Source: Burkholderia sp. HI2500 (GTDB lineage: Bacteria; Pseudomonadota; Gammaproteobacteria; Burkholderiales; Burkholderiaceae). Taken from it: 64,000 bases of DNA. Of this stretch, positions 1 through 64,000 are shown one piece after another. Position numbers and translations under genes: made by a program. The stretch lies in contig NZ_NKFL01000006.1 of NCBI RefSeq assembly GCF_002223055.1, positions 1,364,001 through 1,428,000 on the forward strand, in the 5' to 3' direction. The stretch's first letter is position 1, and each line of letters starts with the position of its first letter. The notes below the pieces were generated by a model. It worked only from the letters and a program-made list of their open reading frames with translations, ran no database searches and was not told where the DNA came from.

Positions 1-69
1 CATCTTCATACGCGGGCGCGATCGCACCCCAACGCGCCGCTGCATGCAACGCATGCGGCACAGCGCACG

Positions 70-1926
70 TCACGGCCTGCCGACCGACACGCTCCCGTAC
101 GACCCTGCGGCCGCGTCGAGCGTGGCAGGATCGGCAACGCGCACGACCGACCTCGCCGAATCACGGCCGAGTGCCTGCATGCACAGCCCGATCACGATGT
201 CCGTGCCGACCGCGCCGTACACCGCGTGATCGACCTGCGGCTCGAGATGCAGTCGCACGTGACGCGAGTGCCTGAACGCGCGCTCGATCGCACCGAAGTG
301 GCGCCGCACGTCGTCGATGCCGGGATCGAGCGCGCCGTACACCAGCGTCGTCCGGACATTGCGTTGTGCCAGCACGTGCATCACGCCGCGTGGTGTGCCG
401 GCGCGCGGCTTCCAGCCGAAGCGCGCGGCGGCCTCTTTCAACGGCACGCTGACCCGCGCGATCGCATTGGCGGCGACGGCCGCCACGATCGGCCGCAAAT
501 CGCGCCGTTCGCGCACGAGGCCCTTCCACTTTTTCCAGTCGCGCACCGATAGCCAGTAGCCGCGCACCGAATTGTTCCGCTGCTTCTGCACCGCCTCCAG
601 CGAGAGCCCGGCCGGCCACACGAAACGCGCCAGGTTGATCGCGATCACGCCGCCGAGCGACGGCGTCTTCACGGCCGCATGCAATGCCGCATAGGCGCCC
701 GAACAGATGCCGGTTGCGATCACCTCCGGGTAGCCGAGTGCACGCAGCCAGTCGGCGGCGGCTGCCACGTCGTCGCTCGACTGCGGTGAATACACGACCG
801 GCGCCTGGTCGTCGGGCGCGGCAACCCCGCTGTCGCCCACGCCATGCACGTCGATCCTCAGCGTCGTCACGCCGGCGCGTGCGAGCGTCCGCGCGAGGCG
901 CACGCTGAAGCGCCCTTCTCCGCTGCGCGGATTCGTCGACGTGTTCGCGATCACGAGTGCCGGCGCGACGGGATTTGCCGGCCCCGTATCGGCGGGACGG
1001 CACAGCACGCCGACCACCCGGTCCGGCCCTACCGCGACGACCTGCTCGGTCATGTCCGTCATGTCGAGCGCGACAGCCGACTCGCCATTCCATGACGGAT
1101 CCAGCGGCCGCGCGGGGTCGATGCGAGTCGCCACGTGCGGTGCCCGTTCGGCGATCCAGTTGACGAGCGTGTCGATCGCGTCGAGCGGCAAGCGCGAGCG
1201 CGTGCCGTCCAGCATCGTCGTCGACCATTCGCGGAACGAGTCGGTCGCCACGTCGACGCCGCGAGCGAGCAGTGCATCGCGCAACGCAGGACCGTCCCCC
1301 TGATCGGGATCGATCAGCAGCATCGCGCCGGGCAACGTCGCTGCATCGCGCACGACGTCGCACAAATCGACCGCCTTCAGCGCATCGACGAAATCGTCGG
1401 GAAAGCGGTGCCCGAGCACGTTCATGCACGGTTCGTCGCGATGTGCGGCACGAATGGCCGGCGACGTGATGTCGAGCCACTGCCGATGCACGAACGACAT
1501 CTCGCGGAGGTACGCACGCCCACGCACGACGGGCGCGAACGCCGCCAATGCGTCGACGCGCGGCGACGGGCGCTGGCCGTTGCCTGCGGCGGCCAGCATC
1601 GCGAACAGCGCGCCCGCACGGATTCCGACGAGCGTTAGCGACGCGACACCGACCTGGTCGCGCAGCATGCCGATCGCATCGTGAATGCTGTCGATGCACG
1701 CGGCATACCGACCGGCATCGAGATCGTCGCCCGCGGAGTCACCGCTGCACGGATAGTTGAATCGCAACACCGTGACACCGTTACTGGCAAGGCGCTCGGC
1801 GATCGCCCGCATGAACTTGTGCGTCCACGATGCCTCGTGGCCCAATGCTTCGCACAGGACCACCCCTTGTGTCGTCTGTCCCTCGTGCAGCCACCCCACG
1901 CAGCTGCCGAACGTAATCGGCTTCAA
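70..1926 (-). CDS. Tandem alpha/beta hydrolase (two domains)
   Basis: The 618-residue product carries two alpha/beta-hydrolase folds in tandem. Domain 1 (about 1-270) resembles the hydrolases that accompany exopolysaccharide/exosortase clusters. Its nucleophile elbow reads GIRAG (101-105), with Arg in place of the usual Ser, and I see no obvious catalytic His, so it may be inactive. Domain 2 (about 290-600) has elbow GICSG (406-410), which puts Cys408 at the nucleophile position; a later LVYGALDPG segment and a VDHAVYG segment could supply the Asp and His. The start is TTG at 1926 with an AGGAG ribosome site six bases upstream; no ATG fits better. It is divergent from the flippase gene. The substrate is unknown; a role in polysaccharide or acyl modification is inference from context. 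Confidence 0.8.
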   Translation of the reverse strand: MKPITFGSCVGWLHEGQTTQGVVLCEALGHEASWTHKFMRAIAERLASNGVTVLRFNYPCSGDSAGDDLDAGRYAACIDSIHDAIGMLRDQVGVASLTLVGIRAGALFAMLAAAGNGQRPSPRVDALAAFAPVVRGRAYLREMSFVHRQWLDITSPAIRAAHRDEPCMNVLGHRFPDDFVDALKAVDLCDVVRDAATLPGAMLLIDPDQGDGPALRDALLARGVDVATDSFREWSTTMLDGTRSRLPLDAIDTLVNWIAERAPHVATRIDPARPLDPSWNGESAVALDMTDMTEQVVAVGPDRVVGVLCRPADTGPANPVAPALVIANTSTNPRSGEGRFSVRLARTLARAGVTTLRIDVHGVGDSGVAAPDDQAPVVYSPQSSDDVAAAADWLRALGYPEVIATGICSGAYAALHAAVKTPSLGGVIAINLARFVWPAGLSLEAVQKQRNNSVRGYWLSVRDWKKWKGLVRERRDLRPIVAAVAANAIARVSVPLKEAAARFGWKPRAGTPRGVMHVLAQRNVRTTLVYGALDPGIDDVRRHFGAIERAFRHSRHVRLHLEPQVDHAVYGAVGTDIVIGLCMQALGRDSARSVVRVADPATLDAAAGSYGSVSVGRP

Positions 1927-2499
1927 TCGGTACTCCTCGGATCGGTATTTTTATCGGACGCGGACGCGTGTTCCGGCGGCTCCACCGAAATGAGCGATTC
2001 CACGATCGTGCGACTGCTCGGCGAACACACGACGGCGCCCCCGTCCGCGCCCCTGCGCGGCCCGCCCTGTTTCGTCCGTTGCCCTGCCCGCATGCCCGCG
2101 GGAGGTGATGTTGTGTGCCTGGCACGCCGTCACGGTCTGCGCCGGGAACCCGTGCGCCGTGAACCAAAACTGTGCACTCGATTAAAGCACCCGGTTCGAG
2201 CGTCCTTCGGTGCGCCAGCTTACAAATGGATTCGTCACTGTCGCGATCCGACGACGCGCGACGGCGTGCGCGGTGTCGGGATCCACGCATGCCGCGCGCA
2301 CGGCATCCGCGAACGGTAGGCTCGCGAACACAGTCGTCTCGTGCCGCCGGTATCATGGCCGCCATACGATGATGTGGCCGTGCCCGGCGACGCCGGACGC
2401 GCCACCCACCCATGCATCCGGGTCAGCGCCGACCGGCTGCACACGCGCACCGCGGCCCCATGCCGCCGCACCGCGACACCCACGGCGCCGACCGAGCGA
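1927..2499. other. Intergenic region between hydrolase and flippase
   Basis: About 570 bases between two divergent genes. It must hold both promoters, but I could not identify convincing -35/-10 pairs or a repeat. The open frames here lack recognisable protein features and look like shadows of GC-rich DNA. Confidence 0.5.
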
Positions 2500-3759
2500 A
2501 TGTCTAACCTCAAGAAGAACTTCCTGCTGCTGCTGACGTTGCAGATTTCGATGTACGCGGTGCCGCTGCTGATCGCACCGCTGCTGACGCACGCACTGGG
2601 GCCTGAAGGCTACGGCCAACTCGCGTTCTCGCTCGCGGTCATCGCCTACCTGACCAACTGCACGAGCTACAGCTTCGACCTGACCGCCACGCCGCGCATC
2701 GCGCTCGCCCGCGACGACCGCGCGGAGCGCTCCCGTATCTTCTGGGCGACGTTGTACGCACAGATCGGCATCGCCATGATCTGCTTCATCGTGCTGGTCG
2801 CGCTGACTTTCCTGTTCAAGCGCTTCGGCGAGGACCGCGATCTGCTACTGATCGGTTTCGGCATGGTGGCCGGCGTGGCGTTCACGCCAGGCTGGTATTT
2901 CCAGGGCATGGAGAAACTGCGCGCGCTGAGCGTGATCCTGTTCATCGGCCGCATCCTGAGCCTGCCCGCGATGTTCGCGCTCGTGCACAGCCCGGCAGAC
3001 ATCGACCGCGCGATGATCGTCAACGCAGCCGTCCCGACGCTGTCCGCGATCGTGCTGGCCATCTACCTGTATGCGCAGCGCGAAATCGACTTCATTCGCG
3101 TGGAGTTCTCCGACGTCGCGGAATCGCTGAAAGGCGGCTGGCAGGTGTTCCTCGCGTCGACGTCCATCGCGTTCTATGCGTCGACCAACACCGTACTGCT
3201 CGGCTTCGTATCGGGCAACGTCGCGGCAGGCTACTTCGCCGCCGGCGACAAGCTGATCCGTGCGGCGCTCAGCATGCTGCAACCGCTGAAGGCCGCCACC
3301 TATCCGCGCATCAACTACCTGATGCGGCACGCGCGCAACGATGCGTTCTCGTTCCTGCGCAAGCTGTTCGTCGTGCAGGTTGCGATGGTGCTCGGCATCT
3401 CGCTCGTGATCTTCTTCGGCGCGCCGCTCGCCGTGCGCATCCTGTATGGCCCTTCGTACGAACCGACGGTCCAGGTGCTGCGCTGGATGGCCTTCATTCC
3501 GTTCATGGCCGGCATGACCGACCTGTTCGGCGTGCAGACGATGCTGCCGCTCGGGATGAAGTCCGCATTCACGCGCATCCTGATGTCATCGGGCGTTCTG
3601 AACATCGTGCTGGTACCCGTGCTCGCAAAGTACTTCGCCGAGCTGGGCGCAGCCGCCGCCGTGCTGACGGCCGAGGCGGCGGTCGCCGCGGCACTCGCCA
3701 CCGTCGTCTATCGCGCCGGGATTCCGCTTCCCGGTAGTCCGCTCGCACGACGCGGCTAG
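2500..3759 (+). CDS. Wzx-like polysaccharide flippase
   Basis: The 419-residue product is a polytopic membrane protein of the oligosaccharide flippase (MOP) superfamily. These proteins move undecaprenyl-linked repeat units across the inner membrane. The N-terminus begins with a hydrophobic helix (LLLLTLQISMYAVPLLIAPLL), followed by the family-typical G-x-x-x-YG-Q-LAF segment near residue 35, and then roughly ten to twelve hydrophobic helices. An ATG about 160 bases downstream of the first open-frame codon is chosen because the family normally starts just before helix 1 and the upstream 53 codons are Pro/Arg-rich with no membrane character. The ribosome site is weak. It probably belongs to an exopolysaccharide cluster lying left of the window; partner glycosyltransferases are not visible here. 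Confidence 0.85.
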   Translation: MSNLKKNFLLLLTLQISMYAVPLLIAPLLTHALGPEGYGQLAFSLAVIAYLTNCTSYSFDLTATPRIALARDDRAERSRIFWATLYAQIGIAMICFIVLVALTFLFKRFGEDRDLLLIGFGMVAGVAFTPGWYFQGMEKLRALSVILFIGRILSLPAMFALVHSPADIDRAMIVNAAVPTLSAIVLAIYLYAQREIDFIRVEFSDVAESLKGGWQVFLASTSIAFYASTNTVLLGFVSGNVAAGYFAAGDKLIRAALSMLQPLKAATYPRINYLMRHARNDAFSFLRKLFVVQVAMVLGISLVIFFGAPLAVRILYGPSYEPTVQVLRWMAFIPFMAGMTDLFGVQTMLPLGMKSAFTRILMSSGVLNIVLVPVLAKYFAELGAAAAVLTAEAAVAAALATVVYRAGIPLPGSPLARRG

Positions 3760-4234
3760 CGCGAGGCGGCCGGCATCCGACGGTGCTCCGTTCGATGCGC
3801 GCGCAACGAACCGTCCCGCGCGACCACACGCCTCCTCATTGCCCGCCGCCTCCGTACGCTCGCACACGGGTACTTCTTACTCCTCCGCGCACGCTCGATC
3901 GGGAACGATGACCGTCTTTCCGCCCCGCTACGCGCCCCTACGAAATAAAGATCACACGTATCGGTAGAAACACCGATGCTGTAGTCAAACTACATTTGTA
4001 CGATTGGTCGCTGCAGAGAATCGCTACATCCGATTCGGCAGCGTCGGGCGGTCCGCGTCGCCGTCCTCGATGTTCGATCGGGCCCAACCGGCCGTAACGA
4101 TTCCCCGCCTGGCCCGGCATGCCGACGCGCAACCACCCAGCATCGCCAGCCAATTGCGTCCGGTGCGAATCCACCGGACGTGCGCAGCTCCAGACATCAT
4201 CCGAACAACCGGCAATACGATCATGGAGAGCAAC
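3760..4234. other. Intergenic region with two short inverted repeats
   Basis: About 475 bases without a gene. An AT-richer part holds two adjacent inverted repeats, ATCGGT/ACCGAT at 3960-3977 and GTAGT/ACTAC at 3981-3993. They lie about 240 bases before the GH3 start and could be regulatory, but no matching regulator is nearby. Confidence 0.4.
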
Positions 4235-6436
4235 ATGCGGGACACACTCTGGCCGGCCGTCGTGCTGGCAGCGACCCTCTGCACCACCGCCTATGCGGGC
4301 GACGCCGATTTCAACGCGCAGGGCGACGCGACCGATGCATTCGCGTCGGCTGCGGCGGTTCGGCGCGCTGACCTGCTCGTGCGCAAGATGACGCTCGACG
4401 AAAAACTTCAATTCATTCATTCGCAATACGAAATGTCAAAGGTGCCGGGCGGCGGCGCCGGCTACATCCAGGGTGTGCCGCGCCTCGGCATTCCCGACCT
4501 GAACATGGTCGATTCGGCGACGGGTTCCGGCAGCACGTCGCAGGCCAGCACGACGTTCCCCGCGACGATCGCCGTCGCCGCGAGCTGGGATCGCCGCCTG
4601 TCGTACGACTACGGCAAGCAGGTCGCGATCCAGTTGCGCGCGCAAGGATTCGGCATGGGCCTCGCCGGCGGCACCAACCTCGCGCGCGAACCGCGCGGCG
4701 GCCGCCTGTTCGAGTATCTCGGCGAGGATCCGCTGCTGGCCGGCGACCTGCTCGCCGAACGCACGCTGGCCACGCAACGGCAGAAAGTCATCGCGACCAT
4801 CAAGCACTACGCCGGCAACGAGCAGGAGCACGGCCGGATGGGCGGCAACACGCAGATCGACGAACGCACGCTGCGCGAGCTGTACCTGCTGCCGTTCGAG
4901 ATCGCCGCGAAGCGCGGCCGGCCCGGCAGCGTGATGTGCAGCTACAACCGCCTGAACGGCACCTATGCGTGCGAGAACCCCCATCTGCTGAACGACGTGC
5001 TGAAGAACGAATGGGGCTTCCAGGGCCAGGTGCAGTCCGACTGGGGCGCCACGCACAGCACCGCCGCCGCGATCAACGCCGGGCTCGACGAGGAAGAAGA
5101 CGTCGGGCCGAGCGTGTACCTGACGCCGGCGGCGGTCAAGCAGGCGATCGCGAACGGCTCGGTGTCGACCGCGCGCCTCGACGACATGGTGCGCCGTAAG
5201 CTCGCGGTGATGATCCGCGTCGGCGTGATGGACGATCCGGCCAAGGGCGGCGGCACGATCGATTTCGCGGCCGGCAACCGATTCGCGCAGGCCGCTTCCG
5301 AGCAGTCGATCGTGCTGCTGAAGAACGACGGCAACCAGTTGCCGCTCGCCGCGTCGGCGCTGTCGCGTATCGCCGTGATCGGCGGCCATGCCGATGCGGC
5401 CGTGCTGTCGGGCGGCGGCTCGGGCAACACGCGCGACCCCGTATCGGGATCGTTCGCGGGTTGCGGCGGCCTGACGTTCGGGTCATCGACGGGATGCAGC
5501 TGGTGGCGCAATCCGTGGCTGAAGGTGGACGTGCCGATCGTCGCGGCGATCCGTGCGCTCGCGCCGGCCGCGCAGGTCACGTATGCCGGCAACAGCGATC
5601 AGCAGTCGCCGTTCCGCGCGTACACGCAGCAGGAGATCGACCAGGCCGCGGCACTCGCGGGCCGCTCGGACGTCGCGATCGTCGTGGTCGCGCAGCCGGC
5701 CGGCGAGGATTTCGGTGATCTCCAGAGCCTGAGCCTCGCGAACCCGTCGAACCAGGATGCGCTCGTCGAAGCCGTCGCGCGCGCGAATCCGCACACGATC
5801 GTCGTCGTCCAGAGCGGCAACCCGGTGCTGATGCCGTGGAAGGACCAGGTCTCCGCGATCGTCGAGGCGTGGTATCCGGGCGAAGCCGGCGGCAAGGCGA
5901 TCGCGAACGTGTTGTTCGGCGCGGTCAATCCGTCCGGCAAGCTGCCCGTCACGTTCCCCGCGCGCGATCAGGATTCGCCGGCCTGGGGGCAAAACGGTGC
6001 GTTCGACAACGATCCCGTCTATGCGGAAAAGCTGAACATGGGCTATCGCTGGTATGACGCGCACAACATCAAGCCGATGTTCGAGTTCGGCTACGGGCTG
6101 TCGTACACGCACTTCGCGTATTCGGGGCTGTCGGTGTCGAAGCAATGGGACGGATCGCTGAGCGTCGCGTTCACGGTGCGTAACGACGGGCGCGTTGCCG
6201 GCGCGGAAACGCCGCAGGTCTATCTCGGCGTGCCGTACAAGGACGAGCCGCCGAAGCGGCTGGTCGGCTGGGAGAAGATCCGGCTGAATCCGGGCGAGGC
6301 GCGGCGTGTGCACGTGACCGTGTCGCCGCGGATGCAGAGTGTGTGGGATACGTCGCGTAACGGCTGGCGCGTGGTGCCGGGCGGGACGGTGTACGTCGGT
6401 GCGTCGTCGCGGGATATCCGGTTGCAGGGGCACTGA
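4235..6436 (+). CDS. Exported GH3 beta-glucosidase
   Basis: The 733-residue product is a glycoside hydrolase family 3 enzyme that removes terminal beta-linked glucose from oligosaccharides. A signal peptide spans about 1-21 (LWPAVVLAATLCTTAYA), so it acts in the periplasm or outside. The N-terminal TIM-barrel domain contains KHYAGNEQEHGR and the nucleophile motif QSDWG with Asp269; the alpha/beta sandwich follows, and a fibronectin-III-like domain (FTVRNDGRVAGAETPQVYL) ends the protein. The length matches the family. ATG at 4235 is chosen because GGAGAG lies four bases upstream; an in-frame ATG at 4223 would add only four residues. It stands alone downstream of the flippase and ends at a strong hairpin. 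Confidence 0.93.
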   Translation: MRDTLWPAVVLAATLCTTAYAGDADFNAQGDATDAFASAAAVRRADLLVRKMTLDEKLQFIHSQYEMSKVPGGGAGYIQGVPRLGIPDLNMVDSATGSGSTSQASTTFPATIAVAASWDRRLSYDYGKQVAIQLRAQGFGMGLAGGTNLAREPRGGRLFEYLGEDPLLAGDLLAERTLATQRQKVIATIKHYAGNEQEHGRMGGNTQIDERTLRELYLLPFEIAAKRGRPGSVMCSYNRLNGTYACENPHLLNDVLKNEWGFQGQVQSDWGATHSTAAAINAGLDEEEDVGPSVYLTPAAVKQAIANGSVSTARLDDMVRRKLAVMIRVGVMDDPAKGGGTIDFAAGNRFAQAASEQSIVLLKNDGNQLPLAASALSRIAVIGGHADAAVLSGGGSGNTRDPVSGSFAGCGGLTFGSSTGCSWWRNPWLKVDVPIVAAIRALAPAAQVTYAGNSDQQSPFRAYTQQEIDQAAALAGRSDVAIVVVAQPAGEDFGDLQSLSLANPSNQDALVEAVARANPHTIVVVQSGNPVLMPWKDQVSAIVEAWYPGEAGGKAIANVLFGAVNPSGKLPVTFPARDQDSPAWGQNGAFDNDPVYAEKLNMGYRWYDAHNIKPMFEFGYGLSYTHFAYSGLSVSKQWDGSLSVAFTVRNDGRVAGAETPQVYLGVPYKDEPPKRLVGWEKIRLNPGEARRVHVTVSPRMQSVWDTSRNGWRVVPGGTVYVGASSRDIRLQGH

Positions 6437-6450
6437 GCGGTAGAGGAAGA

Positions 6451-6487
6451 ACGGAAGCGCCGCGTGCGTCGTGCGCGGCGCTTCCGT
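6451..6487. terminator. Hairpin between convergent genes
   Basis: Perfect 14-bp stem (ACGGAAGCGCCGCG and its complement, 9-base loop) fifteen bases after the GH3 stop. It lies between that gene and the convergent small gene at 6513-6683. No long T-run follows, so it is a weak or bidirectional terminator. Confidence 0.6.
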
Positions 6488-6512
6488 ATTCACTCATCCG
6501 CAAACGCGCACC

Positions 6513-6683
6513 TCACCGGAACAACAGCGCCAGCACCGTCGCGAGCGCGGCAATCGCGGCGATCCCCGCCGCCATCCCGGCCAGATGCGCGGCGATCACC
6601 AGGCCGGCCGGCAATCGCGCGGATGCCGGGCCGCAGGCCCCACCCGCCGGCCCGGCCCGCGATCGGAACGCAGCGCCGGCCAT
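6513..6683 (-). CDS. Small hydrophobic protein coupled to DUF4865 gene
   Basis: A 56-codon frame whose ATG overlaps the stop of the upstream DUF4865 gene as TGATG, the classic arrangement for translational coupling. The product has a basic, Gly/Pro-rich first half and one long hydrophobic stretch in the second half (LVIAAHLAGMAAGIAAIAAL), then ends LFR. A single-pass inner-membrane protein is therefore likely. I do not recognise the family. Support is the overlap, the membrane segment and the lack of competing features; the ribosome site would be inside the upstream gene (GGGAGCGGGG). Confidence 0.5.
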   Translation of the reverse strand: MAGAAFRSRAGPAGGACGPASARLPAGLVIAAHLAGMAAGIAAIAALATVLALLFR

Positions 6684-7267
6684 CACACCCCGCTCCCTTC
6701 AAGCGTATCGAGCAACGGCCGGGCCAGATGCAAAACCTGGTACACCGTGCCCGCGCCGCCGCCATCCCGCTCCTGCTCCTGCTCCGATACGAGCACGCGC
6801 GTCAGCCGCCAGCGCAGCGGATCGAGGCTGACGGCGGCCGCAACCGTACCCTGCCGCGCCGCCACGTCGCGATTGCGCTCGACCTCCTGTGCCAGCGTCG
6901 CATCGAGGTCGGCGTCCGCCGGAATGTCGATGGCTTCCAGCCGCACGAAGCGTCCCGCCGACGCACTGCCCTTGCGCGCATCGAGCGCGACCTGCACATC
7001 GATCGGCGCGCGTCCGAAACTGTCCGTCACGACCCGATAGCGGCCGTCCGTGACGAACCCCGCGAACGCCTGTTCATTGCGCCACAGATAAAGCGACGCA
7101 TAGCCGTTTTCCGTCGCACCGTAGCGGCCCGCCTCGCGCAGCAGAAACCCCTTGAACACGAGATCCGGCGTGTCGTCCCAGAGCCTGCCGCGCTCGCGCA
7201 CGCGATTGCGGATGATATCGAGGTCGTAGTCCGCCGGCAGGCGGTGCACGTAGTACGCGGTCAGCAT
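6683..7267 (-). CDS. DUF4865 family protein
   Basis: The 194-residue product begins MLTAYYVHRLPADYDLDIIR and matches what I recall of the DUF4865 family, small soluble proteins of unknown function that are commonly found beside a LysR regulator. The body contains an LYLWRNEQAFAGFVT segment, reminiscent of dimeric alpha-beta barrel (monooxygenase-like) folds. ATG at 7267 is preceded by CCAGGAG with good spacing; the longer open frame upstream has no family signal. It is divergent from the LysR gene at 7395, with a near-perfect inverted repeat between them that is a likely operator. Confidence 0.8.
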   Translation of the reverse strand: MLTAYYVHRLPADYDLDIIRNRVRERGRLWDDTPDLVFKGFLLREAGRYGATENGYASLYLWRNEQAFAGFVTDGRYRVVTDSFGRAPIDVQVALDARKGSASAGRFVRLEAIDIPADADLDATLAQEVERNRDVAARQGTVAAAVSLDPLRWRLTRVLVSEQEQERDGGGAGTVYQVLHLARPLLDTLEGSGV

Positions 7268-7329
7268 GATCGACTCCTGGGATTGACAAGGGAGATTCCG
7301 AACGGCTCGAGAACAGCGTAGAAGACCTT

Positions 7330-7370
7330 GAATCATTTGAAAAGACGATGGCAGAATATTTCAATGATTC
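7330..7370. promoter_or_regulatory. Candidate LysR operator
   Basis: Inverted repeat GAATCATTTGAAA at 7330-7342 facing TTTCAATGATTC at 7359-7370, one base short of perfect, in the gap between divergent DUF4865 and LysR genes. Placement and dyad symmetry suit a LysR-type binding region. Confidence 0.5.
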
Positions 7371-7394
7371 GTTTTATTAATGGATGAGTGCGTG

Positions 7395-8252
7395 ATGAAA
7401 ACGCTCGACATCGAAGCCGTGCAGGCGTTCGTGCTGACCGCCGACCTCAAGAGCTTCACGCGGGCCGCCGAGGCGATGGACACGACGCAGTCCGCCGTGA
7501 GCCTGAAGATCAAGCGACTTGAAGACGGCCTCGGCCGCCGTTTGCTGGAACGCACGCCGCGGCAGGTTCGCCTGTCGGCCGACGGCACCGCGTTCCTGGA
7601 ACCCGCGCGCGAGCTCGTAGCGGCTCACCAGGGTGCGGTCGGCGCGTTCGGCGCCGGCCAGCGGCGGCTGGTGATCGGCGTGAGCCATCATGCCGTCGGC
7701 GCCGATCTGCCGATGCTGCTTCGGCGCATGAGCGAAGCGGAACCCGGGCTCGTGCTGGAGATCCGGGTCGCCGCGTCGCGCGACGTGCTCGATGCGTTCG
7801 ATCGCGGCCAGCTCGATGCCGCCGTCGCGCTACAGCACGACAGCCGGCGGCTCGATGGGGAAACCCTGCTGTCGGCGTCGTTCGGCTGGATGGCCGCGAC
7901 CGATTTCGAATACCATCCGCCGCAACCGCTGCGGCTCGCGACGCAGGCCGAGCCGTGCAGCGTGCGCCACATGGCGATCGGCGCGCTGGACGAAGCCGGT
8001 GTCGCGTGGACTGAAGTGTTCGTCGGCGGCGGCGTGGCGACGATCGGCGCGGCGGTGTCCGCGGGGCTGGCCGTCGCCGCGCTCGGGCATCGCGTGGCGC
8101 CCGTCGGGACGGTCGACGTGGGCGCGCGATACGGGCTGCCGCCCTTGCCGGCGCGCGACGTGGTGCTCTACTCGAACCTGACCGATGCGCGGGCCCGGCA
8201 AGCGCTGCGCACGCTGGGCGCGGCGCTGCGGTCGTCGGTCGGCGCGCGGTGA
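7395..8252 (+). CDS. LysR-family transcriptional regulator
   Basis: The 285-residue product has the N-terminal winged HTH of LysR regulators (about 1-60: LDIEAVQAFVLTADLKSFTR and TTQSAVSLKIKRLEDGLGRR) and a C-terminal periplasmic-binding-like effector domain. The start at 7395 puts the usual two or three residues before the HTH; an in-frame ATG at 7380 would add five residues and has no ribosome site. It is divergent from the DUF4865 gene and likely controls it through the inverted repeat between them. The effector is unknown. Confidence 0.88.
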   Translation: MKTLDIEAVQAFVLTADLKSFTRAAEAMDTTQSAVSLKIKRLEDGLGRRLLERTPRQVRLSADGTAFLEPARELVAAHQGAVGAFGAGQRRLVIGVSHHAVGADLPMLLRRMSEAEPGLVLEIRVAASRDVLDAFDRGQLDAAVALQHDSRRLDGETLLSASFGWMAATDFEYHPPQPLRLATQAEPCSVRHMAIGALDEAGVAWTEVFVGGGVATIGAAVSAGLAVAALGHRVAPVGTVDVGARYGLPPLPARDVVLYSNLTDARARQALRTLGAALRSSVGAR

Positions 8253-8492
8253 TAGCGCGCTTGAACCATCGGAGAAAAAATTGGAACGGCCGCTGCCGCG
8301 CCATGCACAGTGGCACTTCGCCATTCCGCATCCGGCACCTCACCCGGATCGGGCCCTGACGGCATCGAAAGGCTTCGACGCGCGCCACGGTAATATTCAG
8401 TCTTCAGGCTGGCCACTGCCTGCGCGGCCAGCACCCAAAGAACCGACACCCATCATCACCTTGATTTCCCTACACTTTCCCCGTCGCGACGC

Positions 8493-9080
8493 ATGATGTA
8501 CTCGCTCGCCACCACCTACATCCGGGAACTCGAGATCCGCAAGAGCCGCTTCATCGCCTACGCGATTCCCGTCGAAGACCGCGACGCCGCGATGCAGGCA
8601 CTGCAACGCCTGCGTGACGAACATCCAGCCGCCACGCACGTGTGCTGGGCATTGCTGGCGGGCGGCCAGTCGGGGATGTCGGACGACGGCGAGCCGTCCG
8701 GCACGGCGGGCCGGCCGATCCTGGAAGTGCTGCGCCATCACGATCTCGACGGTGTGCTCGGCGCGGTCGTCCGTTACTACGGCGGCGTGAAGCTCGGCGC
8801 GGGCGGGCTGGTGCGCGCGTACACCGATGCAATCGCGTCAGCGCTGCTCGATGCCGAGCACGTCGAGCGCATCCGCTACACGCGGCTCGCCATCGAGATC
8901 GGCTATCCCGAGGAGGCGCGCGTGCGCCGCTGGATCGAACAGGCCGGTTATGAACTGGTGGACAGCGCGTACGGGATGACGGTCAAGCTCGTGATCAAGC
9001 TGCCCGAGACCGCCGACGCGAACGCGCGGACCGAGTTGTTCGACCTGACGCAGGGGCGATCAGGCTTTCCCGATCTGTGA
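8493..9080 (+). CDS. YigZ/IMPACT family protein
   Basis: The 195-residue product belongs to the YigZ/IMPACT (UPF0029) family. The diagnostic segment DDGEPSGTAGRP lies near residues 68-79 and is followed by VLGAVVRYYGGVKLGAGGLVRAY, the family core. The N-terminus contains KSRFIAYA, also typical. These proteins have an RNase PH/EF-G-like fold and are linked to translation quality control or proline peptidase regulation. The bacterial role is not settled. The gene starts with two consecutive ATG codons, so the exact first residue is uncertain. It stands alone. Confidence 0.92.
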   Translation: MMYSLATTYIRELEIRKSRFIAYAIPVEDRDAAMQALQRLRDEHPAATHVCWALLAGGQSGMSDDGEPSGTAGRPILEVLRHHDLDGVLGAVVRYYGGVKLGAGGLVRAYTDAIASALLDAEHVERIRYTRLAIEIGYPEEARVRRWIEQAGYELVDSAYGMTVKLVIKLPETADANARTELFDLTQGRSGFPDL

Positions 9081-9342
9081 CGAACGGCAACCGGCCGCCC
9101 CGTCGTTCCTGCTGCCGACAAATTCCGCCGAAAAATCAGATACGTCCGATAGAAAAACCGCACGCTGCCACTTAATCTCACCGGGTTCCCGGCGACTCGC
9201 GCCGCATACGTTTTATCCGCAGGCCGGCACAGGCAGCACGCAACCGCCACCGGCCGAGTCGGCACGCCAAGGCCGGGTGTGCCGACGTGCGATTCGTCAC
9301 GCGTCGCCAATAATCAAAATTCAGCTACGGGATAACGGACGC

Positions 9343-9633
9343 ATGCATCAAGTGCAGACACTGCAAGCCCAGCTTGCGGAACTCGATCGGCGCATCAAGG
9401 CGGCGCGGAGCCGCGAACGCAATGCGGTGCTGGCGCAGGTACGCGAACTCGTCACGAGCTACGCGCTGACCGCGCGGGAAATCTTCGGGCAGGGTTACAG
9501 CGATCGCGCGAAGCTGTTCACCGTCGGCGTGAAGTATCGCGACCCGGCAACCGGCGCGACATGGAGCGGCCGCGGCCGTGCACCCGCATGGATCGTCGGG
9601 CGCGACCGCACCGCGTTCCTGATCCGGGAGTAA
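9343..9633 (+). CDS. H-NS family nucleoid protein
   Basis: The 96-residue product is an H-NS-like DNA-binding protein. An N-terminal coiled-coil segment (QTLQAQLAELDRRIKAARSR, 4-23) would mediate oligomerisation, and the C-terminal domain carries KYRDPATGATWSGRGRAPAWI, the loop that contacts AT-rich minor grooves. ATG at 9343 fits the usual family start; the longer open frame adds 22 residues with no family signal. Burkholderia carry several such paralogues, and small H-NS homologues often silence acquired AT-rich DNA. A hairpin follows immediately. Confidence 0.88.
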   Translation: MHQVQTLQAQLAELDRRIKAARSRERNAVLAQVRELVTSYALTAREIFGQGYSDRAKLFTVGVKYRDPATGATWSGRGRAPAWIVGRDRTAFLIRE

Positions 9634-9634
9634 C

Positions 9635-9657
9635 GCGCGCCGCGTTGCGCGGCGCGC
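9635..9657. terminator. Hairpin after H-NS-like gene
   Basis: Perfect 10-bp stem GCGCGCCGCG with a TTG loop directly after the stop codon at 9631-9633, between the convergent H-NS and ppk2 genes. No T-run. Confidence 0.5.
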
Positions 9658-9688
9658 CCGGTCATGGCATCGAATCCGTGCCGGCCGT

Positions 9689-10639
9689 TCAGTAAGTGTC
9701 CGGCACGATCATGTTGTCCGGCACCGGTCGACGGATGTAATCCTCGTGATGCTCACGCGGCGGCAGGTCGATCGGTGCGTGCGGCACCTCGTGATACGGC
9801 ACCTGCTGCAGAAGGTGGTGAATGCAGTTCAGCCGCGCGCGCTTCTTGTCGACGGCCTGCACGACCCACCACGGCGCTTCCGGAATGTGCGTGCGCTGCA
9901 GCATCTCTTCCTTCGCGGCGGTGTAGGCTTCCCAGCGGCGGCGGCTCTCGAGGTCCATCGGGCTCAGCTTCCACTGCTTGAGCGGATCCTCGATCCGGCT
10001 CTGGAAGCGCACTTCCTGCTCGTGATCGGTGATCGAGAACCAGTACTTGACGATCTGGATCCCGCTACGCACCAGCATCTTTTCGAACTCGGGCACCGAA
10101 CGGAAAAACTCCTCGTATTCCTCGTCGGTACAGAAGTTCATCACGCGCTCGACGCCCGCGCGGTTGTACCAGCTGCGGTCGAACAGCACGATCTCGCCGC
10201 CGGCCGGCAGATGCGCGACATAGCGCTGGAAATACCATTGCGTGCGTTCGCGGTTGTTCGGCGCCGGGAGCGCCGCCACGCGGCATACGCGCGGGTTCAG
10301 CCGCTGCGTGATGCGCTTGATCGCACCGCCCTTGCCGGCCGCGTCGCGCCCCTCGAAAATGACGACGAGCCGGTGCCCGGTGCTCACGACCCAGTCCTGC
10401 AGCTTCACGAGCTCGCCCTGCAGCCGGAACAGCTCGCGGAAATACTCCTTGCGCGCCTCGCGGCGCTCCTGCGAAAACAGCAGGTCGTCGCTGTCGTCGA
10501 AGCGGCGATCGTCGAGCTCCATCTCGAGCTCTTCGTCGTAGGCGTCGACCAGATCTTCCTCGAAACGGCGCTGGCGCGCCTCCATCGATTCCATATCGGT
10601 GCGGTCGTCGGTCTCGGTGCGGGTATCGTTGTCGCCCAT
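9689..10639 (-). CDS. ppk2: Polyphosphate kinase 2
   Basis: The 316-residue product transfers phosphate between polyphosphate and nucleotides (PPK2 family). The Walker A motif GRDAAGKGG lies at 97-105, lid-type residues APNNRERTQWYFQRYV around 126-141, and the Walker B region LFDRSWYNRAGVE around 152-164. An acidic N-terminal extension (about 1-55, rich in Asp/Glu) precedes the kinase core. ATG at 10639 is chosen because GGAAGGAGG stands just upstream; the open frame extends ten further codons. It is monocistronic, with its 3' end facing the H-NS-like gene. Confidence 0.95.
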   Translation of the reverse strand: MGDNDTRTETDDRTDMESMEARQRRFEEDLVDAYDEELEMELDDRRFDDSDDLLFSQERREARKEYFRELFRLQGELVKLQDWVVSTGHRLVVIFEGRDAAGKGGAIKRITQRLNPRVCRVAALPAPNNRERTQWYFQRYVAHLPAGGEIVLFDRSWYNRAGVERVMNFCTDEEYEEFFRSVPEFEKMLVRSGIQIVKYWFSITDHEQEVRFQSRIEDPLKQWKLSPMDLESRRRWEAYTAAKEEMLQRTHIPEAPWWVVQAVDKKRARLNCIHHLLQQVPYHEVPHAPIDLPPREHHEDYIRRPVPDNMIVPDTY

Positions 10640-10707
10640 GGGGCCTCCTTCCATCATTGACGCAGCCAAACGCTGACATTATCTCAGTGTCGCGCGTCAA
10701 ATTCATG

Positions 10708-10728
10708 AAAAAAGGGCCGGCGCGCCGG
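10708..10728 (-). terminator. Terminator of the peptide-secretion operon
   Basis: On the minus strand, palindrome CCGGCGCGCCGG abuts the stop codon of the OmpW-like gene and is followed by CCC and six T residues, a standard intrinsic terminator. Confidence 0.75.
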
Positions 10729-12120
10729 TCAGAAGCGGAACGCGAGCAGCACGCTGGCCAGCACGGGGTTCGCGGAAATATCGAACGTGTTCGATGCGAG
10801 TTGCCGATTCGGCTGGTCGATGTCCAGCGTAATCTTCGTCCGTAACGGGATATAGGTCACCATGCCGGTGATCCAGAACTGGCGCGTGATCTGGTAGCTC
10901 GCGCCGACGGTGAACACCGGCTCCCACACGCTCTTCACCTTGGCCGACACATTGGTCTTGCCCGACAGCAGCAGGTCGCCGCCGGCGTCCCAGATCCGCT
11001 GGAACAGCGACGGGTCGAGCAGCAGCGACTGCAGGCTGCCGATGTCCGCGCCCGCCGCGAGCAGCCCGCCGAGCGACGCGAGCTTGCGCTGGAACACGGG
11101 ATTCAGGTTCGTGTTCGTGAAGCGCGTATAGCTGATGCCGATGCCCGCAAACGGGCGGAACCGATCCTCGCGCTCGCCGAGGTAGTACTTGAACACGACG
11201 GAGCCGAGCCACGCGCGCGTGGTCGCGAGCGGGTTGCTTTGCGTATTCGCGAGGTCGATCAGCGGAAAGCGCCCCTGGACGCCGGAAAAGATCCGGTCGA
11301 GCGGCAACGCGATGCTGCCGTGCCCGCGCAGCGTCAGCACCGGCGGAATGCCCGCGCCGAGTTCGGCCGCCCAGTTCTCCGAGAAAAAGTGGGTGAACGT
11401 GAAAGCCAGCGTGTTCGTATTGCTGAGCGACAGGCTCGAACCCCGGTTCTGGAAGCTGTTCAGCCCGAGTGCGTCCGTGTGCGTCGTCACCGGCGTCGAT
11501 CGGCCGGTCGTGCCGACGAAGTGCCAGCCGAGGCCGACCATGTTGCGGTCGTCGCCCATCAGCTGCGTCAGCAGCGGCGGCGCCTGGGCGGCCGGCAGAT
11601 CGGGCAGCCGCGACGGGTCGATCGGATGCAGCTCGTACGGCATCCGGTCGGCGTGGACGACACCGCCCGCCGGTGCGTCATCCGCCGTTGCATCGCGTGT
11701 CGCGGCCGGCTCGCAACCGCCGGCCGAGCCGTTGTCGTCGAAGCCGATGCCGTCCGCGCCGTCGTCGCGTGTGGCCGCGCATGCGCGCCCCGCCCCGCGG
11801 GTCCGCTGACCGAGCGTGATCTTGCGTGCCGTGAACGGTACGGCATCGGCTGGCGACACATCGACCGACTCGCCGCGACCGCCGCGGGCCGGCCCCGGAT
11901 CAGTCGCCCACGCACTCGCATCGAACCCGTCCGCGTCGCCGCCCGGCCAGAAGCCGATTCCGTCCGCGCCGGCCTGCCAGCGTGGCGCAGCGTCGCCGTC
12001 CGGCTGCGGCGCGCCGTGCGCGGCGGCCGCGCACGCGAACAGCGTCGCGCCGAGCCAGCGCGACAGCGGACGCACCGTGCCCGGCCGCGCGCGGCGGCGG
12101 TCCTTGTCCCGGCTCGCCAT
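10729..12120 (-). CDS. OmpW-like outer-membrane protein with long N-terminal extension
   Basis: The 463-residue product has a signal peptide (about 1-36), then roughly 120 residues of low-complexity Gly/Asp/Ala sequence, then a C-terminal part (about 185-463) that resembles the OmpW beta-barrel family and ends in Phe, the outer-membrane insertion signal. Typical OmpW proteins are near 210-250 residues, so both the extension and the barrel insertions are unusual. The extension contains the heptad GADGIGF twice (51-57 and 121-127). It is the last gene of the peptide-secretion operon, four bases after the HlyD stop. It could be an accessory channel or a self-protection factor; both ideas are inference. 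A terminator abuts its stop. Confidence 0.82.
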   Translation of the reverse strand: MASRDKDRRRARPGTVRPLSRWLGATLFACAAAAHGAPQPDGDAAPRWQAGADGIGFWPGGDADGFDASAWATDPGPARGGRGESVDVSPADAVPFTARKITLGQRTRGAGRACAATRDDGADGIGFDDNGSAGGCEPAATRDATADDAPAGGVVHADRMPYELHPIDPSRLPDLPAAQAPPLLTQLMGDDRNMVGLGWHFVGTTGRSTPVTTHTDALGLNSFQNRGSSLSLSNTNTLAFTFTHFFSENWAAELGAGIPPVLTLRGHGSIALPLDRIFSGVQGRFPLIDLANTQSNPLATTRAWLGSVVFKYYLGEREDRFRPFAGIGISYTRFTNTNLNPVFQRKLASLGGLLAAGADIGSLQSLLLDPSLFQRIWDAGGDLLLSGKTNVSAKVKSVWEPVFTVGASYQITRQFWITGMVTYIPLRTKITLDIDQPNRQLASNTFDISANPVLASVLLAFRF

Positions 12121-12124
12121 CGGC

Positions 12125-13420
12125 TCAGGCCGGCACGCCGAACAGGCGCTGACGGATGCGGTACAGCGGCTCGAACAGCCATTCGAGCAGGCTGCGCCGC
12201 TCCAGCACGATGTCGGCCTTCAGCATCATCCCGGCGCGCAGTGACAGCGGCCGCCCTTCGAATGCCGGCGTGCGGTCGGCCAGCTCGACCCAGGTCTTGA
12301 AGTAGGTCTGCGGCGCGGCGGCATCGCCCGGCAGGTTCAGCTCCTTCGCCGAAAACGCGACCGGCGAGATCGACAGCACCTTGCCGCGATACGTGCCGAA
12401 CTTCTCGACCGGATAGCTGGCGTACGCCACCTTCACTTCCTGCCCCTTCTTCACGAAGCCGGCCTTCGACGACGGAATGTAGACCTCGGCGATCAGCCCG
12501 TCCGCCTTCGCGGGCAGGATCTCGACGACGCGCGTGCCCGGCGGGTCGATCACGCCGCCCTGCACGACGTCGAGCCGCACGATCTGCCCGTCGGCCGGCG
12601 CGTACAGCACCTGGTTCACGTTCTCGTCGATGTTGTATTCCTTCGCGTTCAGCTCCTCCTGCTTGATCTTCAGTTCCGCGTTCGCACCGTCGTACTTGCT
12701 CTGCATCGTGTCGAGGTCGCCGCGCAGCTTCATCGCGTTCTTCGCGAGTTCTGCGCGGCGCAGCAGCAGATCCTGGTACGCCTGCCCGGCCTGCAGGTAC
12801 TGCGTGTTGACCTGGTTGTACTGCTCGAGCGTCACGACCTGTTCGTCGAGCAGCTGCTTCACGCGTGCGCGCCGTTCGCCGTACTCGTCGACGATGCGTT
12901 TCTGGTCCTGGATCTGCCGGTCGATCAGCCCGCGGCTTTCACCCTGCGCGGCGATCTGCTGGTTGATCTGCTGCACCGACGACTTGTATTCGAGCCGCGC
13001 CGCGTCGATCTGCTGCGTGACCTCGACGCGCTGCCGGTCGAGCGCGGCGCGCAGCCCCTGCACGTTGTTCGCCTGGCTCACGAAGCTCGTGTCGCGCGTC
13101 ACCGCGAGCAGCCGCTGGCCGGCCTTCACGTGCTGGTCCTTGCCGACGTAGACGTCGCGCACGGCCCAGCCCGGCGGCGCGCTGACGCCGATCAGCCCCG
13201 AGCGCGGCGTCAGCATCCCCGATACGCTCTCGGTGTTCGCATAGCTCAGCTCGACGAGCGCGGTCACGAACATCGCGAACATCGCAAGCGACAGGTAGCA
13301 GAAGAACCGCATCGACACCGGCACGTCGACGACGCCGTGGATCACGGTGCCGAAGGTCGTGCCGCGCGCGAGCTTGCGCGACGGCTTCTGTTCTCGAAGG
13401 GCGGAATTCCAGGTCGGCAT
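12125..13420 (-). CDS. HlyD-family membrane-fusion protein
   Basis: The 431-residue product is the periplasmic adaptor of a type I secretion or bacteriocin exporter. A single transmembrane helix lies at about 36-57 (MRFFCYLSLAMFAMFVTALVEL). Biotinyl/lipoyl-like beta segments (PPGWAVRDVYVGKDQHVKAG) follow, then a long alpha-helical hairpin (about 120-260, rich in Gln/Glu/Arg, coiled-coil like), and the C-terminal beta domain (LYAPADGQIVRLDVVQGGVI). It sits between the acyltransferase and OmpW-like genes and would link the C39 ABC exporter to the TolC-like channel encoded divergently at 17566. Confidence 0.92.
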   Translation of the reverse strand: MPTWNSALREQKPSRKLARGTTFGTVIHGVVDVPVSMRFFCYLSLAMFAMFVTALVELSYANTESVSGMLTPRSGLIGVSAPPGWAVRDVYVGKDQHVKAGQRLLAVTRDTSFVSQANNVQGLRAALDRQRVEVTQQIDAARLEYKSSVQQINQQIAAQGESRGLIDRQIQDQKRIVDEYGERRARVKQLLDEQVVTLEQYNQVNTQYLQAGQAYQDLLLRRAELAKNAMKLRGDLDTMQSKYDGANAELKIKQEELNAKEYNIDENVNQVLYAPADGQIVRLDVVQGGVIDPPGTRVVEILPAKADGLIAEVYIPSSKAGFVKKGQEVKVAYASYPVEKFGTYRGKVLSISPVAFSAKELNLPGDAAAPQTYFKTWVELADRTPAFEGRPLSLRAGMMLKADIVLERRSLLEWLFEPLYRIRQRLFGVPA

Positions 13421-13432
13421 GGGGCGGGCTCG

Positions 13433-14437
13433 TCAGGAGCGACGCCGCGCGGCCGCATCGAGCAGCGGCGCCGGCATCAGGTAAGGCGTGAAGTGTTCCC
13501 AGAAATGCCACTGCTCGGGCTGGCGCACGAGCGCCTGCTCGAGCCGGTCGACGATGCGCTGGTGCGTCGCGCGCACGGGCGACGCGTCGTCGTCCGCGCC
13601 GAGCATCGGCGCGAGCGGGCGGGCCGCGAGTTCGGTGAAATGCACTGCGCAGCGATCGCGGAACGGCACGCCGGTCGCATACGCGACGAGCAGCGGAATC
13701 CCCTGCTCGACCGCGAGCTTCACGCCGCCGCCGGCCATCCGCACCCAGCGGCCACCGAGCCGGCAGCGGTTGGTCTTGCCGAACTTGCCGTGCAGGTCGG
13801 AGAACAGCAGGAATACCGGCGCCTCGCGCCGCAGGCTCGTGATCAGCCGGCGCAGATGCACGCGCTCCTCGATGTCGATGAACTCGACTTCGCCGGCGCC
13901 GTATTCGGCGACGAGGCGCAGTGCATCGTCGAAGAACGCGCCGGGCGCATCGCGGTGCAGGATCACCATCAGCTTGCGGTCGTCGGGAATCATGAAGCGC
14001 AGCTTCGTGACGAACAGCATCAGGTTGCCGAAGTGCAGCCCCGCGAGCATCAGCGGGCCGCCGCGCGCGAGCGCCGCCTGCAGTTGCGCGTCGCCGTCGC
14101 ACGCCATTCCATCGATCATCGACTTCATCGATTCAAGGCTGTGCGACCGCAGCTTGAGCCCCGCGAACTCCGCTTCGAACAGCTCGCGCACGATCGCCGC
14201 CGCCACTTCCCGCACGCGCCGCGGATCGTCGTTCAGGTGCGTGCCCAGCATGAACGCGACCGCACGCTCGATCGACTCGCGAATGCACGGAAAGCAGCGC
14301 AGGCATGCGCCCGAGCACCAGCGCACCAGCCGCAGCCCGCGCGCGGGCGACGTGCGCAGCGCGACGGCGCGCACCGCGCGGCGCACCAGGAACGCGTACG
14401 AGAACGGATTGAGCAGAAAAAGTCGCCCGAGCATCAT
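13433..14437 (-). CDS. LpxL-like lysophospholipid acyltransferase in peptide operon
   Basis: The 334-residue product resembles the LpxL/HtrB lauroyl-acyltransferase (LABLAT) family, which transfers fatty acyl chains from acyl-ACP at the inner membrane. The segment LMLAGLHFGNLMLF (129-142) corresponds to the catalytic HX4(D/E) motif, but the acidic residue is Met140 here (H135-FGNL-M). The second conserved region (LFSDLHGKFGKTNRCRLGG) and C-terminal FWEHFTPY are present. The start ATG at 14437 overlaps the stop of the ABC gene as ATGATG, so translation is coupled. A lipid acyltransferase inside a double-glycine peptide exporter operon is unusual; it might acylate the peptide or alter the envelope for immunity, both untested. 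Confidence 0.82.
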   Translation of the reverse strand: MMLGRLFLLNPFSYAFLVRRAVRAVALRTSPARGLRLVRWCSGACLRCFPCIRESIERAVAFMLGTHLNDDPRRVREVAAAIVRELFEAEFAGLKLRSHSLESMKSMIDGMACDGDAQLQAALARGGPLMLAGLHFGNLMLFVTKLRFMIPDDRKLMVILHRDAPGAFFDDALRLVAEYGAGEVEFIDIEERVHLRRLITSLRREAPVFLLFSDLHGKFGKTNRCRLGGRWVRMAGGGVKLAVEQGIPLLVAYATGVPFRDRCAVHFTELAARPLAPMLGADDDASPVRATHQRIVDRLEQALVRQPEQWHFWEHFTPYLMPAPLLDAAARRRS

Positions 14438-16554
14438 CGCGTCTCCGCGGCCGAACGCCACGCGTCGGTCACATCGGTCAATACGCCGTCCTGCATCTCG
14501 TAGATCCGGTCGACCCTCGACAGGATCGACGCGTCGTGCGTGACGAGCACGATCGTGCACGGCAGCGTCAGCACGTTGCGGCAGATCTCGTGGGTCGTCG
14601 CCTGGTCGAGGTTCGACGAAAATTCGTCGAGGATCAGCAGGCGCGGCTCGCAATACAGCGCGCGTGCGATCAGGAGCCGCTGCATCTGGCCGGCCGACAG
14701 GAATTTCTGCGTATCGCCGAGCGGCGTGTCGTAGCGATGGTCGAGCCGCTCGATCTCGTCGTGAATGCACGCGAGCTTCGCCGCATCGAACATCGCGCCG
14801 ATCCGCGGCGCGGGCGCGAAGTTCGTGATGTTGTCGCGGATCGTCCCGCGAAACAGCTGGTCGGACTGCGTGACGGCCGCGAGATGCTTGCGGTACTGCC
14901 GCAGGTTCACTTCCGCGAGATCCACACCGCCGACGAACAGCGTGCCGGGCTCGGGCCGCACGAGCCCGCAGATCAGGTTCAGCAGCGTCGTCTTGCCGCT
15001 GCCGGTGCGGCCGACGATCGCGATCTTGCCGCCCGCCGGCACGTCGAGCGCGATGTCGCGCAGGATCGGGCGGTTGCCGCCCTTCGGCGTGTACGACAGC
15101 GCGCGGATCGCCAGCGCGCCGTCGAAACCGTCGATCGGCCGCACGACCGCGTCCGGCGCGGGCTCCTCCGTCCCGGTCTGCAGCACGTCCGCGACGCGGT
15201 CCATGTGCACCTGCAACACCTTGCGGCGCACGTAGAGCTGGATCGAGTCGATGAACTTGTCGGCGAACAGGTTCTTGTACTGGATGAATGCGTAGATCAC
15301 GCCGATCGTGCTCTGCCCATGCATCACGAGCCACGCGCCGTACGTGACGATCACGAGCTGCTCGACGTGCACGATCCCCTTCGAGATCGCATCGAACAGC
15401 AGCTGCAGCCGCTCCTGCTGACGCATCGCCTGCAGCTTCTGCGTGAACGCGTTCACCCACAGGCTGCTGCGCGCGGTCTCGGCCGACAGCAGCTTGATCG
15501 AGTGCGCGGAGCGAATGTTCTCGATCAGCAGCGCGTCGGCCTCGGCGCCGCGCGTGAGGATCTGCGACATCGAGTCCTGCAACTGCGGCTGGATCGCGAG
15601 CCGGCTCAGCGCAAACAGCACCATCCCCGCGAGACTGATGCCGGCCAGCACCGGGCTGTAGTACAGCATCAGCACGAGCGTCAGCGTGCAGGTGACGATA
15701 TTGAGCAGCCCGCCGACCAGCCCATCGACGAGAAAGCACCCGACCTCCGACACCGACGACACGCGCGAGATCGAATCGCCGGTGTTGTGGAACAGGAAAT
15801 AGCCGATCGGCAGCCGCGCGAGATGCCCGACCATGTTCGCCGACAACTGCTGCGACACGATGTTGCGCAGGTAGCTCTTGATGTTGCCGACGAGGTTCGC
15901 GTACAGCGTGTCGAACAGGAACACGATCGCGAACAGGATCGTCAGCAGGTACAGGATGTCGACGTCGGTCTTCTTCAGCGCTTCGTCGATCGTCAGCTGT
16001 ACGTACGACGGGCCGAGCAGCAGCAGGAGCTGCGCGGCGACGCCGCCCGCGATGCCGATCGCGAGGCTCTTGCGGATGCCGGTCAGCCCTTCGAGGTAGT
16101 CGCGCAGCCGGATCCGGTCGGCCTGCCCCGACCGCGTGAAGCCGATGTCCGGATTCAGCTCGAGCGCGTAGCCGGTGATGTGCGTGAGCGCCTGCGCGAG
16201 CGGCAGCTTCGTCTCGCCGAGCGCGGGATCGACGATGTGCACGCTGCCGTAGCCGACCTTCGTCAGCACGACATAGTGGTTCATCCCCCAGTGCAGGATG
16301 CACGGCGTCTTGAGCGCGTCGAGTTCGCCCGCGTCGAACTGCAGCCCGCGTGCGCGCAGGCCGAGATCGTTCGCGATCTCCATCAGGTCGAAGAACGACA
16401 GCCCGGAATCGATCCGCACCGGATAGCGGTTGCGCAGCGTGCGCAACGTGGTTTCGCGCCCGTGCCACGACGCGATCATCGCGAGGCAGGCCAGGCCGCA
16501 CTCCGTCACCTCGTCCTGCAGGATCGGACGGACTTTACGCGTATTGAAGAGCAT
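14434..16554 (-). CDS. C39-peptidase ABC exporter for double-glycine peptides
   Basis: The 706-residue product is a peptidase-containing ABC transporter (CvaB/ComA/LagD type). Residues 1-140 form the C39 peptidase, with catalytic Cys19 (TECGLACLAM), His93 (GMNHYVVL) and Asp109 (IVDPALG). Six transmembrane helices span about 160-430. The ATPase has Walker A GRTGSGKT (515-522), signature LSAGQ (619-623) and Walker B LLILDE (639-644). It would cut leaders after Gly-Gly and export the mature peptides. Two genes with matching leaders lie directly upstream at 17111 and 16700. The 3' end overlaps the acyltransferase start. Confidence 0.96.
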   Translation of the reverse strand: MLFNTRKVRPILQDEVTECGLACLAMIASWHGRETTLRTLRNRYPVRIDSGLSFFDLMEIANDLGLRARGLQFDAGELDALKTPCILHWGMNHYVVLTKVGYGSVHIVDPALGETKLPLAQALTHITGYALELNPDIGFTRSGQADRIRLRDYLEGLTGIRKSLAIGIAGGVAAQLLLLLGPSYVQLTIDEALKKTDVDILYLLTILFAIVFLFDTLYANLVGNIKSYLRNIVSQQLSANMVGHLARLPIGYFLFHNTGDSISRVSSVSEVGCFLVDGLVGGLLNIVTCTLTLVLMLYYSPVLAGISLAGMVLFALSRLAIQPQLQDSMSQILTRGAEADALLIENIRSAHSIKLLSAETARSSLWVNAFTQKLQAMRQQERLQLLFDAISKGIVHVEQLVIVTYGAWLVMHGQSTIGVIYAFIQYKNLFADKFIDSIQLYVRRKVLQVHMDRVADVLQTGTEEPAPDAVVRPIDGFDGALAIRALSYTPKGGNRPILRDIALDVPAGGKIAIVGRTGSGKTTLLNLICGLVRPEPGTLFVGGVDLAEVNLRQYRKHLAAVTQSDQLFRGTIRDNITNFAPAPRIGAMFDAAKLACIHDEIERLDHRYDTPLGDTQKFLSAGQMQRLLIARALYCEPRLLILDEFSSNLDQATTHEICRNVLTLPCTIVLVTHDASILSRVDRIYEMQDGVLTDVTDAWRSAAETR

Positions 16555-16587
16555 GGTCGGGCACCCGGGGCGCGACGACGCGCCGCC

Positions 16588-16610
16588 CGGGCCTGCCGCT
16601 AGCGGGCCCG
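16588..16610 (-). other. Hairpin between peptide genes and exporter gene
   Basis: CGGGCC and GGCCCG arms flank an inner CCGCTAGCGG palindrome in the 145-base gap between the second peptide gene and the exporter gene. No T-run follows on the transcribed strand, so it may stabilise the peptide mRNA or partly attenuate read-through. Confidence 0.4.
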
Positions 16611-16699
16611 TGGCGGGTCGTGCGCGATACGCATGGGCGCAGCCGGCACGCTGCCGGCTGCGACGGAAGATCGGTGTTACCGGCTGCTGGGCGGGCCGC

Positions 16700-16885
16700 T
16701 CAGCGCGACGAGCCGAGCGACATCCGGAACTGTTCGACGGCGCGGGTCTGGTACTGGGTCATCAGGCCCTGGAGCGTGGTCCCGATCGACTGGTTGACGA
16801 GATCGACCGTATAGGCGGCCGAATTGGAGTAAAGCGACGCGCCGCCGCGAATCTGGCGGGCCTGTTCTTCCGTGATGTCTCGCAT
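16700..16885 (-). CDS. Double-glycine leader peptide B (bacteriocin-like)
   Basis: A 61-residue product starting MRDITEEQARQIRGG. The first 15 residues form a double-glycine leader, with cleavage expected after Gly15, leaving a 46-residue peptide (begins ASLYSNSAAYTVDLVNQSI, ends FRMSLGSSR) with no Cys, two Met, and moderately hydrophobic character. The leader aligns with that of the gene at 17111 at M1, T5, E7, Q8, R10, G14 and G15. The C39 exporter encoded just downstream fits as processing and export partner. ATG at 16885 has AAAGG upstream. The mature sequence is not one I recognise; bacteriocin, signal or effector roles are all possible. Confidence 0.8.
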   Translation of the reverse strand: MRDITEEQARQIRGGASLYSNSAAYTVDLVNQSIGTTLQGLMTQYQTRAVEQFRMSLGSSR

Positions 16886-17080
16886 TTGTTGTGGCCTTTA
16901 TATTGTCGGAATGCCCGCCACCGTCAGCCAATTGCAATCTCAATGGCCGTCAACTTTATTACGGGGATAATCCGGCACTCCCGCCTCCTGATAATCGCCC
17001 GAACCGAAAATAATGCATTCCGGATTCGCTTTATTTCCACTGCGGCGATCGATTCTTTTCCTTCTGTTTCGCAGCATTTC

Positions 17081-17103
17081 GCGCGGGGGGCGCCTCCCCG
17101 CGC
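17081..17103 (-). terminator. Hairpin after first peptide gene
   Basis: An 8-bp GCGCGGGG/CCCCGCGC stem with a 7-base loop, eight bases past the stop of the peptide gene at 17111. It lacks a T-run, so it looks more like an attenuator or mRNA 3'-end protector than a full terminator. Confidence 0.45.
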
Positions 17104-17110
17104 ACGGCGG

Positions 17111-17284
17111 TTACTTGCCGGTGTTATTGAACGTCTTCGGGTTCTGCAGGTAATTGCCGAGGCTCGGCAGGAACTGGCCGAGCGCGGTCACCACCGGCGC
17201 GGCGTCAACAGCGAGGCTACCCAGCGAGCTGATCGCACCGCCGCCATGCACATTCCTGACCTGTTCCGTCGTCATGACCTTCAT
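17111..17284 (-). CDS. Double-glycine leader peptide A (bacteriocin-like)
   Basis: A 57-residue product starting MKVMTTEQVRNVHGG. Cleavage after Gly15 would release a 42-residue, strongly hydrophobic, Cys-free peptide (GAISSLGSLAVDAAPVVTAL then GQFLPSLGNYLQNPKTFNNT and GK). Repeated SLG/ALG/SLG spacing suggests one amphipathic or membrane-active helix. ATG at 17284 is preferred because AGGAG lies six bases upstream; ATG at 17287 is equally in frame. It is the first gene of the minus-strand operon. Two peptides with the same leader but different cores recall two-peptide bacteriocins; no separate immunity gene is visible. Confidence 0.8.
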   Translation of the reverse strand: MKVMTTEQVRNVHGGGAISSLGSLAVDAAPVVTALGQFLPSLGNYLQNPKTFNNTGK

Positions 17285-17565
17285 CATTCTCTCCTCGTAA
17301 AAAATAAAGATGACGCAAAGAACCTTCATTGAAAGACAAACGGCTTTTAATCCCTAGCGACTTGTTAATCTAATAATCACTGCGATTACGAGCCGAAATC
17401 AGGCTATCATGCGAGCGCATCGGAATTCAATGGAGGACACACTCTTACAGTGGTGTTTTCCGATGCGCCACGATTGGCAGGCATTCACGCTGTTTGAATT
17501 TCAATTTCAATACGTTTAAATCCCGCCGCACTGCGTTGCGGCACGGGCAGGAGACGGAGACGGCC

Positions 17566-18981
17566 ATGTTTGAAACGAGGCGCGCGAATCGCGGATCGGC
17601 AACGCGGAATGCGGGTAATTCCCTATCAAGTTTTTCGACTAGGTGGAATCCCCGACTTGCAACCATGACATTGTTCGCTGTAACGATAGCCGGCGTGTCC
17701 GCGAACGCGCACGCGTTCTGCCTCGACACCGCGTTCCAGTACGCGGTCGTGCACGATCCGCGCTACCTGCAGGCACGCAGCGAATACGACGCGGCCCGCC
17801 AGAAATTCCCCGAAGCGCGCGCGCAGATGCTGCCGCAGGCCGCCGCGCAACTCGAATGGGGACGCTACGGGACGCACGCGAACCTGTTCGGCATCGACGT
17901 CAGCGGATCGAGCAATGCCGCATACGGTTCCGCGCAGGTCACGCAGGCGCTGTTCAACGTGCCCTACCTGTACGACATGCGGCGCGCGACCGAGTACGAG
18001 GAATCGGCGAAACAGAAGCTCGAGGTGGCGCGGCAGGACCTGATCCTGCGCGTCGCGAACGCGTGCTTCGACCTGCTGAGCGCGCGCGAGAAACTGCAGT
18101 CGGCCGACGACGAAGTGAACGCGCTCACCCGGCTCGAAAGCGATACGCGACGCATGGCGCAACTCGGGATGAAGACGATCGGCGATACGGCGGAAATCGA
18201 GGCGCGCCGCAGCCTCGCGCAATCCGACGAAGCCCTCGCGCAAACCGACGTCGACGCACGCCGCGCGCGCTACGAGACGCTGCTCGGTTCGACGATCGAT
18301 TTCTCGCGCTGGCCGCGGCTCGCGATGCGCGGGTCGTCGCCGCGCATTCCGTCGGGCGACTACGCGCCGCAGGACAACCCCGCGTACCGGCAGGCGTATC
18401 GCGACGTCCAGGTCGCGCGGCTCGCCGCGAAGCGCGTCAGCGCCGAGCACTTGCCGACCGTCGACCTGTTTGCGTCGTATTCGCGCGGGCTCAACCCGAA
18501 CCTGCGCGGGCTCACCGATCGCTCCGACTTCCATCAGAGCGCGGTCGGCGTGCAGGTGACGATTCCGATCTTCTCCGGCGGCAGCGTGTACTACCGGCAG
18601 GTGGAAGCCGAACACGTGACCGAGCAATACCGCAACCGGCTGCGCGAGGTCGAGGAGCAACTGGGCACCGATCATCGCGAGGCGCTGTCCGCGCTCGAAT
18701 CGGTCGGCAAGCGCATCCGCGCGCTGCAGCAGTCGCTGCAGGCCGCGCGGCTCGCGTACGATTCGTCGATGAAGGCGCATCAGGTCGGCTACAGCACGAC
18801 GTACGAAACGCTGAACCTGCGCCGTGAAATCTCGGGCATCCGGCAGAAGCTGTTCGACAGCTATCTCGACGCGCTGAAGCTGCAGCTGAAGCTGAAAAGC
18901 GTGCTGGGTACGCTCGACGAACAGTCGTTGATCGCGGTGGACAGCTTCCTCGAAAGCAACGCGGCGAGCGACCGGAGTTGA
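17566..18981 (+). CDS. TolC-family outer-membrane efflux/secretion channel
   Basis: The 471-residue product is a TolC-like channel. A hydrophobic signal (MTLFAVTIAGVSANAHA) is preceded by about 33 basic residues if the ATG at 17566 is used, which has GGAG upstream; ATG at 17665 would give a conventional signal peptide. The body shows the duplicated TolC helical pattern, with repeats around AFQYAVVHDPRYLQARSEYD and the later QDNPAYRQAYRDVQVARLAA. It is divergent from the peptide A gene across an AT-richer gap and completes the tripartite exporter with the C39 ABC protein and HlyD adaptor. Confidence 0.92.
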   Translation: MFETRRANRGSATRNAGNSLSSFSTRWNPRLATMTLFAVTIAGVSANAHAFCLDTAFQYAVVHDPRYLQARSEYDAARQKFPEARAQMLPQAAAQLEWGRYGTHANLFGIDVSGSSNAAYGSAQVTQALFNVPYLYDMRRATEYEESAKQKLEVARQDLILRVANACFDLLSAREKLQSADDEVNALTRLESDTRRMAQLGMKTIGDTAEIEARRSLAQSDEALAQTDVDARRARYETLLGSTIDFSRWPRLAMRGSSPRIPSGDYAPQDNPAYRQAYRDVQVARLAAKRVSAEHLPTVDLFASYSRGLNPNLRGLTDRSDFHQSAVGVQVTIPIFSGGSVYYRQVEAEHVTEQYRNRLREVEEQLGTDHREALSALESVGKRIRALQQSLQAARLAYDSSMKAHQVGYSTTYETLNLRREISGIRQKLFDSYLDALKLQLKLKSVLGTLDEQSLIAVDSFLESNAASDRS

Positions 18982-19008
18982 GCGCGGTGCGAGCCTGGTC
19001 GCCGCCCA

Positions 19009-19458
19009 TCAGTCCGGCGGCGGCAACACGACCGTGTCCTCCGGCCCGAGCACGCGCCCGTCCTGCGAACGCAGCTCCAGTTTCCTGACCGGCAAACCGC
19101 TCTTCCGGTCGACGAGCAGCACGTGTGCCTCGTCCGGTTCGAAGAAGAAATCCTCGCCCCACTGCCGCAGCGCGACGAGCAGCGGAAACAGGCCGCGCCC
19201 TTTCTCGGTCAGCACGTATTCGTGATGCGCACCACCGTCCGCGGCCGGCACGATGTCCATGATCCCGTGCGCGACCAGGTTGCGCAGACGCGCGGCCAGG
19301 ATGTTCTTGGCCAGCCCGAGATTCCTCTGGAATTCGCCGAAGCGGCACAGCCCGTCGAACGCGTCGCGGACGATCAGCAGCGACCACCAGTCGCCGATCG
19401 CGTCCAGCGGGCGGGCAACGCCGCAGGGGGATTCCTCGTGCGTGGTTCGTCTGTTCAT
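19009..19458 (-). CDS. HxlR-family transcriptional regulator
   Basis: The 149-residue product is a winged-HTH regulator of the HxlR family: CGVARPLDAIGDWWSLLIVRDAFDGLCRF and the recognition-helix region LGLAKNILAARLRNLVAHGI are diagnostic. The N-terminal Cys12 corresponds to the redox- or electrophile-sensing Cys of several HxlR proteins. It is divergent from the dehalogenase-like gene at 19812, and the gap holds two perfect 17-bp palindromes that are its probable operators. Confidence 0.92.
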   Translation of the reverse strand: MNRRTTHEESPCGVARPLDAIGDWWSLLIVRDAFDGLCRFGEFQRNLGLAKNILAARLRNLVAHGIMDIVPAADGGAHHEYVLTEKGRGLFPLLVALRQWGEDFFFEPDEAHVLLVDRKSGLPVRKLELRSQDGRVLGPEDTVVLPPPD

Positions 19459-19726
19459 CGTTGCATGGGGCGATGCCGTTCCCGGTATGCGGGTGAAACG
19501 GCGATCGTTTTCGGTGAAATGAATGGTTGCAATATAAAACTCGTCGAACGAAAGATCAATCGCCCGGCGCCCGACTGTTCGCGATCGCCGAATGGAATGG
19601 CCGATTCGGGCCAGATTGGCACTTCAACTCCTATTTCCAGCCGACAAATTCCGGCACTGCTCCTTTCCGATGCGTCATCACGCGCCCACGGCTCGGTCAT
19701 TCGGTGGCTATCGAGGCAATCTTTTT

Positions 19727-19743
19727 GGTTGCAACTTGCAACC
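19727..19743. promoter_or_regulatory. Palindromic operator 1 (HxlR candidate)
   Basis: Perfect 8-1-8 palindrome GGTTGCAACTTGCAACC. Its centre is 38 bases from that of the second site, close to integral helical turns. Confidence 0.65.
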
Positions 19744-19764
19744 CGATATCCTACGCTTGGATTC

Positions 19765-19781
19765 GGTTTCAATTTGAAACC
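19765..19781. promoter_or_regulatory. Palindromic operator 2 (HxlR candidate)
   Basis: Perfect 8-1-8 palindrome GGTTTCAATTTGAAACC, same consensus GGTTnCAA-N-TTGnAACC as the first site, ending 20 bases before the AGGAG of the hydrolase gene. Confidence 0.65.
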
Positions 19782-19811
19782 AAACTATCCGACTATCCGA
19801 AGGAGCGTTCG

Positions 19812-20735
19812 ATGATCCGGTCCGATGCCACGTTCAACGGCACCTTTCCATTCGCCCCGCATTTCGACGACGCATCCGGCTTCCGGATGCACTACGTGGA
19901 CGAGGGTCCGCACGACGGCGAAACCCTCCTTTGCCTGCATGGCGAACCCACGTGGGGTTATCTGTTCCGCCATCTGATTGCCGCGCTGAGTCCGACGCAC
20001 CGCGTCGTCGTCCCCGATCACATGGGCTTCGGCAAAAGCGCGACGCCGCAGGACCGCAGCTACTGGCTGCAGGACCATATCGACAACCTGGAGCGCTTCG
20101 TGCTCGCGCGCGGCCTCGATCGCATCACGCTCGTGATGCACGACTTCGGCGGCCCGGTCGGCATGGGGCTGGCCGCGCGGCATCCGGACCGCATCCGGCG
20201 GATCGTGTCCGCGAACGGGCCGACGCCGTTCGGCCAACCCGATCTGGTCGAGCGACTGAACGCGAACGGTCGCACTGCGCCGTGGTTCCAGTGGATCGCA
20301 CGCGCGGCGGCGGACGATACGCTGGAGACGGTGCTCGGCCAGCTCGGCTTCAATATCCTGAGCACGCTGAAGCTGAACGGGTTCGAAAATCACGCGGTGA
20401 TCAACGACACGTGGATCGCCGCATACGGTACGCCGTTCGCGCAGCCGGAGGACTGCGTCGGCGCGATCGGATGGGCCCGCGGGTTTGCTGCTGGCGCGCA
20501 CCGGTTCGAGGAACCCGATGCGGCGGCGCTGCGCGCGATACGCGACAAGCCCGCGCTCGCGATCTGGGGAAACGCCGATCGAACGCTCGGCGCCGAACAC
20601 TTCCTGCCGCTCTTCACGGCACTGTTTCCGTCCGCGCCCGTCGAGCGGCTGGCGGGCGTCGGACATTACTGCTTCGAGGATGCCCCCGACGCCATCGCGG
20701 CGCGCATCGCCGAATTCATCCGGACCACCGGCTGA
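19812..20735 (+). CDS. Haloalkane dehalogenase-like alpha/beta hydrolase
   Basis: The 307-residue product resembles haloalkane dehalogenases. The oxyanion/halide segment is HGEPTW (43-48), as in the DhlA-type subfamily. The nucleophile elbow is HDFGG with Asp111 as nucleophile, and the base is His285 in GHYCFED. The residue after the nucleophile is Phe112, where dehalogenases usually have a halide-binding Trp, so dehalogenase activity is uncertain. The gene starts at ATG 19812 with AGGAG six bases upstream. It is controlled, most likely, by the divergent HxlR protein. Confidence 0.85.
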   Translation: MIRSDATFNGTFPFAPHFDDASGFRMHYVDEGPHDGETLLCLHGEPTWGYLFRHLIAALSPTHRVVVPDHMGFGKSATPQDRSYWLQDHIDNLERFVLARGLDRITLVMHDFGGPVGMGLAARHPDRIRRIVSANGPTPFGQPDLVERLNANGRTAPWFQWIARAAADDTLETVLGQLGFNILSTLKLNGFENHAVINDTWIAAYGTPFAQPEDCVGAIGWARGFAAGAHRFEEPDAAALRAIRDKPALAIWGNADRTLGAEHFLPLFTALFPSAPVERLAGVGHYCFEDAPDAIAARIAEFIRTTG

Positions 20736-20739
20736 GTGC

Positions 20740-20776
20740 GTTCCGCAGCCGGCTGCACGACACCCGGCTGCGGAAC
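20740..20776. terminator. Hairpin between convergent genes
   Basis: Perfect 13-bp stem (GTTCCGCAGCCGG) with an 11-base loop between the dehalogenase-like and ggt genes; serves either strand, no clear T-run. Confidence 0.55.
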
Positions 20777-20822
20777 ATGGCGTGCGCGGCCGCCTTCGCA
20801 CCCGCGCACGCGCCCCTTCACG

Positions 20823-22544
<1,722 letters not shown>

Positions 22545-22967
22545 TGCACGTCCCCCATATGGATCTCCTTCAGGCAGGAAAAGCACCTGTTCCGCTCATG
22601 GCCGCCGGCGCGCCGACGGCCATCTCCGGTTTCGTAGTATAGGGGGACAAAAAGGGTCGAACACGGGGCGTGCAACGAAAGCGCATTGTTATCTGCCCTC
22701 GGTCATGCCGCGGCTTCTGAACATGCATGCAGATCGGTCGAAATTGCACACGGTGCGCGTCTGCCGTGTACGTCCGCGGCACCCGTCATCACGCAACGCA
22801 CAAAAAACCGAAAGTTGCGAACTGCGTGGAAAGCCGCGCGGCACGTGCAAAAAAATCTGCCAACGTCCCTCCCGCTGCATGGGCCGATCTGCGAAGATAG
22901 CGCCCCGCTTTCGCGGTGCATCATTTTTCGCGCACGCATCGCTTCACGTTTCTTCGTCTCGCTTCCT
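22545..22967. other. Intergenic region upstream of ggt
   Basis: About 420 bases between divergent genes. On the minus strand TATACT at 22641-22636 is a fair -10 candidate for ggt, but I cannot pair it with a good -35. No repeats or small genes stand out. Confidence 0.4.
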
Positions 22968-23492
22968 ATGGCATCACACAATGCGCATCATGCGTCCGGC
23001 TTCGCGGCCGGTGTCGCCGCAGCCGTCCTCGTCGCACAAACCGGCGCGACCGGCCCGTGGCATTCGAGCCTGTTCGCCGCGTTCGCGGCCGGCGTCGCGG
23101 GCGGCACCGCGCCCGACTGGCTCGAAGTCGCATGGTGGAGCCGCAAGCGCCGCCTGTGGATCACGCATCGCACCGTCACGCACTGGGGCATCGGCTGGAT
23201 CGCGCTGCTGGCGCTCGGGTGGCACGGGCTCATCCATCATCCGCATCCGCTGTGGGCCGCGCCGCTGTTCGGCTTCGCCTGCGGCGGCGTGATGCACCTG
23301 CTCGCCGACTGGCCGAACCCGCTCGGCGTGCCGTGGATCTGGCGGCGTCACTCGCTCAACCTGTGGAAGAGCGGGCGCTGCGACCTGATCGTCGTGGCCG
23401 CCGCCTGGGGCGGCACGCTGTGGCTCGCGCAGTCGCTGTGCTCGCGTGCACCGCTGCTCGAGCACTGGCTCGGCTGGCTCAATCGCGTTTGA
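22968..23492 (+). CDS. YdjM-like membrane-bound metal-dependent hydrolase
   Basis: The 174-residue product has about four hydrophobic segments and the His/Asp-rich motifs of the YdjM/DUF457-type family: HHASGFAAGV at the N-terminus, GGTAPDWLE near 45, THRTVTHW near 63-70 and HLLADWPNP near 112. These residues probably bind a metal at the membrane face. The family has been linked to LexA-regulated YdjM in Escherichia coli, but no SOS box is seen here. ATG at 22968 is chosen because the family begins with the metal-ligand His run right after it. The substrate is unknown. Confidence 0.82.
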   Translation: MASHNAHHASGFAAGVAAAVLVAQTGATGPWHSSLFAAFAAGVAGGTAPDWLEVAWWSRKRRLWITHRTVTHWGIGWIALLALGWHGLIHHPHPLWAAPLFGFACGGVMHLLADWPNPLGVPWIWRRHSLNLWKSGRCDLIVVAAAWGGTLWLAQSLCSRAPLLEHWLGWLNRV

Positions 23493-23693
23493 TTGCAATT
23501 CGACGCAATTCGGCACGCGATCGGCGTGCCGACGCGCATGCAACTTTCCGTTCGTTGAAAGTACGGTGACGGCCCCCATCTGAAGCGGAATCGTCGCCAC
23601 ACGTGCCCGGCGCGCACGCGCGACGTCTGGCACACTGACGATTCGATTCGCACCCGCGCCCTCCGCGCGCTTGCACCCCATTTCAACGCTCCG

Positions 23694-26600
23694 ATGGACG
23701 TCACCACTACCCGCCCTGCCGCCAGTGCGCTCGACGTGTTCCACCCGGCCGTCGCCGCGTGGTTCCGGCGCACGTTCACCGCGCCCACCGGCGCGCAGGC
23801 GCTCGCGTGGCCGCACATCAAGGCCGGCCGATCGACGCTCGTTGCGGCACCGACCGGCTCCGGCAAGACGCTCACCGCCTTCCTGTGTGCACTCGACGAT
23901 CTGGTGCGCGATGCGCTGGCGCACGACGGCACGCTGCCCGACGCAACGCTCGTCGTGTACGTGTCGCCGCTGAAGGCGCTGTCGAACGACATCCACGTGA
24001 ACCTCGATGCGCCGCTGGCCGGCATCGCCGAATCGCTCGCGCAACTCGGCTTGCCGGTGCCGGCGATCCGCACCGCCGTGCGCACCGGCGACACGACGCA
24101 AGCCGAACGCGCCGCGCTGCGCAAGCGCGCGCCGCACATCCTCGTGACGACGCCCGAGTCGCTGTACGTGCTGCTGTCGTCCACGTCGGGGCGACGAATG
24201 CTGTCGGACGTGCGCTCGGTCATCGTCGACGAAATCCATGCGCTCGCATCATCGAAGCGCGGCAGCCATCTCGCGTTGTCGCTCGAACGTCTCGACGCGC
24301 TGGCCGGCCGTGCGCTGCCGCGTATCGGACTGTCGGCGACGCAAAAACCGATCGATGCGGTCGCGCGCTTCCTGGTCGGCGGCCCGGCTGACGCGCCGCG
24401 CGACTGCACGATCATCGACACGGGCCACACGCGCGAGCGCGACCTCGCGCTCGAACTGCCGAACGTGCCGCTCGAACCCGTGATGGCAACCGACGTGTGG
24501 GAACAGGTGTACGACCGCATCGCCGGCCTCGCAGCCGCGCATCGCACGACGCTGGTGTTCGTCAACACGCGGCGCACCGCCGAGCGCATGGCGCGCCATC
24601 TCGCCGACCGGCTCGGCAAGGAAGCGATCGCCGCGCATCACGGCAGTCTCGCGAAGGAGCACCGCTTCGACGCCGAGCAGCGCCTGAAGCGCGGCGAACT
24701 GAAACTGCTCGTCGCCACGGCATCACTTGAACTCGGCATCGATATCGGCGACGTCGATCTCGTCTGCCAGGTCGGCTCGCCGCGCGGGATCGCACCGTTC
24801 CTGCAGCGCGTCGGCCGCTCCGGGCACCATGTCGGCGGCGTGCCGAAGGGCCGGCTGTTCCCGCTGTCGCGCGACGAGCTCGTCGAATGCGCGGCGCTGC
24901 TCGATTGCGTGCAGCGCGGCGAGCTCGACACGCTGCGCATTCCCGAAGCACCGCTCGACGTGCTCGCGCAGCAGATCGTCGCCGAAGTGGCGTGCGCGGA
25001 GTGGCAGGAGGACGCGCTGTACGCGAGCTTCACGCGCGCGGCGCCGTATGCGCGGCTGACGCGCGAGCGCTTCGACGAAGTGATGAAGATGCTCGCCGAA
25101 GGCTTCACGAGCCGGCGCGGCGTGCGCGGCGCCTACCTGCATCGCGACGTGGTCGGCGGCACCGTGCGCGGGCGCCGCAACGCGATGATGACCGCCACGA
25201 CGTCGGGCGGCACGATCCCCGACATGGCCGATTACGCGGTGCTCCTCGAACCGCAGGGCATCCAGGTCGGCACGGTCAACGAGGATTTCGCGATCGAAAG
25301 CCTGGCCGGCGACGTGTTCCAGCTGGGCAACCAGTCGTACCGGATCATTCGCGTGGAAACGGGCCGCGTGCGGGTGGAGGATGCGCAGGGGCAGTCGCCG
25401 AACATCCCGTTCTGGCTCGGCGAGGCGCCGGGGCGCAGCGACGAATTGTCGGCGGCGGTCGGCCGGCTGCGCGCGCGGCTCGACGGACTGTTCGCCGACG
25501 GCGAGCGGCAAGGGCACGCCCGAGGCGGTGAACGCACTGACGACGATATCCGCGGGAAGACGACGGCTGAAACAAAGGCGACGACCAAAGCCAAGACCAA
25601 AGGCGGTGCAAAATCGACGCGACGCGTTGAAGCCGAAGCCGAAGCCGAAGCCGAAGCCGAAGCCGAAGCCGAAGCCGAAGCCGAAGCCGAAGCCGAAGCC
25701 GAAGCCGAAGCCGCGATCAGTGTACGAAACGACGTCTCCCGTGCCACCCCTGCCAGCCCGGCCGACAGCCGGCTCGCGCCGGCATTGCGCTGGCTCGTCG
25801 ACGATCTGCACCTGTCGCCCGACGCCGCGCACCAGATCGCCGACTATCTCGCGCGCACGCGCGCCGCGCTCGGCGCGTTGCCGACGCAGGACACGCTCGT
25901 GATGGAGCGCTTCTTCGACGAATCGGGCGGCACGCAGCTTGTGATCCATTCGCCGTTCGGCAGCCGCATCAACCGCGCGTGGGGGCTCGCGCTGCGCAAG
26001 CGCTTCTGCCGCAGTTTCAACTTCGAGCTGCAGGCGGCCGCGACCGACGACGCGATCATCCTGTCGCTGTCGCTCGCGCACAGCTTCGCGCTCGACGAAG
26101 TGTGGCGCTACCTGCGTTCGGCGAGCGCCGAGCACGTGCTGGTGCAGGCCCTGCTCGACGCGCCGATGTTCGGCGTGCGCTGGCGCTGGAACGCGACCAC
26201 CGCGCTCGCATTGCCGCGCTTCACCGGCGGCAAGCGCACCGCGCCGCAACTGCAGCGGATGAAGAGCGACGACCTGCTCGCGACCGTGTTCCCCGATCAG
26301 GTCGCGTGCCTCGAGAACATCGTCGGCGAGCGCGAGATCCCGCATCACCCGCTCGTCGACCAGACGCTCGACGACTGCCTGCACGACGCGATGGACACCG
26401 AGGGCTGGCTTGCGCTGCTGCGCCGGATCGAAAGCGGCGCGATCGAGCTCGTCGCGCGCGACCTGCCCGCGCCGTCGCCGCTCGCGGCCGAGATCCTGAA
26501 CGCGAAACCCTACGCGTTCCTCGACGATGCACCGCTCGAGGAACGCCGCACGCAGGCCGTGCAGTCGCGCCGCTGGAGCGATCCCGAATCGACCGACGAT

Positions 26601-28304
26601 CTCGGCGCGCTCGACGCCGACGCGATCGCTGCCGTGCGCGACGAAGCCTGGCCGCTCGTGCGCGACGCCGACGAAATGCACGACGCGCTGCTCACGCTCG
26701 CGTGCATCGCCGACAGCGAAGCACGCCAGCACGAAGGCTGGCTCGACCGGCTCGCGGAACTCGCCGAACACCGCCGTGCGACGAAACTCGTGACACCCGG
26801 CGACGCCGCGCTATGGGTGCCGGTCGAACGACTCGTGTGCGTGCGTGCACTGCATCCCGACGCACGCATCGTGCCGGCGCTCAAGGTGCCGGCCGCGTGC
26901 GCGCAGCCGTGGGAATCGGACGCCGCACTCGTCGACGTGATCCGCGCGCGGCTCACCGGCTTCGGGCCGCTTGCACTCGACGCGATCGCGGCACCGCTCG
27001 GCCTGCCGCCTGCGTCGATCGCGACGGCACTCGCGGCGCTGGAGCGCGAAGGCTATGTGATGCGCGGCCGGTTCACGCCGGGCGCGACGACGGACGAATG
27101 GTGCGAACGCCATCTGCTTGCGCGCATTCATCGCTATACGGTGAAGCGCCTGCGCCGCGAGATCGAGCCGGTCGAGCGCGCCGATTTCATGCGCTTCCTG
27201 TTCCATTGGCAACACCTGACGCCGGACACGCGCGGCACGGGCCGCGACGCTCTCGCGGCCGTGGTCGAACAGCTCGAAGGCTACGAGGCCGCGGCAAGCG
27301 CCTGGGAAGACGCGCTGCTGTCCGCGCGGCTCACCGACTACATGGCGGGTGGGCTCGACGAGCTGTGCCGCTCGGGCAAGCTCGTTTGGACACGCATCGG
27401 CGCGCCGGCGCGCGCAGCCGGCACACCCGTTAAGACGACGCCGATCGTGCTGCTGCCGCGCCGCCACCTCTCGGCCTGGCAGGCGCTGCGCGATCCCGAT
27501 GCGCAACCGGCGCTGTCCGCGCGGGCCACGCAGGTACGCGACGCCCTCGCCGCGCATGGCGCGATGTTCTTCGATGCGCTGCTCGACGACCTGCACATGC
27601 TGCCCGTCGAACTCGAACAGGCGCTCGGCGAACTCGTGTCGGCCGGCCTCGTGAATGCGGACAGCTACGCGGGCCTGCGTGCGCTGTTGAAGCCCGCCGT
27701 CAAGCGCAGCGCGACCTATGCGCCACGCACCCGGCGCGGCGGTGCGCTGATCGGCGGGATGGATGACGCGGGCCGCTGGGCACTCGTGCAACGTCATGCG
27801 CCGCCGGCCGATGCGCCCGCACCGAAACGCGGCCAGGCCGCGACCGACCCCGACGCGCTCGAACACATCGCCTGGACGCTGCTGCGCCGCTACGGCGTCG
27901 TGTTCTGGCGGCTGCTCGAACGCGAAGCCGACTGGCTGCCGAGCTGGCGTGAACTCGTGCGGGTACTGCAGCGCCTCGAAGCGCGCGGCGAGATTCGCGG
28001 CGGACGCTTCGTCGCCGGGCTCGCGGGCGAACAGTTCGCGTTGCCCGAAGCGATTCCGATCCTGCGCGAAATGCGGCGGCAACCCGGTGACGGACAGTAC
28101 GTGTGCGTGACGGGCGCCGATCCGCTGAATCTTGCCGGCACGCTGCTGCCCGGCGACAAGGTGCCGGCACTGGCCGGCAATCGCGTGCTGTTCCGCGACG
28201 GCGTGCCCGTCGCCTCGCTGGTTTCGGGCGCGTTCCACTACGCCCCCGAGCTGTCGCCCGCCGCGCGCGAGGATGCCCGCCTGCGGCTCGCACGCCACTG
28301 CTGA
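23694..28304 (+). CDS. lhr: Lhr-type DEAD/DEAH helicase
   Basis: The 1536-residue product is a large superfamily 2 helicase of the Lhr type, an ATP-dependent 3'-5' DNA translocase tied to DNA repair. Walker A is APTGSGKT (52-59) and the Walker B/DEIH box lies at 179-182. The second RecA domain contains VATASLELGIDIGDVDLV and QRVGRSGH. The winged-helix and Lhr-specific C-terminal regions follow (FNFELQAAATDDAIILSLSLAHSF). A Lys/Thr-rich linker and a pure Glu-Ala run (646-673), encoded by 14 copies of a hexanucleotide, separate the core from the C-terminal part. The overall length matches family Lhr. ATG at 23694 is consistent with the family start. Confidence 0.95.
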   Translation: MDVTTTRPAASALDVFHPAVAAWFRRTFTAPTGAQALAWPHIKAGRSTLVAAPTGSGKTLTAFLCALDDLVRDALAHDGTLPDATLVVYVSPLKALSNDIHVNLDAPLAGIAESLAQLGLPVPAIRTAVRTGDTTQAERAALRKRAPHILVTTPESLYVLLSSTSGRRMLSDVRSVIVDEIHALASSKRGSHLALSLERLDALAGRALPRIGLSATQKPIDAVARFLVGGPADAPRDCTIIDTGHTRERDLALELPNVPLEPVMATDVWEQVYDRIAGLAAAHRTTLVFVNTRRTAERMARHLADRLGKEAIAAHHGSLAKEHRFDAEQRLKRGELKLLVATASLELGIDIGDVDLVCQVGSPRGIAPFLQRVGRSGHHVGGVPKGRLFPLSRDELVECAALLDCVQRGELDTLRIPEAPLDVLAQQIVAEVACAEWQEDALYASFTRAAPYARLTRERFDEVMKMLAEGFTSRRGVRGAYLHRDVVGGTVRGRRNAMMTATTSGGTIPDMADYAVLLEPQGIQVGTVNEDFAIESLAGDVFQLGNQSYRIIRVETGRVRVEDAQGQSPNIPFWLGEAPGRSDELSAAVGRLRARLDGLFADGERQGHARGGERTDDDIRGKTTAETKATTKAKTKGGAKSTRRVEAEAEAEAEAEAEAEAEAEAEAEAEAEAAISVRNDVSRATPASPADSRLAPALRWLVDDLHLSPDAAHQIADYLARTRAALGALPTQDTLVMERFFDESGGTQLVIHSPFGSRINRAWGLALRKRFCRSFNFELQAAATDDAIILSLSLAHSFALDEVWRYLRSASAEHVLVQALLDAPMFGVRWRWNATTALALPRFTGGKRTAPQLQRMKSDDLLATVFPDQVACLENIVGEREIPHHPLVDQTLDDCLHDAMDTEGWLALLRRIESGAIELVARDLPAPSPLAAEILNAKPYAFLDDAPLEERRTQAVQSRRWSDPESTDDLGALDADAIAAVRDEAWPLVRDADEMHDALLTLACIADSEARQHEGWLDRLAELAEHRRATKLVTPGDAALWVPVERLVCVRALHPDARIVPALKVPAACAQPWESDAALVDVIRARLTGFGPLALDAIAAPLGLPPASIATALAALEREGYVMRGRFTPGATTDEWCERHLLARIHRYTVKRLRREIEPVERADFMRFLFHWQHLTPDTRGTGRDALAAVVEQLEGYEAAASAWEDALLSARLTDYMAGGLDELCRSGKLVWTRIGAPARAAGTPVKTTPIVLLPRRHLSAWQALRDPDAQPALSARATQVRDALAAHGAMFFDALLDDLHMLPVELEQALGELVSAGLVNADSYAGLRALLKPAVKRSATYAPRTRRGGALIGGMDDAGRWALVQRHAPPADAPAPKRGQAATDPDALEHIAWTLLRRYGVVFWRLLEREADWLPSWRELVRVLQRLEARGEIRGGRFVAGLAGEQFALPEAIPILREMRRQPGDGQYVCVTGADPLNLAGTLLPGDKVPALAGNRVLFRDGVPVASLVSGAFHYAPELSPAAREDARLRLARHC
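25629..25712 (+). repeat. 14-copy GAAGCC tandem repeat inside lhr
   Basis: 84 bases of perfect hexanucleotide repeat encoding (Glu-Ala)x14 in a linker. Loss or gain of units keeps the frame and changes only linker length. The antisense frame reads Gly-Phe repeats and is not a gene. Confidence 0.97.
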
Positions 28305-28439
28305 CATCGGCTGACACACGACACCGCACGGACTACTGATCGCCGGGCCGCGCTGCCGCCGTCGTTCGGGTAGCATCGAACGATTTTCCGCGCGAGCGCC
28401 CGCGCTCGAACACAACAAGACTTCCGGAGACTGCCGTCC

Positions 28440-29714
28440 ATGCCCTCGCATGTCGAATCGCCCGCCGCTCATCACGCGGGCTCGCTGACGATTTTCCAGG
28501 GCGCCGCGCTCTATATCGGCGCGGTGCTCGGCACCGGCGTGATCGCGCTGCCCGCACTGGCCGCCGAGGTGGCGGGGCCGGCCTCGCTACTTGCCTGGGC
28601 GGCGTTGGTCGTGCTGTCCGGGCCGCTCGCGGCCACCTTCGCCGCACTCGGCGCGCGCTATCCCGACGCAGGCGGCGTCTCGACCTACGCGCGGCGCGCA
28701 TTCGGGCCGAAAGCCGCCGCGATCGTCGGATGGTGCTTCTACTTCGCGGTACCGGCCGGCGCACCGGCCGCCGCCATGTTCGGCGGCGCATACGTCGCGG
28801 CCGTCACGGGCGGCGGGCACACGACGGTCATCGTCACCGCTGCCGCGCTGATCGCGACCGTGTCGGCCGCGAATGCATTCGGCGTCACGGTTTCGGGCCG
28901 CATGCAGCTCGTGCTGTCGGCACTGCTCGTCACGCTGCTGCTCGCCGCGGTGCTCGCCTCCGCGCCGCATGCACGCACCGCGAACCTGCATCCGTTCGCG
29001 CCGCACGGCTGGCTCGCGGTCGGCCAGGCTGCCGCGCTGCTCGTATGGAGTTTCGCCGGCTGGGAAGCGATCACGCATCTCGCGGCCGAATTCCGCCGGC
29101 CCGCGCACGACATGCCGCGCTCGGCGGGAATCGCGGTCGTGGTGGTCGGGTTTCTGTATCTGTCGGTTGCTGCCGCGAGCGTGACGGTGCTCGGGCCGTC
29201 CGCGGGCGGATCGGGTGCGCCACTCGCCGAACTGATCGCGGGCGGCATCGGCGGCCATGCGCAGGTGCTGGCCGCCGCAGCCGCCCTGTTGCTCACGCTC
29301 GGTACGATGAACGCGTATTTCGCGGGCGCGGCCAAGCTCGGCGCGGCGCTCGGGCGCGACGGCGCATTGCCCGCGTGGCTCGCGCAGGGCAGCCAGGTCG
29401 GCGGCGTCCCGCGTCGCAGCCTCGGCGTGATCGCCCTGCTCGCCGTGGTCGCACTCGCTGCGACGACGCTGTCGGACGTCGGGCCGAAGCCGCTCGTGCT
29501 CGTCACCTCCGGGTGCTTCGTGATGGTGTACGGGCTCGGCGCGGCCGCCGCGCTGAAACTGCTGCCGCGCGGCGGCATCGCACACCGTTGCGCATGGATT
29601 TCGCTGGTCGCGGTGGCCGGGCTGTTCCTGACGACCGGCTGGTACATCCTGTGCCCGCTGCTGCTCGCGGGCGGGGCGCTGCTCTATCTGCAGGTGGCCG
29701 GGCCGCGTCAGTGA
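28440..29714 (+). CDS. APC-family amino acid permease
   Basis: The 424-residue product is an inner-membrane transporter of the amino acid-polyamine-organocation superfamily, with about 12 hydrophobic helices. The first helix region YIGAVLGTGVIALPALAA carries the unwound GTG motif that binds the substrate amino/carboxyl group, and the helix-6 region VWSFAGWEAITHLAAEF also fits; the latter is close to the YjeH-like exporters. Direction of transport and substrate cannot be told from sequence. A CCGGAGA site precedes the ATG. It stands alone between lhr and the toxin-antitoxin pair. Confidence 0.88.
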   Translation: MPSHVESPAAHHAGSLTIFQGAALYIGAVLGTGVIALPALAAEVAGPASLLAWAALVVLSGPLAATFAALGARYPDAGGVSTYARRAFGPKAAAIVGWCFYFAVPAGAPAAAMFGGAYVAAVTGGGHTTVIVTAAALIATVSAANAFGVTVSGRMQLVLSALLVTLLLAAVLASAPHARTANLHPFAPHGWLAVGQAAALLVWSFAGWEAITHLAAEFRRPAHDMPRSAGIAVVVVGFLYLSVAAASVTVLGPSAGGSGAPLAELIAGGIGGHAQVLAAAAALLLTLGTMNAYFAGAAKLGAALGRDGALPAWLAQGSQVGGVPRRSLGVIALLAVVALAATTLSDVGPKPLVLVTSGCFVMVYGLGAAAALKLLPRGGIAHRCAWISLVAVAGLFLTTGWYILCPLLLAGGALLYLQVAGPRQ

Positions 29715-29863
29715 CCCGGCAGCTGCGCGCGGGGTCGACACGCGCCTGCTTGCGGCGACGCGCGGGCTGACATCACCGAACCGCTGGCCGGATTGCCGGC
29801 CACGCCGCCGCGTGCATCATGCGTAGGGGCGCAGCCTCGGCCGCCGCCGACGCTGCGCGCCCG

Positions 29864-30160
29864 TCAGGCGGGCACCAGCTCGAAGCTGAGCCGTTTGCCG
29901 AGCGCGGTGGCCGCGCTCGCGAGCGTCGCCAGCGTGAGGCTCGTGTCGGTTTCGTCGAGCAGGCGGTTGAGCGCGGCGCGGCTGGTTTTCATCCGTGCGG
30001 CCATCGCGGTTTTCGTGATCTGCTGCGCCTTCATTTCCTGGCCGATCTGCCACGCGATCACGCGCTTGATCGCGGTGGCGGTGGCCGCCTCGAGATTGCC
30101 GTCCTCCTCGAGGAAGGTATCGAAATCGCTGCCGATATGCGGATTGTTCGTGGTCGTCAT
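29864..30160 (-). CDS. higA: HigA-type XRE antitoxin
   Basis: The 98-residue product has a C-terminal HTH of the XRE class (KTAMAARMKTSRAALNRLLD then TSLTLATLASAATALGKRL), as in HigA antitoxins that bind both the toxin and the operon promoter. ATG at 30160 is chosen because GGAG lies five bases upstream; the extended frame is not antitoxin-like. It follows the toxin gene by 72 bases, giving the toxin-first order typical of higBA. Confidence 0.85.
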   Translation of the reverse strand: MTTTNNPHIGSDFDTFLEEDGNLEAATATAIKRVIAWQIGQEMKAQQITKTAMAARMKTSRAALNRLLDETDTSLTLATLASAATALGKRLSFELVPA

Positions 30161-30232
30161 GGGTACTCCAGTGCATGGCGTTGCCGGCGGCCTGACCGTC
30201 GAAGACGGCGTGTTCCGGCGCAACCGGGGAAT

Positions 30233-30592
30233 TCAGATGGCGCGCATCAGCGCTTTCAGGCGCGCGACGGTGACATCGAGATCGTCCGACGGCGTGGCCC
30301 GCGACTGCTTGAAGAAGCCGTGCAGCAGGACCATCGTGTCGCCGACGACCGTAAACAGCACGCGGGCGCTCCGCCCCGGCAACATCACGCGGATCTCCCA
30401 CAGATCCTGCGCCATCTTCCGAACCAGCGGCATGCCGAGCGGCCAGCCGAGTTGAACGGTCTTGATCTCTTCGCCGATCGCCCTTCGCTCCGCTTGCCCG
30501 AGCGCCTTCAGCCATTCGCGCACCGGCTCGTTGCCACGGGCCGTCTGGAAGAACCGCACGCCGAGCGTGACCTGGATCTGCTGTCTCGTCAT
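30233..30592 (-). CDS. higB: HigB/RelE-type toxin (Gp49-like)
   Basis: The 119-residue product resembles phage-derived Gp49/HigB proteins of the RelE fold, ribosome-dependent mRNA interferases. Recognisable segments are ANGEPVREWLKAL-like (RGNEPVREWLKALGQAERRA), the basic strand LWEIRVMLPGRSARVLFTVV (with Arg residues typical of the active site) and LLHGFFKQSRATPSDDL near the C-terminus. ATG at 30592 is used. A perfect inverted repeat 14 bases upstream is the likely operator for the toxin-antitoxin complex. Activity is inferred from family only. Confidence 0.87.
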   Translation of the reverse strand: MTRQQIQVTLGVRFFQTARGNEPVREWLKALGQAERRAIGEEIKTVQLGWPLGMPLVRKMAQDLWEIRVMLPGRSARVLFTVVGDTMVLLHGFFKQSRATPSDDLDVTVARLKALMRAI

Positions 30593-30605
30593 CGTCCTGA
30601 CACCA

Positions 30606-30627
30606 ATCGTACCAAAATCGGTACGAT
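30606..30627. promoter_or_regulatory. Operator of the higBA pair
   Basis: Perfect dyad ATCGTACC (30606-30613) and GGTACGAT (30620-30627) with a six-base spacer, directly upstream of the toxin start; position fits HigA autorepression. Confidence 0.6.
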
Positions 30628-30702
30628 ATGCCAAGCACCCCGCAGCCGGCTACTGACCGGATGGCCAATCCGGCAGCCGGGAACGGCGGGCGGTCCGCCG
30701 GC

Positions 30703-31689
30703 TCAATCGTCGCGACGAGCCGGCTTGCGCGCCGCGCGTGGCGCCCCGCGTTCACGCGTCTCGCCGAACCGCGACCGCGCGATGTCGCGCACGGCGTCGA
30801 TCAGCGTCCGCGCGACCGGCGACGGCTGCGCATCGGTGCGCAGCACCAGCCCGACCGGCTCGTCGGTGCCCGCCGACGGCAGCGGCAGGCGTGCCAGCGC
30901 CCCGGCCGACAGGTCGTATTCGGCCGCATAGAGCGGCACGAACCAGACTGCGTCGTTTTCGAGTGCCAGCGCACGCGCGACCGACACCGACAGCACCTCG
31001 ATGAACGAATCCAGCGGCGGCACGCCGCAAGCGCCAAGCAGCTGCTCGGCCGACTGGCGGATCAGCGTGCCGAACGGCGGCAGCACGACCGGATAGCGCG
31101 CAAGCTCGGCCGCCGGCGCCGCATTCGAGAGCAGCGGATGCCCGGCGCGCACGACGGCAACGAGCGGCTCGTTGTACAACTGCTCGAACGCGAGCCCGAT
31201 CATCCGCTCCGGCTCCGACAGCCGCCCGATCGCGCACTCGATCGCGCCGGACTTCAGGCGCTCGAGCAGATCGGCGTTCGCGGCCGTCGCGATCCGCACG
31301 ACGACGCGCGGCCAGCGCTCCGCGAGCGCCTTCATCAACGCGGGCGCGAGCGATGCCGCGACGGTCGGCAGCATGCCGATTTCCAGCGTCGCCGCGGCGG
31401 CCCCGCCTTCGCGCGCAAGCAGCCCGACACCCTGCCGCAGCGCCAGCACGCACGCGTTCGCGTGCGGCATGAACAGTTGCGCCTCGCGGGTCGGCTGCGC
31501 GCCCTGCCGGCCGCGCTCGAACAGCTTCACGCCGAGGATCGCCTCCAGTTCGGCGATCGTCTTCGACACGGCCGGCTGTGTGATCGACAGGCTTTCGGCT
31601 GCCTTCTGCACGCCGCCCAGCTGCGCGACCGCGAGAAAGCACTGCAGATGCCGGAACTTGACGCGGCCGTCCGCGATACGGTTATTCAT
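30703..31689 (-). CDS. pcaQ: LysR regulator PcaQ
   Basis: The 328-residue LysR protein has a full N-terminal HTH (HLQCFLAVAQLGGVQKAAESL then TQPAVSKTIAELEAILGVKL) and the effector domain, with the VQKAAESLSITQPAVS pattern typical of PcaQ/GbpR regulators. PcaQ activates protocatechuate-degradation genes in response to beta-carboxy-cis,cis-muconate. The link rests on proximity to pcaHG and on an ATAAC-N5-GTTAT dyad found both at this gene's start and upstream of pcaH. The C-terminal tail is rich in Arg and Ala. The start codon itself lies inside the dyad. Confidence 0.87.
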   Translation of the reverse strand: MNNRIADGRVKFRHLQCFLAVAQLGGVQKAAESLSITQPAVSKTIAELEAILGVKLFERGRQGAQPTREAQLFMPHANACVLALRQGVGLLAREGGAAAATLEIGMLPTVAASLAPALMKALAERWPRVVVRIATAANADLLERLKSGAIECAIGRLSEPERMIGLAFEQLYNEPLVAVVRAGHPLLSNAAPAAELARYPVVLPPFGTLIRQSAEQLLGACGVPPLDSFIEVLSVSVARALALENDAVWFVPLYAAEYDLSAGALARLPLPSAGTDEPVGLVLRTDAQPSPVARTLIDAVRDIARSRFGETRERGAPRAARKPARRDD

Positions 31690-31743
31690 AACAGGTGGTT
31701 ATGCGATTGACGATGAAATGCCATTTTGCATAACTTTCCGGAT
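31687..31743. repeat. Left copy of duplicated pca control region
   Basis: 57 bases that align without gaps to 33364-33420 at 46 positions. It contains dyad ATAAC-N5-GTTAT (31688-31702), ATGCGATT, and a 22-base block identical in both copies that starts CATTTTGCATAACTTTCCGG. In this copy the promoter-like half points toward the end of the convergent XRE gene. Confidence 0.8.
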
Positions 31744-31773
31744 AGCCCCAAGCGCTCGACGAGACGTCACGCG

Positions 31774-32511
31774 TCACGCGTTGCGCCGCAGTGCCTGGAA
31801 ACCGGCCGGCTCCCACATCCGCTTCGCGATCAGCAAGCTGGTGCCGCGCTTCTGCGCGAGCGGTGCCGACGACGATTCCGCGTGCAGCGCGGCCGCCTTG
31901 CTGCGCAGCCGGCGCAATTCCAGTTCGAGCTCGGCGGAAGCAGCCTCCGTCAGCATCCCCTGCGAGAACGTCATCGTCTCGCCTTCGCCGTCGAAGCGGC
32001 TGTCGAGGAAATCGCCGAGCGCGTGCGCATGGAAGTAACGGCGGATCGGCCCGCCCGGCAGCCAGTCGAAATCGCGCGCGACGCGCACGCGAATCCGGTC
32101 GCCCGGCAACAGCGCGACGACGTTCATCCGGTCGAGCATCAGCAGGTATTTCACGCACTCGGCCTTCGTCACCTGATAGGCCGACACGATGTCCTGCACC
32201 GTCCAGTAGTTGATCGCGCAGACGGCGACGAGCAGCAGCTTGTCGTCGGACACGAGCAGCGCCTCCTGCTGCTCGGTCAGCACGTGCAGCCTCGGTGCCG
32301 ATGCGGACGCCTCCTGTACGAGCTCGGCCAGCGTATAGCCGAGCAGCTGGGCGATCTCCACGACGCGCTCCAGCGTGAAGCGGCCGCTGGCGAACAGCCG
32401 CTTCACGCTGGTCTCGGAAACGTCGAGCGCACGTGCGACGTCGCGGTAGGTCATGCCCTGCGCCTTCAGCTGGCGCTTCAGCATGTCGATGAGTTGGGCG
32501 GTTTCGGTCAT
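31774..32511 (-). CDS. XRE-family transcriptional regulator
   Basis: The 245-residue product has an N-terminal HTH (about 1-60: MTYRDVARALDVSETSVKRLF) and a longer C-terminal region with no family I recognise by name. That region contains LLVAVCAINYWTVQDIVSAY and a basic VRVARDFDWLPGGPIRRYF stretch; it could be a ligand or dimer domain. Regulators with this layout are common in Burkholderia. It is divergent from the YebB-like gene at 32632, with 120 bases between, and both lie between the two pca control-region copies. Confidence 0.8.
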   Translation of the reverse strand: MTETAQLIDMLKRQLKAQGMTYRDVARALDVSETSVKRLFASGRFTLERVVEIAQLLGYTLAELVQEASASAPRLHVLTEQQEALLVSDDKLLLVAVCAINYWTVQDIVSAYQVTKAECVKYLLMLDRMNVVALLPGDRIRVRVARDFDWLPGGPIRRYFHAHALGDFLDSRFDGEGETMTFSQGMLTEAASAELELELRRLRSKAAALHAESSSAPLAQKRGTSLLIAKRMWEPAGFQALRRNA

Positions 32512-32631
32512 TTTGGTATCGAAAAGTGATGCTCGAGGTCAGATATTAGGCTACCTGCGCGCGCAGATGAACACATTCGGATACTTGTCTGCATAATCCG
32601 CTCCGTGCTGTCACTGAACGACGGAGCCGAC

Positions 32632-33198
32632 ATGCCCCCCCGAACCGACACCGCTGCCTACGAATCGCATCACCCCGCCCCGCGCGATGCCCGCGACACG
32701 GATCGCACGATGCCGCTCGCCACGGTCCGCACGCTGGCCGCCAGCGCGCACGTCGGGGATCTCGTGTTCATCCGCGTGCCGGCGAATGCGCCGCGCGACG
32801 CGGCAGGCGCGACGGGTGCGTGGGCCAATCGCTTCGGCATCGTCGTCGACACGTCGGGCGACGAGCCCGTGATCGCCGAATCCGCGTTGGCGTGGACGAA
32901 GCTCACGCCGCTGTCGCGCTTCGTCGCCCGTACCGACGGCGGACGCATCGCGCTGGCCCGTCGCGTCGCGGCGCCGACCGCCGATGCGCAGCGCCAGGTG
33001 CACGCAATCGCCGAACAACGGATCGACGCCCTGCTCGGCAACCGCTTCAACCTGCGGACGCGGCGCGGGTTCTGCGCGCGCTACGTGAGCGACGTGCTCG
33101 GTGCCGACCGGGATGCGACGCCGGCCGCACTGCTGCGCAGCGGCACCCTGTCACTCGAATTCGACGGGATCGTGTTCGATCCCGGCCGCCCGTCATAA
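32632..33198 (+). CDS. YebB-like permuted papain-fold protein
   Basis: The 188-residue product resembles the YebB/YiiX permuted NlpC/P60 (papain-like) family: VGDLVFIRVP near the N-terminus, FGIVVDTSGDEPVIAESALAW in the middle, then LTPLSRFVARTDGGRIALARR, and the Cys-bearing helix RRGFCARYVSDVLG. The Cys is kept, but at the place where these proteins usually have His (before VGI) the sequence reads NRFGIVV, so the catalytic His seems to be lost. ATG at 32632 has GGAG five bases upstream. Its function is unknown; family members are suspected amidases or peptidases. Confidence 0.72.
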   Translation: MPPRTDTAAYESHHPAPRDARDTDRTMPLATVRTLAASAHVGDLVFIRVPANAPRDAAGATGAWANRFGIVVDTSGDEPVIAESALAWTKLTPLSRFVARTDGGRIALARRVAAPTADAQRQVHAIAEQRIDALLGNRFNLRTRRGFCARYVSDVLGADRDATPAALLRSGTLSLEFDGIVFDPGRPS

Positions 33199-33313
33199 CA
33201 GGCGCTCAGGGAGACCGGATAACAACAAGAACGACAACACAAAAAAGCGGCGACGGGCTGGCTGGAGGGCCGTGCACGGGGTCGTCACCGACGACGCGAA
33301 GCCCGATCGCTTT

Positions 33314-33348
33314 TTCCGCCGGACAGGCATCCTGTCCGGCGGAATTTT
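33314..33348 (+). terminator. Terminator after YebB-like gene
   Basis: Perfect 14-bp stem TTCCGCCGGACAGG with a CAT loop, followed by four T residues, 115 bases past the YebB-like stop. It insulates the pcaHG promoter from read-through. Confidence 0.75.
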
Positions 33349-33363
33349 CATTGGCGCATCGAA

Positions 33364-33430
33364 CATAACGAACGGTTATGCGATTTGCTAAAAAAGGTCA
33401 TTTTGCATAACTTTCCGGATTGGCTACAGT
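33364..33430 (+). promoter_or_regulatory. pcaHG control region (right copy) and promoter
   Basis: Right copy of the repeated block, with dyad ATAAC-N5-GTTAT at 33365-33379. Downstream, TTGCAT (33403-33408) and TACAGT (33425-33430) with a 16-base spacer are a plausible -35/-10. The dyad lies just upstream, as expected for PcaQ activation. Confidence 0.65.
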
Positions 33431-33472
33431 CGTGCCATCCACTTCGCGAAAGACCTATCAGGAGACGCCCCG

Positions 33473-34180
33473 ATGGATTCCCCCACGATCCTCACGCCGC
33501 GCGACTGGCCGTCGCATCCGGCCTATATCCACCCCGAGTACCGTTCGTCCGTGAAGCGCGGCCCGACGCGCCCGCTGATCCCGCTGAAGGAGAAGCTCCG
33601 CGACCAGTACGCGCCCGTCTACGGCGCCGAAGATCTCGGCGCGCTCGACCATGACCTGACGAAGAACGCCGTGAAGAACGGCGAGCCGCTCGGCGAGCGC
33701 ATGGTCGTCACGGGCCGCGTGCTCGACGAAGGCGGCAAGCCCGTGCGCAACACGCTCGTCGAGGTATGGCAGGCGAACGCGGCCGGCCGCTACGTGCACA
33801 AGGTCGACCAGCACGACGCGCCGCTCGACCCGAACTTCCTCGGCGCGGGCCGTTGCCTGACCGACGACGAAGGCCGCTACCGCTTCCTGACGATCAAGCC
33901 CGGCGCATACCCGTGGGGCAACCATCCGAACGCGTGGCGCCCGAATCACATCCACTTCTCGCTGTTCGGCGATTACTTCGGCTCGCGTCTCGTCACGCAG
34001 ATGTACTTCCCCGGCGACCCGCTGCTCGCGTACGACCCGATCTTCCAGGGCACGCCCGAGGCCGCACGCGATCGCCTGATCTCGCGCTTCTCGATGGACA
34101 TCACCGAAGAAGGCTATGCGCTCGGCTACGAATTCGACATCGTGCTGCGCGGCCGCGACGCTACCCCGATGGAGCGCTGA
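33473..34180 (+). CDS. pcaH: Protocatechuate 3,4-dioxygenase beta subunit
   Basis: The 235-residue product is the iron-bearing beta subunit of the intradiol dioxygenase that opens protocatechuate to beta-carboxy-cis,cis-muconate. The Fe(III) ligands are Tyr107 (VWQANAAGRY), Tyr146 (PGAYPW), His159 and His161 (NHIHFS); their spacing of 39, 13 and 2 equals that of the classic Pseudomonas putida enzyme. AGGAG precedes the ATG. pcaG follows after three bases. PcaQ is the likely activator through the dyad upstream. Confidence 0.97.
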   Translation: MDSPTILTPRDWPSHPAYIHPEYRSSVKRGPTRPLIPLKEKLRDQYAPVYGAEDLGALDHDLTKNAVKNGEPLGERMVVTGRVLDEGGKPVRNTLVEVWQANAAGRYVHKVDQHDAPLDPNFLGAGRCLTDDEGRYRFLTIKPGAYPWGNHPNAWRPNHIHFSLFGDYFGSRLVTQMYFPGDPLLAYDPIFQGTPEAARDRLISRFSMDITEEGYALGYEFDIVLRGRDATPMER

Positions 34181-34183
34181 ACC

Positions 34184-34777
34184 ATGACGACGCTGAAGCA
34201 AACCCCTTCGCAGACGGTCGGCCCGTACTTCGCGTACGGCCTGTGCCCGCAGCAATACGACTACGACCTGAAGAGCCTGTTCACGCCGACGATCGCCGCG
34301 GCACACGCCGAAGGCGAACACGTGCTGCTGGTCGGCCAGGTGTTCGACGGTGACGGCAACGTCGTCGGCGACGCGGTGCTCGAGTTCACGCAGGTGGACG
34401 GCGCGGGCCGCTACCCCACGTCGCGCGACGACATCGCGAAATCCGGCTTCACGGGCTTCGCGCGGGTCGGCACCGGCACCGATGCGCAGCAGCGCTTCGT
34501 CGTCGAGACGGTGAAGCCGGGCCGCCTCGCCGCCGACGAAGCGCCGCACATCAACGTGACCGTGATGATGCGCGGGATCCTCACCCATGCATTCACGCGC
34601 GTGTACTTCGACGACGAAGCCGCCGCAAACGCAGCCGACCCCGTGCTGAACGCCGTACCGGCCGAGCGCCGCGCGACGCTCATCGCGAAACGCGATGCGC
34701 AGCCGGGGCGCCCGGTCGTCTACCGCTTCGACATCCGCATGCAGGGGCCGGACGAAACCGTGTTCTTCGACGTGTGA
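34184..34777 (+). CDS. pcaG: Protocatechuate 3,4-dioxygenase alpha subunit
   Basis: The 197-residue alpha subunit, recognisable by its N-terminal TPSQTVGPYFAYGL and the DAVLEFTQVDGAGRY segment that matches the beta subunit's fold but has lost the iron ligands. Residues PHINVTVMMRGILTHAFTRVYF form the subunit core. It pairs with PcaH as an alpha-beta protomer. The gene starts three bases after pcaH and is followed by a strong terminator, so pcaHG is bicistronic. Confidence 0.97.
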   Translation: MTTLKQTPSQTVGPYFAYGLCPQQYDYDLKSLFTPTIAAAHAEGEHVLLVGQVFDGDGNVVGDAVLEFTQVDGAGRYPTSRDDIAKSGFTGFARVGTGTDAQQRFVVETVKPGRLAADEAPHINVTVMMRGILTHAFTRVYFDDEAAANAADPVLNAVPAERRATLIAKRDAQPGRPVVYRFDIRMQGPDETVFFDV

Positions 34778-34817
34778 CGCGCGGGCCGGCTCACGCCGGC
34801 TTCGCCCGCTACCGCAC

Positions 34818-34864
34818 CGCCGCGTGGCGCGATACCGACAGGCATCGCGCCACGCGGCGTTTTT
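34818..34864 (+). terminator. Strong terminator of pcaHG
   Basis: Perfect 16-bp stem (CGCCGCGTGGCGCGAT) with a 10-base loop and five T residues. Confidence 0.92.
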
Positions 34865-35235
34865 CATGGTCCGTCGTCATCATTCGATGCTGCGGTGCAG
34901 CGTGCCATATCGCGGGTGCCGACGGCCTTGCCACGGGCCTCCTGCCCCTGCATCGAACGCGCGATTGAAACGCATGCTGCGACAGCACACAAGTCGTCTG
35001 TCCGACACGATATCGTTTGCGCGTTATGCGGCGTATTCTTCGCTATCCGCAACGCTTCAATGAGATTGAATCGAAACAGGAAACAATTACGCATGTCATG
35101 CGCGACACCGCCCGGCAGGCTGGGCGCGCATTTTTTCTGACCGAGTGCCTTGAAACGCGTCTGACCGAAGTTGGCAGGCGCGTATTTTTTGGCGGCGGCC
35201 GGCACACCGGCGTGGCGTGCGTCACTTCGTTCCGG
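34865..35235. other. Gene-free stretch before the AraC gene
   Basis: About 370 bases with no credible gene. Two short CTGACCGA direct repeats about 23 bases apart (35138 and 35161) and two T-runs are visible. The meaning is unclear. Confidence 0.35.
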
Positions 35236-36015
35236 TCAGCGCCGAATCTCCAGATAGCGGCTCGGCGTATCACCCAGAATGCGGCGAAACGCCGACGTGA
35301 ACGCGCTGGCGCTCGCATACCCGAGATCGAGCGCGACCCGCGTCACCGGCTGCCCGTCGCTCAGGCGCGCGATCGCCGCGAGCATGCACACCTGCTGGCG
35401 CCATACGGCAAAACTCACGCCCGTCTGCGCACGGAACTGCCGCGTGAACGTGCGGCGGCTCAAGCCCGCGTCCGCGGCGACCTGGTCGAGATCGGCCGCG
35501 ATCGACGGCGAGGCGAGCAGGTGCCGGCACACCTTCGCCAGCCGTGCGTCGGCCGGCAGCGGCGCATGCAGCGACAGGCGCGGCATCGTCGCGATTTCCG
35601 CGACCAGCAGCGCCATCAGCTTGCCCGCGCGCCCGTCGACGTCGTACAGGGCCGGCAAGTCGATCGCATCGTCGATCAGTTGCCGCAGCAGCGCCGATAC
35701 GCCATACACACCGCACTGTTCGGGCAGGCCCGCCTCCTGCGCGGCGGCGCCGGACACGAACGTGTTGAGCATCGTGACCGGCCCGGTCATCGTCATTTCG
35801 TGCCGCACGCCGGCCGGCACCCAGCACGCGCGCTGCGGCGGCACCAGCCAGCGTCCGTGCGGCGTCGACACGCTGATCGTGCCGCGCGACGCGAACGCGA
35901 ATTGCCCGCGCCCGTGCGCGTGTTCCGGAAACGTCGTGCCCGCCGCATAGTCGTTCGCGGTCACCACCACGCTCCGGGGAATGTTTTCGTAGGGATCTAG
36001 CAGCGTATTTCTCAC
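35236..36015 (-). CDS. AraC-family regulator with cupin domain
   Basis: The 259-residue product has an N-terminal cupin-like sensor (TTFPEHAHGRGQFAFASRGTISV, about 25-45) and C-terminal paired HTH modules (LDQVAADAGLSRRTFTRQFR and VTRVALDLGYASASAFTSAF, about 180-255). GTG at 36015 is chosen because the family starts near here; the open frame runs to an ATG at 36111, which would add 32 residues of basic sequence and reach under the neighbouring gene's leader. It is divergent from an alpha/beta hydrolase gene it may control. Confidence 0.82.
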   Translation of the reverse strand: MRNTLLDPYENIPRSVVVTANDYAAGTTFPEHAHGRGQFAFASRGTISVSTPHGRWLVPPQRACWVPAGVRHEMTMTGPVTMLNTFVSGAAAQEAGLPEQCGVYGVSALLRQLIDDAIDLPALYDVDGRAGKLMALLVAEIATMPRLSLHAPLPADARLAKVCRHLLASPSIAADLDQVAADAGLSRRTFTRQFRAQTGVSFAVWRQQVCMLAAIARLSDGQPVTRVALDLGYASASAFTSAFRRILGDTPSRYLEIRR

Positions 36016-36157
36016 GGCCCGAATTCCATCATCAATGACCCGATATCGAAGGCGGGTCTCCTTCGCGCGATCTACGATCCGCTCCACCCTTGCGCGACCT
36101 GACGGCCGCAAGACCCGTCGGCCTGATCGGCCGGATTACCACTGCATCGGAGCGGAC

Positions 36158-36937
36158 ATGCCGAATACGTTTCATCGCGTGGGGGACGGCCCCCACCCTG
36201 TTCTTGTACTGCCCGGCTGGTTCGGCGACGCCCACGCGTTCGAACCCGTCGAAGCGTGGCTGTCGCGCAAGCACTTCAGCTATGTATTCATGGACTACCG
36301 AGGCTACGGCCGCATGCGCGACGCAGCGGGCCACTACACGATCGACGAGATCGCCGCCGACGCGCTCGCGCTGGCCGACACGCTCGATTTCGCGACCTTC
36401 AGCATCGTCGGCCATTCGATGGGTGCGATGGCGGCCGAGAAAGTCGCCGTCATCGCGCCCGGGCGCGTGCGCGCGCTGGTGCCGATCACGCCCGTGCCGT
36501 GCGGCGGCCTGCCGTTCGACGCGGAGAAACGTGCGCTATTCGAGCGCGCCGCCGACCACGTCGCCGATCGCCGGACCATCATCGATCGCAGCACCGGCGG
36601 CCGGCTGCCCGCCGCGTGGGTCGAGTGGAAAGCCGCGTATTCGGCAGCCCGTTCTTCGCCGCCGGCGTTCGGCGCGTACTTCGGCGCGTGGGCCGATACG
36701 GATTTCGGCGACGAGATCGCCGGCACCCATCCGGTGAAAGTGCTGATCGGCGAGCACGATCCGGCGTTCGACGCGACACTGATGGCCCGCACCTACCTGC
36801 GGCGTTATCCGCTCGCCACCGTCGACGTGCTGCGCAATGCAGGCCACTACCCGATGAACGAGACGCCGCTCGCGTTCGTCGCCGCGATGGAAGCGTTCCT
36901 GCTCGCCGTGACGGCGCACCCCGTCGGCAACCCCTGA
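36158..36937 (+). CDS. Alpha/beta hydrolase
   Basis: The 259-residue product has the full catalytic triad: Ser in GHSMGAMA, Asp in GEHDPAFD and His in NAGHYPMNE, with the oxyanion segment VLPGWFGDAHAFEP near the N-terminus. The cap domain lies between. ATG at 36158 has GGAG five bases upstream; the longer frame has no ribosome site. The family is broad (esterases, lactonases, C-C hydrolases), so no substrate is proposed. It is divergent from the AraC gene. Confidence 0.85.
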   Translation: MPNTFHRVGDGPHPVLVLPGWFGDAHAFEPVEAWLSRKHFSYVFMDYRGYGRMRDAAGHYTIDEIAADALALADTLDFATFSIVGHSMGAMAAEKVAVIAPGRVRALVPITPVPCGGLPFDAEKRALFERAADHVADRRTIIDRSTGGRLPAAWVEWKAAYSAARSSPPAFGAYFGAWADTDFGDEIAGTHPVKVLIGEHDPAFDATLMARTYLRRYPLATVDVLRNAGHYPMNETPLAFVAAMEAFLLAVTAHPVGNP

Positions 36938-36975
36938 CGACGCGCGGCGCGCAAGGAGCATGGCGGTCATGCGCA

Positions 36976-37803
36976 TCACCGCAGCATGAACGACATCGCC
37001 GACAAGCTGTTCAGCGTGCGCACCACATGCTCGACCGAAGGCCCGTCGAAGCGCAGCGTCACCGCATCGACGCGCTCCAGCGACGGCAGCACGCAGAACA
37101 GGTCGGCCTGCGCCGCCGTCTGCACGCGCAGCGTGCACGCGGCCGGCGCGGGCCGATGGGCGCCGGCGCGCACGCCTGCCGACAGTGCGTGCGCAACCGC
37201 TTCGCGCGCCGCCGCTGCGATCCGCGCACATGACGCGGCGGGCGTGAGCGTATCGCCGCTCGACGCGCCGCCGGCCGTCTTGACCGTCTCGAAATGCGCA
37301 TCCGGAAACAGCGGCCGCGTTTCCTCCGCGAACACGTCGTCGCCCGTGGCCAGCGCGACGTGCGCGCCGTATTCGCGCGCCAGCGCGCCGTACAGCCCGG
37401 CTTCGCCGAGTTCGACGCCGTTCAGCCAGACCTGCGTGAACGCAAAGCTGTTGATCGTGTGCGCGAGCACGCCGCGCGTCTGCGATTTCGCGTGATAGCC
37501 GATCATGAACACGAGATCGGGCTGCTGCTCGAGGCCCGTCATCATTCCGAGCGTGCGCGGCTTGCCGAGGACGACACGCGCACGCGCATCGAGCCCGTCG
37601 GGCAGCAGGTTGCGGAAACCGCCGTGCGAATCGTTGACCCACACCGCCTGCGCACCGCCCATGAACGCGCCTTCGATCGCCGCGTTCGCCTCGGCGGTCA
37701 TCCAGCGGCGCGCGCGCTCGTATTCCGGATTGCCGGCGCGCGTCTGCTCGATGGCGAATACGCCGGCGACGCCTTCGATGTCGGTCGAAATCAGGATCTT
37801 CAT
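36976..37803 (-). CDS. dppA: DppA-like D-aminopeptidase (M55)
   Basis: The 275-residue product belongs to the zinc peptidase family M55, whose Bacillus DppA releases D-amino acids from peptides such as D-Ala-D-Ala. Metal ligands appear as Asp8 and Glu10 (STDIEGVAG), His60 (VNDSHGG), His104 (GYHAK) and a Glu near 131-134 (LNGVELGEAG). Its start overlaps the stop of the DmpA-like gene by four bases (ATGA). It is the last gene of the operon that begins with the RpiR regulator. Confidence 0.92.
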   Translation of the reverse strand: MKILISTDIEGVAGVFAIEQTRAGNPEYERARRWMTAEANAAIEGAFMGGAQAVWVNDSHGGFRNLLPDGLDARARVVLGKPRTLGMMTGLEQQPDLVFMIGYHAKSQTRGVLAHTINSFAFTQVWLNGVELGEAGLYGALAREYGAHVALATGDDVFAEETRPLFPDAHFETVKTAGGASSGDTLTPAASCARIAAAAREAVAHALSAGVRAGAHRPAPAACTLRVQTAAQADLFCVLPSLERVDAVTLRFDGPSVEHVVRTLNSLSAMSFMLR

Positions 37804-38882
37804 GACTGGGTAAGACGTCCTTCGTGGCCTTCGTTGAACAGGCGATCGAGATCGGGCACCGCATCGCGCAGCGATTGCCGCACGTGGCCGTCGCGCCCGG
37901 CCACCGTCACGGCCTGCAGCAGCGCGTCGGCGATCGCATGCTCGACGCTTTCGGCCGCGGCCATGAACAGCGGATCGAGCGCCGCATCGGCGACGAGGGC
38001 CGGCAGCGCGAGGGTCGATGCGTCGTGCGCGATCGTGTAGGCGGTGGAGAAGGCGAGCGCGATGTCGCCGCTGCCGTGCCCGTAGACCGAGCCCGTGCGG
38101 GCCAGCCCCGCCCCGGCGCGGCGCGCGAGCCGCGACAGTTGCCGCGCATCGAGCGGCGCGTCGGTCGCCAGCAACAGGATGATCGATCCTTGCTCCGGCG
38201 GCGCCGCATGCGCGGCCCCGGCCGCGCGCCGTTGCGCGACGATGCGCCCGACCGGCACGCCGCCGAGCGTCAGCATCGGCAGCCGGCCGAAATTCGCGAG
38301 CACGAGTGCGCCGACCGTATAGGGCCGCCCGGCCGCGACGGCGACGCGCGATGCCGAACCGATCCCGCCCTTCAGGTCGAAGCTCGACATCCCGCGCCCC
38401 GCGCCCACCGCGCCGCGTGCGACGTCACGCGATGCCGCGCGGCACGCGTCGTCGTAATGCGCGGGCGTGACCGCGAACGCCTGGATATCGTTCAGATAGC
38501 CGTCGTTGCACTCGAACACGAGCGGGTTGACGGTCGACCAGTCGCGGCCGATCTGCGGATTCGCCGCGATCGCCGCGCGAATCTGCGCCTGCGCGAGCGC
38601 GCCGACGCCGAACGTATTGGTCAGCGCGATCGGCGTCTCGAGCGTGCCGAGTTCGTCGACCTGCACAAGCCCGACACTCTTGCCGAAGCCGTTGATCACC
38701 GCCGCCCCAGCCGGCACCTTGCTGCGGTACACGTCGCCCGGATGCGGCTTCACGACGGTCACGCCCGTCTGCACGTTGCCTGCGTCGAGCGTGCAATGGC
38801 CGACCGTCACGCCCGGCACGTCGGCGATCGTGCCGCGCGGCCCGGACGGCAGCGTCGCCGTCCACATCGGTGCATCGCGCAT
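37800..38882 (-). CDS. DmpA-like P1 family aminopeptidase
   Basis: The 360-residue precursor resembles DmpA/BapA (peptidase S58), N-terminal nucleophile enzymes that remove N-terminal D- or beta-amino acids. Self-cleavage is expected between Gly232 and Ser233 (QG then SIILLLATDAPL), making Ser233 the nucleophile. GITNTFGVG-like (ALTNTFGVGALAQAQIRA) and VGAGRGMSSFDLKGGIGSAS are family signatures. The start ATG overlaps the stop of the upstream permease gene as TGATG. A much longer open frame running into the permease gene is a shadow. Confidence 0.92.
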   Translation of the reverse strand: MRDAPMWTATLPSGPRGTIADVPGVTVGHCTLDAGNVQTGVTVVKPHPGDVYRSKVPAGAAVINGFGKSVGLVQVDELGTLETPIALTNTFGVGALAQAQIRAAIAANPQIGRDWSTVNPLVFECNDGYLNDIQAFAVTPAHYDDACRAASRDVARGAVGAGRGMSSFDLKGGIGSASRVAVAAGRPYTVGALVLANFGRLPMLTLGGVPVGRIVAQRRAAGAAHAAPPEQGSIILLLATDAPLDARQLSRLARRAGAGLARTGSVYGHGSGDIALAFSTAYTIAHDASTLALPALVADAALDPLFMAAAESVEHAIADALLQAVTVAGRDGHVRQSLRDAVPDLDRLFNEGHEGRLTQS

Positions 38883-39775
38883 CAGCGGCGCTCCAGCTTC
38901 GGATCGAGCGCGTCGCGCAGCCCGTCGCCGAGCAGGTTGAACGCGAGCACGGTCAGGAAGATCGCCAGGCTCGGGAAGATCGCGATGTGCGGCGCCGTCA
39001 CCATGTCCGCGCGCGCCTCGTTGAGCATCGCGCCCCACTCCGGCGTCGGCGGCTGCGCGCCGAGCCCGAGGAACGACAGGCTCGCGGCCGTGATGATCGA
39101 CGTGCCGATCCGCATCGTGAAGTAGACGACGACCGACGACACGGTGCCCGGCAGGATGTGCCGCATGATGATCGTCCAGTCCGACGCGCCGATGCTGCGC
39201 GCGGCCTCGACGTAGGTCATGTGCTTGAGCATCAGCGTGTTGCCGCGCACGAGCCGCGCGAACGCCGGGATGCTGAAGATCGCGACCGCGCAGATCACGT
39301 TGACCATCCCGTTGCCGAGGATCGCCACCACGCCGATCGCGAGCAGGATGCCCGGGAACGCGAACAGCACGTCGGCCACGCGCATCGTGATGCGGTCCCA
39401 CCAGCCTTCGTAGTAGCCGGCGAGCAGACCGAAGAACGTGCCGATCACCGCGCCGAGCGCGACCGAGAAGAAGCCGGCGGCGAGCGAGATGCGCGTGCCC
39501 GTGATGATCCGGCTGAAGATGTCGCGGCCGAGCGAGTCGACGCCGAACCAGTGCACGGCCGACGGCCCCGCGTTCAACGCGTCGTAGTCGAAATAGTTCT
39601 CCGGATCGAACGGCACGATGTGCGGGCCGACGAACGCCAGCACGACGAGCGCCAGCACGAAGCCGCCCGCGACGAGCGCGACGGTCTGCTTGCGGAACTT
39701 GCGCCAGAATTCGCGCCACGGCGTGCGGATCGCGGCGGGTGCGGCCGGCGCCGCGGTCTGGACTGTCGCGTTCAT
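38882..39775 (-). CDS. gsiD: Peptide ABC transporter permease (GsiD-like)
   Basis: The 297-residue inner-membrane permease has a first hydrophobic helix near 30-50, then five more in the BPD-type domain, with the [21 protein letters not shown] loop that docks the ATPase. In Escherichia coli the order iaaA-gsiABCD encodes a glutathione/peptide importer, and that order is kept here. It lies seven bases after gsiC and overlaps the DmpA-like gene by one base. Confidence 0.93.
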
Positions 39776-39782
39776 GTGCGCC

Positions 39783-40703
39783 TCACTTGAACCGGATGGT
39801 CGGGTTGATGACCGCGTACAGCACGTCGACGGTCAGGTTGATCAGGATGAACTCGAGCGAAAACAGCAACACGATCGCCTGGATCACCGGGTAGTCGCGC
39901 ATCGTTACCGCGTCGACGAGCAGGCGGCCGAGCCCCGGCCAGTTGAACACGACCTCGACGACGATCGAGCCGCCGAGCAGGAAGCCGAACTGCAGCCCCA
40001 TCATCGTGACGACCGGGATCATCGCGTTGCGCAGGCAGTGCTTGAGCACCACCATCGGCTCGTGCACGCCTTTCGCACGCGCGGTGCGCACGAAATCCTC
40101 GTTCAGCACCTCGACGAACGACGCGCGCGTGAAGCGCGCCATCACGGCCGCGACCGCGGCGCCGAGCGTCAGCGACGGCAGCACGTAGCTCTTCCACGAA
40201 CCGTCCGGCACGACCGGCAGCCAGCCGAGCTTCACCGAGAAGACTTCCATCAGCAGCATGCCGAGCGCGAACGCGGGAAACGAGATGCCCGACACCGCGA
40301 GCGTCATGCCGAGGCGATCCGGCCAGCGGTTGCGCCACACTGCCGACGCAATGCCGATCGCCATCCCGAAGGCCGTCGCCCACACCATGCTGACGAGCGT
40401 CAGCATCAGCGTCGGCATGAAGCGCTCGCCGATCTCGGTCGAGACCGGCCGCTTGCTGCGCGTCGACATGCCGAAGTCGCCGTGCGCGATCTTCGTGAAG
40501 AAGTTCACGAACTGCGCGGGCAGCGGGCGGTCGAGCCCGAGATCGGCACGCACGAGCGCGATCGTCGCGTCGTCGGCTTCGGGGCCGGCCGCGAGCCGCG
40601 CCGGATCGCCCGGCAGCAGGTGGACGAACAGGAACACCAGCACCGCGACGATCGCGAGCGTGGGCAGCAAGCCGAACAGGCGTTTGACGAGAAAATTCAG
40701 CAT
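39783..40703 (-). CDS. gsiC: Peptide ABC transporter permease (GsiC-like)
   Basis: The 306-residue permease starts [20 protein letters not shown], the standard first helix of DppB/GsiC permeases, and carries the [20 protein letters not shown] coupling loop. It pairs with the GsiD-like protein to form the membrane channel. The gap to gsiB is 79 bases. Confidence 0.94.
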
Positions 40704-40782
40704 GGGGCACCGATCGAATCAGCGTGCCGGCGGCTCGCGCCGCCGGCACCGCATGGCGGACGAACCGCCGTCATCACCACTG

Positions 40783-42345
40783 TCATTTCAGCGAGATTTC
40801 GTCGAAGTTGAACGAACCGTCCGGCATCACGTACGCACCCTGCAGCCGCTTGCTGCGCGCATACACGATCTTCTCCTGCACGAGGAAGATCCACGGTGCG
40901 TCGGTCCAGATCTGCTTCTGCGCATCGGCGTAGAGGTCGGTCTTCTTCGCGCGATCGACCGTCTCGAGCGCCTTCGTCAGATCACCGTCGACCGTGTCGT
41001 TCTTGTAGTACGCGGTGTTGACGAGCTTCGGCGGCGCCGACGCACCGGCGAGCAGCGGCGTGATCGCCCAGTTCGCCTCACCCGTCGACGACGACCAGCC
41101 GATGTAGTACATCCGCACCGGCGCCTTCGCCGGATCGGGCGCGCTCTCGACCTTCGCGACCCGCTCGCCGGCCTCCAGCGCCTGCACCTGCACCTTCACG
41201 CCGACCTGCGCGAGCTGCTGCTGCACGAACTGAATCGCCTTCTGCGACGTCGAGTTGTTATACGCGGACCACAGCGTCGTCTCGAAGCCGTTCGGATAGC
41301 CTGCCTCCTTCAGCAGCGCGCGCGCCTTCGCCGGGTCGTACGGCCACGGGCCCAGCTTCGTCGCATAGTCGACGCCCTGCGGCACCACGCCGGTGGACGG
41401 CGTCGCGAAGCCGGAGAACGCGACCTTCGCGAGCGCTTCCTTGTTCACCGCGTAGTTCAGCGCCTGGCGCACCTTCGGGTTGTCGAACGGTTTCTGCAGC
41501 ATGTTCAGCGACACGTAGCGCTGCACGATCGACGGCCGCTCCACGATGTCGACCTTCGGGTTGCCCTTCAGGTCGACCGCCTGCTCGAACGGGATGCGGA
41601 ACGCGAAATCGGCTTCGCCCGTCTTGATCAGCGCGGCACGCGTGTTGTTGTCGACCACCGGCTTCCAGTCGATCGCGTCGATCTTCGGATAGCCCTTCTT
41701 CCAGTAGCCGGCGAACTTCTTCACCTTCAGGTCGTCGGTCTGCTTCCATTCGACGAATTCGAACGGGCCGGTGCCGACCGGATGCAGCGCGATGTCGCGG
41801 CCCCACTTCTTCAGCGCGGCCGGCGAGATCATCACGGCCGACGGGTGCGCGAGCGTGTTGATCAGCGCCGAGAACGGCTCGCGCAGCGTGATCTTCACCG
41901 TGTACGGATCGACCACTTCGGTCTTCTCGATCACGCGGAACATGTTGTAGCGCTTCAGGTGGTTCGCCGGATCGGTCACGCGGTCGAAGTTCGCCTTCAC
42001 GGCCGCCGCGTTGAAATCGGTGCCGTCGTGGAACTTGACGCCCTGGCGCAGCTTGATCGTGTACGTCTTCGCATCGGGGCTCGCGTCGTAGCTCGTCGCC
42101 AGCACGTTGACGAGCTTCATGTCCTTGTCGAAGCCGAACAGCCCCTGGTAGAACGACTTGACGACGGCCTGCGACACCGTGTCGTTCGCGTCGTACGGGT
42201 CCATCGTCGTGAACGTCGAATCCACCGCCATCACCGCGGTCTGCTGCGCGAACGCGGGCACCGCGGCCGACAGCGCGAACGCGCCGGCAAGCGCGACGAA
42301 ACACGCGCGCGGACGAAACATCGGGAACGGATGCTGCTTGGTCAT
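40783..42345 (-). CDS. gsiB: Peptide-binding protein (GsiB-like)
   Basis: The 520-residue periplasmic solute-binding protein (family 5) has a signal peptide (about 1-33, [20 protein letters not shown]) and the typical [20 protein letters not shown] and [20 protein letters not shown] segments. It captures small peptides such as glutathione and delivers them to GsiCD. The gap to gsiA is 95 bases. Confidence 0.94.
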
Positions 42346-42440
42346 GTTGCTGGGCTCCTATCGGTGAATCGGTGACGCCTCACGGGCGTTTCGGTTTCGA
42401 CTTCCTGCACGCTCGCGCATCGCCGTGGCGACGCATTGCT

Positions 42441-44348
42441 TCAGTACGCGCCGCCGACGCGATGCGTCGCGACGTAATGATCGGGGCCGACCGCGACGAG
42501 CGGCGCGACGGCGGGCTCGTCGCCGACCGCGCGGATCGGGCTCGGGATTTCGTCGGCCGCCAGCTGGCGCGGCGCATGCCTGCGTGCCGGATCGGCCACC
42601 GGCACCGCGCTCATCAGCTTCTTCGTGTACGGGTGCTGCGGCGCCTCGAACACCGCGCGGCGCGGGCCGATCTCGACGATCTGGCCGAGGTACATCACCG
42701 CGACGCGATGGCTGATGCGCTCGACCACCGCCATGTCGTGCGAGATGAACAGATACGCGACGCCGAGCTCGCGCTGCAGGTCGAGCATCAGGTTGACGAT
42801 CTGTGCCTGCACCGACACGTCGAGCGCCGACACCGATTCGTCGGCGATCACGACTTTCGGGTTCAGCGCAAGCGCACGCGCGATCGCGATCCGCTGGCGC
42901 TGGCCGCCCGAGAATTCGTGCGGATAGCGGCGCGCGGCCTCGGGCGGCAGGCCGACCTTGTCGAGCAGCCAGTCGACGCGCGCCTGCGCTTCGCGGCCGC
43001 TCGCGACGCCGTGCACGAGCAGCGGCTCCATGATCGAAAAGCCGACGGTCAGGCGCGGGTTCAGCGACGCGAACGGATCCTGGAAGATGAACTGGATGTT
43101 CCGGCGCAGCGCCTGCAGGTCCGGGCCTTTCAGCGCACTGATGTCGCGGCCGTCGAACTCGATCGAGCCGCTCTGCGATTCGACGAGGCGCAGCAGCGAG
43201 CGGCCGGTGGTCGACTTGCCGCAGCCCGATTCGCCGACCAGCGCGAGCGTCTCCCCCGCGCGCAGCTCGAAGCTCACCCGTTCCACCGCATGCACGTATT
43301 GCGACACGCGGCCGAACACACCGCTCTTCACCGGGAAGCGCGTCACGAGATCGCGCACGCGCAGGATCGGCGACGCGGACTGATCGACGGGCGGCTGCGC
43401 AGCGTCGTTCGCCGCGGGGGCGGGCGACGCAGCCGGCGCCGCCGTGCTCGCGCCCTCCACCTTCAGCAGCGGGAATTTCTCGGGCGCATCGGTGCCCTGC
43501 ATCGAGCCGAGTTTCGGCACGGCCGCGAGCAACGCGCGCGTGTAGCGATGCTCCGGCGCCGCGAAGATGCGATCCGACTCGCCCTCCTCGACCTTCTCGC
43601 CGCGATACATCACGAGCACGCGGTCGGCCACTTCGGCCACCACGCCCATGTCGTGCGTGATGAAGATCACGCCCATGTTCATCTCGTCCTGCAGCCCGCG
43701 CACCAGTTGCAGGATCTGAGCCTGGATCGTCACGTCGAGCGCGGTCGTCGGCTCGTCGGCGATCAGCAGCGACGGCCGGCACGACAGCGCCATCGCGATC
43801 ATCACGCGCTGCCGCATCCCGCCCGACAACTGGTGCGGATAGCGCGCGAACACGCGGCGCGCCTCCGGAATGCGCACGAGTTCGAGCAGCCGCAGCGTTT
43901 CCGCGCGTGCTTCCGACAGGCTTTTCGACTGGTGCAGCGCGATCGCCTCGCTGATCTGGTCGCCGACCGTGAACACCGGGTTCAGCGACGTCATCGGCTC
44001 CTGGAAGATCATCGCGATGTCCGCGCCGCGAATGCCGCGCATCGTCGCGCCGCTGGCCTGCGCGAGATCGACAATCGCACCGCCGCGCCGGCGGAACGCG
44101 ATCCGGCCGTTCGTGATCGCGCCGCCGCCGTGCTCGACGAGCCGCATCAGCGCGAGCGACGTGACCGACTTGCCCGAGCCCGATTCGCCGACGATCGCGA
44201 GCGTCTCGCCGCGGTCGACGTGAAACGACACGTTGCGTACCGCGTCGAACGTCGCGCCTTCGCGGCGGAACGTGACCGACAGGTCGTCGACGGCCACCAC
44301 GCGCTGCTCGGGCAGCACCAGGCCGGACGGGTTACGGCTCGAAGTCAT
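42441..44348 (-). CDS. gsiA: Double-domain ABC ATPase (GsiA-like)
   Basis: The 635-residue protein carries two ABC ATPase domains. Domain 1 has Walker A GESGSGKS, signature LSGGM and Walker B LLIADEP; domain 2 has [14 protein letters not shown] and VVIADES. An Ala/Pro-rich linker joins them near residues 305-335. ATG at 44348 follows AGGAGGAG; the open frame extends upstream into the iaaA gene. It powers the GsiBCD importer. Confidence 0.95.
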
Positions 44349-44377
44349 CGTGGGTCTCCTCCTCGTGCGGGCCGGGA

Positions 44378-45379
44378 TCAGGCCGTGTCGTCGTCGCGAT
44401 AGATGCCGACCACCGGCGCTTCGCCGACGCGCGCATAGCCGCGGTACATCCCTTCGGTGTTGAACGGCATCGCGACGTTGCCCTGCGCATCGACCGCGAT
44501 GATCCCGCCGCGGCCTGCGAGGCGCGGCAGCTTGTTCATCACGACGTCGTGCGCGGCATCGGCGAGCGATGCGCCGCGATACGCGATCTGCGCGGCCACG
44601 TCGTGTGCGGTCGCGAGCCGGATGAACATCTCGCCGGTGCCCGTCGACGACACCGCGCAGGTTGCGTCGTCCGCATAGCAGCCCGCGCCGATGATCGGCG
44701 AATCGCCGACACGCCCCGGCTGCTTGTTCGTGATGCCGCCCGTCGACGTCGCCGCCGCGATGTGGCCGTGCTGGTCGCATGCGACCGCGCCGACCGTGCC
44801 GTGCTTGCGGTCCGGGTCGAGCGGTTCGGCCGGCTGCTGCAGTTGCTGTGATGCGCCGAACGTGAACGTCGCCGCGTCGTGGTCGAGCATGGCGCCCGCC
44901 GCTGCGCGCGCCTTGACCCACTGCGCGTGACGCGCCTCGGTGTGGAAGTAATCCGGTTCCGCGAGTTCGAGCCCCTGCGCGGCCGCGAACGCATCGGCGC
45001 CCTCACCGGCGAACAGCACGTGCTCGCTCGCTTCCATCACGCGCCGCGCGGCCAGCACCGGATTGCGCACGCGCGTCGCGCAGCAGATCGCGCCGGCACC
45101 GAGCGTCGCGCCATCCATCACCGCCGCGTCGAGTTCGTGCTTGCCCTCCGCCGTATAGACGGCGCCGCGTCCTGCGTTGAACAGCGGACAATCCTCGAGC
45201 ATCCGCACCGCGACGGTGACGGCGTCGAGCGCGCTGCCGCCGTCGGCCAGCACCTGCTGCGCGGCCGTCAGGATGGCGGTCAGTTCGGCACGGTACTGAC
45301 GTTCGGTGTCGGAATCCATCGCCTCGCGCAGGATCGTGCCTGCGCCGCCGTGAATCGCAACGATCGCGGGTGAAGTCAT
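44378..45379 (-). CDS. iaaA: Isoaspartyl peptidase / beta-aspartyl peptidase
   Basis: The 333-residue precursor is an Ntn-hydrolase of the IaaA/plant-type asparaginase family that cuts beta-aspartyl dipeptides. Autocleavage is expected before Thr195 (DRKHG then TVGAVACD), the new nucleophile. Substrate segments [13 protein letters not shown] and [10 protein letters not shown] are present. The start overlaps the RpiR stop (ATGA). Order iaaA-gsiABCD matches Escherichia coli. Confidence 0.94.
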
Positions 45380-46320
45380 GTTTTTTTCGGACGGTGAGTA
45401 GAAGGGTTGGCGGCCGGCAGCGTCGCTTGCGGCTGGACGAGCCACGGCAGCAGGAATTCGGTCATCTCGGCCGCGGATTTCGCGGATCGGTGCGTGCGCA
45501 GCGCGACCGCGTCGATCAGCGCCTCGATCATCGCGAGCACGGCCGCTTCCGACGTCGCCGCGAAGCGCCGCTCGGCCTTGACGTACAGGTTCAGCGACGC
45601 AATCGGCGCAAGCGGCGATTGCGGGCCGTCGGAGATGCCCAGCACGCGCGCACCGCGCGCCGCCGCGCGACGGGCCAGTTCGATGGTGTCCTTCACGTAG
45701 CGCGGAAACGCGAGCGCGATCACGAGATCGCGCGAGTCGGCCGTGTACAGCCGCCGCGCCGCGTGCGACGGGCCGCCGAGCAATGCGAGCGACTGCACGT
45801 TGTCATGGCAGACGGACAGCCCGTGCTCCATCAGCCCGGTGAGAAACGCGCTCGACCCCGCGCCGAGAATCAGCACGCGCCGCGCGCCGACGATCGCCTC
45901 GACCGCGGCCTCGACATCGGCTGCGTCCAGTTGCGCACGCGTGTTCTCGATGTTCGCGACGGCCTGGTCGAATACCGCGTCGATCCACGCGGCGCCGCGT
46001 ACGCCGGGCTCCTGCTCCTGCGCGGAACGCAGCCGCTCGACCGGCCCGAGCGTCGCCTCGAAGCCACGCACGAGCGCCGCGCGCATCGCCGGATAGCCGT
46101 CGAAACCGAGCGCCTTCGCGAAGCGGTTCGCGGTCGCGATCGACGCGTTCACGGCCTGCGCGAGTTCGTCGATGCGCATCGTCGCCGCGCGGAACGGATT
46201 CGCGAGCACGAACTCGCCCATGCGGCGGTGGATCGGCGTCATCAACGGCATCGCCGACGCGATCCGCTCGGCGATCGCGGGTTCGTCGTGACTGGCGTCG
46301 GGCGGAACGAGAGGCGTCAT
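45376..46320 (-). CDS. MurR/RpiR-family regulator
   Basis: The 314-residue product has an N-terminal RpiR HTH (RIDELAQAVNASIATANRFAKALGF) and a C-terminal SIS sugar-isomerase domain (VLILGAGSSAFLTGLMEHGL and LVIALAFPRYVKDTIELARR). It heads the peptide-utilisation operon and probably controls it; the ligand may be an amino sugar, phosphosugar or peptide. ATG at 46320 is used. Confidence 0.9.
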   Translation of the reverse strand: MTPLVPPDASHDEPAIAERIASAMPLMTPIHRRMGEFVLANPFRAATMRIDELAQAVNASIATANRFAKALGFDGYPAMRAALVRGFEATLGPVERLRSAQEQEPGVRGAAWIDAVFDQAVANIENTRAQLDAADVEAAVEAIVGARRVLILGAGSSAFLTGLMEHGLSVCHDNVQSLALLGGPSHAARRLYTADSRDLVIALAFPRYVKDTIELARRAAARGARVLGISDGPQSPLAPIASLNLYVKAERRFAATSEAAVLAMIEALIDAVALRTHRSAKSAAEMTEFLLPWLVQPQATLPAANPSTHRPKKT

Positions 46321-46788
46321 GCGAAGGGTTGTTGCAAGGATGATGAAAATGAATTTACACAACTCCCGCCTCGAAAAGAAATAAATTTTCATCAGGATTC
46401 GTCACGCCGCGCCCCGCGCCTTTCGATCACCCGATGCGCGCACTGCCCCGCCGCACGGGCCTTCGCGCGTGATCGCCGTGCGTTGCCAAGCACGCTGTGT
46501 GGCCGTGCTCCTCGGGAAAACCCCGAGCAAGTTCGTTCGAATGCATTTTCACGTTGACCGGATTCGAATTCGAACATAGGATGCTCGAAAATGATCAGTC
46601 GTCAGATAACGTCGCAGCTCGACGACGACAAAATGTTCGTTCGAATACCGTATTTTCGATATAAGCCGGCATAACCCGCTCCAATCAAGATCGGACATCG
46701 TACGAATAAAACGAATAAGCCATCCCGGGCGGATGGCCCTTACGGATCGGCGGGCGCTGGGCGCCCGCCCCTCTGACAGGAGACAGCA
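46321..46788. other. Divergent control region with repeated GTTCGTTCGAAT
   Basis: About 470 bases. GTTCGTTCGAAT occurs at 46531-46542 and 46635-46646. The palindrome TTCGAATTCGAA lies at 46563-46574, and ACGAATAAAACGAATAAG near 46700. These look like regulator half-sites; no cognate regulator is adjacent except the RpiR protein. A 9-bp hairpin (46749-46769, loop TGG) lies just before the MFS ribosome site. Confidence 0.5.
46749..46769 (+). promoter_or_regulatory. Leader hairpin before the MFS gene
   Basis: GGCGGGCGC and GCGCCCGCC arms with a TGG loop, in the 5' leader. The stem ends about 20 bases before the GTG start and 10 bases before its AGGAG, so it may affect translation or mRNA stability. 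Confidence 0.45.
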
Positions 46789-48060
46789 GTGAAGACAGTC
46801 AAGGCATTGCGCTGGTGGATCATCGTGCTCGTATGTCTCGGCACGATCCTCAACTACCTCGCACGGAACTCCCTCGCGGTGCTCGCCCCCGAGCTGAAGC
46901 AGGTCTTTTCGATCTCGACGCAGCAGTATTCGTACATCGTCGGCGCGTTCCAGATCGGTTACACGATCATGCAGCCCGTGTGCGGCTTCGTCGTCGACCT
47001 GATCGGGCTACGGCTCGGGTTCGCGCTGTTCGCGATGCTGTGGTCGATCGTCGGCGTCGCGCACGGCTTCGCGTCGGGCTGGCTGTCGCTCGGCATCCTG
47101 CGCGGCTTTCTCGGCCTGTTCGAAGCCGCCGCGATTCCGTCCGGGATGAAGGCGGTCGCCGAATGGTTTCCCGATCGCGAGAAATCCGTCGCGGTCGGCT
47201 ATTTCAACGCGGGTACGTCGCTCGGCGCCGCGATCGCGCCGCCGCTCGTCGTGTTCCTGTCGATGCGGTTCGGCTGGCAGGCCGCGTTCATGGCCACCGG
47301 CGCGCTCGGCTTCGTGTGGGCCGCGCTCTGGTATGCGCAGTACCGGTCGCCGGCCGACCATCCGCGCATCACGCAGCAGGAGCGCGCGCTGATCCGCGAC
47401 GGCCAGGCGACGATGCCGCCCGTGTCGAAGCGCCGCATTCGCGACGTCGTCACCGCGCGGCGCTTCTGGGCCATCGCGCTGCCGCGCTTCTTCGCCGAGC
47501 CCGCGTGGCAGACCTTCAGCTTCTGGATTCCGCTCTATCTCGCGACCGAGCGCCACATGGAACTCAAGCAGATCGCGATCTTCGCGTGGATGCCCTTTCT
47601 CGCGGCCGACCTCGGCGGCATCGCGGGCGGCTACCTGTCGCCGTATCTCGCGAAACGGTTCAAGCTGCCGCTCGTGTGGTCGCGCGTTGCCGGCGTCGCG
47701 CTCGGCGCGGTGCTGATGCTCGGTCCCGCGATGATCGGGCTCGTCGCGTCGCCGTACATGGCCATCGCGCTGTTCTGCGTCGGCGGCTTCGCGCACCAGA
47801 TGATCTCCGCGCTCGTCAACACGCTGTCGGCCGACGTGTTCGATCCCGAGGAAGTCGGTACCGCGAGCGGCTTCGCCGGAATGGCCGCGTGGATCGGCGG
47901 GCTCGGCTTCTCGCTGCTGGTCGGCGCGCTCGCCGACAAGATCGGCTACGCGCCGCTGTTCGCGTGCCTCGGCCTGTTCGACATCATCGGCGTCACGCTG
48001 CTCGCGATGCTGATCCGCGGGCAGTCGAAGCAGGAACGCCTGCTCGCCCGGCACGCCTGA
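46789..48060 (+). CDS. MFS transporter (ACS/ExuT-like)
   Basis: The 423-residue product is a major facilitator with 12 helices, resembling anion:cation symporters such as ExuT (WWIIVLVCLGTILNYLARNSLAVLAP and the EAAAIPSGMKAVAEWFP loop). The start is GTG with AGGAG upstream. A hairpin lies in the leader. The next two genes, a GH31 glycosidase and a porin, are co-oriented, which points to sugar or sugar-acid uptake. The substrate is unknown. Confidence 0.88.
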   Translation: MKTVKALRWWIIVLVCLGTILNYLARNSLAVLAPELKQVFSISTQQYSYIVGAFQIGYTIMQPVCGFVVDLIGLRLGFALFAMLWSIVGVAHGFASGWLSLGILRGFLGLFEAAAIPSGMKAVAEWFPDREKSVAVGYFNAGTSLGAAIAPPLVVFLSMRFGWQAAFMATGALGFVWAALWYAQYRSPADHPRITQQERALIRDGQATMPPVSKRRIRDVVTARRFWAIALPRFFAEPAWQTFSFWIPLYLATERHMELKQIAIFAWMPFLAADLGGIAGGYLSPYLAKRFKLPLVWSRVAGVALGAVLMLGPAMIGLVASPYMAIALFCVGGFAHQMISALVNTLSADVFDPEEVGTASGFAGMAAWIGGLGFSLLVGALADKIGYAPLFACLGLFDIIGVTLLAMLIRGQSKQERLLARHA

Positions 48061-48087
48061 CCTTCGCCCTTACCAGGAATCGCATTC

Positions 48088-50508
48088 ATGACTTCGCTTC
48101 TTCATCCGCCCGTGTTCCGCGTCGCCGGCCAGCACGCGAACCGTGTGCTGCTCGCGTCCGAGGCGGGCGCAACCGTCGAGATCTTCGTGCTCGAGGATGA
48201 CATCGTACGGGTGCGCGTGCTGCCCGACGCGACGGCGCGCAACCCGCGCACGTGGTCGATCGCGCCGGGCCTCGACGACGTGTCGCTCGACGGGCGCGAC
48301 CGCCTCGACTTGAGCGGCTTCGCGCTGCCCTCCTTTACCCTCGTCGAAGACGATGAGAGCGTGTGCATCGAGACCGTACAGATCCGGCTCGCGGTGCGCC
48401 GGCAAGGCGGCCATTGCACGTGGTCGATGCGCGGCGCGGACGGCACCTGGCGCGTCGCACTCGCCGACCGTGCGACGCAGGCGTACAACTTCGGCTGGTG
48501 GGACGATCGCGCGTATCACTACGTCGCCCGCGAGCGCGGCGACAAGGTGTTCGGCCTCGGCGAACGTGCGGGCGACCTCGACCGCACCGGCGCGCGCTTC
48601 GAGATGCGCAACATCGACGCGATGGGCTACAGCGCGAAGCACACCGACCCGCTGTACAAGCACATTCCGTTCTACATCACCTGGTCGCCCGCAGCGTGCC
48701 AGGGGTTCGGGCTGTTCTACGACACGCTGTCGGACTGCGCGTTCGACATGGGCCGCGAGCTCGACAACTATCACGGCCCATACCGCTATTTCGTCGCCGA
48801 GCACGGCGATCTCGACTACTACTTCATCGCGTCGCCCGACACGCCGCTCGCCGCTGCGCGGCGCTTCACGTGGCTCACCGGGCGCCCCGCGCGCACGCCG
48901 AAATGGGGGCTCGGCTATTCGGGCTCAACGATGCGCTACACCGATGCGCCGGACGCGCAGCAGCAGATGAACCAGTTCGTCGAGCAATGCGACACGCACG
49001 ACATCCTGTGCGATTCGTTCCACCTGTCGTCGGGCTATACGTCGATCGGCGCGAAGCGCTACGTGTTCAACTGGAACCGCGACAAGTTTCCCGACGCGAA
49101 GGGCTTCGTGAAGCATTACCGCGACCACGGCATCCGCCTGTGCGCGAACATCAAGCCGTGCCTGCTGCGCGACCATCCCGCATTCGAAGAGGCGGCCAGG
49201 CGCGGGCTGCTGATCCGCTCGGCGTCCGGCGAGCCCGCATGGGTGCAGTTCTGGGACGAGGTCGGCGCGTATCTCGACTTCACGCAGCCCGATGCGTACC
49301 GCTGGTGGCGCGAGCAGGTCACGTCGGCGCTGCTCGACTACGGGATCGAGTCGACCTGGAACGACAACAACGAGTACGAGATCTGGTCGCCCGACGCGAT
49401 CGCGCACGGTTTCGGCCAGCCGTATCCCGTGCGTGAAGCGAAGGTGCTGCAGACGATGCTGATGATGCGCGCGTCGCGCGACGCGCAGCGCGCGCATGCG
49501 CCGGCGCGGCGGCCGTTCCTCGTGTCGCGCTCCGGCGGCGCCGGCATGCAGCGCTACGTGCAGACCTGGTCCGGCGACAACTATACGTCGTGGGAAACCC
49601 TGCGCTACAACCTGAAGATGGGCCTCGGGCTCGCGCTGTCGGGCGTGTCGAACATCGGTCACGACATCGGCGGCTTCTCCGGGCCCGCGCCGTCGCCGGA
49701 ACTGCTGCTGCGCTGGGTGCAGTTCGGCCTCTTCATGCCGCGCTTCAGCATCCACTCGTGGAACGACGACGGCACCGTCAACGAACCGTGGATGTACCCG
49801 GAGATCACCGCGCAGATCGCGTCGCTGATCAAGCAGCGCTACCGTCTGCTGCCCTACCTCTATCACCTGCTGTGGCTGTCGACGACGCGCTACGAACCCG
49901 TGCTGCGGCCGACCTTCGCCGATTTCCCCGGCGATGCGCGCTGCTACGACGAATGTGACGACATGATGCTCGGCGACGCGCTGCTCGTCGCGCCGGTCGT
50001 CGATCCCGGCCTGACGGCGCGCACCGTCTATCTGCCGTCGGGCGCGCGCTGGTTGTGCTGCGCGAGCGCGCAAGCGTTCAACGGCGGCGCGAGCGTGACG
50101 CTGCCCGCGCCGCTCGACACGCCGGTGATGCTGCTGCGCGAGGGCCGCGTGCTGCCGCTGAACGTCGCGGAACAGCATTTCGGCGCGCGTGCCGACACGC
50201 GCGGCTTCCTCGTTGCGCCGCGCATCGAGGACGGTGTCGCGTACGGCGAATGCGTCGAGGACGATGGCGAGACGGAAGCATGGCGCGACGGCGAATACGG
50301 GCTGTGGCGCATCGAGACCGGCCGCGAAGCGTCGGGCGCGCTCGGCGTATCGGTGCGCTGGGACGGCCGCCCGGCACGCCCGGCCGACCGCGTCGAGATC
50401 CTGTTGCCCGCGTCGCTGCACGGCACGGTCGCCGTGCGCGGCGCGCGCATCGAGCAGGATGCGCAGGACGGCGTATGGCGCCGGCTCGTCGTCGCATTCG
50501 ACAGCTGA
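48088..50508 (+). CDS. GH31 alpha-glycosidase
   Basis: The 806-residue product is a glycoside hydrolase of family 31 (alpha-glucosidase or alpha-xylosidase type). The catalytic nucleophile is Asp in WNDNNEYEIW and the acid/base is Asp in WSGDNYTSWETL. The N-terminal beta-sandwich is followed by the TIM barrel (from about 270), then C-terminal beta domains. There is no signal peptide, so it acts in the cytoplasm on a sugar imported by the upstream transporter. The two genes are 27 bases apart. Confidence 0.93.
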   Translation: MTSLLHPPVFRVAGQHANRVLLASEAGATVEIFVLEDDIVRVRVLPDATARNPRTWSIAPGLDDVSLDGRDRLDLSGFALPSFTLVEDDESVCIETVQIRLAVRRQGGHCTWSMRGADGTWRVALADRATQAYNFGWWDDRAYHYVARERGDKVFGLGERAGDLDRTGARFEMRNIDAMGYSAKHTDPLYKHIPFYITWSPAACQGFGLFYDTLSDCAFDMGRELDNYHGPYRYFVAEHGDLDYYFIASPDTPLAAARRFTWLTGRPARTPKWGLGYSGSTMRYTDAPDAQQQMNQFVEQCDTHDILCDSFHLSSGYTSIGAKRYVFNWNRDKFPDAKGFVKHYRDHGIRLCANIKPCLLRDHPAFEEAARRGLLIRSASGEPAWVQFWDEVGAYLDFTQPDAYRWWREQVTSALLDYGIESTWNDNNEYEIWSPDAIAHGFGQPYPVREAKVLQTMLMMRASRDAQRAHAPARRPFLVSRSGGAGMQRYVQTWSGDNYTSWETLRYNLKMGLGLALSGVSNIGHDIGGFSGPAPSPELLLRWVQFGLFMPRFSIHSWNDDGTVNEPWMYPEITAQIASLIKQRYRLLPYLYHLLWLSTTRYEPVLRPTFADFPGDARCYDECDDMMLGDALLVAPVVDPGLTARTVYLPSGARWLCCASAQAFNGGASVTLPAPLDTPVMLLREGRVLPLNVAEQHFGARADTRGFLVAPRIEDGVAYGECVEDDGETEAWRDGEYGLWRIETGREASGALGVSVRWDGRPARPADRVEILLPASLHGTVAVRGARIEQDAQDGVWRRLVVAFDS

Positions 50509-50619
50509 ACCGCGTCACCCGCGCAAGACGGGCCGTTCACGCGGCCCGCCGCCCGCCACAGAGGAGGCGACCGAGCCTCCCGCCCCCCTTGAAAAGATGA
50601 AGAGATCTGGAGATCGTCA

Positions 50620-51807
50620 ATGAAAGCACCCGTCAATCGCTATGCAATCCTGATTTTATCGGCTGCATCGCTCGGCACGACCGCCACCCACGCGCAGAGC
50701 AGCGTGACGCTGTACGGTGTCGTCGACGATTCGCTCGCGTACGTGAACAACCAGCAGGGCCACTCGAACGTCTACATGCGCGACGGCAACCTGTATGCGT
50801 CGAAGTTCGGGCTGCGCGGTGACGAGGATCTCGGCGGCGGCACGCATGCGATCTTCGACCTGCAGTCCGGCTTCAACCTGAACAACGGCGCGCAATCCGC
50901 CGCCGGCCTGATCTTCAATCGCCAGGCGTTCGTCGGCCTGCGCAACGATCACTACGGCACGATGACGGCCGGCCGCCAGTACACGCCCTACTTCCTGTTC
51001 GTCGGGCCGTACGCATCGAGCAGCTGGCTGACCGGCGCGACGGGCGCGCATCCGGGTGACATCGACGGCCTCGACACGACGACACGCGTGAACAACTCGG
51101 TCACCTATACGTCGCCGACCTTCGCCGGGCTGACCGCCAGCACGATGTATGCCTTCGGCGGCATTGCCGGCGCGACCGGCAAGGGCAACACGTTCAGCGC
51201 CGCGCTGCGTTATGCGAACGGGCCGATCGGCGTCGCGGCCGGCTACCTGCGCATCAACAGCTCGGGCTCGTCGGCGGGCTTCCTGAATCCGGCGACCGCC
51301 GCGTCGGGCAGCTTCGCGGTGTCGGTGCTGAACCAGGGCTACCTGACCGCGAAGGCCGTCGAGCAGGTCGCGGCGGCCGGCAACTACACGCTCGGCGACC
51401 TGACGATGGGTCTCAACTACTCGAACGTGAAGTACCTGCCCGGCAACGGCTCGGCGTTCACGGACACGGCCGTGTTCAACACCTACGGCGCGCTCGCCGC
51501 GTACCGCTTCACGCCGGTATTCTCGGTGGCCGGCGCGTTCGCGTACACGCTCGCGTCGAAGGCGAACGGCATCAACAGTGCGGCCCGCTACCAGCAGTAT
51601 TCGCTGAAGGAGTCGTACAGCCTGTCGAAGCGCACGACGCTCTATGCGCTGCAGGCGTACACGCATTCGAGCGGGCAGACGCTCGGTGCGCAAGGCGCGG
51701 GCCACGTGATCGACGCGGCACCGATCGTCGGCGATTCGCAGCAGCTCACGCCGTCGACGACGCGCGGCCAGTTCGTCGGCATGGCCGGGATCGCCGTCAC
51801 GTTCTGA
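50620..51807 (+). CDS. General porin
   Basis: The 395-residue product is a trimeric outer-membrane porin of the betaproteobacterial OmpC-like family: signal peptide (about 1-25), SSVTLYGVVDDSLAYVNNQ start, KFGLRGDEDLGGGTHAIFDL strand, and C-terminal GMAGIAVTF ending in Phe. It would let the glycoside enter the periplasm. GGAGA precedes the ATG. A hairpin follows its stop. Confidence 0.94.
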   Translation: MKAPVNRYAILILSAASLGTTATHAQSSVTLYGVVDDSLAYVNNQQGHSNVYMRDGNLYASKFGLRGDEDLGGGTHAIFDLQSGFNLNNGAQSAAGLIFNRQAFVGLRNDHYGTMTAGRQYTPYFLFVGPYASSSWLTGATGAHPGDIDGLDTTTRVNNSVTYTSPTFAGLTASTMYAFGGIAGATGKGNTFSAALRYANGPIGVAAGYLRINSSGSSAGFLNPATAASGSFAVSVLNQGYLTAKAVEQVAAAGNYTLGDLTMGLNYSNVKYLPGNGSAFTDTAVFNTYGALAAYRFTPVFSVAGAFAYTLASKANGINSAARYQQYSLKESYSLSKRTTLYALQAYTHSSGQTLGAQGAGHVIDAAPIVGDSQQLTPSTTRGQFVGMAGIAVTF

Positions 51808-52118
51808 ACCCTCGCGGCAGCGCTTTCGGCGCGCTGCCCCTGCCCCGGACGACACGCGCATTTCCCGCATTCCACGCGCGCCGTCCGGGCGCCCGATAAA
51901 CGTCCGCCACGGCGTTTGCCGCGCCCCGTCCGCCCGCCGGGCGAACCTCCCGGGTTTTCTCGATCCTCCCAATACCTTACAATTCGTCAGGTTCACCTCT
52001 TCTGCATGCCCCCTTCTTGCAGTCCTGACACCGCGGTACACTCGACGCACGCCGTATCAGGGTCCGACGCGCGACACGCGCGCCGGGCGGCGTCGCGCCT
52101 CGTTGCGCCCACAACTGG
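51808..52118. other. Intergenic region with porin terminator hairpin
   Basis: Besides the hairpin at 51816-51838 I see no promoter or repeat I can support. Confidence 0.4.
51816..51838 (+). terminator. Hairpin after the porin gene
   Basis: GGCAGCGC/GCGCTGCC stem, 7-base loop, 9 bases after the porin stop; no T-run. Confidence 0.5.
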
Positions 52119-54149
52119 ATGCCAGCCATGCCAGATTCCCGTCCCTCGCCCCGCACGACGTTCAAGCCGCAGGTCGTCCTGCCCGCGCTCGCGGTCATCG
52201 GCGCACTGCTCGTCGTGTGCGCACTGCACCCGAGCGAAGCCGGCGCGCTGTTCTCCGCCGGCCAGCAATGGGTCATCGCACGCTTCGACTGGTTCTACGT
52301 GCTCGCCGTCACCGGCTTCCTCGTGTTTCTCGTGCTGATCGCCGCCAGCGACTTCGGCAACATCCGGCTCGGCCCCGACGACGCCGAACCCGAATTCAGC
52401 TTCGTGTCGTGGACGGCGATGCTGTTCGCGGCCGGCATGGGCATCGGCCTGATGTATTTCGGCGTCGGCGAGCCGATGCAGCACTTCCTGAAGCCGCCGA
52501 CCGTCGACCCCGGCACGCCCGCCGCCGCGCGCGAGGCGATGCTGATGACGTTCTTCCACTGGGGCTTCCACGCGTGGGCGATCTACGGGTTGATGGGGCT
52601 CGTGCTCGCGTATTTCGGCTTCCGCTACAACCTGCCGCTGACGCTGCGCTCGGGGCTGTATCCGGTGCTGCGCGAGCGCATCAACGGCTGGATCGGCCAC
52701 ACGGTCGACGCGTTCGCGCTGGTCGGCACGGTCGCCGGCATCGCGACGACGCTCGGCTACGGCGTGATGCAGATCAGCGCCGGCCTGCACACGGTCGTGG
52801 GCTGGGACACCAGCGGCAACGCGTTCCGCATCGGGCTGGTCGTGCTGGTCGTGCTGCTCGCGGGTGCTTCCGCCGCGAGTGGCCTCGACAAGGGCGTGCG
52901 GCGGCTGTCCGAGCTGAACCTGCTGCTCGCGTTCCTGTTGCTCGCGTTCGTGGTCGTCGCGGGACCGACGTCGTTCCTGCTGCGCGCGCTCGGCGACAAC
53001 ATCGGCCAGTACCTGTCGCATCTCGTCGACCTGTCGTTCCGCACCTATGCGTACGCGTCGCCGCGCGAGGAAGGCTGGTTCGGCGGCTGGACGATCCTTT
53101 ATTGGGCATGGTGGGTATCGTGGTCGCCGTTCGTCGGCATGTTCATCGCGCGCATCTCGCGTGGCCGCACGATCCGTCAGTTCGTGATCGGCGTGCTGCT
53201 CGTGCCGACCGCGTTCAATCTCGTGTGGATGACCGTGTTCGGCAACAGCGCGATCTGGCTCGATACGCACGGCGCGGCCGGCGCGCTAGCGCAGACGGCC
53301 ACCAACGTCGACGCGCTGCTGTTCCGCTTCTTCGATTTCCTGCCGCTGTCGCAAGGGCTGTCGATCGTCGCGATCGTGCTGATCGCGGTGTTCTTCGTCA
53401 CGTCCGCCGATTCGGGCGCGTTCGTGCTCGACCAGATCGCGACGCGCGGCAACGCGCACTCGCCCGTGTGGCAACGGCTGTTCTGGGCCGCGCTGCTCGG
53501 CGTGACGGCCGCGGTGCTGCTCGTCGCCGGCGGCCTCGGCGCCTTGCAGGCAATGACGCTGATCGCCGCGCTTCCGGTGGCGATCATCATGCTCGCGCTC
53601 TGCTACGGGCTGTGGCGCGGGCTCGCGGCCGACCGCGCGCACTATTCGCAGGACATCGCGCCCGCGACGAGCTTCTGGACCGGCCAGCACTGGCGCCACC
53701 GCCTGACGCACATCCTGCGGCAGACGACCGAAGCCGAAGCGCGCCAGTTCGTCGCCGAGACGGTCGAGCCCGCGTTGCGCAAGGTCGCCGACGAGCTGCG
53801 CGCGAGCGGCGTCGATGCGAACGTGCAGCGCGACAGCGACGATGCCGTGCGGCTCACCGTGCCGACCGCCGACCACCGCGATTTCGTGTACGGCGTGCGC
53901 GTGACGGTGAAATCCGCGGCCGCGTTCCTGGTGCGCGAGGCAGCCGAGCCGGAAGCGGAACGGGCCCACGTGTACGGGATCGTCACGTTCTTCGAGGACG
54001 GGCGGCTCGGCTACGACGTCGAATACCTGCGCGGCGACGAAGTGATTGCCGATGTGCTGCGCCAGTACGAACGCTACGTGTCGCTCGCGGCTGACAAGCG
54101 CACGCATCTGCTGAGCCGCGCGCCGGGGCATGCGACGGAGGCCGAATGA
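52119..54149 (+). CDS. betT: BCCT choline/betaine transporter
   Basis: The 676-residue product is a BCCT-family transporter of the long BetT type. About 12 membrane helices include the signature FAAGMGIGLMYFGVGEPMQHF and the helix-8 region WTILYWAWWVSWSPFVGMFIARISRGRTIR, rich in Trp for trimethylammonium binding. A cytoplasmic C-terminal tail of about 150 residues is typical of proton-coupled BetT. An alternative start is ATG at 52128. The ribosome site is weak. Confidence 0.93.
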   Translation: MPAMPDSRPSPRTTFKPQVVLPALAVIGALLVVCALHPSEAGALFSAGQQWVIARFDWFYVLAVTGFLVFLVLIAASDFGNIRLGPDDAEPEFSFVSWTAMLFAAGMGIGLMYFGVGEPMQHFLKPPTVDPGTPAAAREAMLMTFFHWGFHAWAIYGLMGLVLAYFGFRYNLPLTLRSGLYPVLRERINGWIGHTVDAFALVGTVAGIATTLGYGVMQISAGLHTVVGWDTSGNAFRIGLVVLVVLLAGASAASGLDKGVRRLSELNLLLAFLLLAFVVVAGPTSFLLRALGDNIGQYLSHLVDLSFRTYAYASPREEGWFGGWTILYWAWWVSWSPFVGMFIARISRGRTIRQFVIGVLLVPTAFNLVWMTVFGNSAIWLDTHGAAGALAQTATNVDALLFRFFDFLPLSQGLSIVAIVLIAVFFVTSADSGAFVLDQIATRGNAHSPVWQRLFWAALLGVTAAVLLVAGGLGALQAMTLIAALPVAIIMLALCYGLWRGLAADRAHYSQDIAPATSFWTGQHWRHRLTHILRQTTEAEARQFVAETVEPALRKVADELRASGVDANVQRDSDDAVRLTVPTADHRDFVYGVRVTVKSAAAFLVREAAEPEAERAHVYGIVTFFEDGRLGYDVEYLRGDEVIADVLRQYERYVSLAADKRTHLLSRAPGHATEAE

Positions 54150-54201
54150 ACTCCGCCCTTGCCATGCCGTGGCGGTTCGCCATCCACGATGGAGCGGCAC
54201 G

Positions 54202-54513
54202 ATGACCGGACTCCTGCAAAGCCGCGCCTCCGACGTCATCGCGCTCGGCACGCTCGCCGTGCTCTATCTCAGCGGCGCCGGCATCGCGCTGTGGCGAATC
54301 CGGGCCGCGGCGCCCAGCGGCAAGGTCTACTGGATCGTCTGCGCGGCGCTGCTCGCCGGCGGCGCCATCGCGATGGGCGTCAACCTGTCGCCGGTGCCGG
54401 ATACCGGGAACATGCCGCCCGGATTTGCACTCGGCGTCGAAGCCGTGCTGCTCGGTCTCGCCCTGGTCGCCGGCGGATGCGCGTGGTTGATGTTGCGCGC
54501 GCGGCGACACTGA
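54202..54513 (+). CDS. Small membrane protein downstream of betT
   Basis: The 103-residue product has about three hydrophobic helices (VIALGTLAVLYLSGAGIALW, VYWIVCAALLAGGAIAMGVN and a C-terminal one). ATG at 54202 has GGAG upstream. No family is recognised. It may be co-transcribed with betT, 52 bases downstream. Confidence 0.7.
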   Translation: MTGLLQSRASDVIALGTLAVLYLSGAGIALWRIRAAAPSGKVYWIVCAALLAGGAIAMGVNLSPVPDTGNMPPGFALGVEAVLLGLALVAGGCAWLMLRARRH

Positions 54514-54612
54514 CGCGCGTGTGTCACGCGGCCCGGCTTCGTCCCGCGCGAACGGCCACGCGCGGGGCGAACCGGACGGCCCTTCGTTGACCTGCCTCGT
54601 TACCGCAACGCA

Positions 54613-55461
54613 TTACGCGGACGGTGCCCGCGCCGTCACGAGCCAGCATGCCGCGTCGAAGCGCACATCGGCACCCTCCACGTAACGCGCGAACGCGGCA
54701 CGCATCGTGTCGACCACGCGCCGCCGGGTCGCCTCGTCCACCTCCAGCAACGCCAGCCCGACCGGGCCCAGCCGCGAGATGTAGTCGTCCAGCGCGGAAG
54801 CAGGCAGCGCGCACGCCAGATCGACCGGCTCGATCACGATGTCCGCCCAGCCGCTGTCCGACAGCACCGACGCAACGCGCTGCCGGTCGCCGAACGCGAA
54901 TTGCCCCGGCGCGCCGGGCCGCCGGGCGGGCAGGTTCGGCAGCAACGGCGCGGCGGCTTGCTCGGCGATCGTCATGAATGGATTGTCGGCCGCGCTGCGC
55001 CATGCGATGAACCGCATCTGCGCATTCGGCCGTGCCGCATGCCGCAGATTCTCAAAAGCACGAACCGGATCGTCGAAGAACATCACACCCAGGCGCGACA
55101 CGATCAGGTCGACGCTCGCGGGCTCGAACGCGTGGGTCTGCACATCCGCGCGCACGAAACGGGCGTGAACGCCGCTGCGTTCGGCGCGCGCCTGCGCGGC
55201 GTCGATCATCCGGGCAGAGATATCGATGCCCGTGCACTGCGCGTCCGCCGCGAGCCGCCGCGCGATCGCGAGCGTGACCGCGCCCGTGCCGCAGCCGACG
55301 TCGAGCACGCTGCGCGCGGACGATGTAGCCGCTGCATCCACGAGCAACTTTTCCAGCGGCTCGAACATCCGGTCGATCGGCGCCTGCGTGTCGACCCACG
55401 CGCGCCCCGACGGGCCGTTCCAGAGCGCGGATTGTTCGTCATTGGGCAGGCTGGTTTCCAT
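54613..55461 (-). CDS. SAM-dependent methyltransferase
   Basis: The 282-residue product is a class I methyltransferase: motif I VLDVGCGTGAVTLAIAR, then GIDISARMIDAA, VRADVQTHAFEP and DLIVSRLGVMFFDDP. The target is unknown; such enzymes are often annotated UbiE-like, but no ubiquinone context is visible. ATG at 55461 has AAGGGGA upstream. It stands alone on the minus strand. Confidence 0.87.
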   Translation of the reverse strand: METSLPNDEQSALWNGPSGRAWVDTQAPIDRMFEPLEKLLVDAAATSSARSVLDVGCGTGAVTLAIARRLAADAQCTGIDISARMIDAAQARAERSGVHARFVRADVQTHAFEPASVDLIVSRLGVMFFDDPVRAFENLRHAARPNAQMRFIAWRSAADNPFMTIAEQAAAPLLPNLPARRPGAPGQFAFGDRQRVASVLSDSGWADIVIEPVDLACALPASALDDYISRLGPVGLALLEVDEATRRRVVDTMRAAFARYVEGADVRFDAACWLVTARAPSA

Positions 55462-55628
55462 CGTCGATTCCCCTTCTGGCTCATTGATCGTGCCTCGCAC
55501 TATGCTGCTTCAAGCCGGCTTGAGGTCAAGCCCCCGGGCCGTGCTCAAGCGCCCTGTCGCGCCCGGTTTTTTTCATATTTCTTACATTCGCGCTGCGTAT
55601 CGTTGACGACTTTCCTACGGTGCCTCCC

Positions 55629-57092
55629 ATGCGACGACTCCTCACGCGCGCGCTGCTCGTGCGCTGCGCTCCCCTTGCTGCCCTCGCCGCGCTGTCCGCG
55701 TGCTCGAACCACATCGATTCGCCGGCCGATCCGGCGAGCGCATCGGCCAACGTCCAGGCCGCATGGGTCGAGATCGGCGAGTCGAACCAGGCGATCGCGC
55801 GCGTCATCACGAACTACACACCCGCGTCGGCCGGCGATCCGCTGTGCCCGCAACTGACCGTCGACGGCAAGCTGTCGCGCATGGCCGTGCGCGCGGGCGC
55901 CGCTACCCTTGCCCAGCGGCCCACCGCCAGCGATCCGTCCGATTCGAAGCCGTCGAGCTTCCCGGTGTCCGTCTGCGAGATGACGCTGCCGGCCGGCGCG
56001 CAGGCGGCGAGCGTCGCGGGCCGCACGCTGCCGCTGCCGAAGGCGCAGCCGCAACGCATCGCGATCATCGCCGATACCGGCTGCCGCATGAAGAAAGCCG
56101 ACAACGCGTGGCAGGCGTGCAACGACGCGACGGTGTGGCCGTTCGACACGATCGCGGCCAGCGTCGCGAAGCTGTCGCCCGACCTCGTGATGCACATCGG
56201 CGACTACCACTATCGCGAGAACGCGTGCCCGCCGGACATCGCCGGCTGTAAGGACAGCCCGTGGGGCTATGGCTGGGATACGTGGCAGGCCGACCTGTTC
56301 CGCCCGGCCGCGCCGCTGCTCGCGAAGGCGCCATGGGTCGTCGTGCGCGGCAACCACGAGGAGTGCGCGCGGGCGGGCCAGGGCTGGTTCCGCTTCCTCG
56401 ATCCGCGCCCGTATTCGGCCGCGCGCTCGTGCGACGATCCGGCCAACGACAACAACGCGAACTATTCGGAACCCTATGCGGTGTCGCTCGGCGGCGGCTC
56501 GCAGGTGATCGTGTTCGACACCGCGAAGGTCGGCCGCACGCCGCTCAAGACGACCGACGCGCAATTCGGCATCTACCAGAAGCAGTTCCAGACGGTCGCC
56601 GCGCTCGCGTCGAAGGCCGGCATGACGACGACGATCTTCACGAACCACCATCCGATCCTCGCGTTCGCGCCGATCGCCGGCAGCACGCCCGCGCCGGGCA
56701 ACCTCGCGCTGCAGTCGGTGATGTCGAGCCTCAACGCGCAGGCGTACTACCCGCCCGGCGTGCACGTCGCGCTGCACGGGCACGTGCACGACTTCCAGGC
56801 AATCAACTTCTCGTCCGGGCATCCCGCGACGATCGTGTCCGGCAACGGCGGCGACAATCTCGACGTCGCGCTGCCCGACCCGTTCCCGGCCGGCCTGACG
56901 CCCGCACCGGGCGCCGTGATCGAACGGCTGTCGCACAACAACAGCTTCGGCTTCCTGATCATGGAACGTCGCGCCGCCCCGGCGACCGGCTGGGTGTTCC
57001 ACGCGTATTCGGCGGCCGGCAAGCTGCTCGCGTCGTGCGACCAGTCGGGCACGACGCTCGCCTGCGACAAGACGGGGTTCATTGCGCCGTGA
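55629..57092 (+). CDS. Lipoprotein metallophosphatase
   Basis: The 487-residue product has a lipoprotein signal with lipobox LAALSAC and a calcineurin-like metallophosphatase core: IIADTGCR, HIGDYHYRE, VRGNHEEC, TNHHPI and HGHVHDFQ, giving the usual two-metal ligand set. It probably sits in the inner or outer membrane facing the periplasm. Its stop overlaps the start of the next gene as GTGA, so the two products are translationally coupled. Confidence 0.9.
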   Translation: MRRLLTRALLVRCAPLAALAALSACSNHIDSPADPASASANVQAAWVEIGESNQAIARVITNYTPASAGDPLCPQLTVDGKLSRMAVRAGAATLAQRPTASDPSDSKPSSFPVSVCEMTLPAGAQAASVAGRTLPLPKAQPQRIAIIADTGCRMKKADNAWQACNDATVWPFDTIAASVAKLSPDLVMHIGDYHYRENACPPDIAGCKDSPWGYGWDTWQADLFRPAAPLLAKAPWVVVRGNHEECARAGQGWFRFLDPRPYSAARSCDDPANDNNANYSEPYAVSLGGGSQVIVFDTAKVGRTPLKTTDAQFGIYQKQFQTVAALASKAGMTTTIFTNHHPILAFAPIAGSTPAPGNLALQSVMSSLNAQAYYPPGVHVALHGHVHDFQAINFSSGHPATIVSGNGGDNLDVALPDPFPAGLTPAPGAVIERLSHNNSFGFLIMERRAAPATGWVFHAYSAAGKLLASCDQSGTTLACDKTGFIAP

Positions 57093-58486
57093 GTGAAGGG
57101 GTTCGATGTGACGGCCGCCATGCGGGCGGCCTGCAAACGCTGCGCACGCTAGCCACGGCGGTCGTATTCACCGGCCTGACGCTCGCGGCTCACGCCGCGC
57201 CGGCCGAAACGGTCCTGCTCCCCGGCGCGCCGCCTTCGCGAGTGGTCGACACGATCGGCAACGGCACGCCGCAGGTGACGGGCAAGATCGATGCGGCGAC
57301 CGCCCGCTTCGCGCCCGACCCGACGCTCGTCGCGCTCGGCCGCCGGATCTTCTTCGATCCGCGGCTGTCCGAGCCGCGCGGCATGTCGTGCGCGGGCTGC
57401 CACGATCCGGGCCGCGCGTTCGCGCCGACGCTGTCGGCCGCCTCGCTCGCGGGGCCCGGTGTGCCGGAAGGCAGCCGGCCCGGGCGTTTCAGCCAGCGCA
57501 ACGCGCCGTCGCTGCTCTATGTGCGTTACGTGCCGCGCCGCCACTTCTACCAGGATGACGACGCACCCGCGCCGTCGCCGTTCGGCGGCCTGTTCAGCGA
57601 TGGCCGCGCGGATACGCTCGCCGAGCAGATCCGCGGGCCGCTGTTCGATCCGAACGAGATGAACAACCGGTCGCCGGCCGCGCTGCTGCGCAAGGTCGAC
57701 GCGACCGAACTCGCGCCCGATCTCGCCGCACGTTTCGGCGCGCCGGTGCGGCGCGATCCCGAGCAACTGGTGCATGCGATGGGCCTGGCCGTCGAGGCCT
57801 ATCTGCAGAGCGACGAGATGGCGCCGTTCACGTCGCGTTTCGATGTTTTCCTGCGCACGCGCAAGCCACTCGCGCCGGCCGAAATGCGCGGCCTCGCGCT
57901 GTTCCGGAATCCCGACAAGGGCAACTGCATGAGCTGCCATACGCTGTCGGAGACGTCGAGCCGCCCGGAGCGTTCGCTCTTCACCGATTTCGGCTACGAC
58001 GCGATCGCGGTGCCGCGCAACCGCGCGCTGCCGGCGAACCGCGATCCGCGCCATTTCGACAACGGGCTGTGCGACACCGCACGTCGGCTGCGCTGGCCCG
58101 AGCCGACGCAATGGTGCGGCTACCTGCGCACGCCGGGGCTGCGCAACGTCGCGGTCAAGCAGACGTTCATGCACAACGGCGTGTTCACGACGCTGCGCGA
58201 CGCGGTCGCGTTCTACAACACGCGCTCGACCGACCCGGGCTTCTGGTATCACGGGGCCAGAACGTTCGACGACGTGCCGGCCGCCTACCGCGGCAACATC
58301 AACGTCAACTCGACGCCGATGAACCGTCGGCCGGGCACGCCACCCGCACTGAGCGACGCGGAAATCGACGACATCGTCGCGTTCCTCGGCACGCTGACCG
58401 ACGCGCGCTACACGAAGGTTGCGGCTCCTGTGGCGCCCGCCGCTCCTGCTGGCCGGATCACGCGAACCACCGTACCGGCTCGCTGA
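57089..58486 (+). CDS. Di-haem cytochrome c peroxidase (MauG-like)
   Basis: The 465-residue product has a signal peptide (about 1-37) and two haem-binding CXXCH motifs, CAGCH (101-105) and CMSCH (280-284), in the order and spacing of bacterial cytochrome c peroxidase/MauG proteins. It acts in the periplasm on peroxide or a protein partner. The GTG start overlaps the phosphatase stop. A longer open frame extends into the phosphatase gene but has no family features. Confidence 0.92.
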   Translation: MSEGVRCDGRHAGGLQTLRTLATAVVFTGLTLAAHAAPAETVLLPGAPPSRVVDTIGNGTPQVTGKIDAATARFAPDPTLVALGRRIFFDPRLSEPRGMSCAGCHDPGRAFAPTLSAASLAGPGVPEGSRPGRFSQRNAPSLLYVRYVPRRHFYQDDDAPAPSPFGGLFSDGRADTLAEQIRGPLFDPNEMNNRSPAALLRKVDATELAPDLAARFGAPVRRDPEQLVHAMGLAVEAYLQSDEMAPFTSRFDVFLRTRKPLAPAEMRGLALFRNPDKGNCMSCHTLSETSSRPERSLFTDFGYDAIAVPRNRALPANRDPRHFDNGLCDTARRLRWPEPTQWCGYLRTPGLRNVAVKQTFMHNGVFTTLRDAVAFYNTRSTDPGFWYHGARTFDDVPAAYRGNINVNSTPMNRRPGTPPALSDAEIDDIVAFLGTLTDARYTKVAAPVAPAAPAGRITRTTVPAR

Positions 58487-58520
58487 CCCTGGCCGAACGG
58501 CCAGCCGCATGCGCACCCGC

Positions 58521-58549
58521 TTGCGGTCACCGCAAACACTGGTTATATT
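58521..58549 (+). promoter_or_regulatory. Sigma-70-like promoter of the SOS-box gene
   Basis: TTGCGG (58521-58526) and TATATT (58544-58549) with a 17-base spacer, placing the start point at about 58557, inside the LexA-type box. Confidence 0.65.
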
Positions 58550-58556
58550 TACAGTA

Positions 58557-58572
58557 CTGTATTTATGAACAG
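58557..58572. promoter_or_regulatory. LexA-type SOS box
   Basis: CTGTATTTATGAACAG fits the CTGT-N8-ACAG consensus for gamma- and betaproteobacterial LexA. It covers the predicted start point and lies 12 bases before the coding start of the small gene. Confidence 0.75.
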
Positions 58573-58583
58573 TGAGGTGCGCG

Positions 58584-58859
58584 ATGGAACATCTGGTCCG
58601 TATCGTCAACGAAGCTGATCGCCAAGTGCTGGCGTGGCTCCGCGCTCAGGTCGGTGATGCCCGCGTCGAGCGCGCGGCTCGCCAGCTCGGGCATACGCGC
58701 AAGCCCTTCCCGTCCGCCGTATGCCGGTATCTGGGCATGAGCGCACCGGCCACGCTGCGCCAGGCCGAACGGCCGCGCGCCGCTCGCGATTTCTCGGTCG
58801 GCGATCGTTACCTGTCGTTGATCCGCCAGCACCTCGCCACGCACTCGGCCAGCCGATGA
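58584..58859 (+). CDS. Small uncharacterised protein under a LexA-type box
   Basis: The 91-residue product is Arg/Ala-rich and soluble-looking (LVRIVNEADRQVLAWLRAQV then ARQLGHTRKPFPSAVCRYLG). I do not recognise a family. ATG at 58584 has GAGG six bases upstream. Start point, promoter and SOS box together suggest DNA-damage induction. A predicted DNA-binding or cell-cycle role would be guesswork. Confidence 0.75.
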   Translation: MEHLVRIVNEADRQVLAWLRAQVGDARVERAARQLGHTRKPFPSAVCRYLGMSAPATLRQAERPRAARDFSVGDRYLSLIRQHLATHSASR

Positions 58860-58940
58860 AATGGCGGCGGCTGGCCGCGTCGGTGGCCCGGAAAGCCGGA
58901 GGGCCTGCGAATTCGCTGGCCCGGCCGGCCGACACCATGC

Positions 58941-59276
58941 TTACGTGGCCGCGGTGGCTTCCCGTACGAGGCGGCCGAGCGTTTCAAATGCCGCTTCGTG
59001 CGCCGCATCGGACACGCGCGTGCAAGCGCGCCGGATATAGCCGTCGAAGCGGTCGAAGCGGTCGGAATTCGAGAAGATCGAGCCGGGCGCGATCCTGACT
59101 CCGTGCGCGAGCGCGGCGTCGAACAGCGCCTCGGAGCGCATGCCGTCCGGCAGCGCGATCCACAGCAGCATCCCGCCCGGCGGCTGGTTCATCCGCGTTC
59201 CGGCCGGGAAATGCCGCGCAATCGCATCGGTCGTCACGTCGCGCTGCACGCGCAACCGCCGCACCCTGCCTGGCAC
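58941..59276 (-). pseudogene. Truncated MocR-type aminotransferase C-terminal remnant
   Basis: About 110 codons matching only the C-terminal end of a MocR/GntR-aminotransferase regulator (IARHFPAGTRMNQPPGGMLLWIALP and SIFSNSDRFDRFDGYIRRAC). The DNA-binding domain and most of the PLP domain, some 370 residues, are missing. The frame abuts the YedE gene, and the first residues have no counterpart. Non-functional. Confidence 0.8.
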
Positions 59277-59291
59277 GCGGCGGCCCCGACA

Positions 59292-59714
59292 TCACCGCAC
59301 ACTCCTGCGCCGCTCGACCCACTCGAACACCGCCATCCCTACCAGCATCGCGACGACGAACACGATCCCCTTCGCCGACCCGAAGCCGATCGACACGATC
59401 GCGGGCCCCGGGCAGAACCCGGCGATCCCCCAGCCGATGCCGAACACCGCACTTCCGGCAACCAGCCGCACGGTGATCGCACGCACGGCCGGCAACTGCA
59501 TCGGCAAGCCGAGCCACGTCCGCGTCCGGCGCTTCGCCCAGGCGAACGCGAACACGGCCACGCCCGTCGCACCGGCCATCACGAACGCGAGCGACGGATC
59601 CCAGCGGCCCGCCAGGTCGAGAAAACCGAGCACCTTCTGCGGATTGGCCATGCCCGACACGATGAGGCCGGTGCCGAACAGCAGCCCCGCCAGAAACGCG
59701 AATCCTGCCTGCAT
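59292..59714 (-). CDS. YeeE/YedE half-transporter (DUF6691)
   Basis: The 140-residue membrane protein has about four hydrophobic helices and resembles the second half of split YeeE/YedE transporters ([22 protein letters not shown] is typical). Such pairs move thiosulfate or persulfide sulfur. It lies one base after the partner gene and is controlled, presumably, by the BigR-type regulator upstream. Confidence 0.85.
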
Positions 59715-59715
59715 G

Positions 59716-60150
59716 TCAGCCTCCCAGCACGTGCCGTCGCACGAAGACGGTCGCGAAGCCTGCGACCATGAAGACTACCGTCGCGACCACCGAGCGCAAC
59801 GCACCGCGCGACATCCCGCACACGCCGTGGCCGCTCGTGCAACCGCCCGCATAGCGCGTGCCGACGCCGACCAGCAGCCCGGCCGCCACCAGTTCGACCC
59901 AGCCTGCATCGACAAGCGGCGTCATACGATTCCCTGCGACGTACATCACAAGCGGCGCGGCGATCAGCCCGGCGACGAACGCAGCGCGCCAGTCGCGCTC
60001 GCCCGCGCGTGCCGTGAGCAGACCGCCGACGATGCCGCTGATGCCGGCAATCCGGCCGTTGAACGCGACGAGCCACGCGGCCGCGAGCCCGATCAGGACG
60101 CCGCCGGCCAGCGACAGCCACGGCGTGAAATGAAGCGCATCAAGCTGCAT
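59716..60150 (-). CDS. YeeE/YedE family transporter
   Basis: The 144-residue membrane protein carries the hallmark [16 protein letters not shown] with conserved Cys residues used in sulfur transfer. It is the first half of a split transporter and overlaps the regulator gene by 11 bases. Confidence 0.88.
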
Positions 60151-60490
60151 CGCGCCGCCCCTTCGCGGCCGGGCCGCAGAACTGTTCGTACAACACGCCC
60201 ATCACCGCGATCGCGGCCGGGCTGTCGAGCGAATAGTGGATGTTCTTGCCCTCGCGGCGCGTGCGAACCAGCGCGTTGTCCCGCAACACGCCGAGCTGCT
60301 GCGACAGGGTCGGCTGGCGGATATCCAGCGCCGTCTCGAGATCGCTGACGCACCGCTCGCCTTGCGACAGTTCGCAGAGCAGCAGCAGCCGGTCGGGATT
60401 CGACATCACCTTGAGCAGCGCGCAGGCCGATTCGGCAGCCGCACGCATCGGGTCGGGTTCCGGCAACCCGGTGGAAAGATCGTCGTTCAT
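60140..60490 (-). CDS. bigR: BigR/SqrR-type ArsR regulator
   Basis: The 116-residue winged-HTH repressor has the ArsR core (QPTLSQQLGVLRDNALVRTR) and two Cys, Cys39 (LLCE) and Cys105 (EQFCGP), 66 residues apart, as in persulfide sensors BigR/SqrR. A palindrome upstream is the likely operator. It would derepress the YedE genes on sulfide stress. Confidence 0.88.
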   Translation of the reverse strand: MNDDLSTGLPEPDPMRAAAESACALLKVMSNPDRLLLLCELSQGERCVSDLETALDIRQPTLSQQLGVLRDNALVRTRREGKNIHYSLDSPAAIAVMGVLYEQFCGPAAKGRRDAA

Positions 60491-60513
60491 CGGCGCAGGG
60501 ACACAATTAAAGA

Positions 60514-60530
60514 ATCAATATTATATTGAT
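60514..60530. promoter_or_regulatory. Palindromic operator of BigR-type regulator
   Basis: ATCAATATTATATTGAT, perfect 7-base arms around TTA, 24 bases upstream of the regulator start in an AT-rich run. Confidence 0.6.
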
Positions 60531-60592
60531 TTATATAATGATGTTCCCCGCGGTTTACCGGCAGAGGCAGGCGGCCGTGCCCCCTCCGTCGC

Positions 60593-61954
60593 TCAGGCCT
60601 GCTTGCCCGCCATCGCCTTCGCGGCAGTTACGCGCGTCGAATCGGCGCGAACCACACCGAGCGCCAGCACCGCCATCCCCGCGATCACGCACGGCACCGC
60701 GACGACGGCGAACGCTGTCGACAACGGCACGCCCATCGCGAGCATCGCGCCGCCCGCCATCGATCCGACGACCGAGCCGCCACGGCCGATCCCGTTCGCC
60801 CAGCTCACGCCGGTGGTGCGGCACTCGGTCGGATAGAACGCGGCCGACAACGCGTTCGCGCCGACCTGAGAACCCGACACGCAAAAGCCGGCCGCGAACA
60901 CGGCGAGCGCGGCGCCCCACGGCGATGCGGCAAACACGCCGATCGCGGCGACGAACACACCGGCCGCCGCATAGCTGCAGGCCAGTACACGATGCGGATC
61001 GAAACGGTCCATCAAGCCGCCGAGGACGATCGCGCCGAGCGTGCCGCCGATCTGGAACATCGCGGTGACGCGTGCGGCCGTCTGCAGCGTCGCGCCGGTC
61101 GTGCGCAGCAGCGTCGGCAGCCAGCTCGACAGCAGGTAGATCACGAGCAGGCTCATGAAGAACGTGAGCCACAGCAGCAGCGTGCCGCGCAGCAGGTCGG
61201 CACCGAACAGGCGGCCAAGCGGCGACCCGGCCGGCTTGCCGTCGGGCGCGATGAACGAAGCGTTCGCAAGATGCGGATCGGGTGCGATGCGCCCCAGCAT
61301 CGCCGCGATCCGTTCGCGCGCCGCACCTGCGTTGACGAGATAGCGCACCGATTCCGGCAGCCGCCACGCGAGCACCGGCAGCAGCAACAACGGCGCGGCC
61401 CCGCCGACGACGAGCACCGCGCGCCAGCCGTGGTGTTCGATCAACGACGCAGCCGCGAGCCCGCCGAGCGCGGAGCCGATCGTGAAGCCGCAGAACATCG
61501 TCGTCACCAGCAGCGAACGGCGCCGCGCCGGGCAGTATTCGGACGTGAGCGTGATCGCATTGGGCATCGCGCCACCGAGCCCGAGCCCGGTCACGAAGCG
61601 CCACGCGATCAGCTCGGTCAGGCCGCCCGCGCTCGCCGACGCGGCGCTCGCGATGCCGAAGCACGCCACGCAGGCGAGCAGCAGCCGCTTGCGGCCGAAC
61701 CGGTCGCCGAACGGCCCGAACACGAGCGCGCCGGCCATCAACCCGGCGAGCCCCGCGCCGAACACCGGTGCGAGCTGCGCGGGCGACAGCCCCCATTCCG
61801 CGCGGATGACGGGGGCGATGAACCCGATCGATGCGGTATCGAAACCGTCGATCGCGACGATCAGAAAGCACAGGACGACGATCGCGGCCTGAAACGGCGC
61901 CACGCGATGCCGGTCGATCCATTCGCTGACGTCGATGGACAGCGTATCGGCCAT
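60593..61954 (-). CDS. mhbT: MFS aromatic acid transporter (AAHS)
   Basis: The 453-residue product is an aromatic acid:proton symporter: AIDGFDTASIGFIAPVIR in helix 1 and GPFGDRFGRKRLL in the helix 2-3 loop are diagnostic. The start at 61954 has TGGAGGAG upstream. Its neighbours point to 3-hydroxybenzoate or gentisate as substrate; the symbol follows the Klebsiella mhb cluster by analogy. Confidence 0.87.
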   Translation of the reverse strand: MADTLSIDVSEWIDRHRVAPFQAAIVVLCFLIVAIDGFDTASIGFIAPVIRAEWGLSPAQLAPVFGAGLAGLMAGALVFGPFGDRFGRKRLLLACVACFGIASAASASAGGLTELIAWRFVTGLGLGGAMPNAITLTSEYCPARRRSLLVTTMFCGFTIGSALGGLAAASLIEHHGWRAVLVVGGAAPLLLLPVLAWRLPESVRYLVNAGAARERIAAMLGRIAPDPHLANASFIAPDGKPAGSPLGRLFGADLLRGTLLLWLTFFMSLLVIYLLSSWLPTLLRTTGATLQTAARVTAMFQIGGTLGAIVLGGLMDRFDPHRVLACSYAAAGVFVAAIGVFAASPWGAALAVFAAGFCVSGSQVGANALSAAFYPTECRTTGVSWANGIGRGGSVVGSMAGGAMLAMGVPLSTAFAVVAVPCVIAGMAVLALGVVRADSTRVTAAKAMAGKQA

Positions 61955-62033
61955 GATGATGTCTCCTCCAGGAAGGCGGTCGCGCGTCGTGTCGTTGAAA
62001 TGCGCGCCGCCGGAATCGGCCAACCGCGCCGCG

Positions 62034-63242
62034 TTACGCGACGGACTTCAGGCAATCCTCCGCGCGCCAGCCGTGCAGCCAGTCGAGCGCGTCGTAGAAC
62101 TGCGCCTGCGTGCGGCCGACCCAGAGGCCGTTGCGCACCTGCCGCTCGACGCCCTTAGCGTGATAGATCCGCCCCATCTCGCGCGCCGAATACAGCACGC
62201 GCGCGGTGCGCGGAATCCGCACACGTTCATACAGCGCGAACGCGGCCTCGAAGTCGACATCGGTCCGGGCGACGGCCGCACCGAGCGTCACCGCGTCCTC
62301 GAGCGCCTGGCACGCGCCCTGCGCGATGTATTGCGTCATCGGATGCGCGGCGTCGCCGAGCACCGTCGCGCGGCCTTCGCTCCAGCGTTCGACCGGATCG
62401 CGATCGGCGGTCGCCCAGCGCTTCCACGACGTCGGCCGGTCGAGCATCTGCTTCGGCAGCGGATGGACGCCGTCGAAGTACGACAGCACTTCTTCCTTGC
62501 TGCCCTCGCGCACGCCCCAGGTTTCCTGCTCGCGGCTGTGGAACGTGACGACGAGGTTGTACTGCCGCCCGCCGCGCAGCGGGTAGTGAACGAGATGGCA
62601 ATGCGGGCCTGCCCACACGACCGGCGCATTGATCTGCAGGTCCTGCGGCATGTTGTCGACGTCGACCACCGCGCGATACACGACGTGGCCCGTCACGCGA
62701 TGCGCGTCGCCGATCAGCGCTTGACGGATCGCGGATTTCACGCCGTCGCAGCCGATCACCGCATCGGCGCGATAACGTTCGCCGTGCTGGTCGGTCACGG
62801 TCACGCCGTTGCCGTCCTGCTCGAAGCCGCACACCTGCGTGCTCGTCCGGAATTCGATCAGCGGATGATCCTTGACCGCCTCGTAGATCGACAGGTGAAT
62901 GTCCGCGCGATGAATCACCGCATACGGATTGCCGAAGCGCTCGCGGTACGCGGCGCCCGTATCGACGCGCGCCACCTCGCGCGCATCGACCGCATCCATC
63001 AGTTGCAGCCAGTCGGTGAACACCGCCCGGCCGCGCGCGGCCTCGCCGACACCCAGCGCGTCGAGCGCGTTGAATGCGTTCGCCGCGAGCTGGATCCCCG
63101 CGCCGATCTCGCCGATCCGGTCGGCCTGTTCGAGCAGCTTCACGCGGATGCCCTGGCGCGCGAGCGCGAGCGCCGTCGCGAGCCCGCCGATGCCGCCGCC
63201 GATCACCAGCACGCGCCGGCCGTTGTGTTGTGTCTCGCCCAT
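62034..63242 (-). CDS. mhbM: 3-hydroxybenzoate 6-hydroxylase
   Basis: The 402-residue FAD monooxygenase converts 3-hydroxybenzoate to gentisate with NADH and O2. The Rossmann motif is VLVIGGGIGGLATALAL, the DG motif VIGCDGVKSAIR and the GD motif LGDAAHPMTQYIAQGACQ. ATG at 63242 follows AGGAGA. It is the first catalytic step of the gentisate branch encoded here. Confidence 0.93.
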   Translation of the reverse strand: MGETQHNGRRVLVIGGGIGGLATALALARQGIRVKLLEQADRIGEIGAGIQLAANAFNALDALGVGEAARGRAVFTDWLQLMDAVDAREVARVDTGAAYRERFGNPYAVIHRADIHLSIYEAVKDHPLIEFRTSTQVCGFEQDGNGVTVTDQHGERYRADAVIGCDGVKSAIRQALIGDAHRVTGHVVYRAVVDVDNMPQDLQINAPVVWAGPHCHLVHYPLRGGRQYNLVVTFHSREQETWGVREGSKEEVLSYFDGVHPLPKQMLDRPTSWKRWATADRDPVERWSEGRATVLGDAAHPMTQYIAQGACQALEDAVTLGAAVARTDVDFEAAFALYERVRIPRTARVLYSAREMGRIYHAKGVERQVRNGLWVGRTQAQFYDALDWLHGWRAEDCLKSVA

Positions 63243-63261
63243 GTCTGTCTCCTGCTTCGTG

Positions 63262-63903
63262 TTACGCGACATAATCCGGTTGCCGCTGCGGTTGCGCGGC
63301 CTCGAACGCCGGCTCGTGCCGCGCGTGTTCATATACCGCGAGGCTGCGCGGATACGCGCTCAAGTCGCAATCCATCCGCAACGCGTTCGCGACCTGCGGC
63401 ACGAGGCATACGTCGGCGAGCGTCGGCGTGTCGCCGAAGCACCACGGGCCGTCGTCCGCGCGCGCGAGCAGCCGCTCGACGGCGGCCATCCCTTCCGCGA
63501 TCCAGTGCCGGTACCACGCGGTCTTCTGCTGCGGCGTGACCTTCAACTCGGTGTCGAGATAGCGCAGCACGCGCAGGTTGTTGACCGGATGGATGTCGCA
63601 TGCGATCAGCGTCGCGAGTTCCAGCACGCGCGCACGATGGTGCAGTTCGAGCGGAATCAGTCGAGGCGTCGGCTGGATCTGGTCGAGGTAATCGAGGATC
63701 GCGAGCGACTGCCCGAGACGAAAATCCCCATCGACCAGCGCCGGCACCGCGGCCGACGGGTTCACGTTCGCGACGTACGCCGCCTCGCGATGCTCGCCGG
63801 TGCGGATGTTCACCGGCAGCGTGTCGTACGGCAGCCCTTTCAGCGCGAGCGCGATGCGCACCCGGTAGGACGTCGAACTGTTGAAGAAGCTATGCAGTTG
63901 CAC
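63262..63903 (-). CDS. mhbI: Maleylpyruvate isomerase (zeta GST)
   Basis: The 213-residue zeta-class glutathione transferase carries the catalytic FFNSSTSYRVRIALALKG motif and CDIHPVNNLRVLRYL. It isomerises maleylpyruvate to fumarylpyruvate in gentisate breakdown. The family also includes maleylacetoacetate isomerase; context favours maleylpyruvate. Confidence 0.93.
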   Translation of the reverse strand: MQLHSFFNSSTSYRVRIALALKGLPYDTLPVNIRTGEHREAAYVANVNPSAAVPALVDGDFRLGQSLAILDYLDQIQPTPRLIPLELHHRARVLELATLIACDIHPVNNLRVLRYLDTELKVTPQQKTAWYRHWIAEGMAAVERLLARADDGPWCFGDTPTLADVCLVPQVANALRMDCDLSAYPRSLAVYEHARHEPAFEAAQPQRQPDYVA

Positions 63904-63928
63904 GATGTCGCCTTTCGATGAAGATGCG

Positions 63929-64000
63929 TCAGACCACGCGCACGGTCAGCTCGCCGAGCCGTTCGACGCCGACCTTCATCACGTCGCCCGCGACCACCGC
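63929..64000 (-). CDS. mhbH: Fumarylpyruvate hydrolase (3' end only)
   Basis: The last 23 codons, AVVAGDVMKVGVERLGELTV then RVV, match the C-terminal end of fumarylacetoacetate-hydrolase family enzymes. In this operon that is fumarylpyruvate hydrolase. The start lies past the right edge. Confidence 0.75.
   Translation of the reverse strand, partial: AVVAGDVMKVGVERLGELTVRVV

Follow-up and report, generated by a model that had tools for sequence, protein, structure and literature searches.

A two-peptide, double-glycine locus with an exporter of the C39 peptidase-containing type (PCAT) is present in the window, the 64,000-nucleotide stretch of Burkholderia sp. HI2500 DNA that was analysed (NZ_NKFL01000006.1, positions 1,364,001 to 1,428,000). 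This description is strongly supported and the pairing of the peptides with the exporter is solid. To the reading of the locus as a vertically inherited peptide-export operon for a conserved signal, surface or niche factor, possibly lipid-tagged, rather than for a narrow-spectrum bacteriocin, we give about an even chance.

Architecture of the locus

Both short genes and those for the exporter, the acyltransferase-like protein, the HlyD adaptor, the OmpW-like protein and the divergent TolC-like channel lie where the original prediction had placed them, as seen from translation and from searches with Pfam and NCBIfam. Starting at the promoter come the genes for peptide 1, peptide 2, the exporter, the acyltransferase-like protein, HlyD and the OmpW-like protein. 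The features are as follows, numbered from the first letter of the window.

17566..18981, plus strand: TolC-like outer-membrane channel, divergent (Pfam OEP 174 bits; TIGR01844 below cut-off)
17374..17410, minus strand: 37-nt conserved block within the divergent promoter region, containing two dyads; a possible regulator site
17111..17287, minus strand: peptide 1 precursor, 57/58 aa, leader (M)MKVMTTEQVRNVHGG, core GAISSLGSLAVDAAPVVTALGQFLPSLGNYLQNPKTFNNTGK (translation)
17078..17110, minus strand: GC hairpin directly 3' of the peptide 1 stop, a possible mRNA stabiliser or processing site
16700..16885, minus strand: peptide 2 precursor, 61 aa, leader MRDITEEQARQIRGG, core ASLYSNSAAYTVDLVNQSIGTTLQGLMTQYQTRAVEQFRMSLGSSR (translation)
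14434..16554, minus strand: C39 peptidase-containing ABC exporter (PCAT), 706 aa (Pfam C39 99 bits, ABC_membrane, ABC_tran)
13433..14437, minus strand: PatA/LpxL-like acyltransferase family protein, 334 aa (His135, Arg154 and Asp214 kept; HX4 acid replaced by Met140)
12125..13420, minus strand: HlyD-type periplasmic adaptor, 431 aa (Pfam HlyD_3 64 bits; NCBIfam type_I_hlyD below cut-off)
10729..12120, minus strand: OmpW-like outer-membrane barrel, 463 aa, extended at the N-terminus by a long additional region (Pfam OmpW 46 bits over residues 211-340)
10708..10728, minus strand: probable intrinsic terminator, CCGGCGCGCCGG and a T-run (sequence inspection)

The start of peptide 1 probably lies one codon upstream of that first called, at the ATGATG at 17287, and the TolC-like gene probably at ATG 17566 rather than at the TTG 17494 that opens the ORF. 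The leaders, originally described as near-identical over 15 residues, are alike but share only 7 of the 15. The terminator said to close the operon can be seen by eye as a short GC palindrome with a T-run at 10728-10708, though a consensus scan needing 5 pairs does not list it. The OmpW-like protein has AlkL, OprG and OmpW structures as sequence matches (E 8e-6 to 4e-4), and its gene has the highest dN among the genes measured.

The exporter combines the C39 catalytic residues with ABC membrane and ATPase domains, the features by which a PCAT is recognised, and its nearest solved relative is PCAT1 (4ry2, E 7.9e-69). The Cys/His/Asp triad, rightly predicted to be intact, is unchanged together with Gln13 in 31/31 orthologues (Gln13, Cys19, His93, Asp109). 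Among the 25 NCBIfam rows listed, the exporter falls far under the cut-offs of the three bacteriocin-exporter models present, and the class of its substrate therefore cannot be read from its sequence.

Conservation of the peptides and distribution of the operon

In a survey of 65 Burkholderia genomes, peptide 1, peptide 2 and an exporter orthologue (at least 88% identity) were all found in the same 31, and none of the three was found in the other 34. The peptide ORFs are syntenic and conserved beyond chance, and an exporter lacking them alongside, which the original prediction had named as evidence against the pairing, was not encountered at any of the 31 orthologous exporters. The HlyD gene is present at all 31 operon loci, as are those for the acyltransferase-like protein (one copy frameshifted) and the TolC-like channel (one copy cut by a contig end); the OmpW-like gene is present at 30, the remaining stretch stopping at a contig end. 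Scraps of the operon's end genes remain in at least nine of the 34 genomes without it. The operon is ancestral and was removed as one block where it is absent. Since it has been lost repeatedly it is dispensable, which also fits a weapon of competition. A peptide pair unchanged across many Burkholderia species and block-deleted in others is a natural experiment on signalling or niche adaptation.

Peptide 1 is 100% identical, with a dN of 0, in 20 of the 31 genomes that carry it, and in the same 20 genomes peptide 2 has a dN/dS of 0.19; judged by these rates the peptides are under purifying selection. Over all 31 loci the two peptides, with dN/dS values of 0.38 and 0.32, exceed the exporter (0.16). 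In the same 31 loci invariant columns make up 53% of peptide 1 and 39% of peptide 2, as against 7-12% of the intergenic stretches.

Both peptides are small and hydrophobic or amphipathic, and the predicted mature forms have computed average masses, unmodified, of 4232.7 and 5045.6 Da. The database comparison that had been proposed, by Pfam, NCBIfam and further searches, matched no product of the locus to a characterised bacteriocin. Peptide 1 gave a weak match to the Bacteriocin_IIc leader (E 0.054, under the cut-off), and 13 variants of peptide 2 gave no convincing match in Pfam; the highest-ranked hit, to a phage portal auxiliary protein (E 5.5e-4, 2/13 variants), was taken as chance. A resemblance of peptide 2 to the R-body protein RebB, which had been considered, was dropped when the scan of the 13 variants returned no such match.

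The acyltransferase-like protein

Structure comparison gave the acyltransferase-like protein a PatA/LpxM-type fold, with PatA, LpxM and GPAT among the structures matched at high Z, and shows its predicted fold class to be that of the LpxL/LpxM/PatA family. PatA, LpxL and LpxM possess the acid of the HX4-E/D motif, whereas here the position is Met in 31/31 Burkholderia loci. A wider family of 71 members was gathered with a profile (one further sequence, P0013, was left out); the HX4 acid is found in 0/71, a lack that is partly selection because the profile was built from acid-less sequences. The Arg is kept in 71/71, and in the alignment the catalytic His and the block-3 Asp (Asp214 here) are each kept in 70/70 readable members.

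At six loci outside Burkholderia (L132, from Methylobacterium, L197, L210, L211, L235 and L236) a family member lies with an HlyD and a C39 exporter gene and has GG-type precursors nearby, whose cores look unrelated to one another. Unlike PatA, LpxL and LpxM, the protein is thus encoded in a peptide-export locus in each of the seven lineages for which the neighbouring genes were inspected. The acid is missing in 7/7 exporter-adjacent lineages compared with 3/18 other profile hits (L212-L220 and L238-L246; Fisher p 2.5e-4, the lineages not being independent), those 18 having no adjoining C39 exporter, which is less sure for at least three (L212, L239 and L245) because the contig ends close to the gene. 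L237 duplicates L213 and is counted once. While an LpxL-like gene at the locus had been recognised from the start, this wider exporter-associated family had been missed. A PatA/LpxM-fold family that lacks the HX4 acid and adjoins C39 exporters and unrelated GG peptides is new; among the open-access matches listed (e.g. the best 15 of 274) no publication deals with this operon or describes an LpxL-like protein next to a C39 exporter. These peptides may already figure in a search for GG peptides across 79 Gram-negative genomes that dates from 2003 and is cited in PMC9746304.

A protein without the HX4 acid could have lost its acyltransferase activity, by analogy with E. coli LpxL, where E137A lowers activity 3000-fold, and with A. 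baumannii LpxM, where E127 is critical (PMC6286764). PatA D131A on the other hand retains 37% and PatA uses its block-3 acid (PMC4792965), which bonds to the His in the structures of both PatA and LpxM (PMC4792965, PMC6286764). The equation of a missing HX4 acid with a dead enzyme was dropped on account of that pairing. The best reading of the sequences is that the LpxL-like protein would be a dedicated acyltransferase lipidating the exported peptides. By eye the seven lineages have no peptide acceptor in common except the N-terminus, so the peptide sequences do not demand acylation.

It is quite plausible, if short of an even chance, that the protein leaves the peptides alone, either as a lipid-binding aid to the exporter that has no enzymatic activity or as a remodeller of membrane lipids, and that they are exported unmodified. 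The absence of the acid throughout the collected family, the near-inactivity of LpxL E137A and the unrelated-looking cores at the exporter-adjacent loci, which suit a partner of the exporter over a peptide-specific modifier, all fit this. An inactive helper, though, would be expected to lose the His, Arg and block-3 Asp that every readable member keeps, and the His-acid bond in PatA and LpxM also argues against inactivity. Unmodified export is compatible with either a signal or a bacteriocin. More tentatively, and rather doubtfully, the loci may define a new class of lipidated ribosomal peptides, with one PatA/LpxL-fold enzyme common to PCAT loci in Burkholderia, in a second genus of the Burkholderiaceae and in bacteria resembling Methylobacterium; the HX4 acid would have been lost on a shift from lipid hydroxyls to peptides, and the two Burkholderia substrates would together act outside the cell as a conserved lipopeptide signal or surface pair. 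If active, the family would bring a further acyltransferase fold into peptide modification. Its pairing with C39 exporters gives an easy way to look for peptides of this kind in genomes.

Proposed function of the peptides

In the mechanism that we propose, the exporter would recognise the double-glycine leaders of both precursors and its C39 domain would cut after Gly14-Gly15. The PCAT, HlyD adaptor and TolC-like channel would then export the mature peptides (42 and 46 residues). Ahead of this transport or in its course, the PatA/LpxL-like enzyme may add an acyl chain, most likely to one peptide, and the lipid tag would keep the product at the cell surface or at membranes, with the OmpW-like barrel perhaps assisting there. 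The product would presumably serve as a species-spanning signal or as a surface or host/niche-interaction factor.

The bacteriocin originally suggested, whether like a class II microcin or a Cdz-like contact-dependent inhibitor, now seems unlikely. Two small hydrophobic or amphipathic peptides and a patchy presence through repeated deletion would suit it, Cdz is itself a co-exported pair of small proteins acting as a T1SS toxin, and B. cepacia is reported to have Cdz-like systems, the loci not being specified in the excerpt available (PMC5380434). As had been predicted, no dedicated immunity gene is visible at the locus, since of six intergenic ORFs of at least 30 aa none is open in more than 18/31 loci; immunity would have to be unlinked or come from the OmpW-like or acyltransferase-like protein. 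This, with the identity of peptide 1 across most of its carriers, makes a bacteriocin less likely and favours the conserved signal or surface factor, an alternative also named originally, which fits better. By eye neither core contains the extended glycine zipper (GxxxGxxxG) that Cdz proteins have. It is quite improbable that the peptides build a fibre or coat on the cell surface and act as neither signal nor toxin. Peptide 1 is conserved even at synonymous sites (pS 0.042 versus 0.13-0.24 for the exporter, acyltransferase-like, HlyD, OmpW-like, TolC-like and ppk2 genes), which with the conserved 5' region and 3' hairpin would fit a highly expressed structural product, but Pfam and NCBIfam gave no amyloid or pilin family match and no usher-like gene among the operon products.

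Relationship to known export systems

Where Gram-negative bacteria have been found to secrete a conserved peptide that has its own exporter and modifying enzyme, as with RaxX, the finding has proved important. RaxX/RaxST-RaxA-RaxB of Xanthomonas is a precedent for the logic proposed here and likewise has a short GG-leader precursor, a modifying enzyme in the operon, an HlyD-type adaptor, a C39-PCAT and a TolC-type exit, in a cluster kept in many species, and the parts of PMC8872720 describing it mention no immunity gene. It differs in that a single peptide is tyrosine-sulfated, a sulfotransferase taking the place of the PatA/LpxL-like protein, and in that its outer-membrane partner is unlinked, with no OmpW-like barrel mentioned in the same parts of that source. 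No sulfotransferase was matched among the operon genes by Pfam or NCBIfam, which sets the locus apart from the RaxX type.

Enterobacterales class II microcins share the GG leader, C39-PCAT, membrane fusion protein and TolC (PMC9746304, in part). A double-glycine precursor adjoins a C39-PCAT at all 31 orthologous loci, and the fusion protein and TolC are recognised at family level, below the NCBIfam cut-offs. The Burkholderia locus differs in having no small immunity protein near the peptide genes (intergenic ORFs of at least 30 aa, 31 loci), two peptides with conserved instead of highly variable cores, linked TolC-like and OmpW-like genes and an acyltransferase-like protein. Cdz of Caulobacter (CdzC/CdzD) also comprises two small T1SS-exported proteins, with leaders ending G[G/A/S]; it has glycine zippers and an immunity gene, neither of which was found here, and, unlike the Burkholderia operon, no obvious modification enzyme according to the excerpt of PMC5380434.

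Acylated RiPPs such as nostolysamides are made with GNAT-type acyltransferases. If the lipidation reading holds, the Burkholderia products would resemble these in being ribosomal peptides with an acyl chain, while nostolysamides differ as class II lanthipeptides acylated on Lys (PMC13060382, in part).

Promoter and RNA elements

The promoter block has 29/37 invariant columns in the 31 loci and 35/37 in 20 loci. At no more than three mismatches it occurs once in its own genome, and a shared regulon was rejected on that ground; a lux-type box was set aside as not conserved by eye. The hairpin after peptide 1 has 91% of columns invariant in 20 loci and 70% in 31. Its MFE is -19.1 kcal/mol, yet z is only -0.81 against shuffles, so that it is conserved but no stabler and was not retained as a significant structure. 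An Rfam scan of 16000-18000 gave a single sub-threshold match. Of the 31 stretches, which extend just ~1 kb beyond the channel, 7 show an HxlR-type gene next to it.

The operon and its exporter

The two double-glycine (GG) peptides are encoded at the head of an operon that faces away from a channel gene:

17287 down to 10729, minus strand: operon, in the order peptide 1, peptide 2, C39 peptidase-containing ABC exporter (PCAT), LpxL-like acyltransferase-like protein, HlyD adaptor, OmpW-like barrel
17566-18981, divergent from the operon: TolC-like channel

This is the gene set of the original prediction, which had also called the Cys/His/Asp triad of the exporter intact; Cys19, His93 and Asp109 are indeed kept in 31/31 orthologues, together with Gln13 and the Walker residues Lys521, Asp643 and His673. 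The nearest solved relative is PCAT1 (4ry2; E 7.9e-69), and the chemistry of the exporter is standard for a PCAT. The peptide leaders, which had been described as near-identical, are alike only, with 7 of 15 residues common to both.

The OmpW-like protein (10729-12120) has an additional N-terminal region of ~180 residues in which a GADGIGF motif is repeated. A second C39 exporter with 34% identity lies elsewhere in the genome (G000:C4:967581-969683, its start in the fetched locus L001), and paralogues of this kind are present in many genus genomes.

Distribution and probable loss

Peptide 1, peptide 2 and the exporter (at least 88% identity) are each found in 31 of 65 genus genomes, and these are the same 31, so that the proposed pairing of peptides and exporter holds in other Burkholderia. 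The exporter search also returns paralogues of ~31-35% identity, giving 43/65 genomes in total at E 1e-100. Across the 31 loci compared (30 fetched and the window's own) gene order is the same, with HlyD in all 31, the TolC-like gene in all 31 (one cut by a contig end), the OmpW-like gene in 30 (the remaining locus stops at a contig end) and the acyltransferase-like gene in all 31, one of them, L086 (genome G026), frameshifted in a locus otherwise intact. Carriers of the acyltransferase-like gene include B. cenocepacia, B. lata, B. arboris, B. cepacia, B. ubonensis, B. stagnalis, B. singularis, a B. multivorans strain and Paraburkholderia acidicola, the last with both peptides as well. Peptide 1 forms three clusters in the protein database, two of which have a named source, a Paraburkholderia record and a JGI record.

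Of the stretches fetched for the ppk2 site of the other 34 genomes, L189 and L193 come from short contig ends, and L190 represents an additional ppk2-like location distinct from the site itself. In 27/34 stretches the operon is missing and both of its neighbours can be seen, namely ppk2 and all or part of the gamma-glutamyltranspeptidase gene; in four of these (L169, L171, L177, L195) 6-7 kb of other DNA separates the two. Protein matches reveal scraps of the OmpW-like gene in 7/34 (L163, L164, L167, L168, L172, L174, L181), L181 retaining a TolC-like scrap too, and DNA matches of 64 and 89 bases reveal OmpW-like scraps in L176 and L180. As these remnants of the end genes have end points that differ between genomes, we infer that the operon is ancient and has been deleted on more than one occasion. 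Such frequent block deletion suggests a conditionally useful product.

Conservation of the peptides

Where peptide 1 is identical (20 genomes, dN 0), its pS is 0.042, compared with 0.077 for peptide 2 (dN/dS 0.19) and 0.13-0.24 for the exporter (dN/dS 0.076), acyltransferase-like, HlyD, OmpW-like, TolC-like and ppk2 genes. Over all 31, dN/dS is 0.38 for peptide 1, 0.32 for peptide 2 and 0.16 for the exporter. Invariant columns in the 20 loci make up 93% of the peptide 1 gene, 88% of the 162 nt before it and 91% of the hairpin behind it; since the flanks are nearly as conserved as the gene, part of the constraint acts on the DNA or RNA itself. At its end, peptide 1 keeps the motif GxYLQxPKxxNxxGK in 31/31 translations, as the alignment also shows. 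Peptide 2 (13 variants) is invariant at 22/61 positions, and the gaps either side of its gene have 7% and 12% invariant columns (31 loci).

A 37-nt block at 17374-17410, a single site in the genome, contains the dyads TAATC-N5-GATTA and AGCC-N7-GGCT, and 29/37 of its columns are invariant in the 31 loci. It is possibly the binding site of a dedicated regulator.

Proposed function of the peptides

The original prediction had allowed for a bacteriocin, a signal or a contact-dependent effector, and had seen no dedicated immunity gene. Nor is a conserved one visible at the locus: the six ORFs of at least 30 aa, mostly in gaps, are each open in at most 18/31 loci. Taken with the identity across species and the linked modifier, this leads us to argue, from sequence comparison, for a conserved factor in signalling, at the surface or in interaction with a host. 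The identity across species and the lack of a visible immunity gene also weaken the bacteriocin reading, which we consider rather unlikely. Export of this type has precedents; what varies here is the pair of conserved substrates and the acid-less PatA/LpxL-like partner, and the matches listed in the open-access literature include nothing on this locus or on LpxL-like proteins beside C39 exporters.

The acyltransferase-like protein

Enzymes with the PatA/LpxL fold take their acyl group from acyl-ACP or acyl-CoA at the inner membrane. Given a place in an operon for peptide export, the most economical assumption is that the exported peptide would be the acceptor, which this protein may acylate. 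The RaxST sulfotransferase acts on the RaxX peptide (PMC8872720), an operon modifier acting on its own peptide, and the same acceptor logic is proposed here. No acceptor side chain is common to all the peptides, which share only the N-terminus after cleavage, so that within our best explanation lipidation is finely balanced.

The motif of LpxL and LpxM is HX4E. Its acid is absent in 7/7 exporter-adjacent lineages, Burkholderia counted once (HFGNLM, HMGPYV, HTWDYW, HMGCFA, HMGVFP, HMGAYV, HTGFFA), versus 3 (L212, L213, L219) of 18 other profile hits, 15 keeping it (Fisher p 2.5e-4, a descriptive value given the relatedness of the lineages and the truncation of some stretches at contig ends). 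Among 71 collected proteins the acid occurs in none, the Arg in 71 and the His and block-3 Asp in 70/70 readable; as an acid-less profile was used for collection, the absence describes the family and does not test it.

Precedents conflict on what this absence of the acid means for activity. Reported fold-losses in E. coli LpxL are 1000 for H132A, 3000 for E137A, 170 for R169A and 15 for D200A, and in LpxM E127 is described as critical while the His bonds to Asp192 (PMC6286764). PatA D131A is reported to retain 37% and E200A to be dead, and the authors assign the charge-relay acid of HtrB, MsbB and PatA to block 3 (PMC4792965). Speculatively, the acid could have been lost because the acceptor is an amine, which would depend less on the His than a hydroxyl does.

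At L219:7611-10220 an acid-less LpxL-like protein (HMGNGI) is followed directly by an ABC transporter-like ORF, with no C39 match seen there. In another Burkholderiaceae genome (L197:3256-3477 and 4085-9845) a glycine-zipper, Cdz-like GG peptide lies near an export set of TolC-like, acyltransferase-like, HlyD and frame-broken C39 exporter genes. GG peptides rich in Cys, Lys and Pro are encoded immediately ahead of the acyltransferase-like gene at L210:9062-9358, L235:8702-8836 and L236:10015-10696; in L210 and L236 they occur in pairs whose members are similar.
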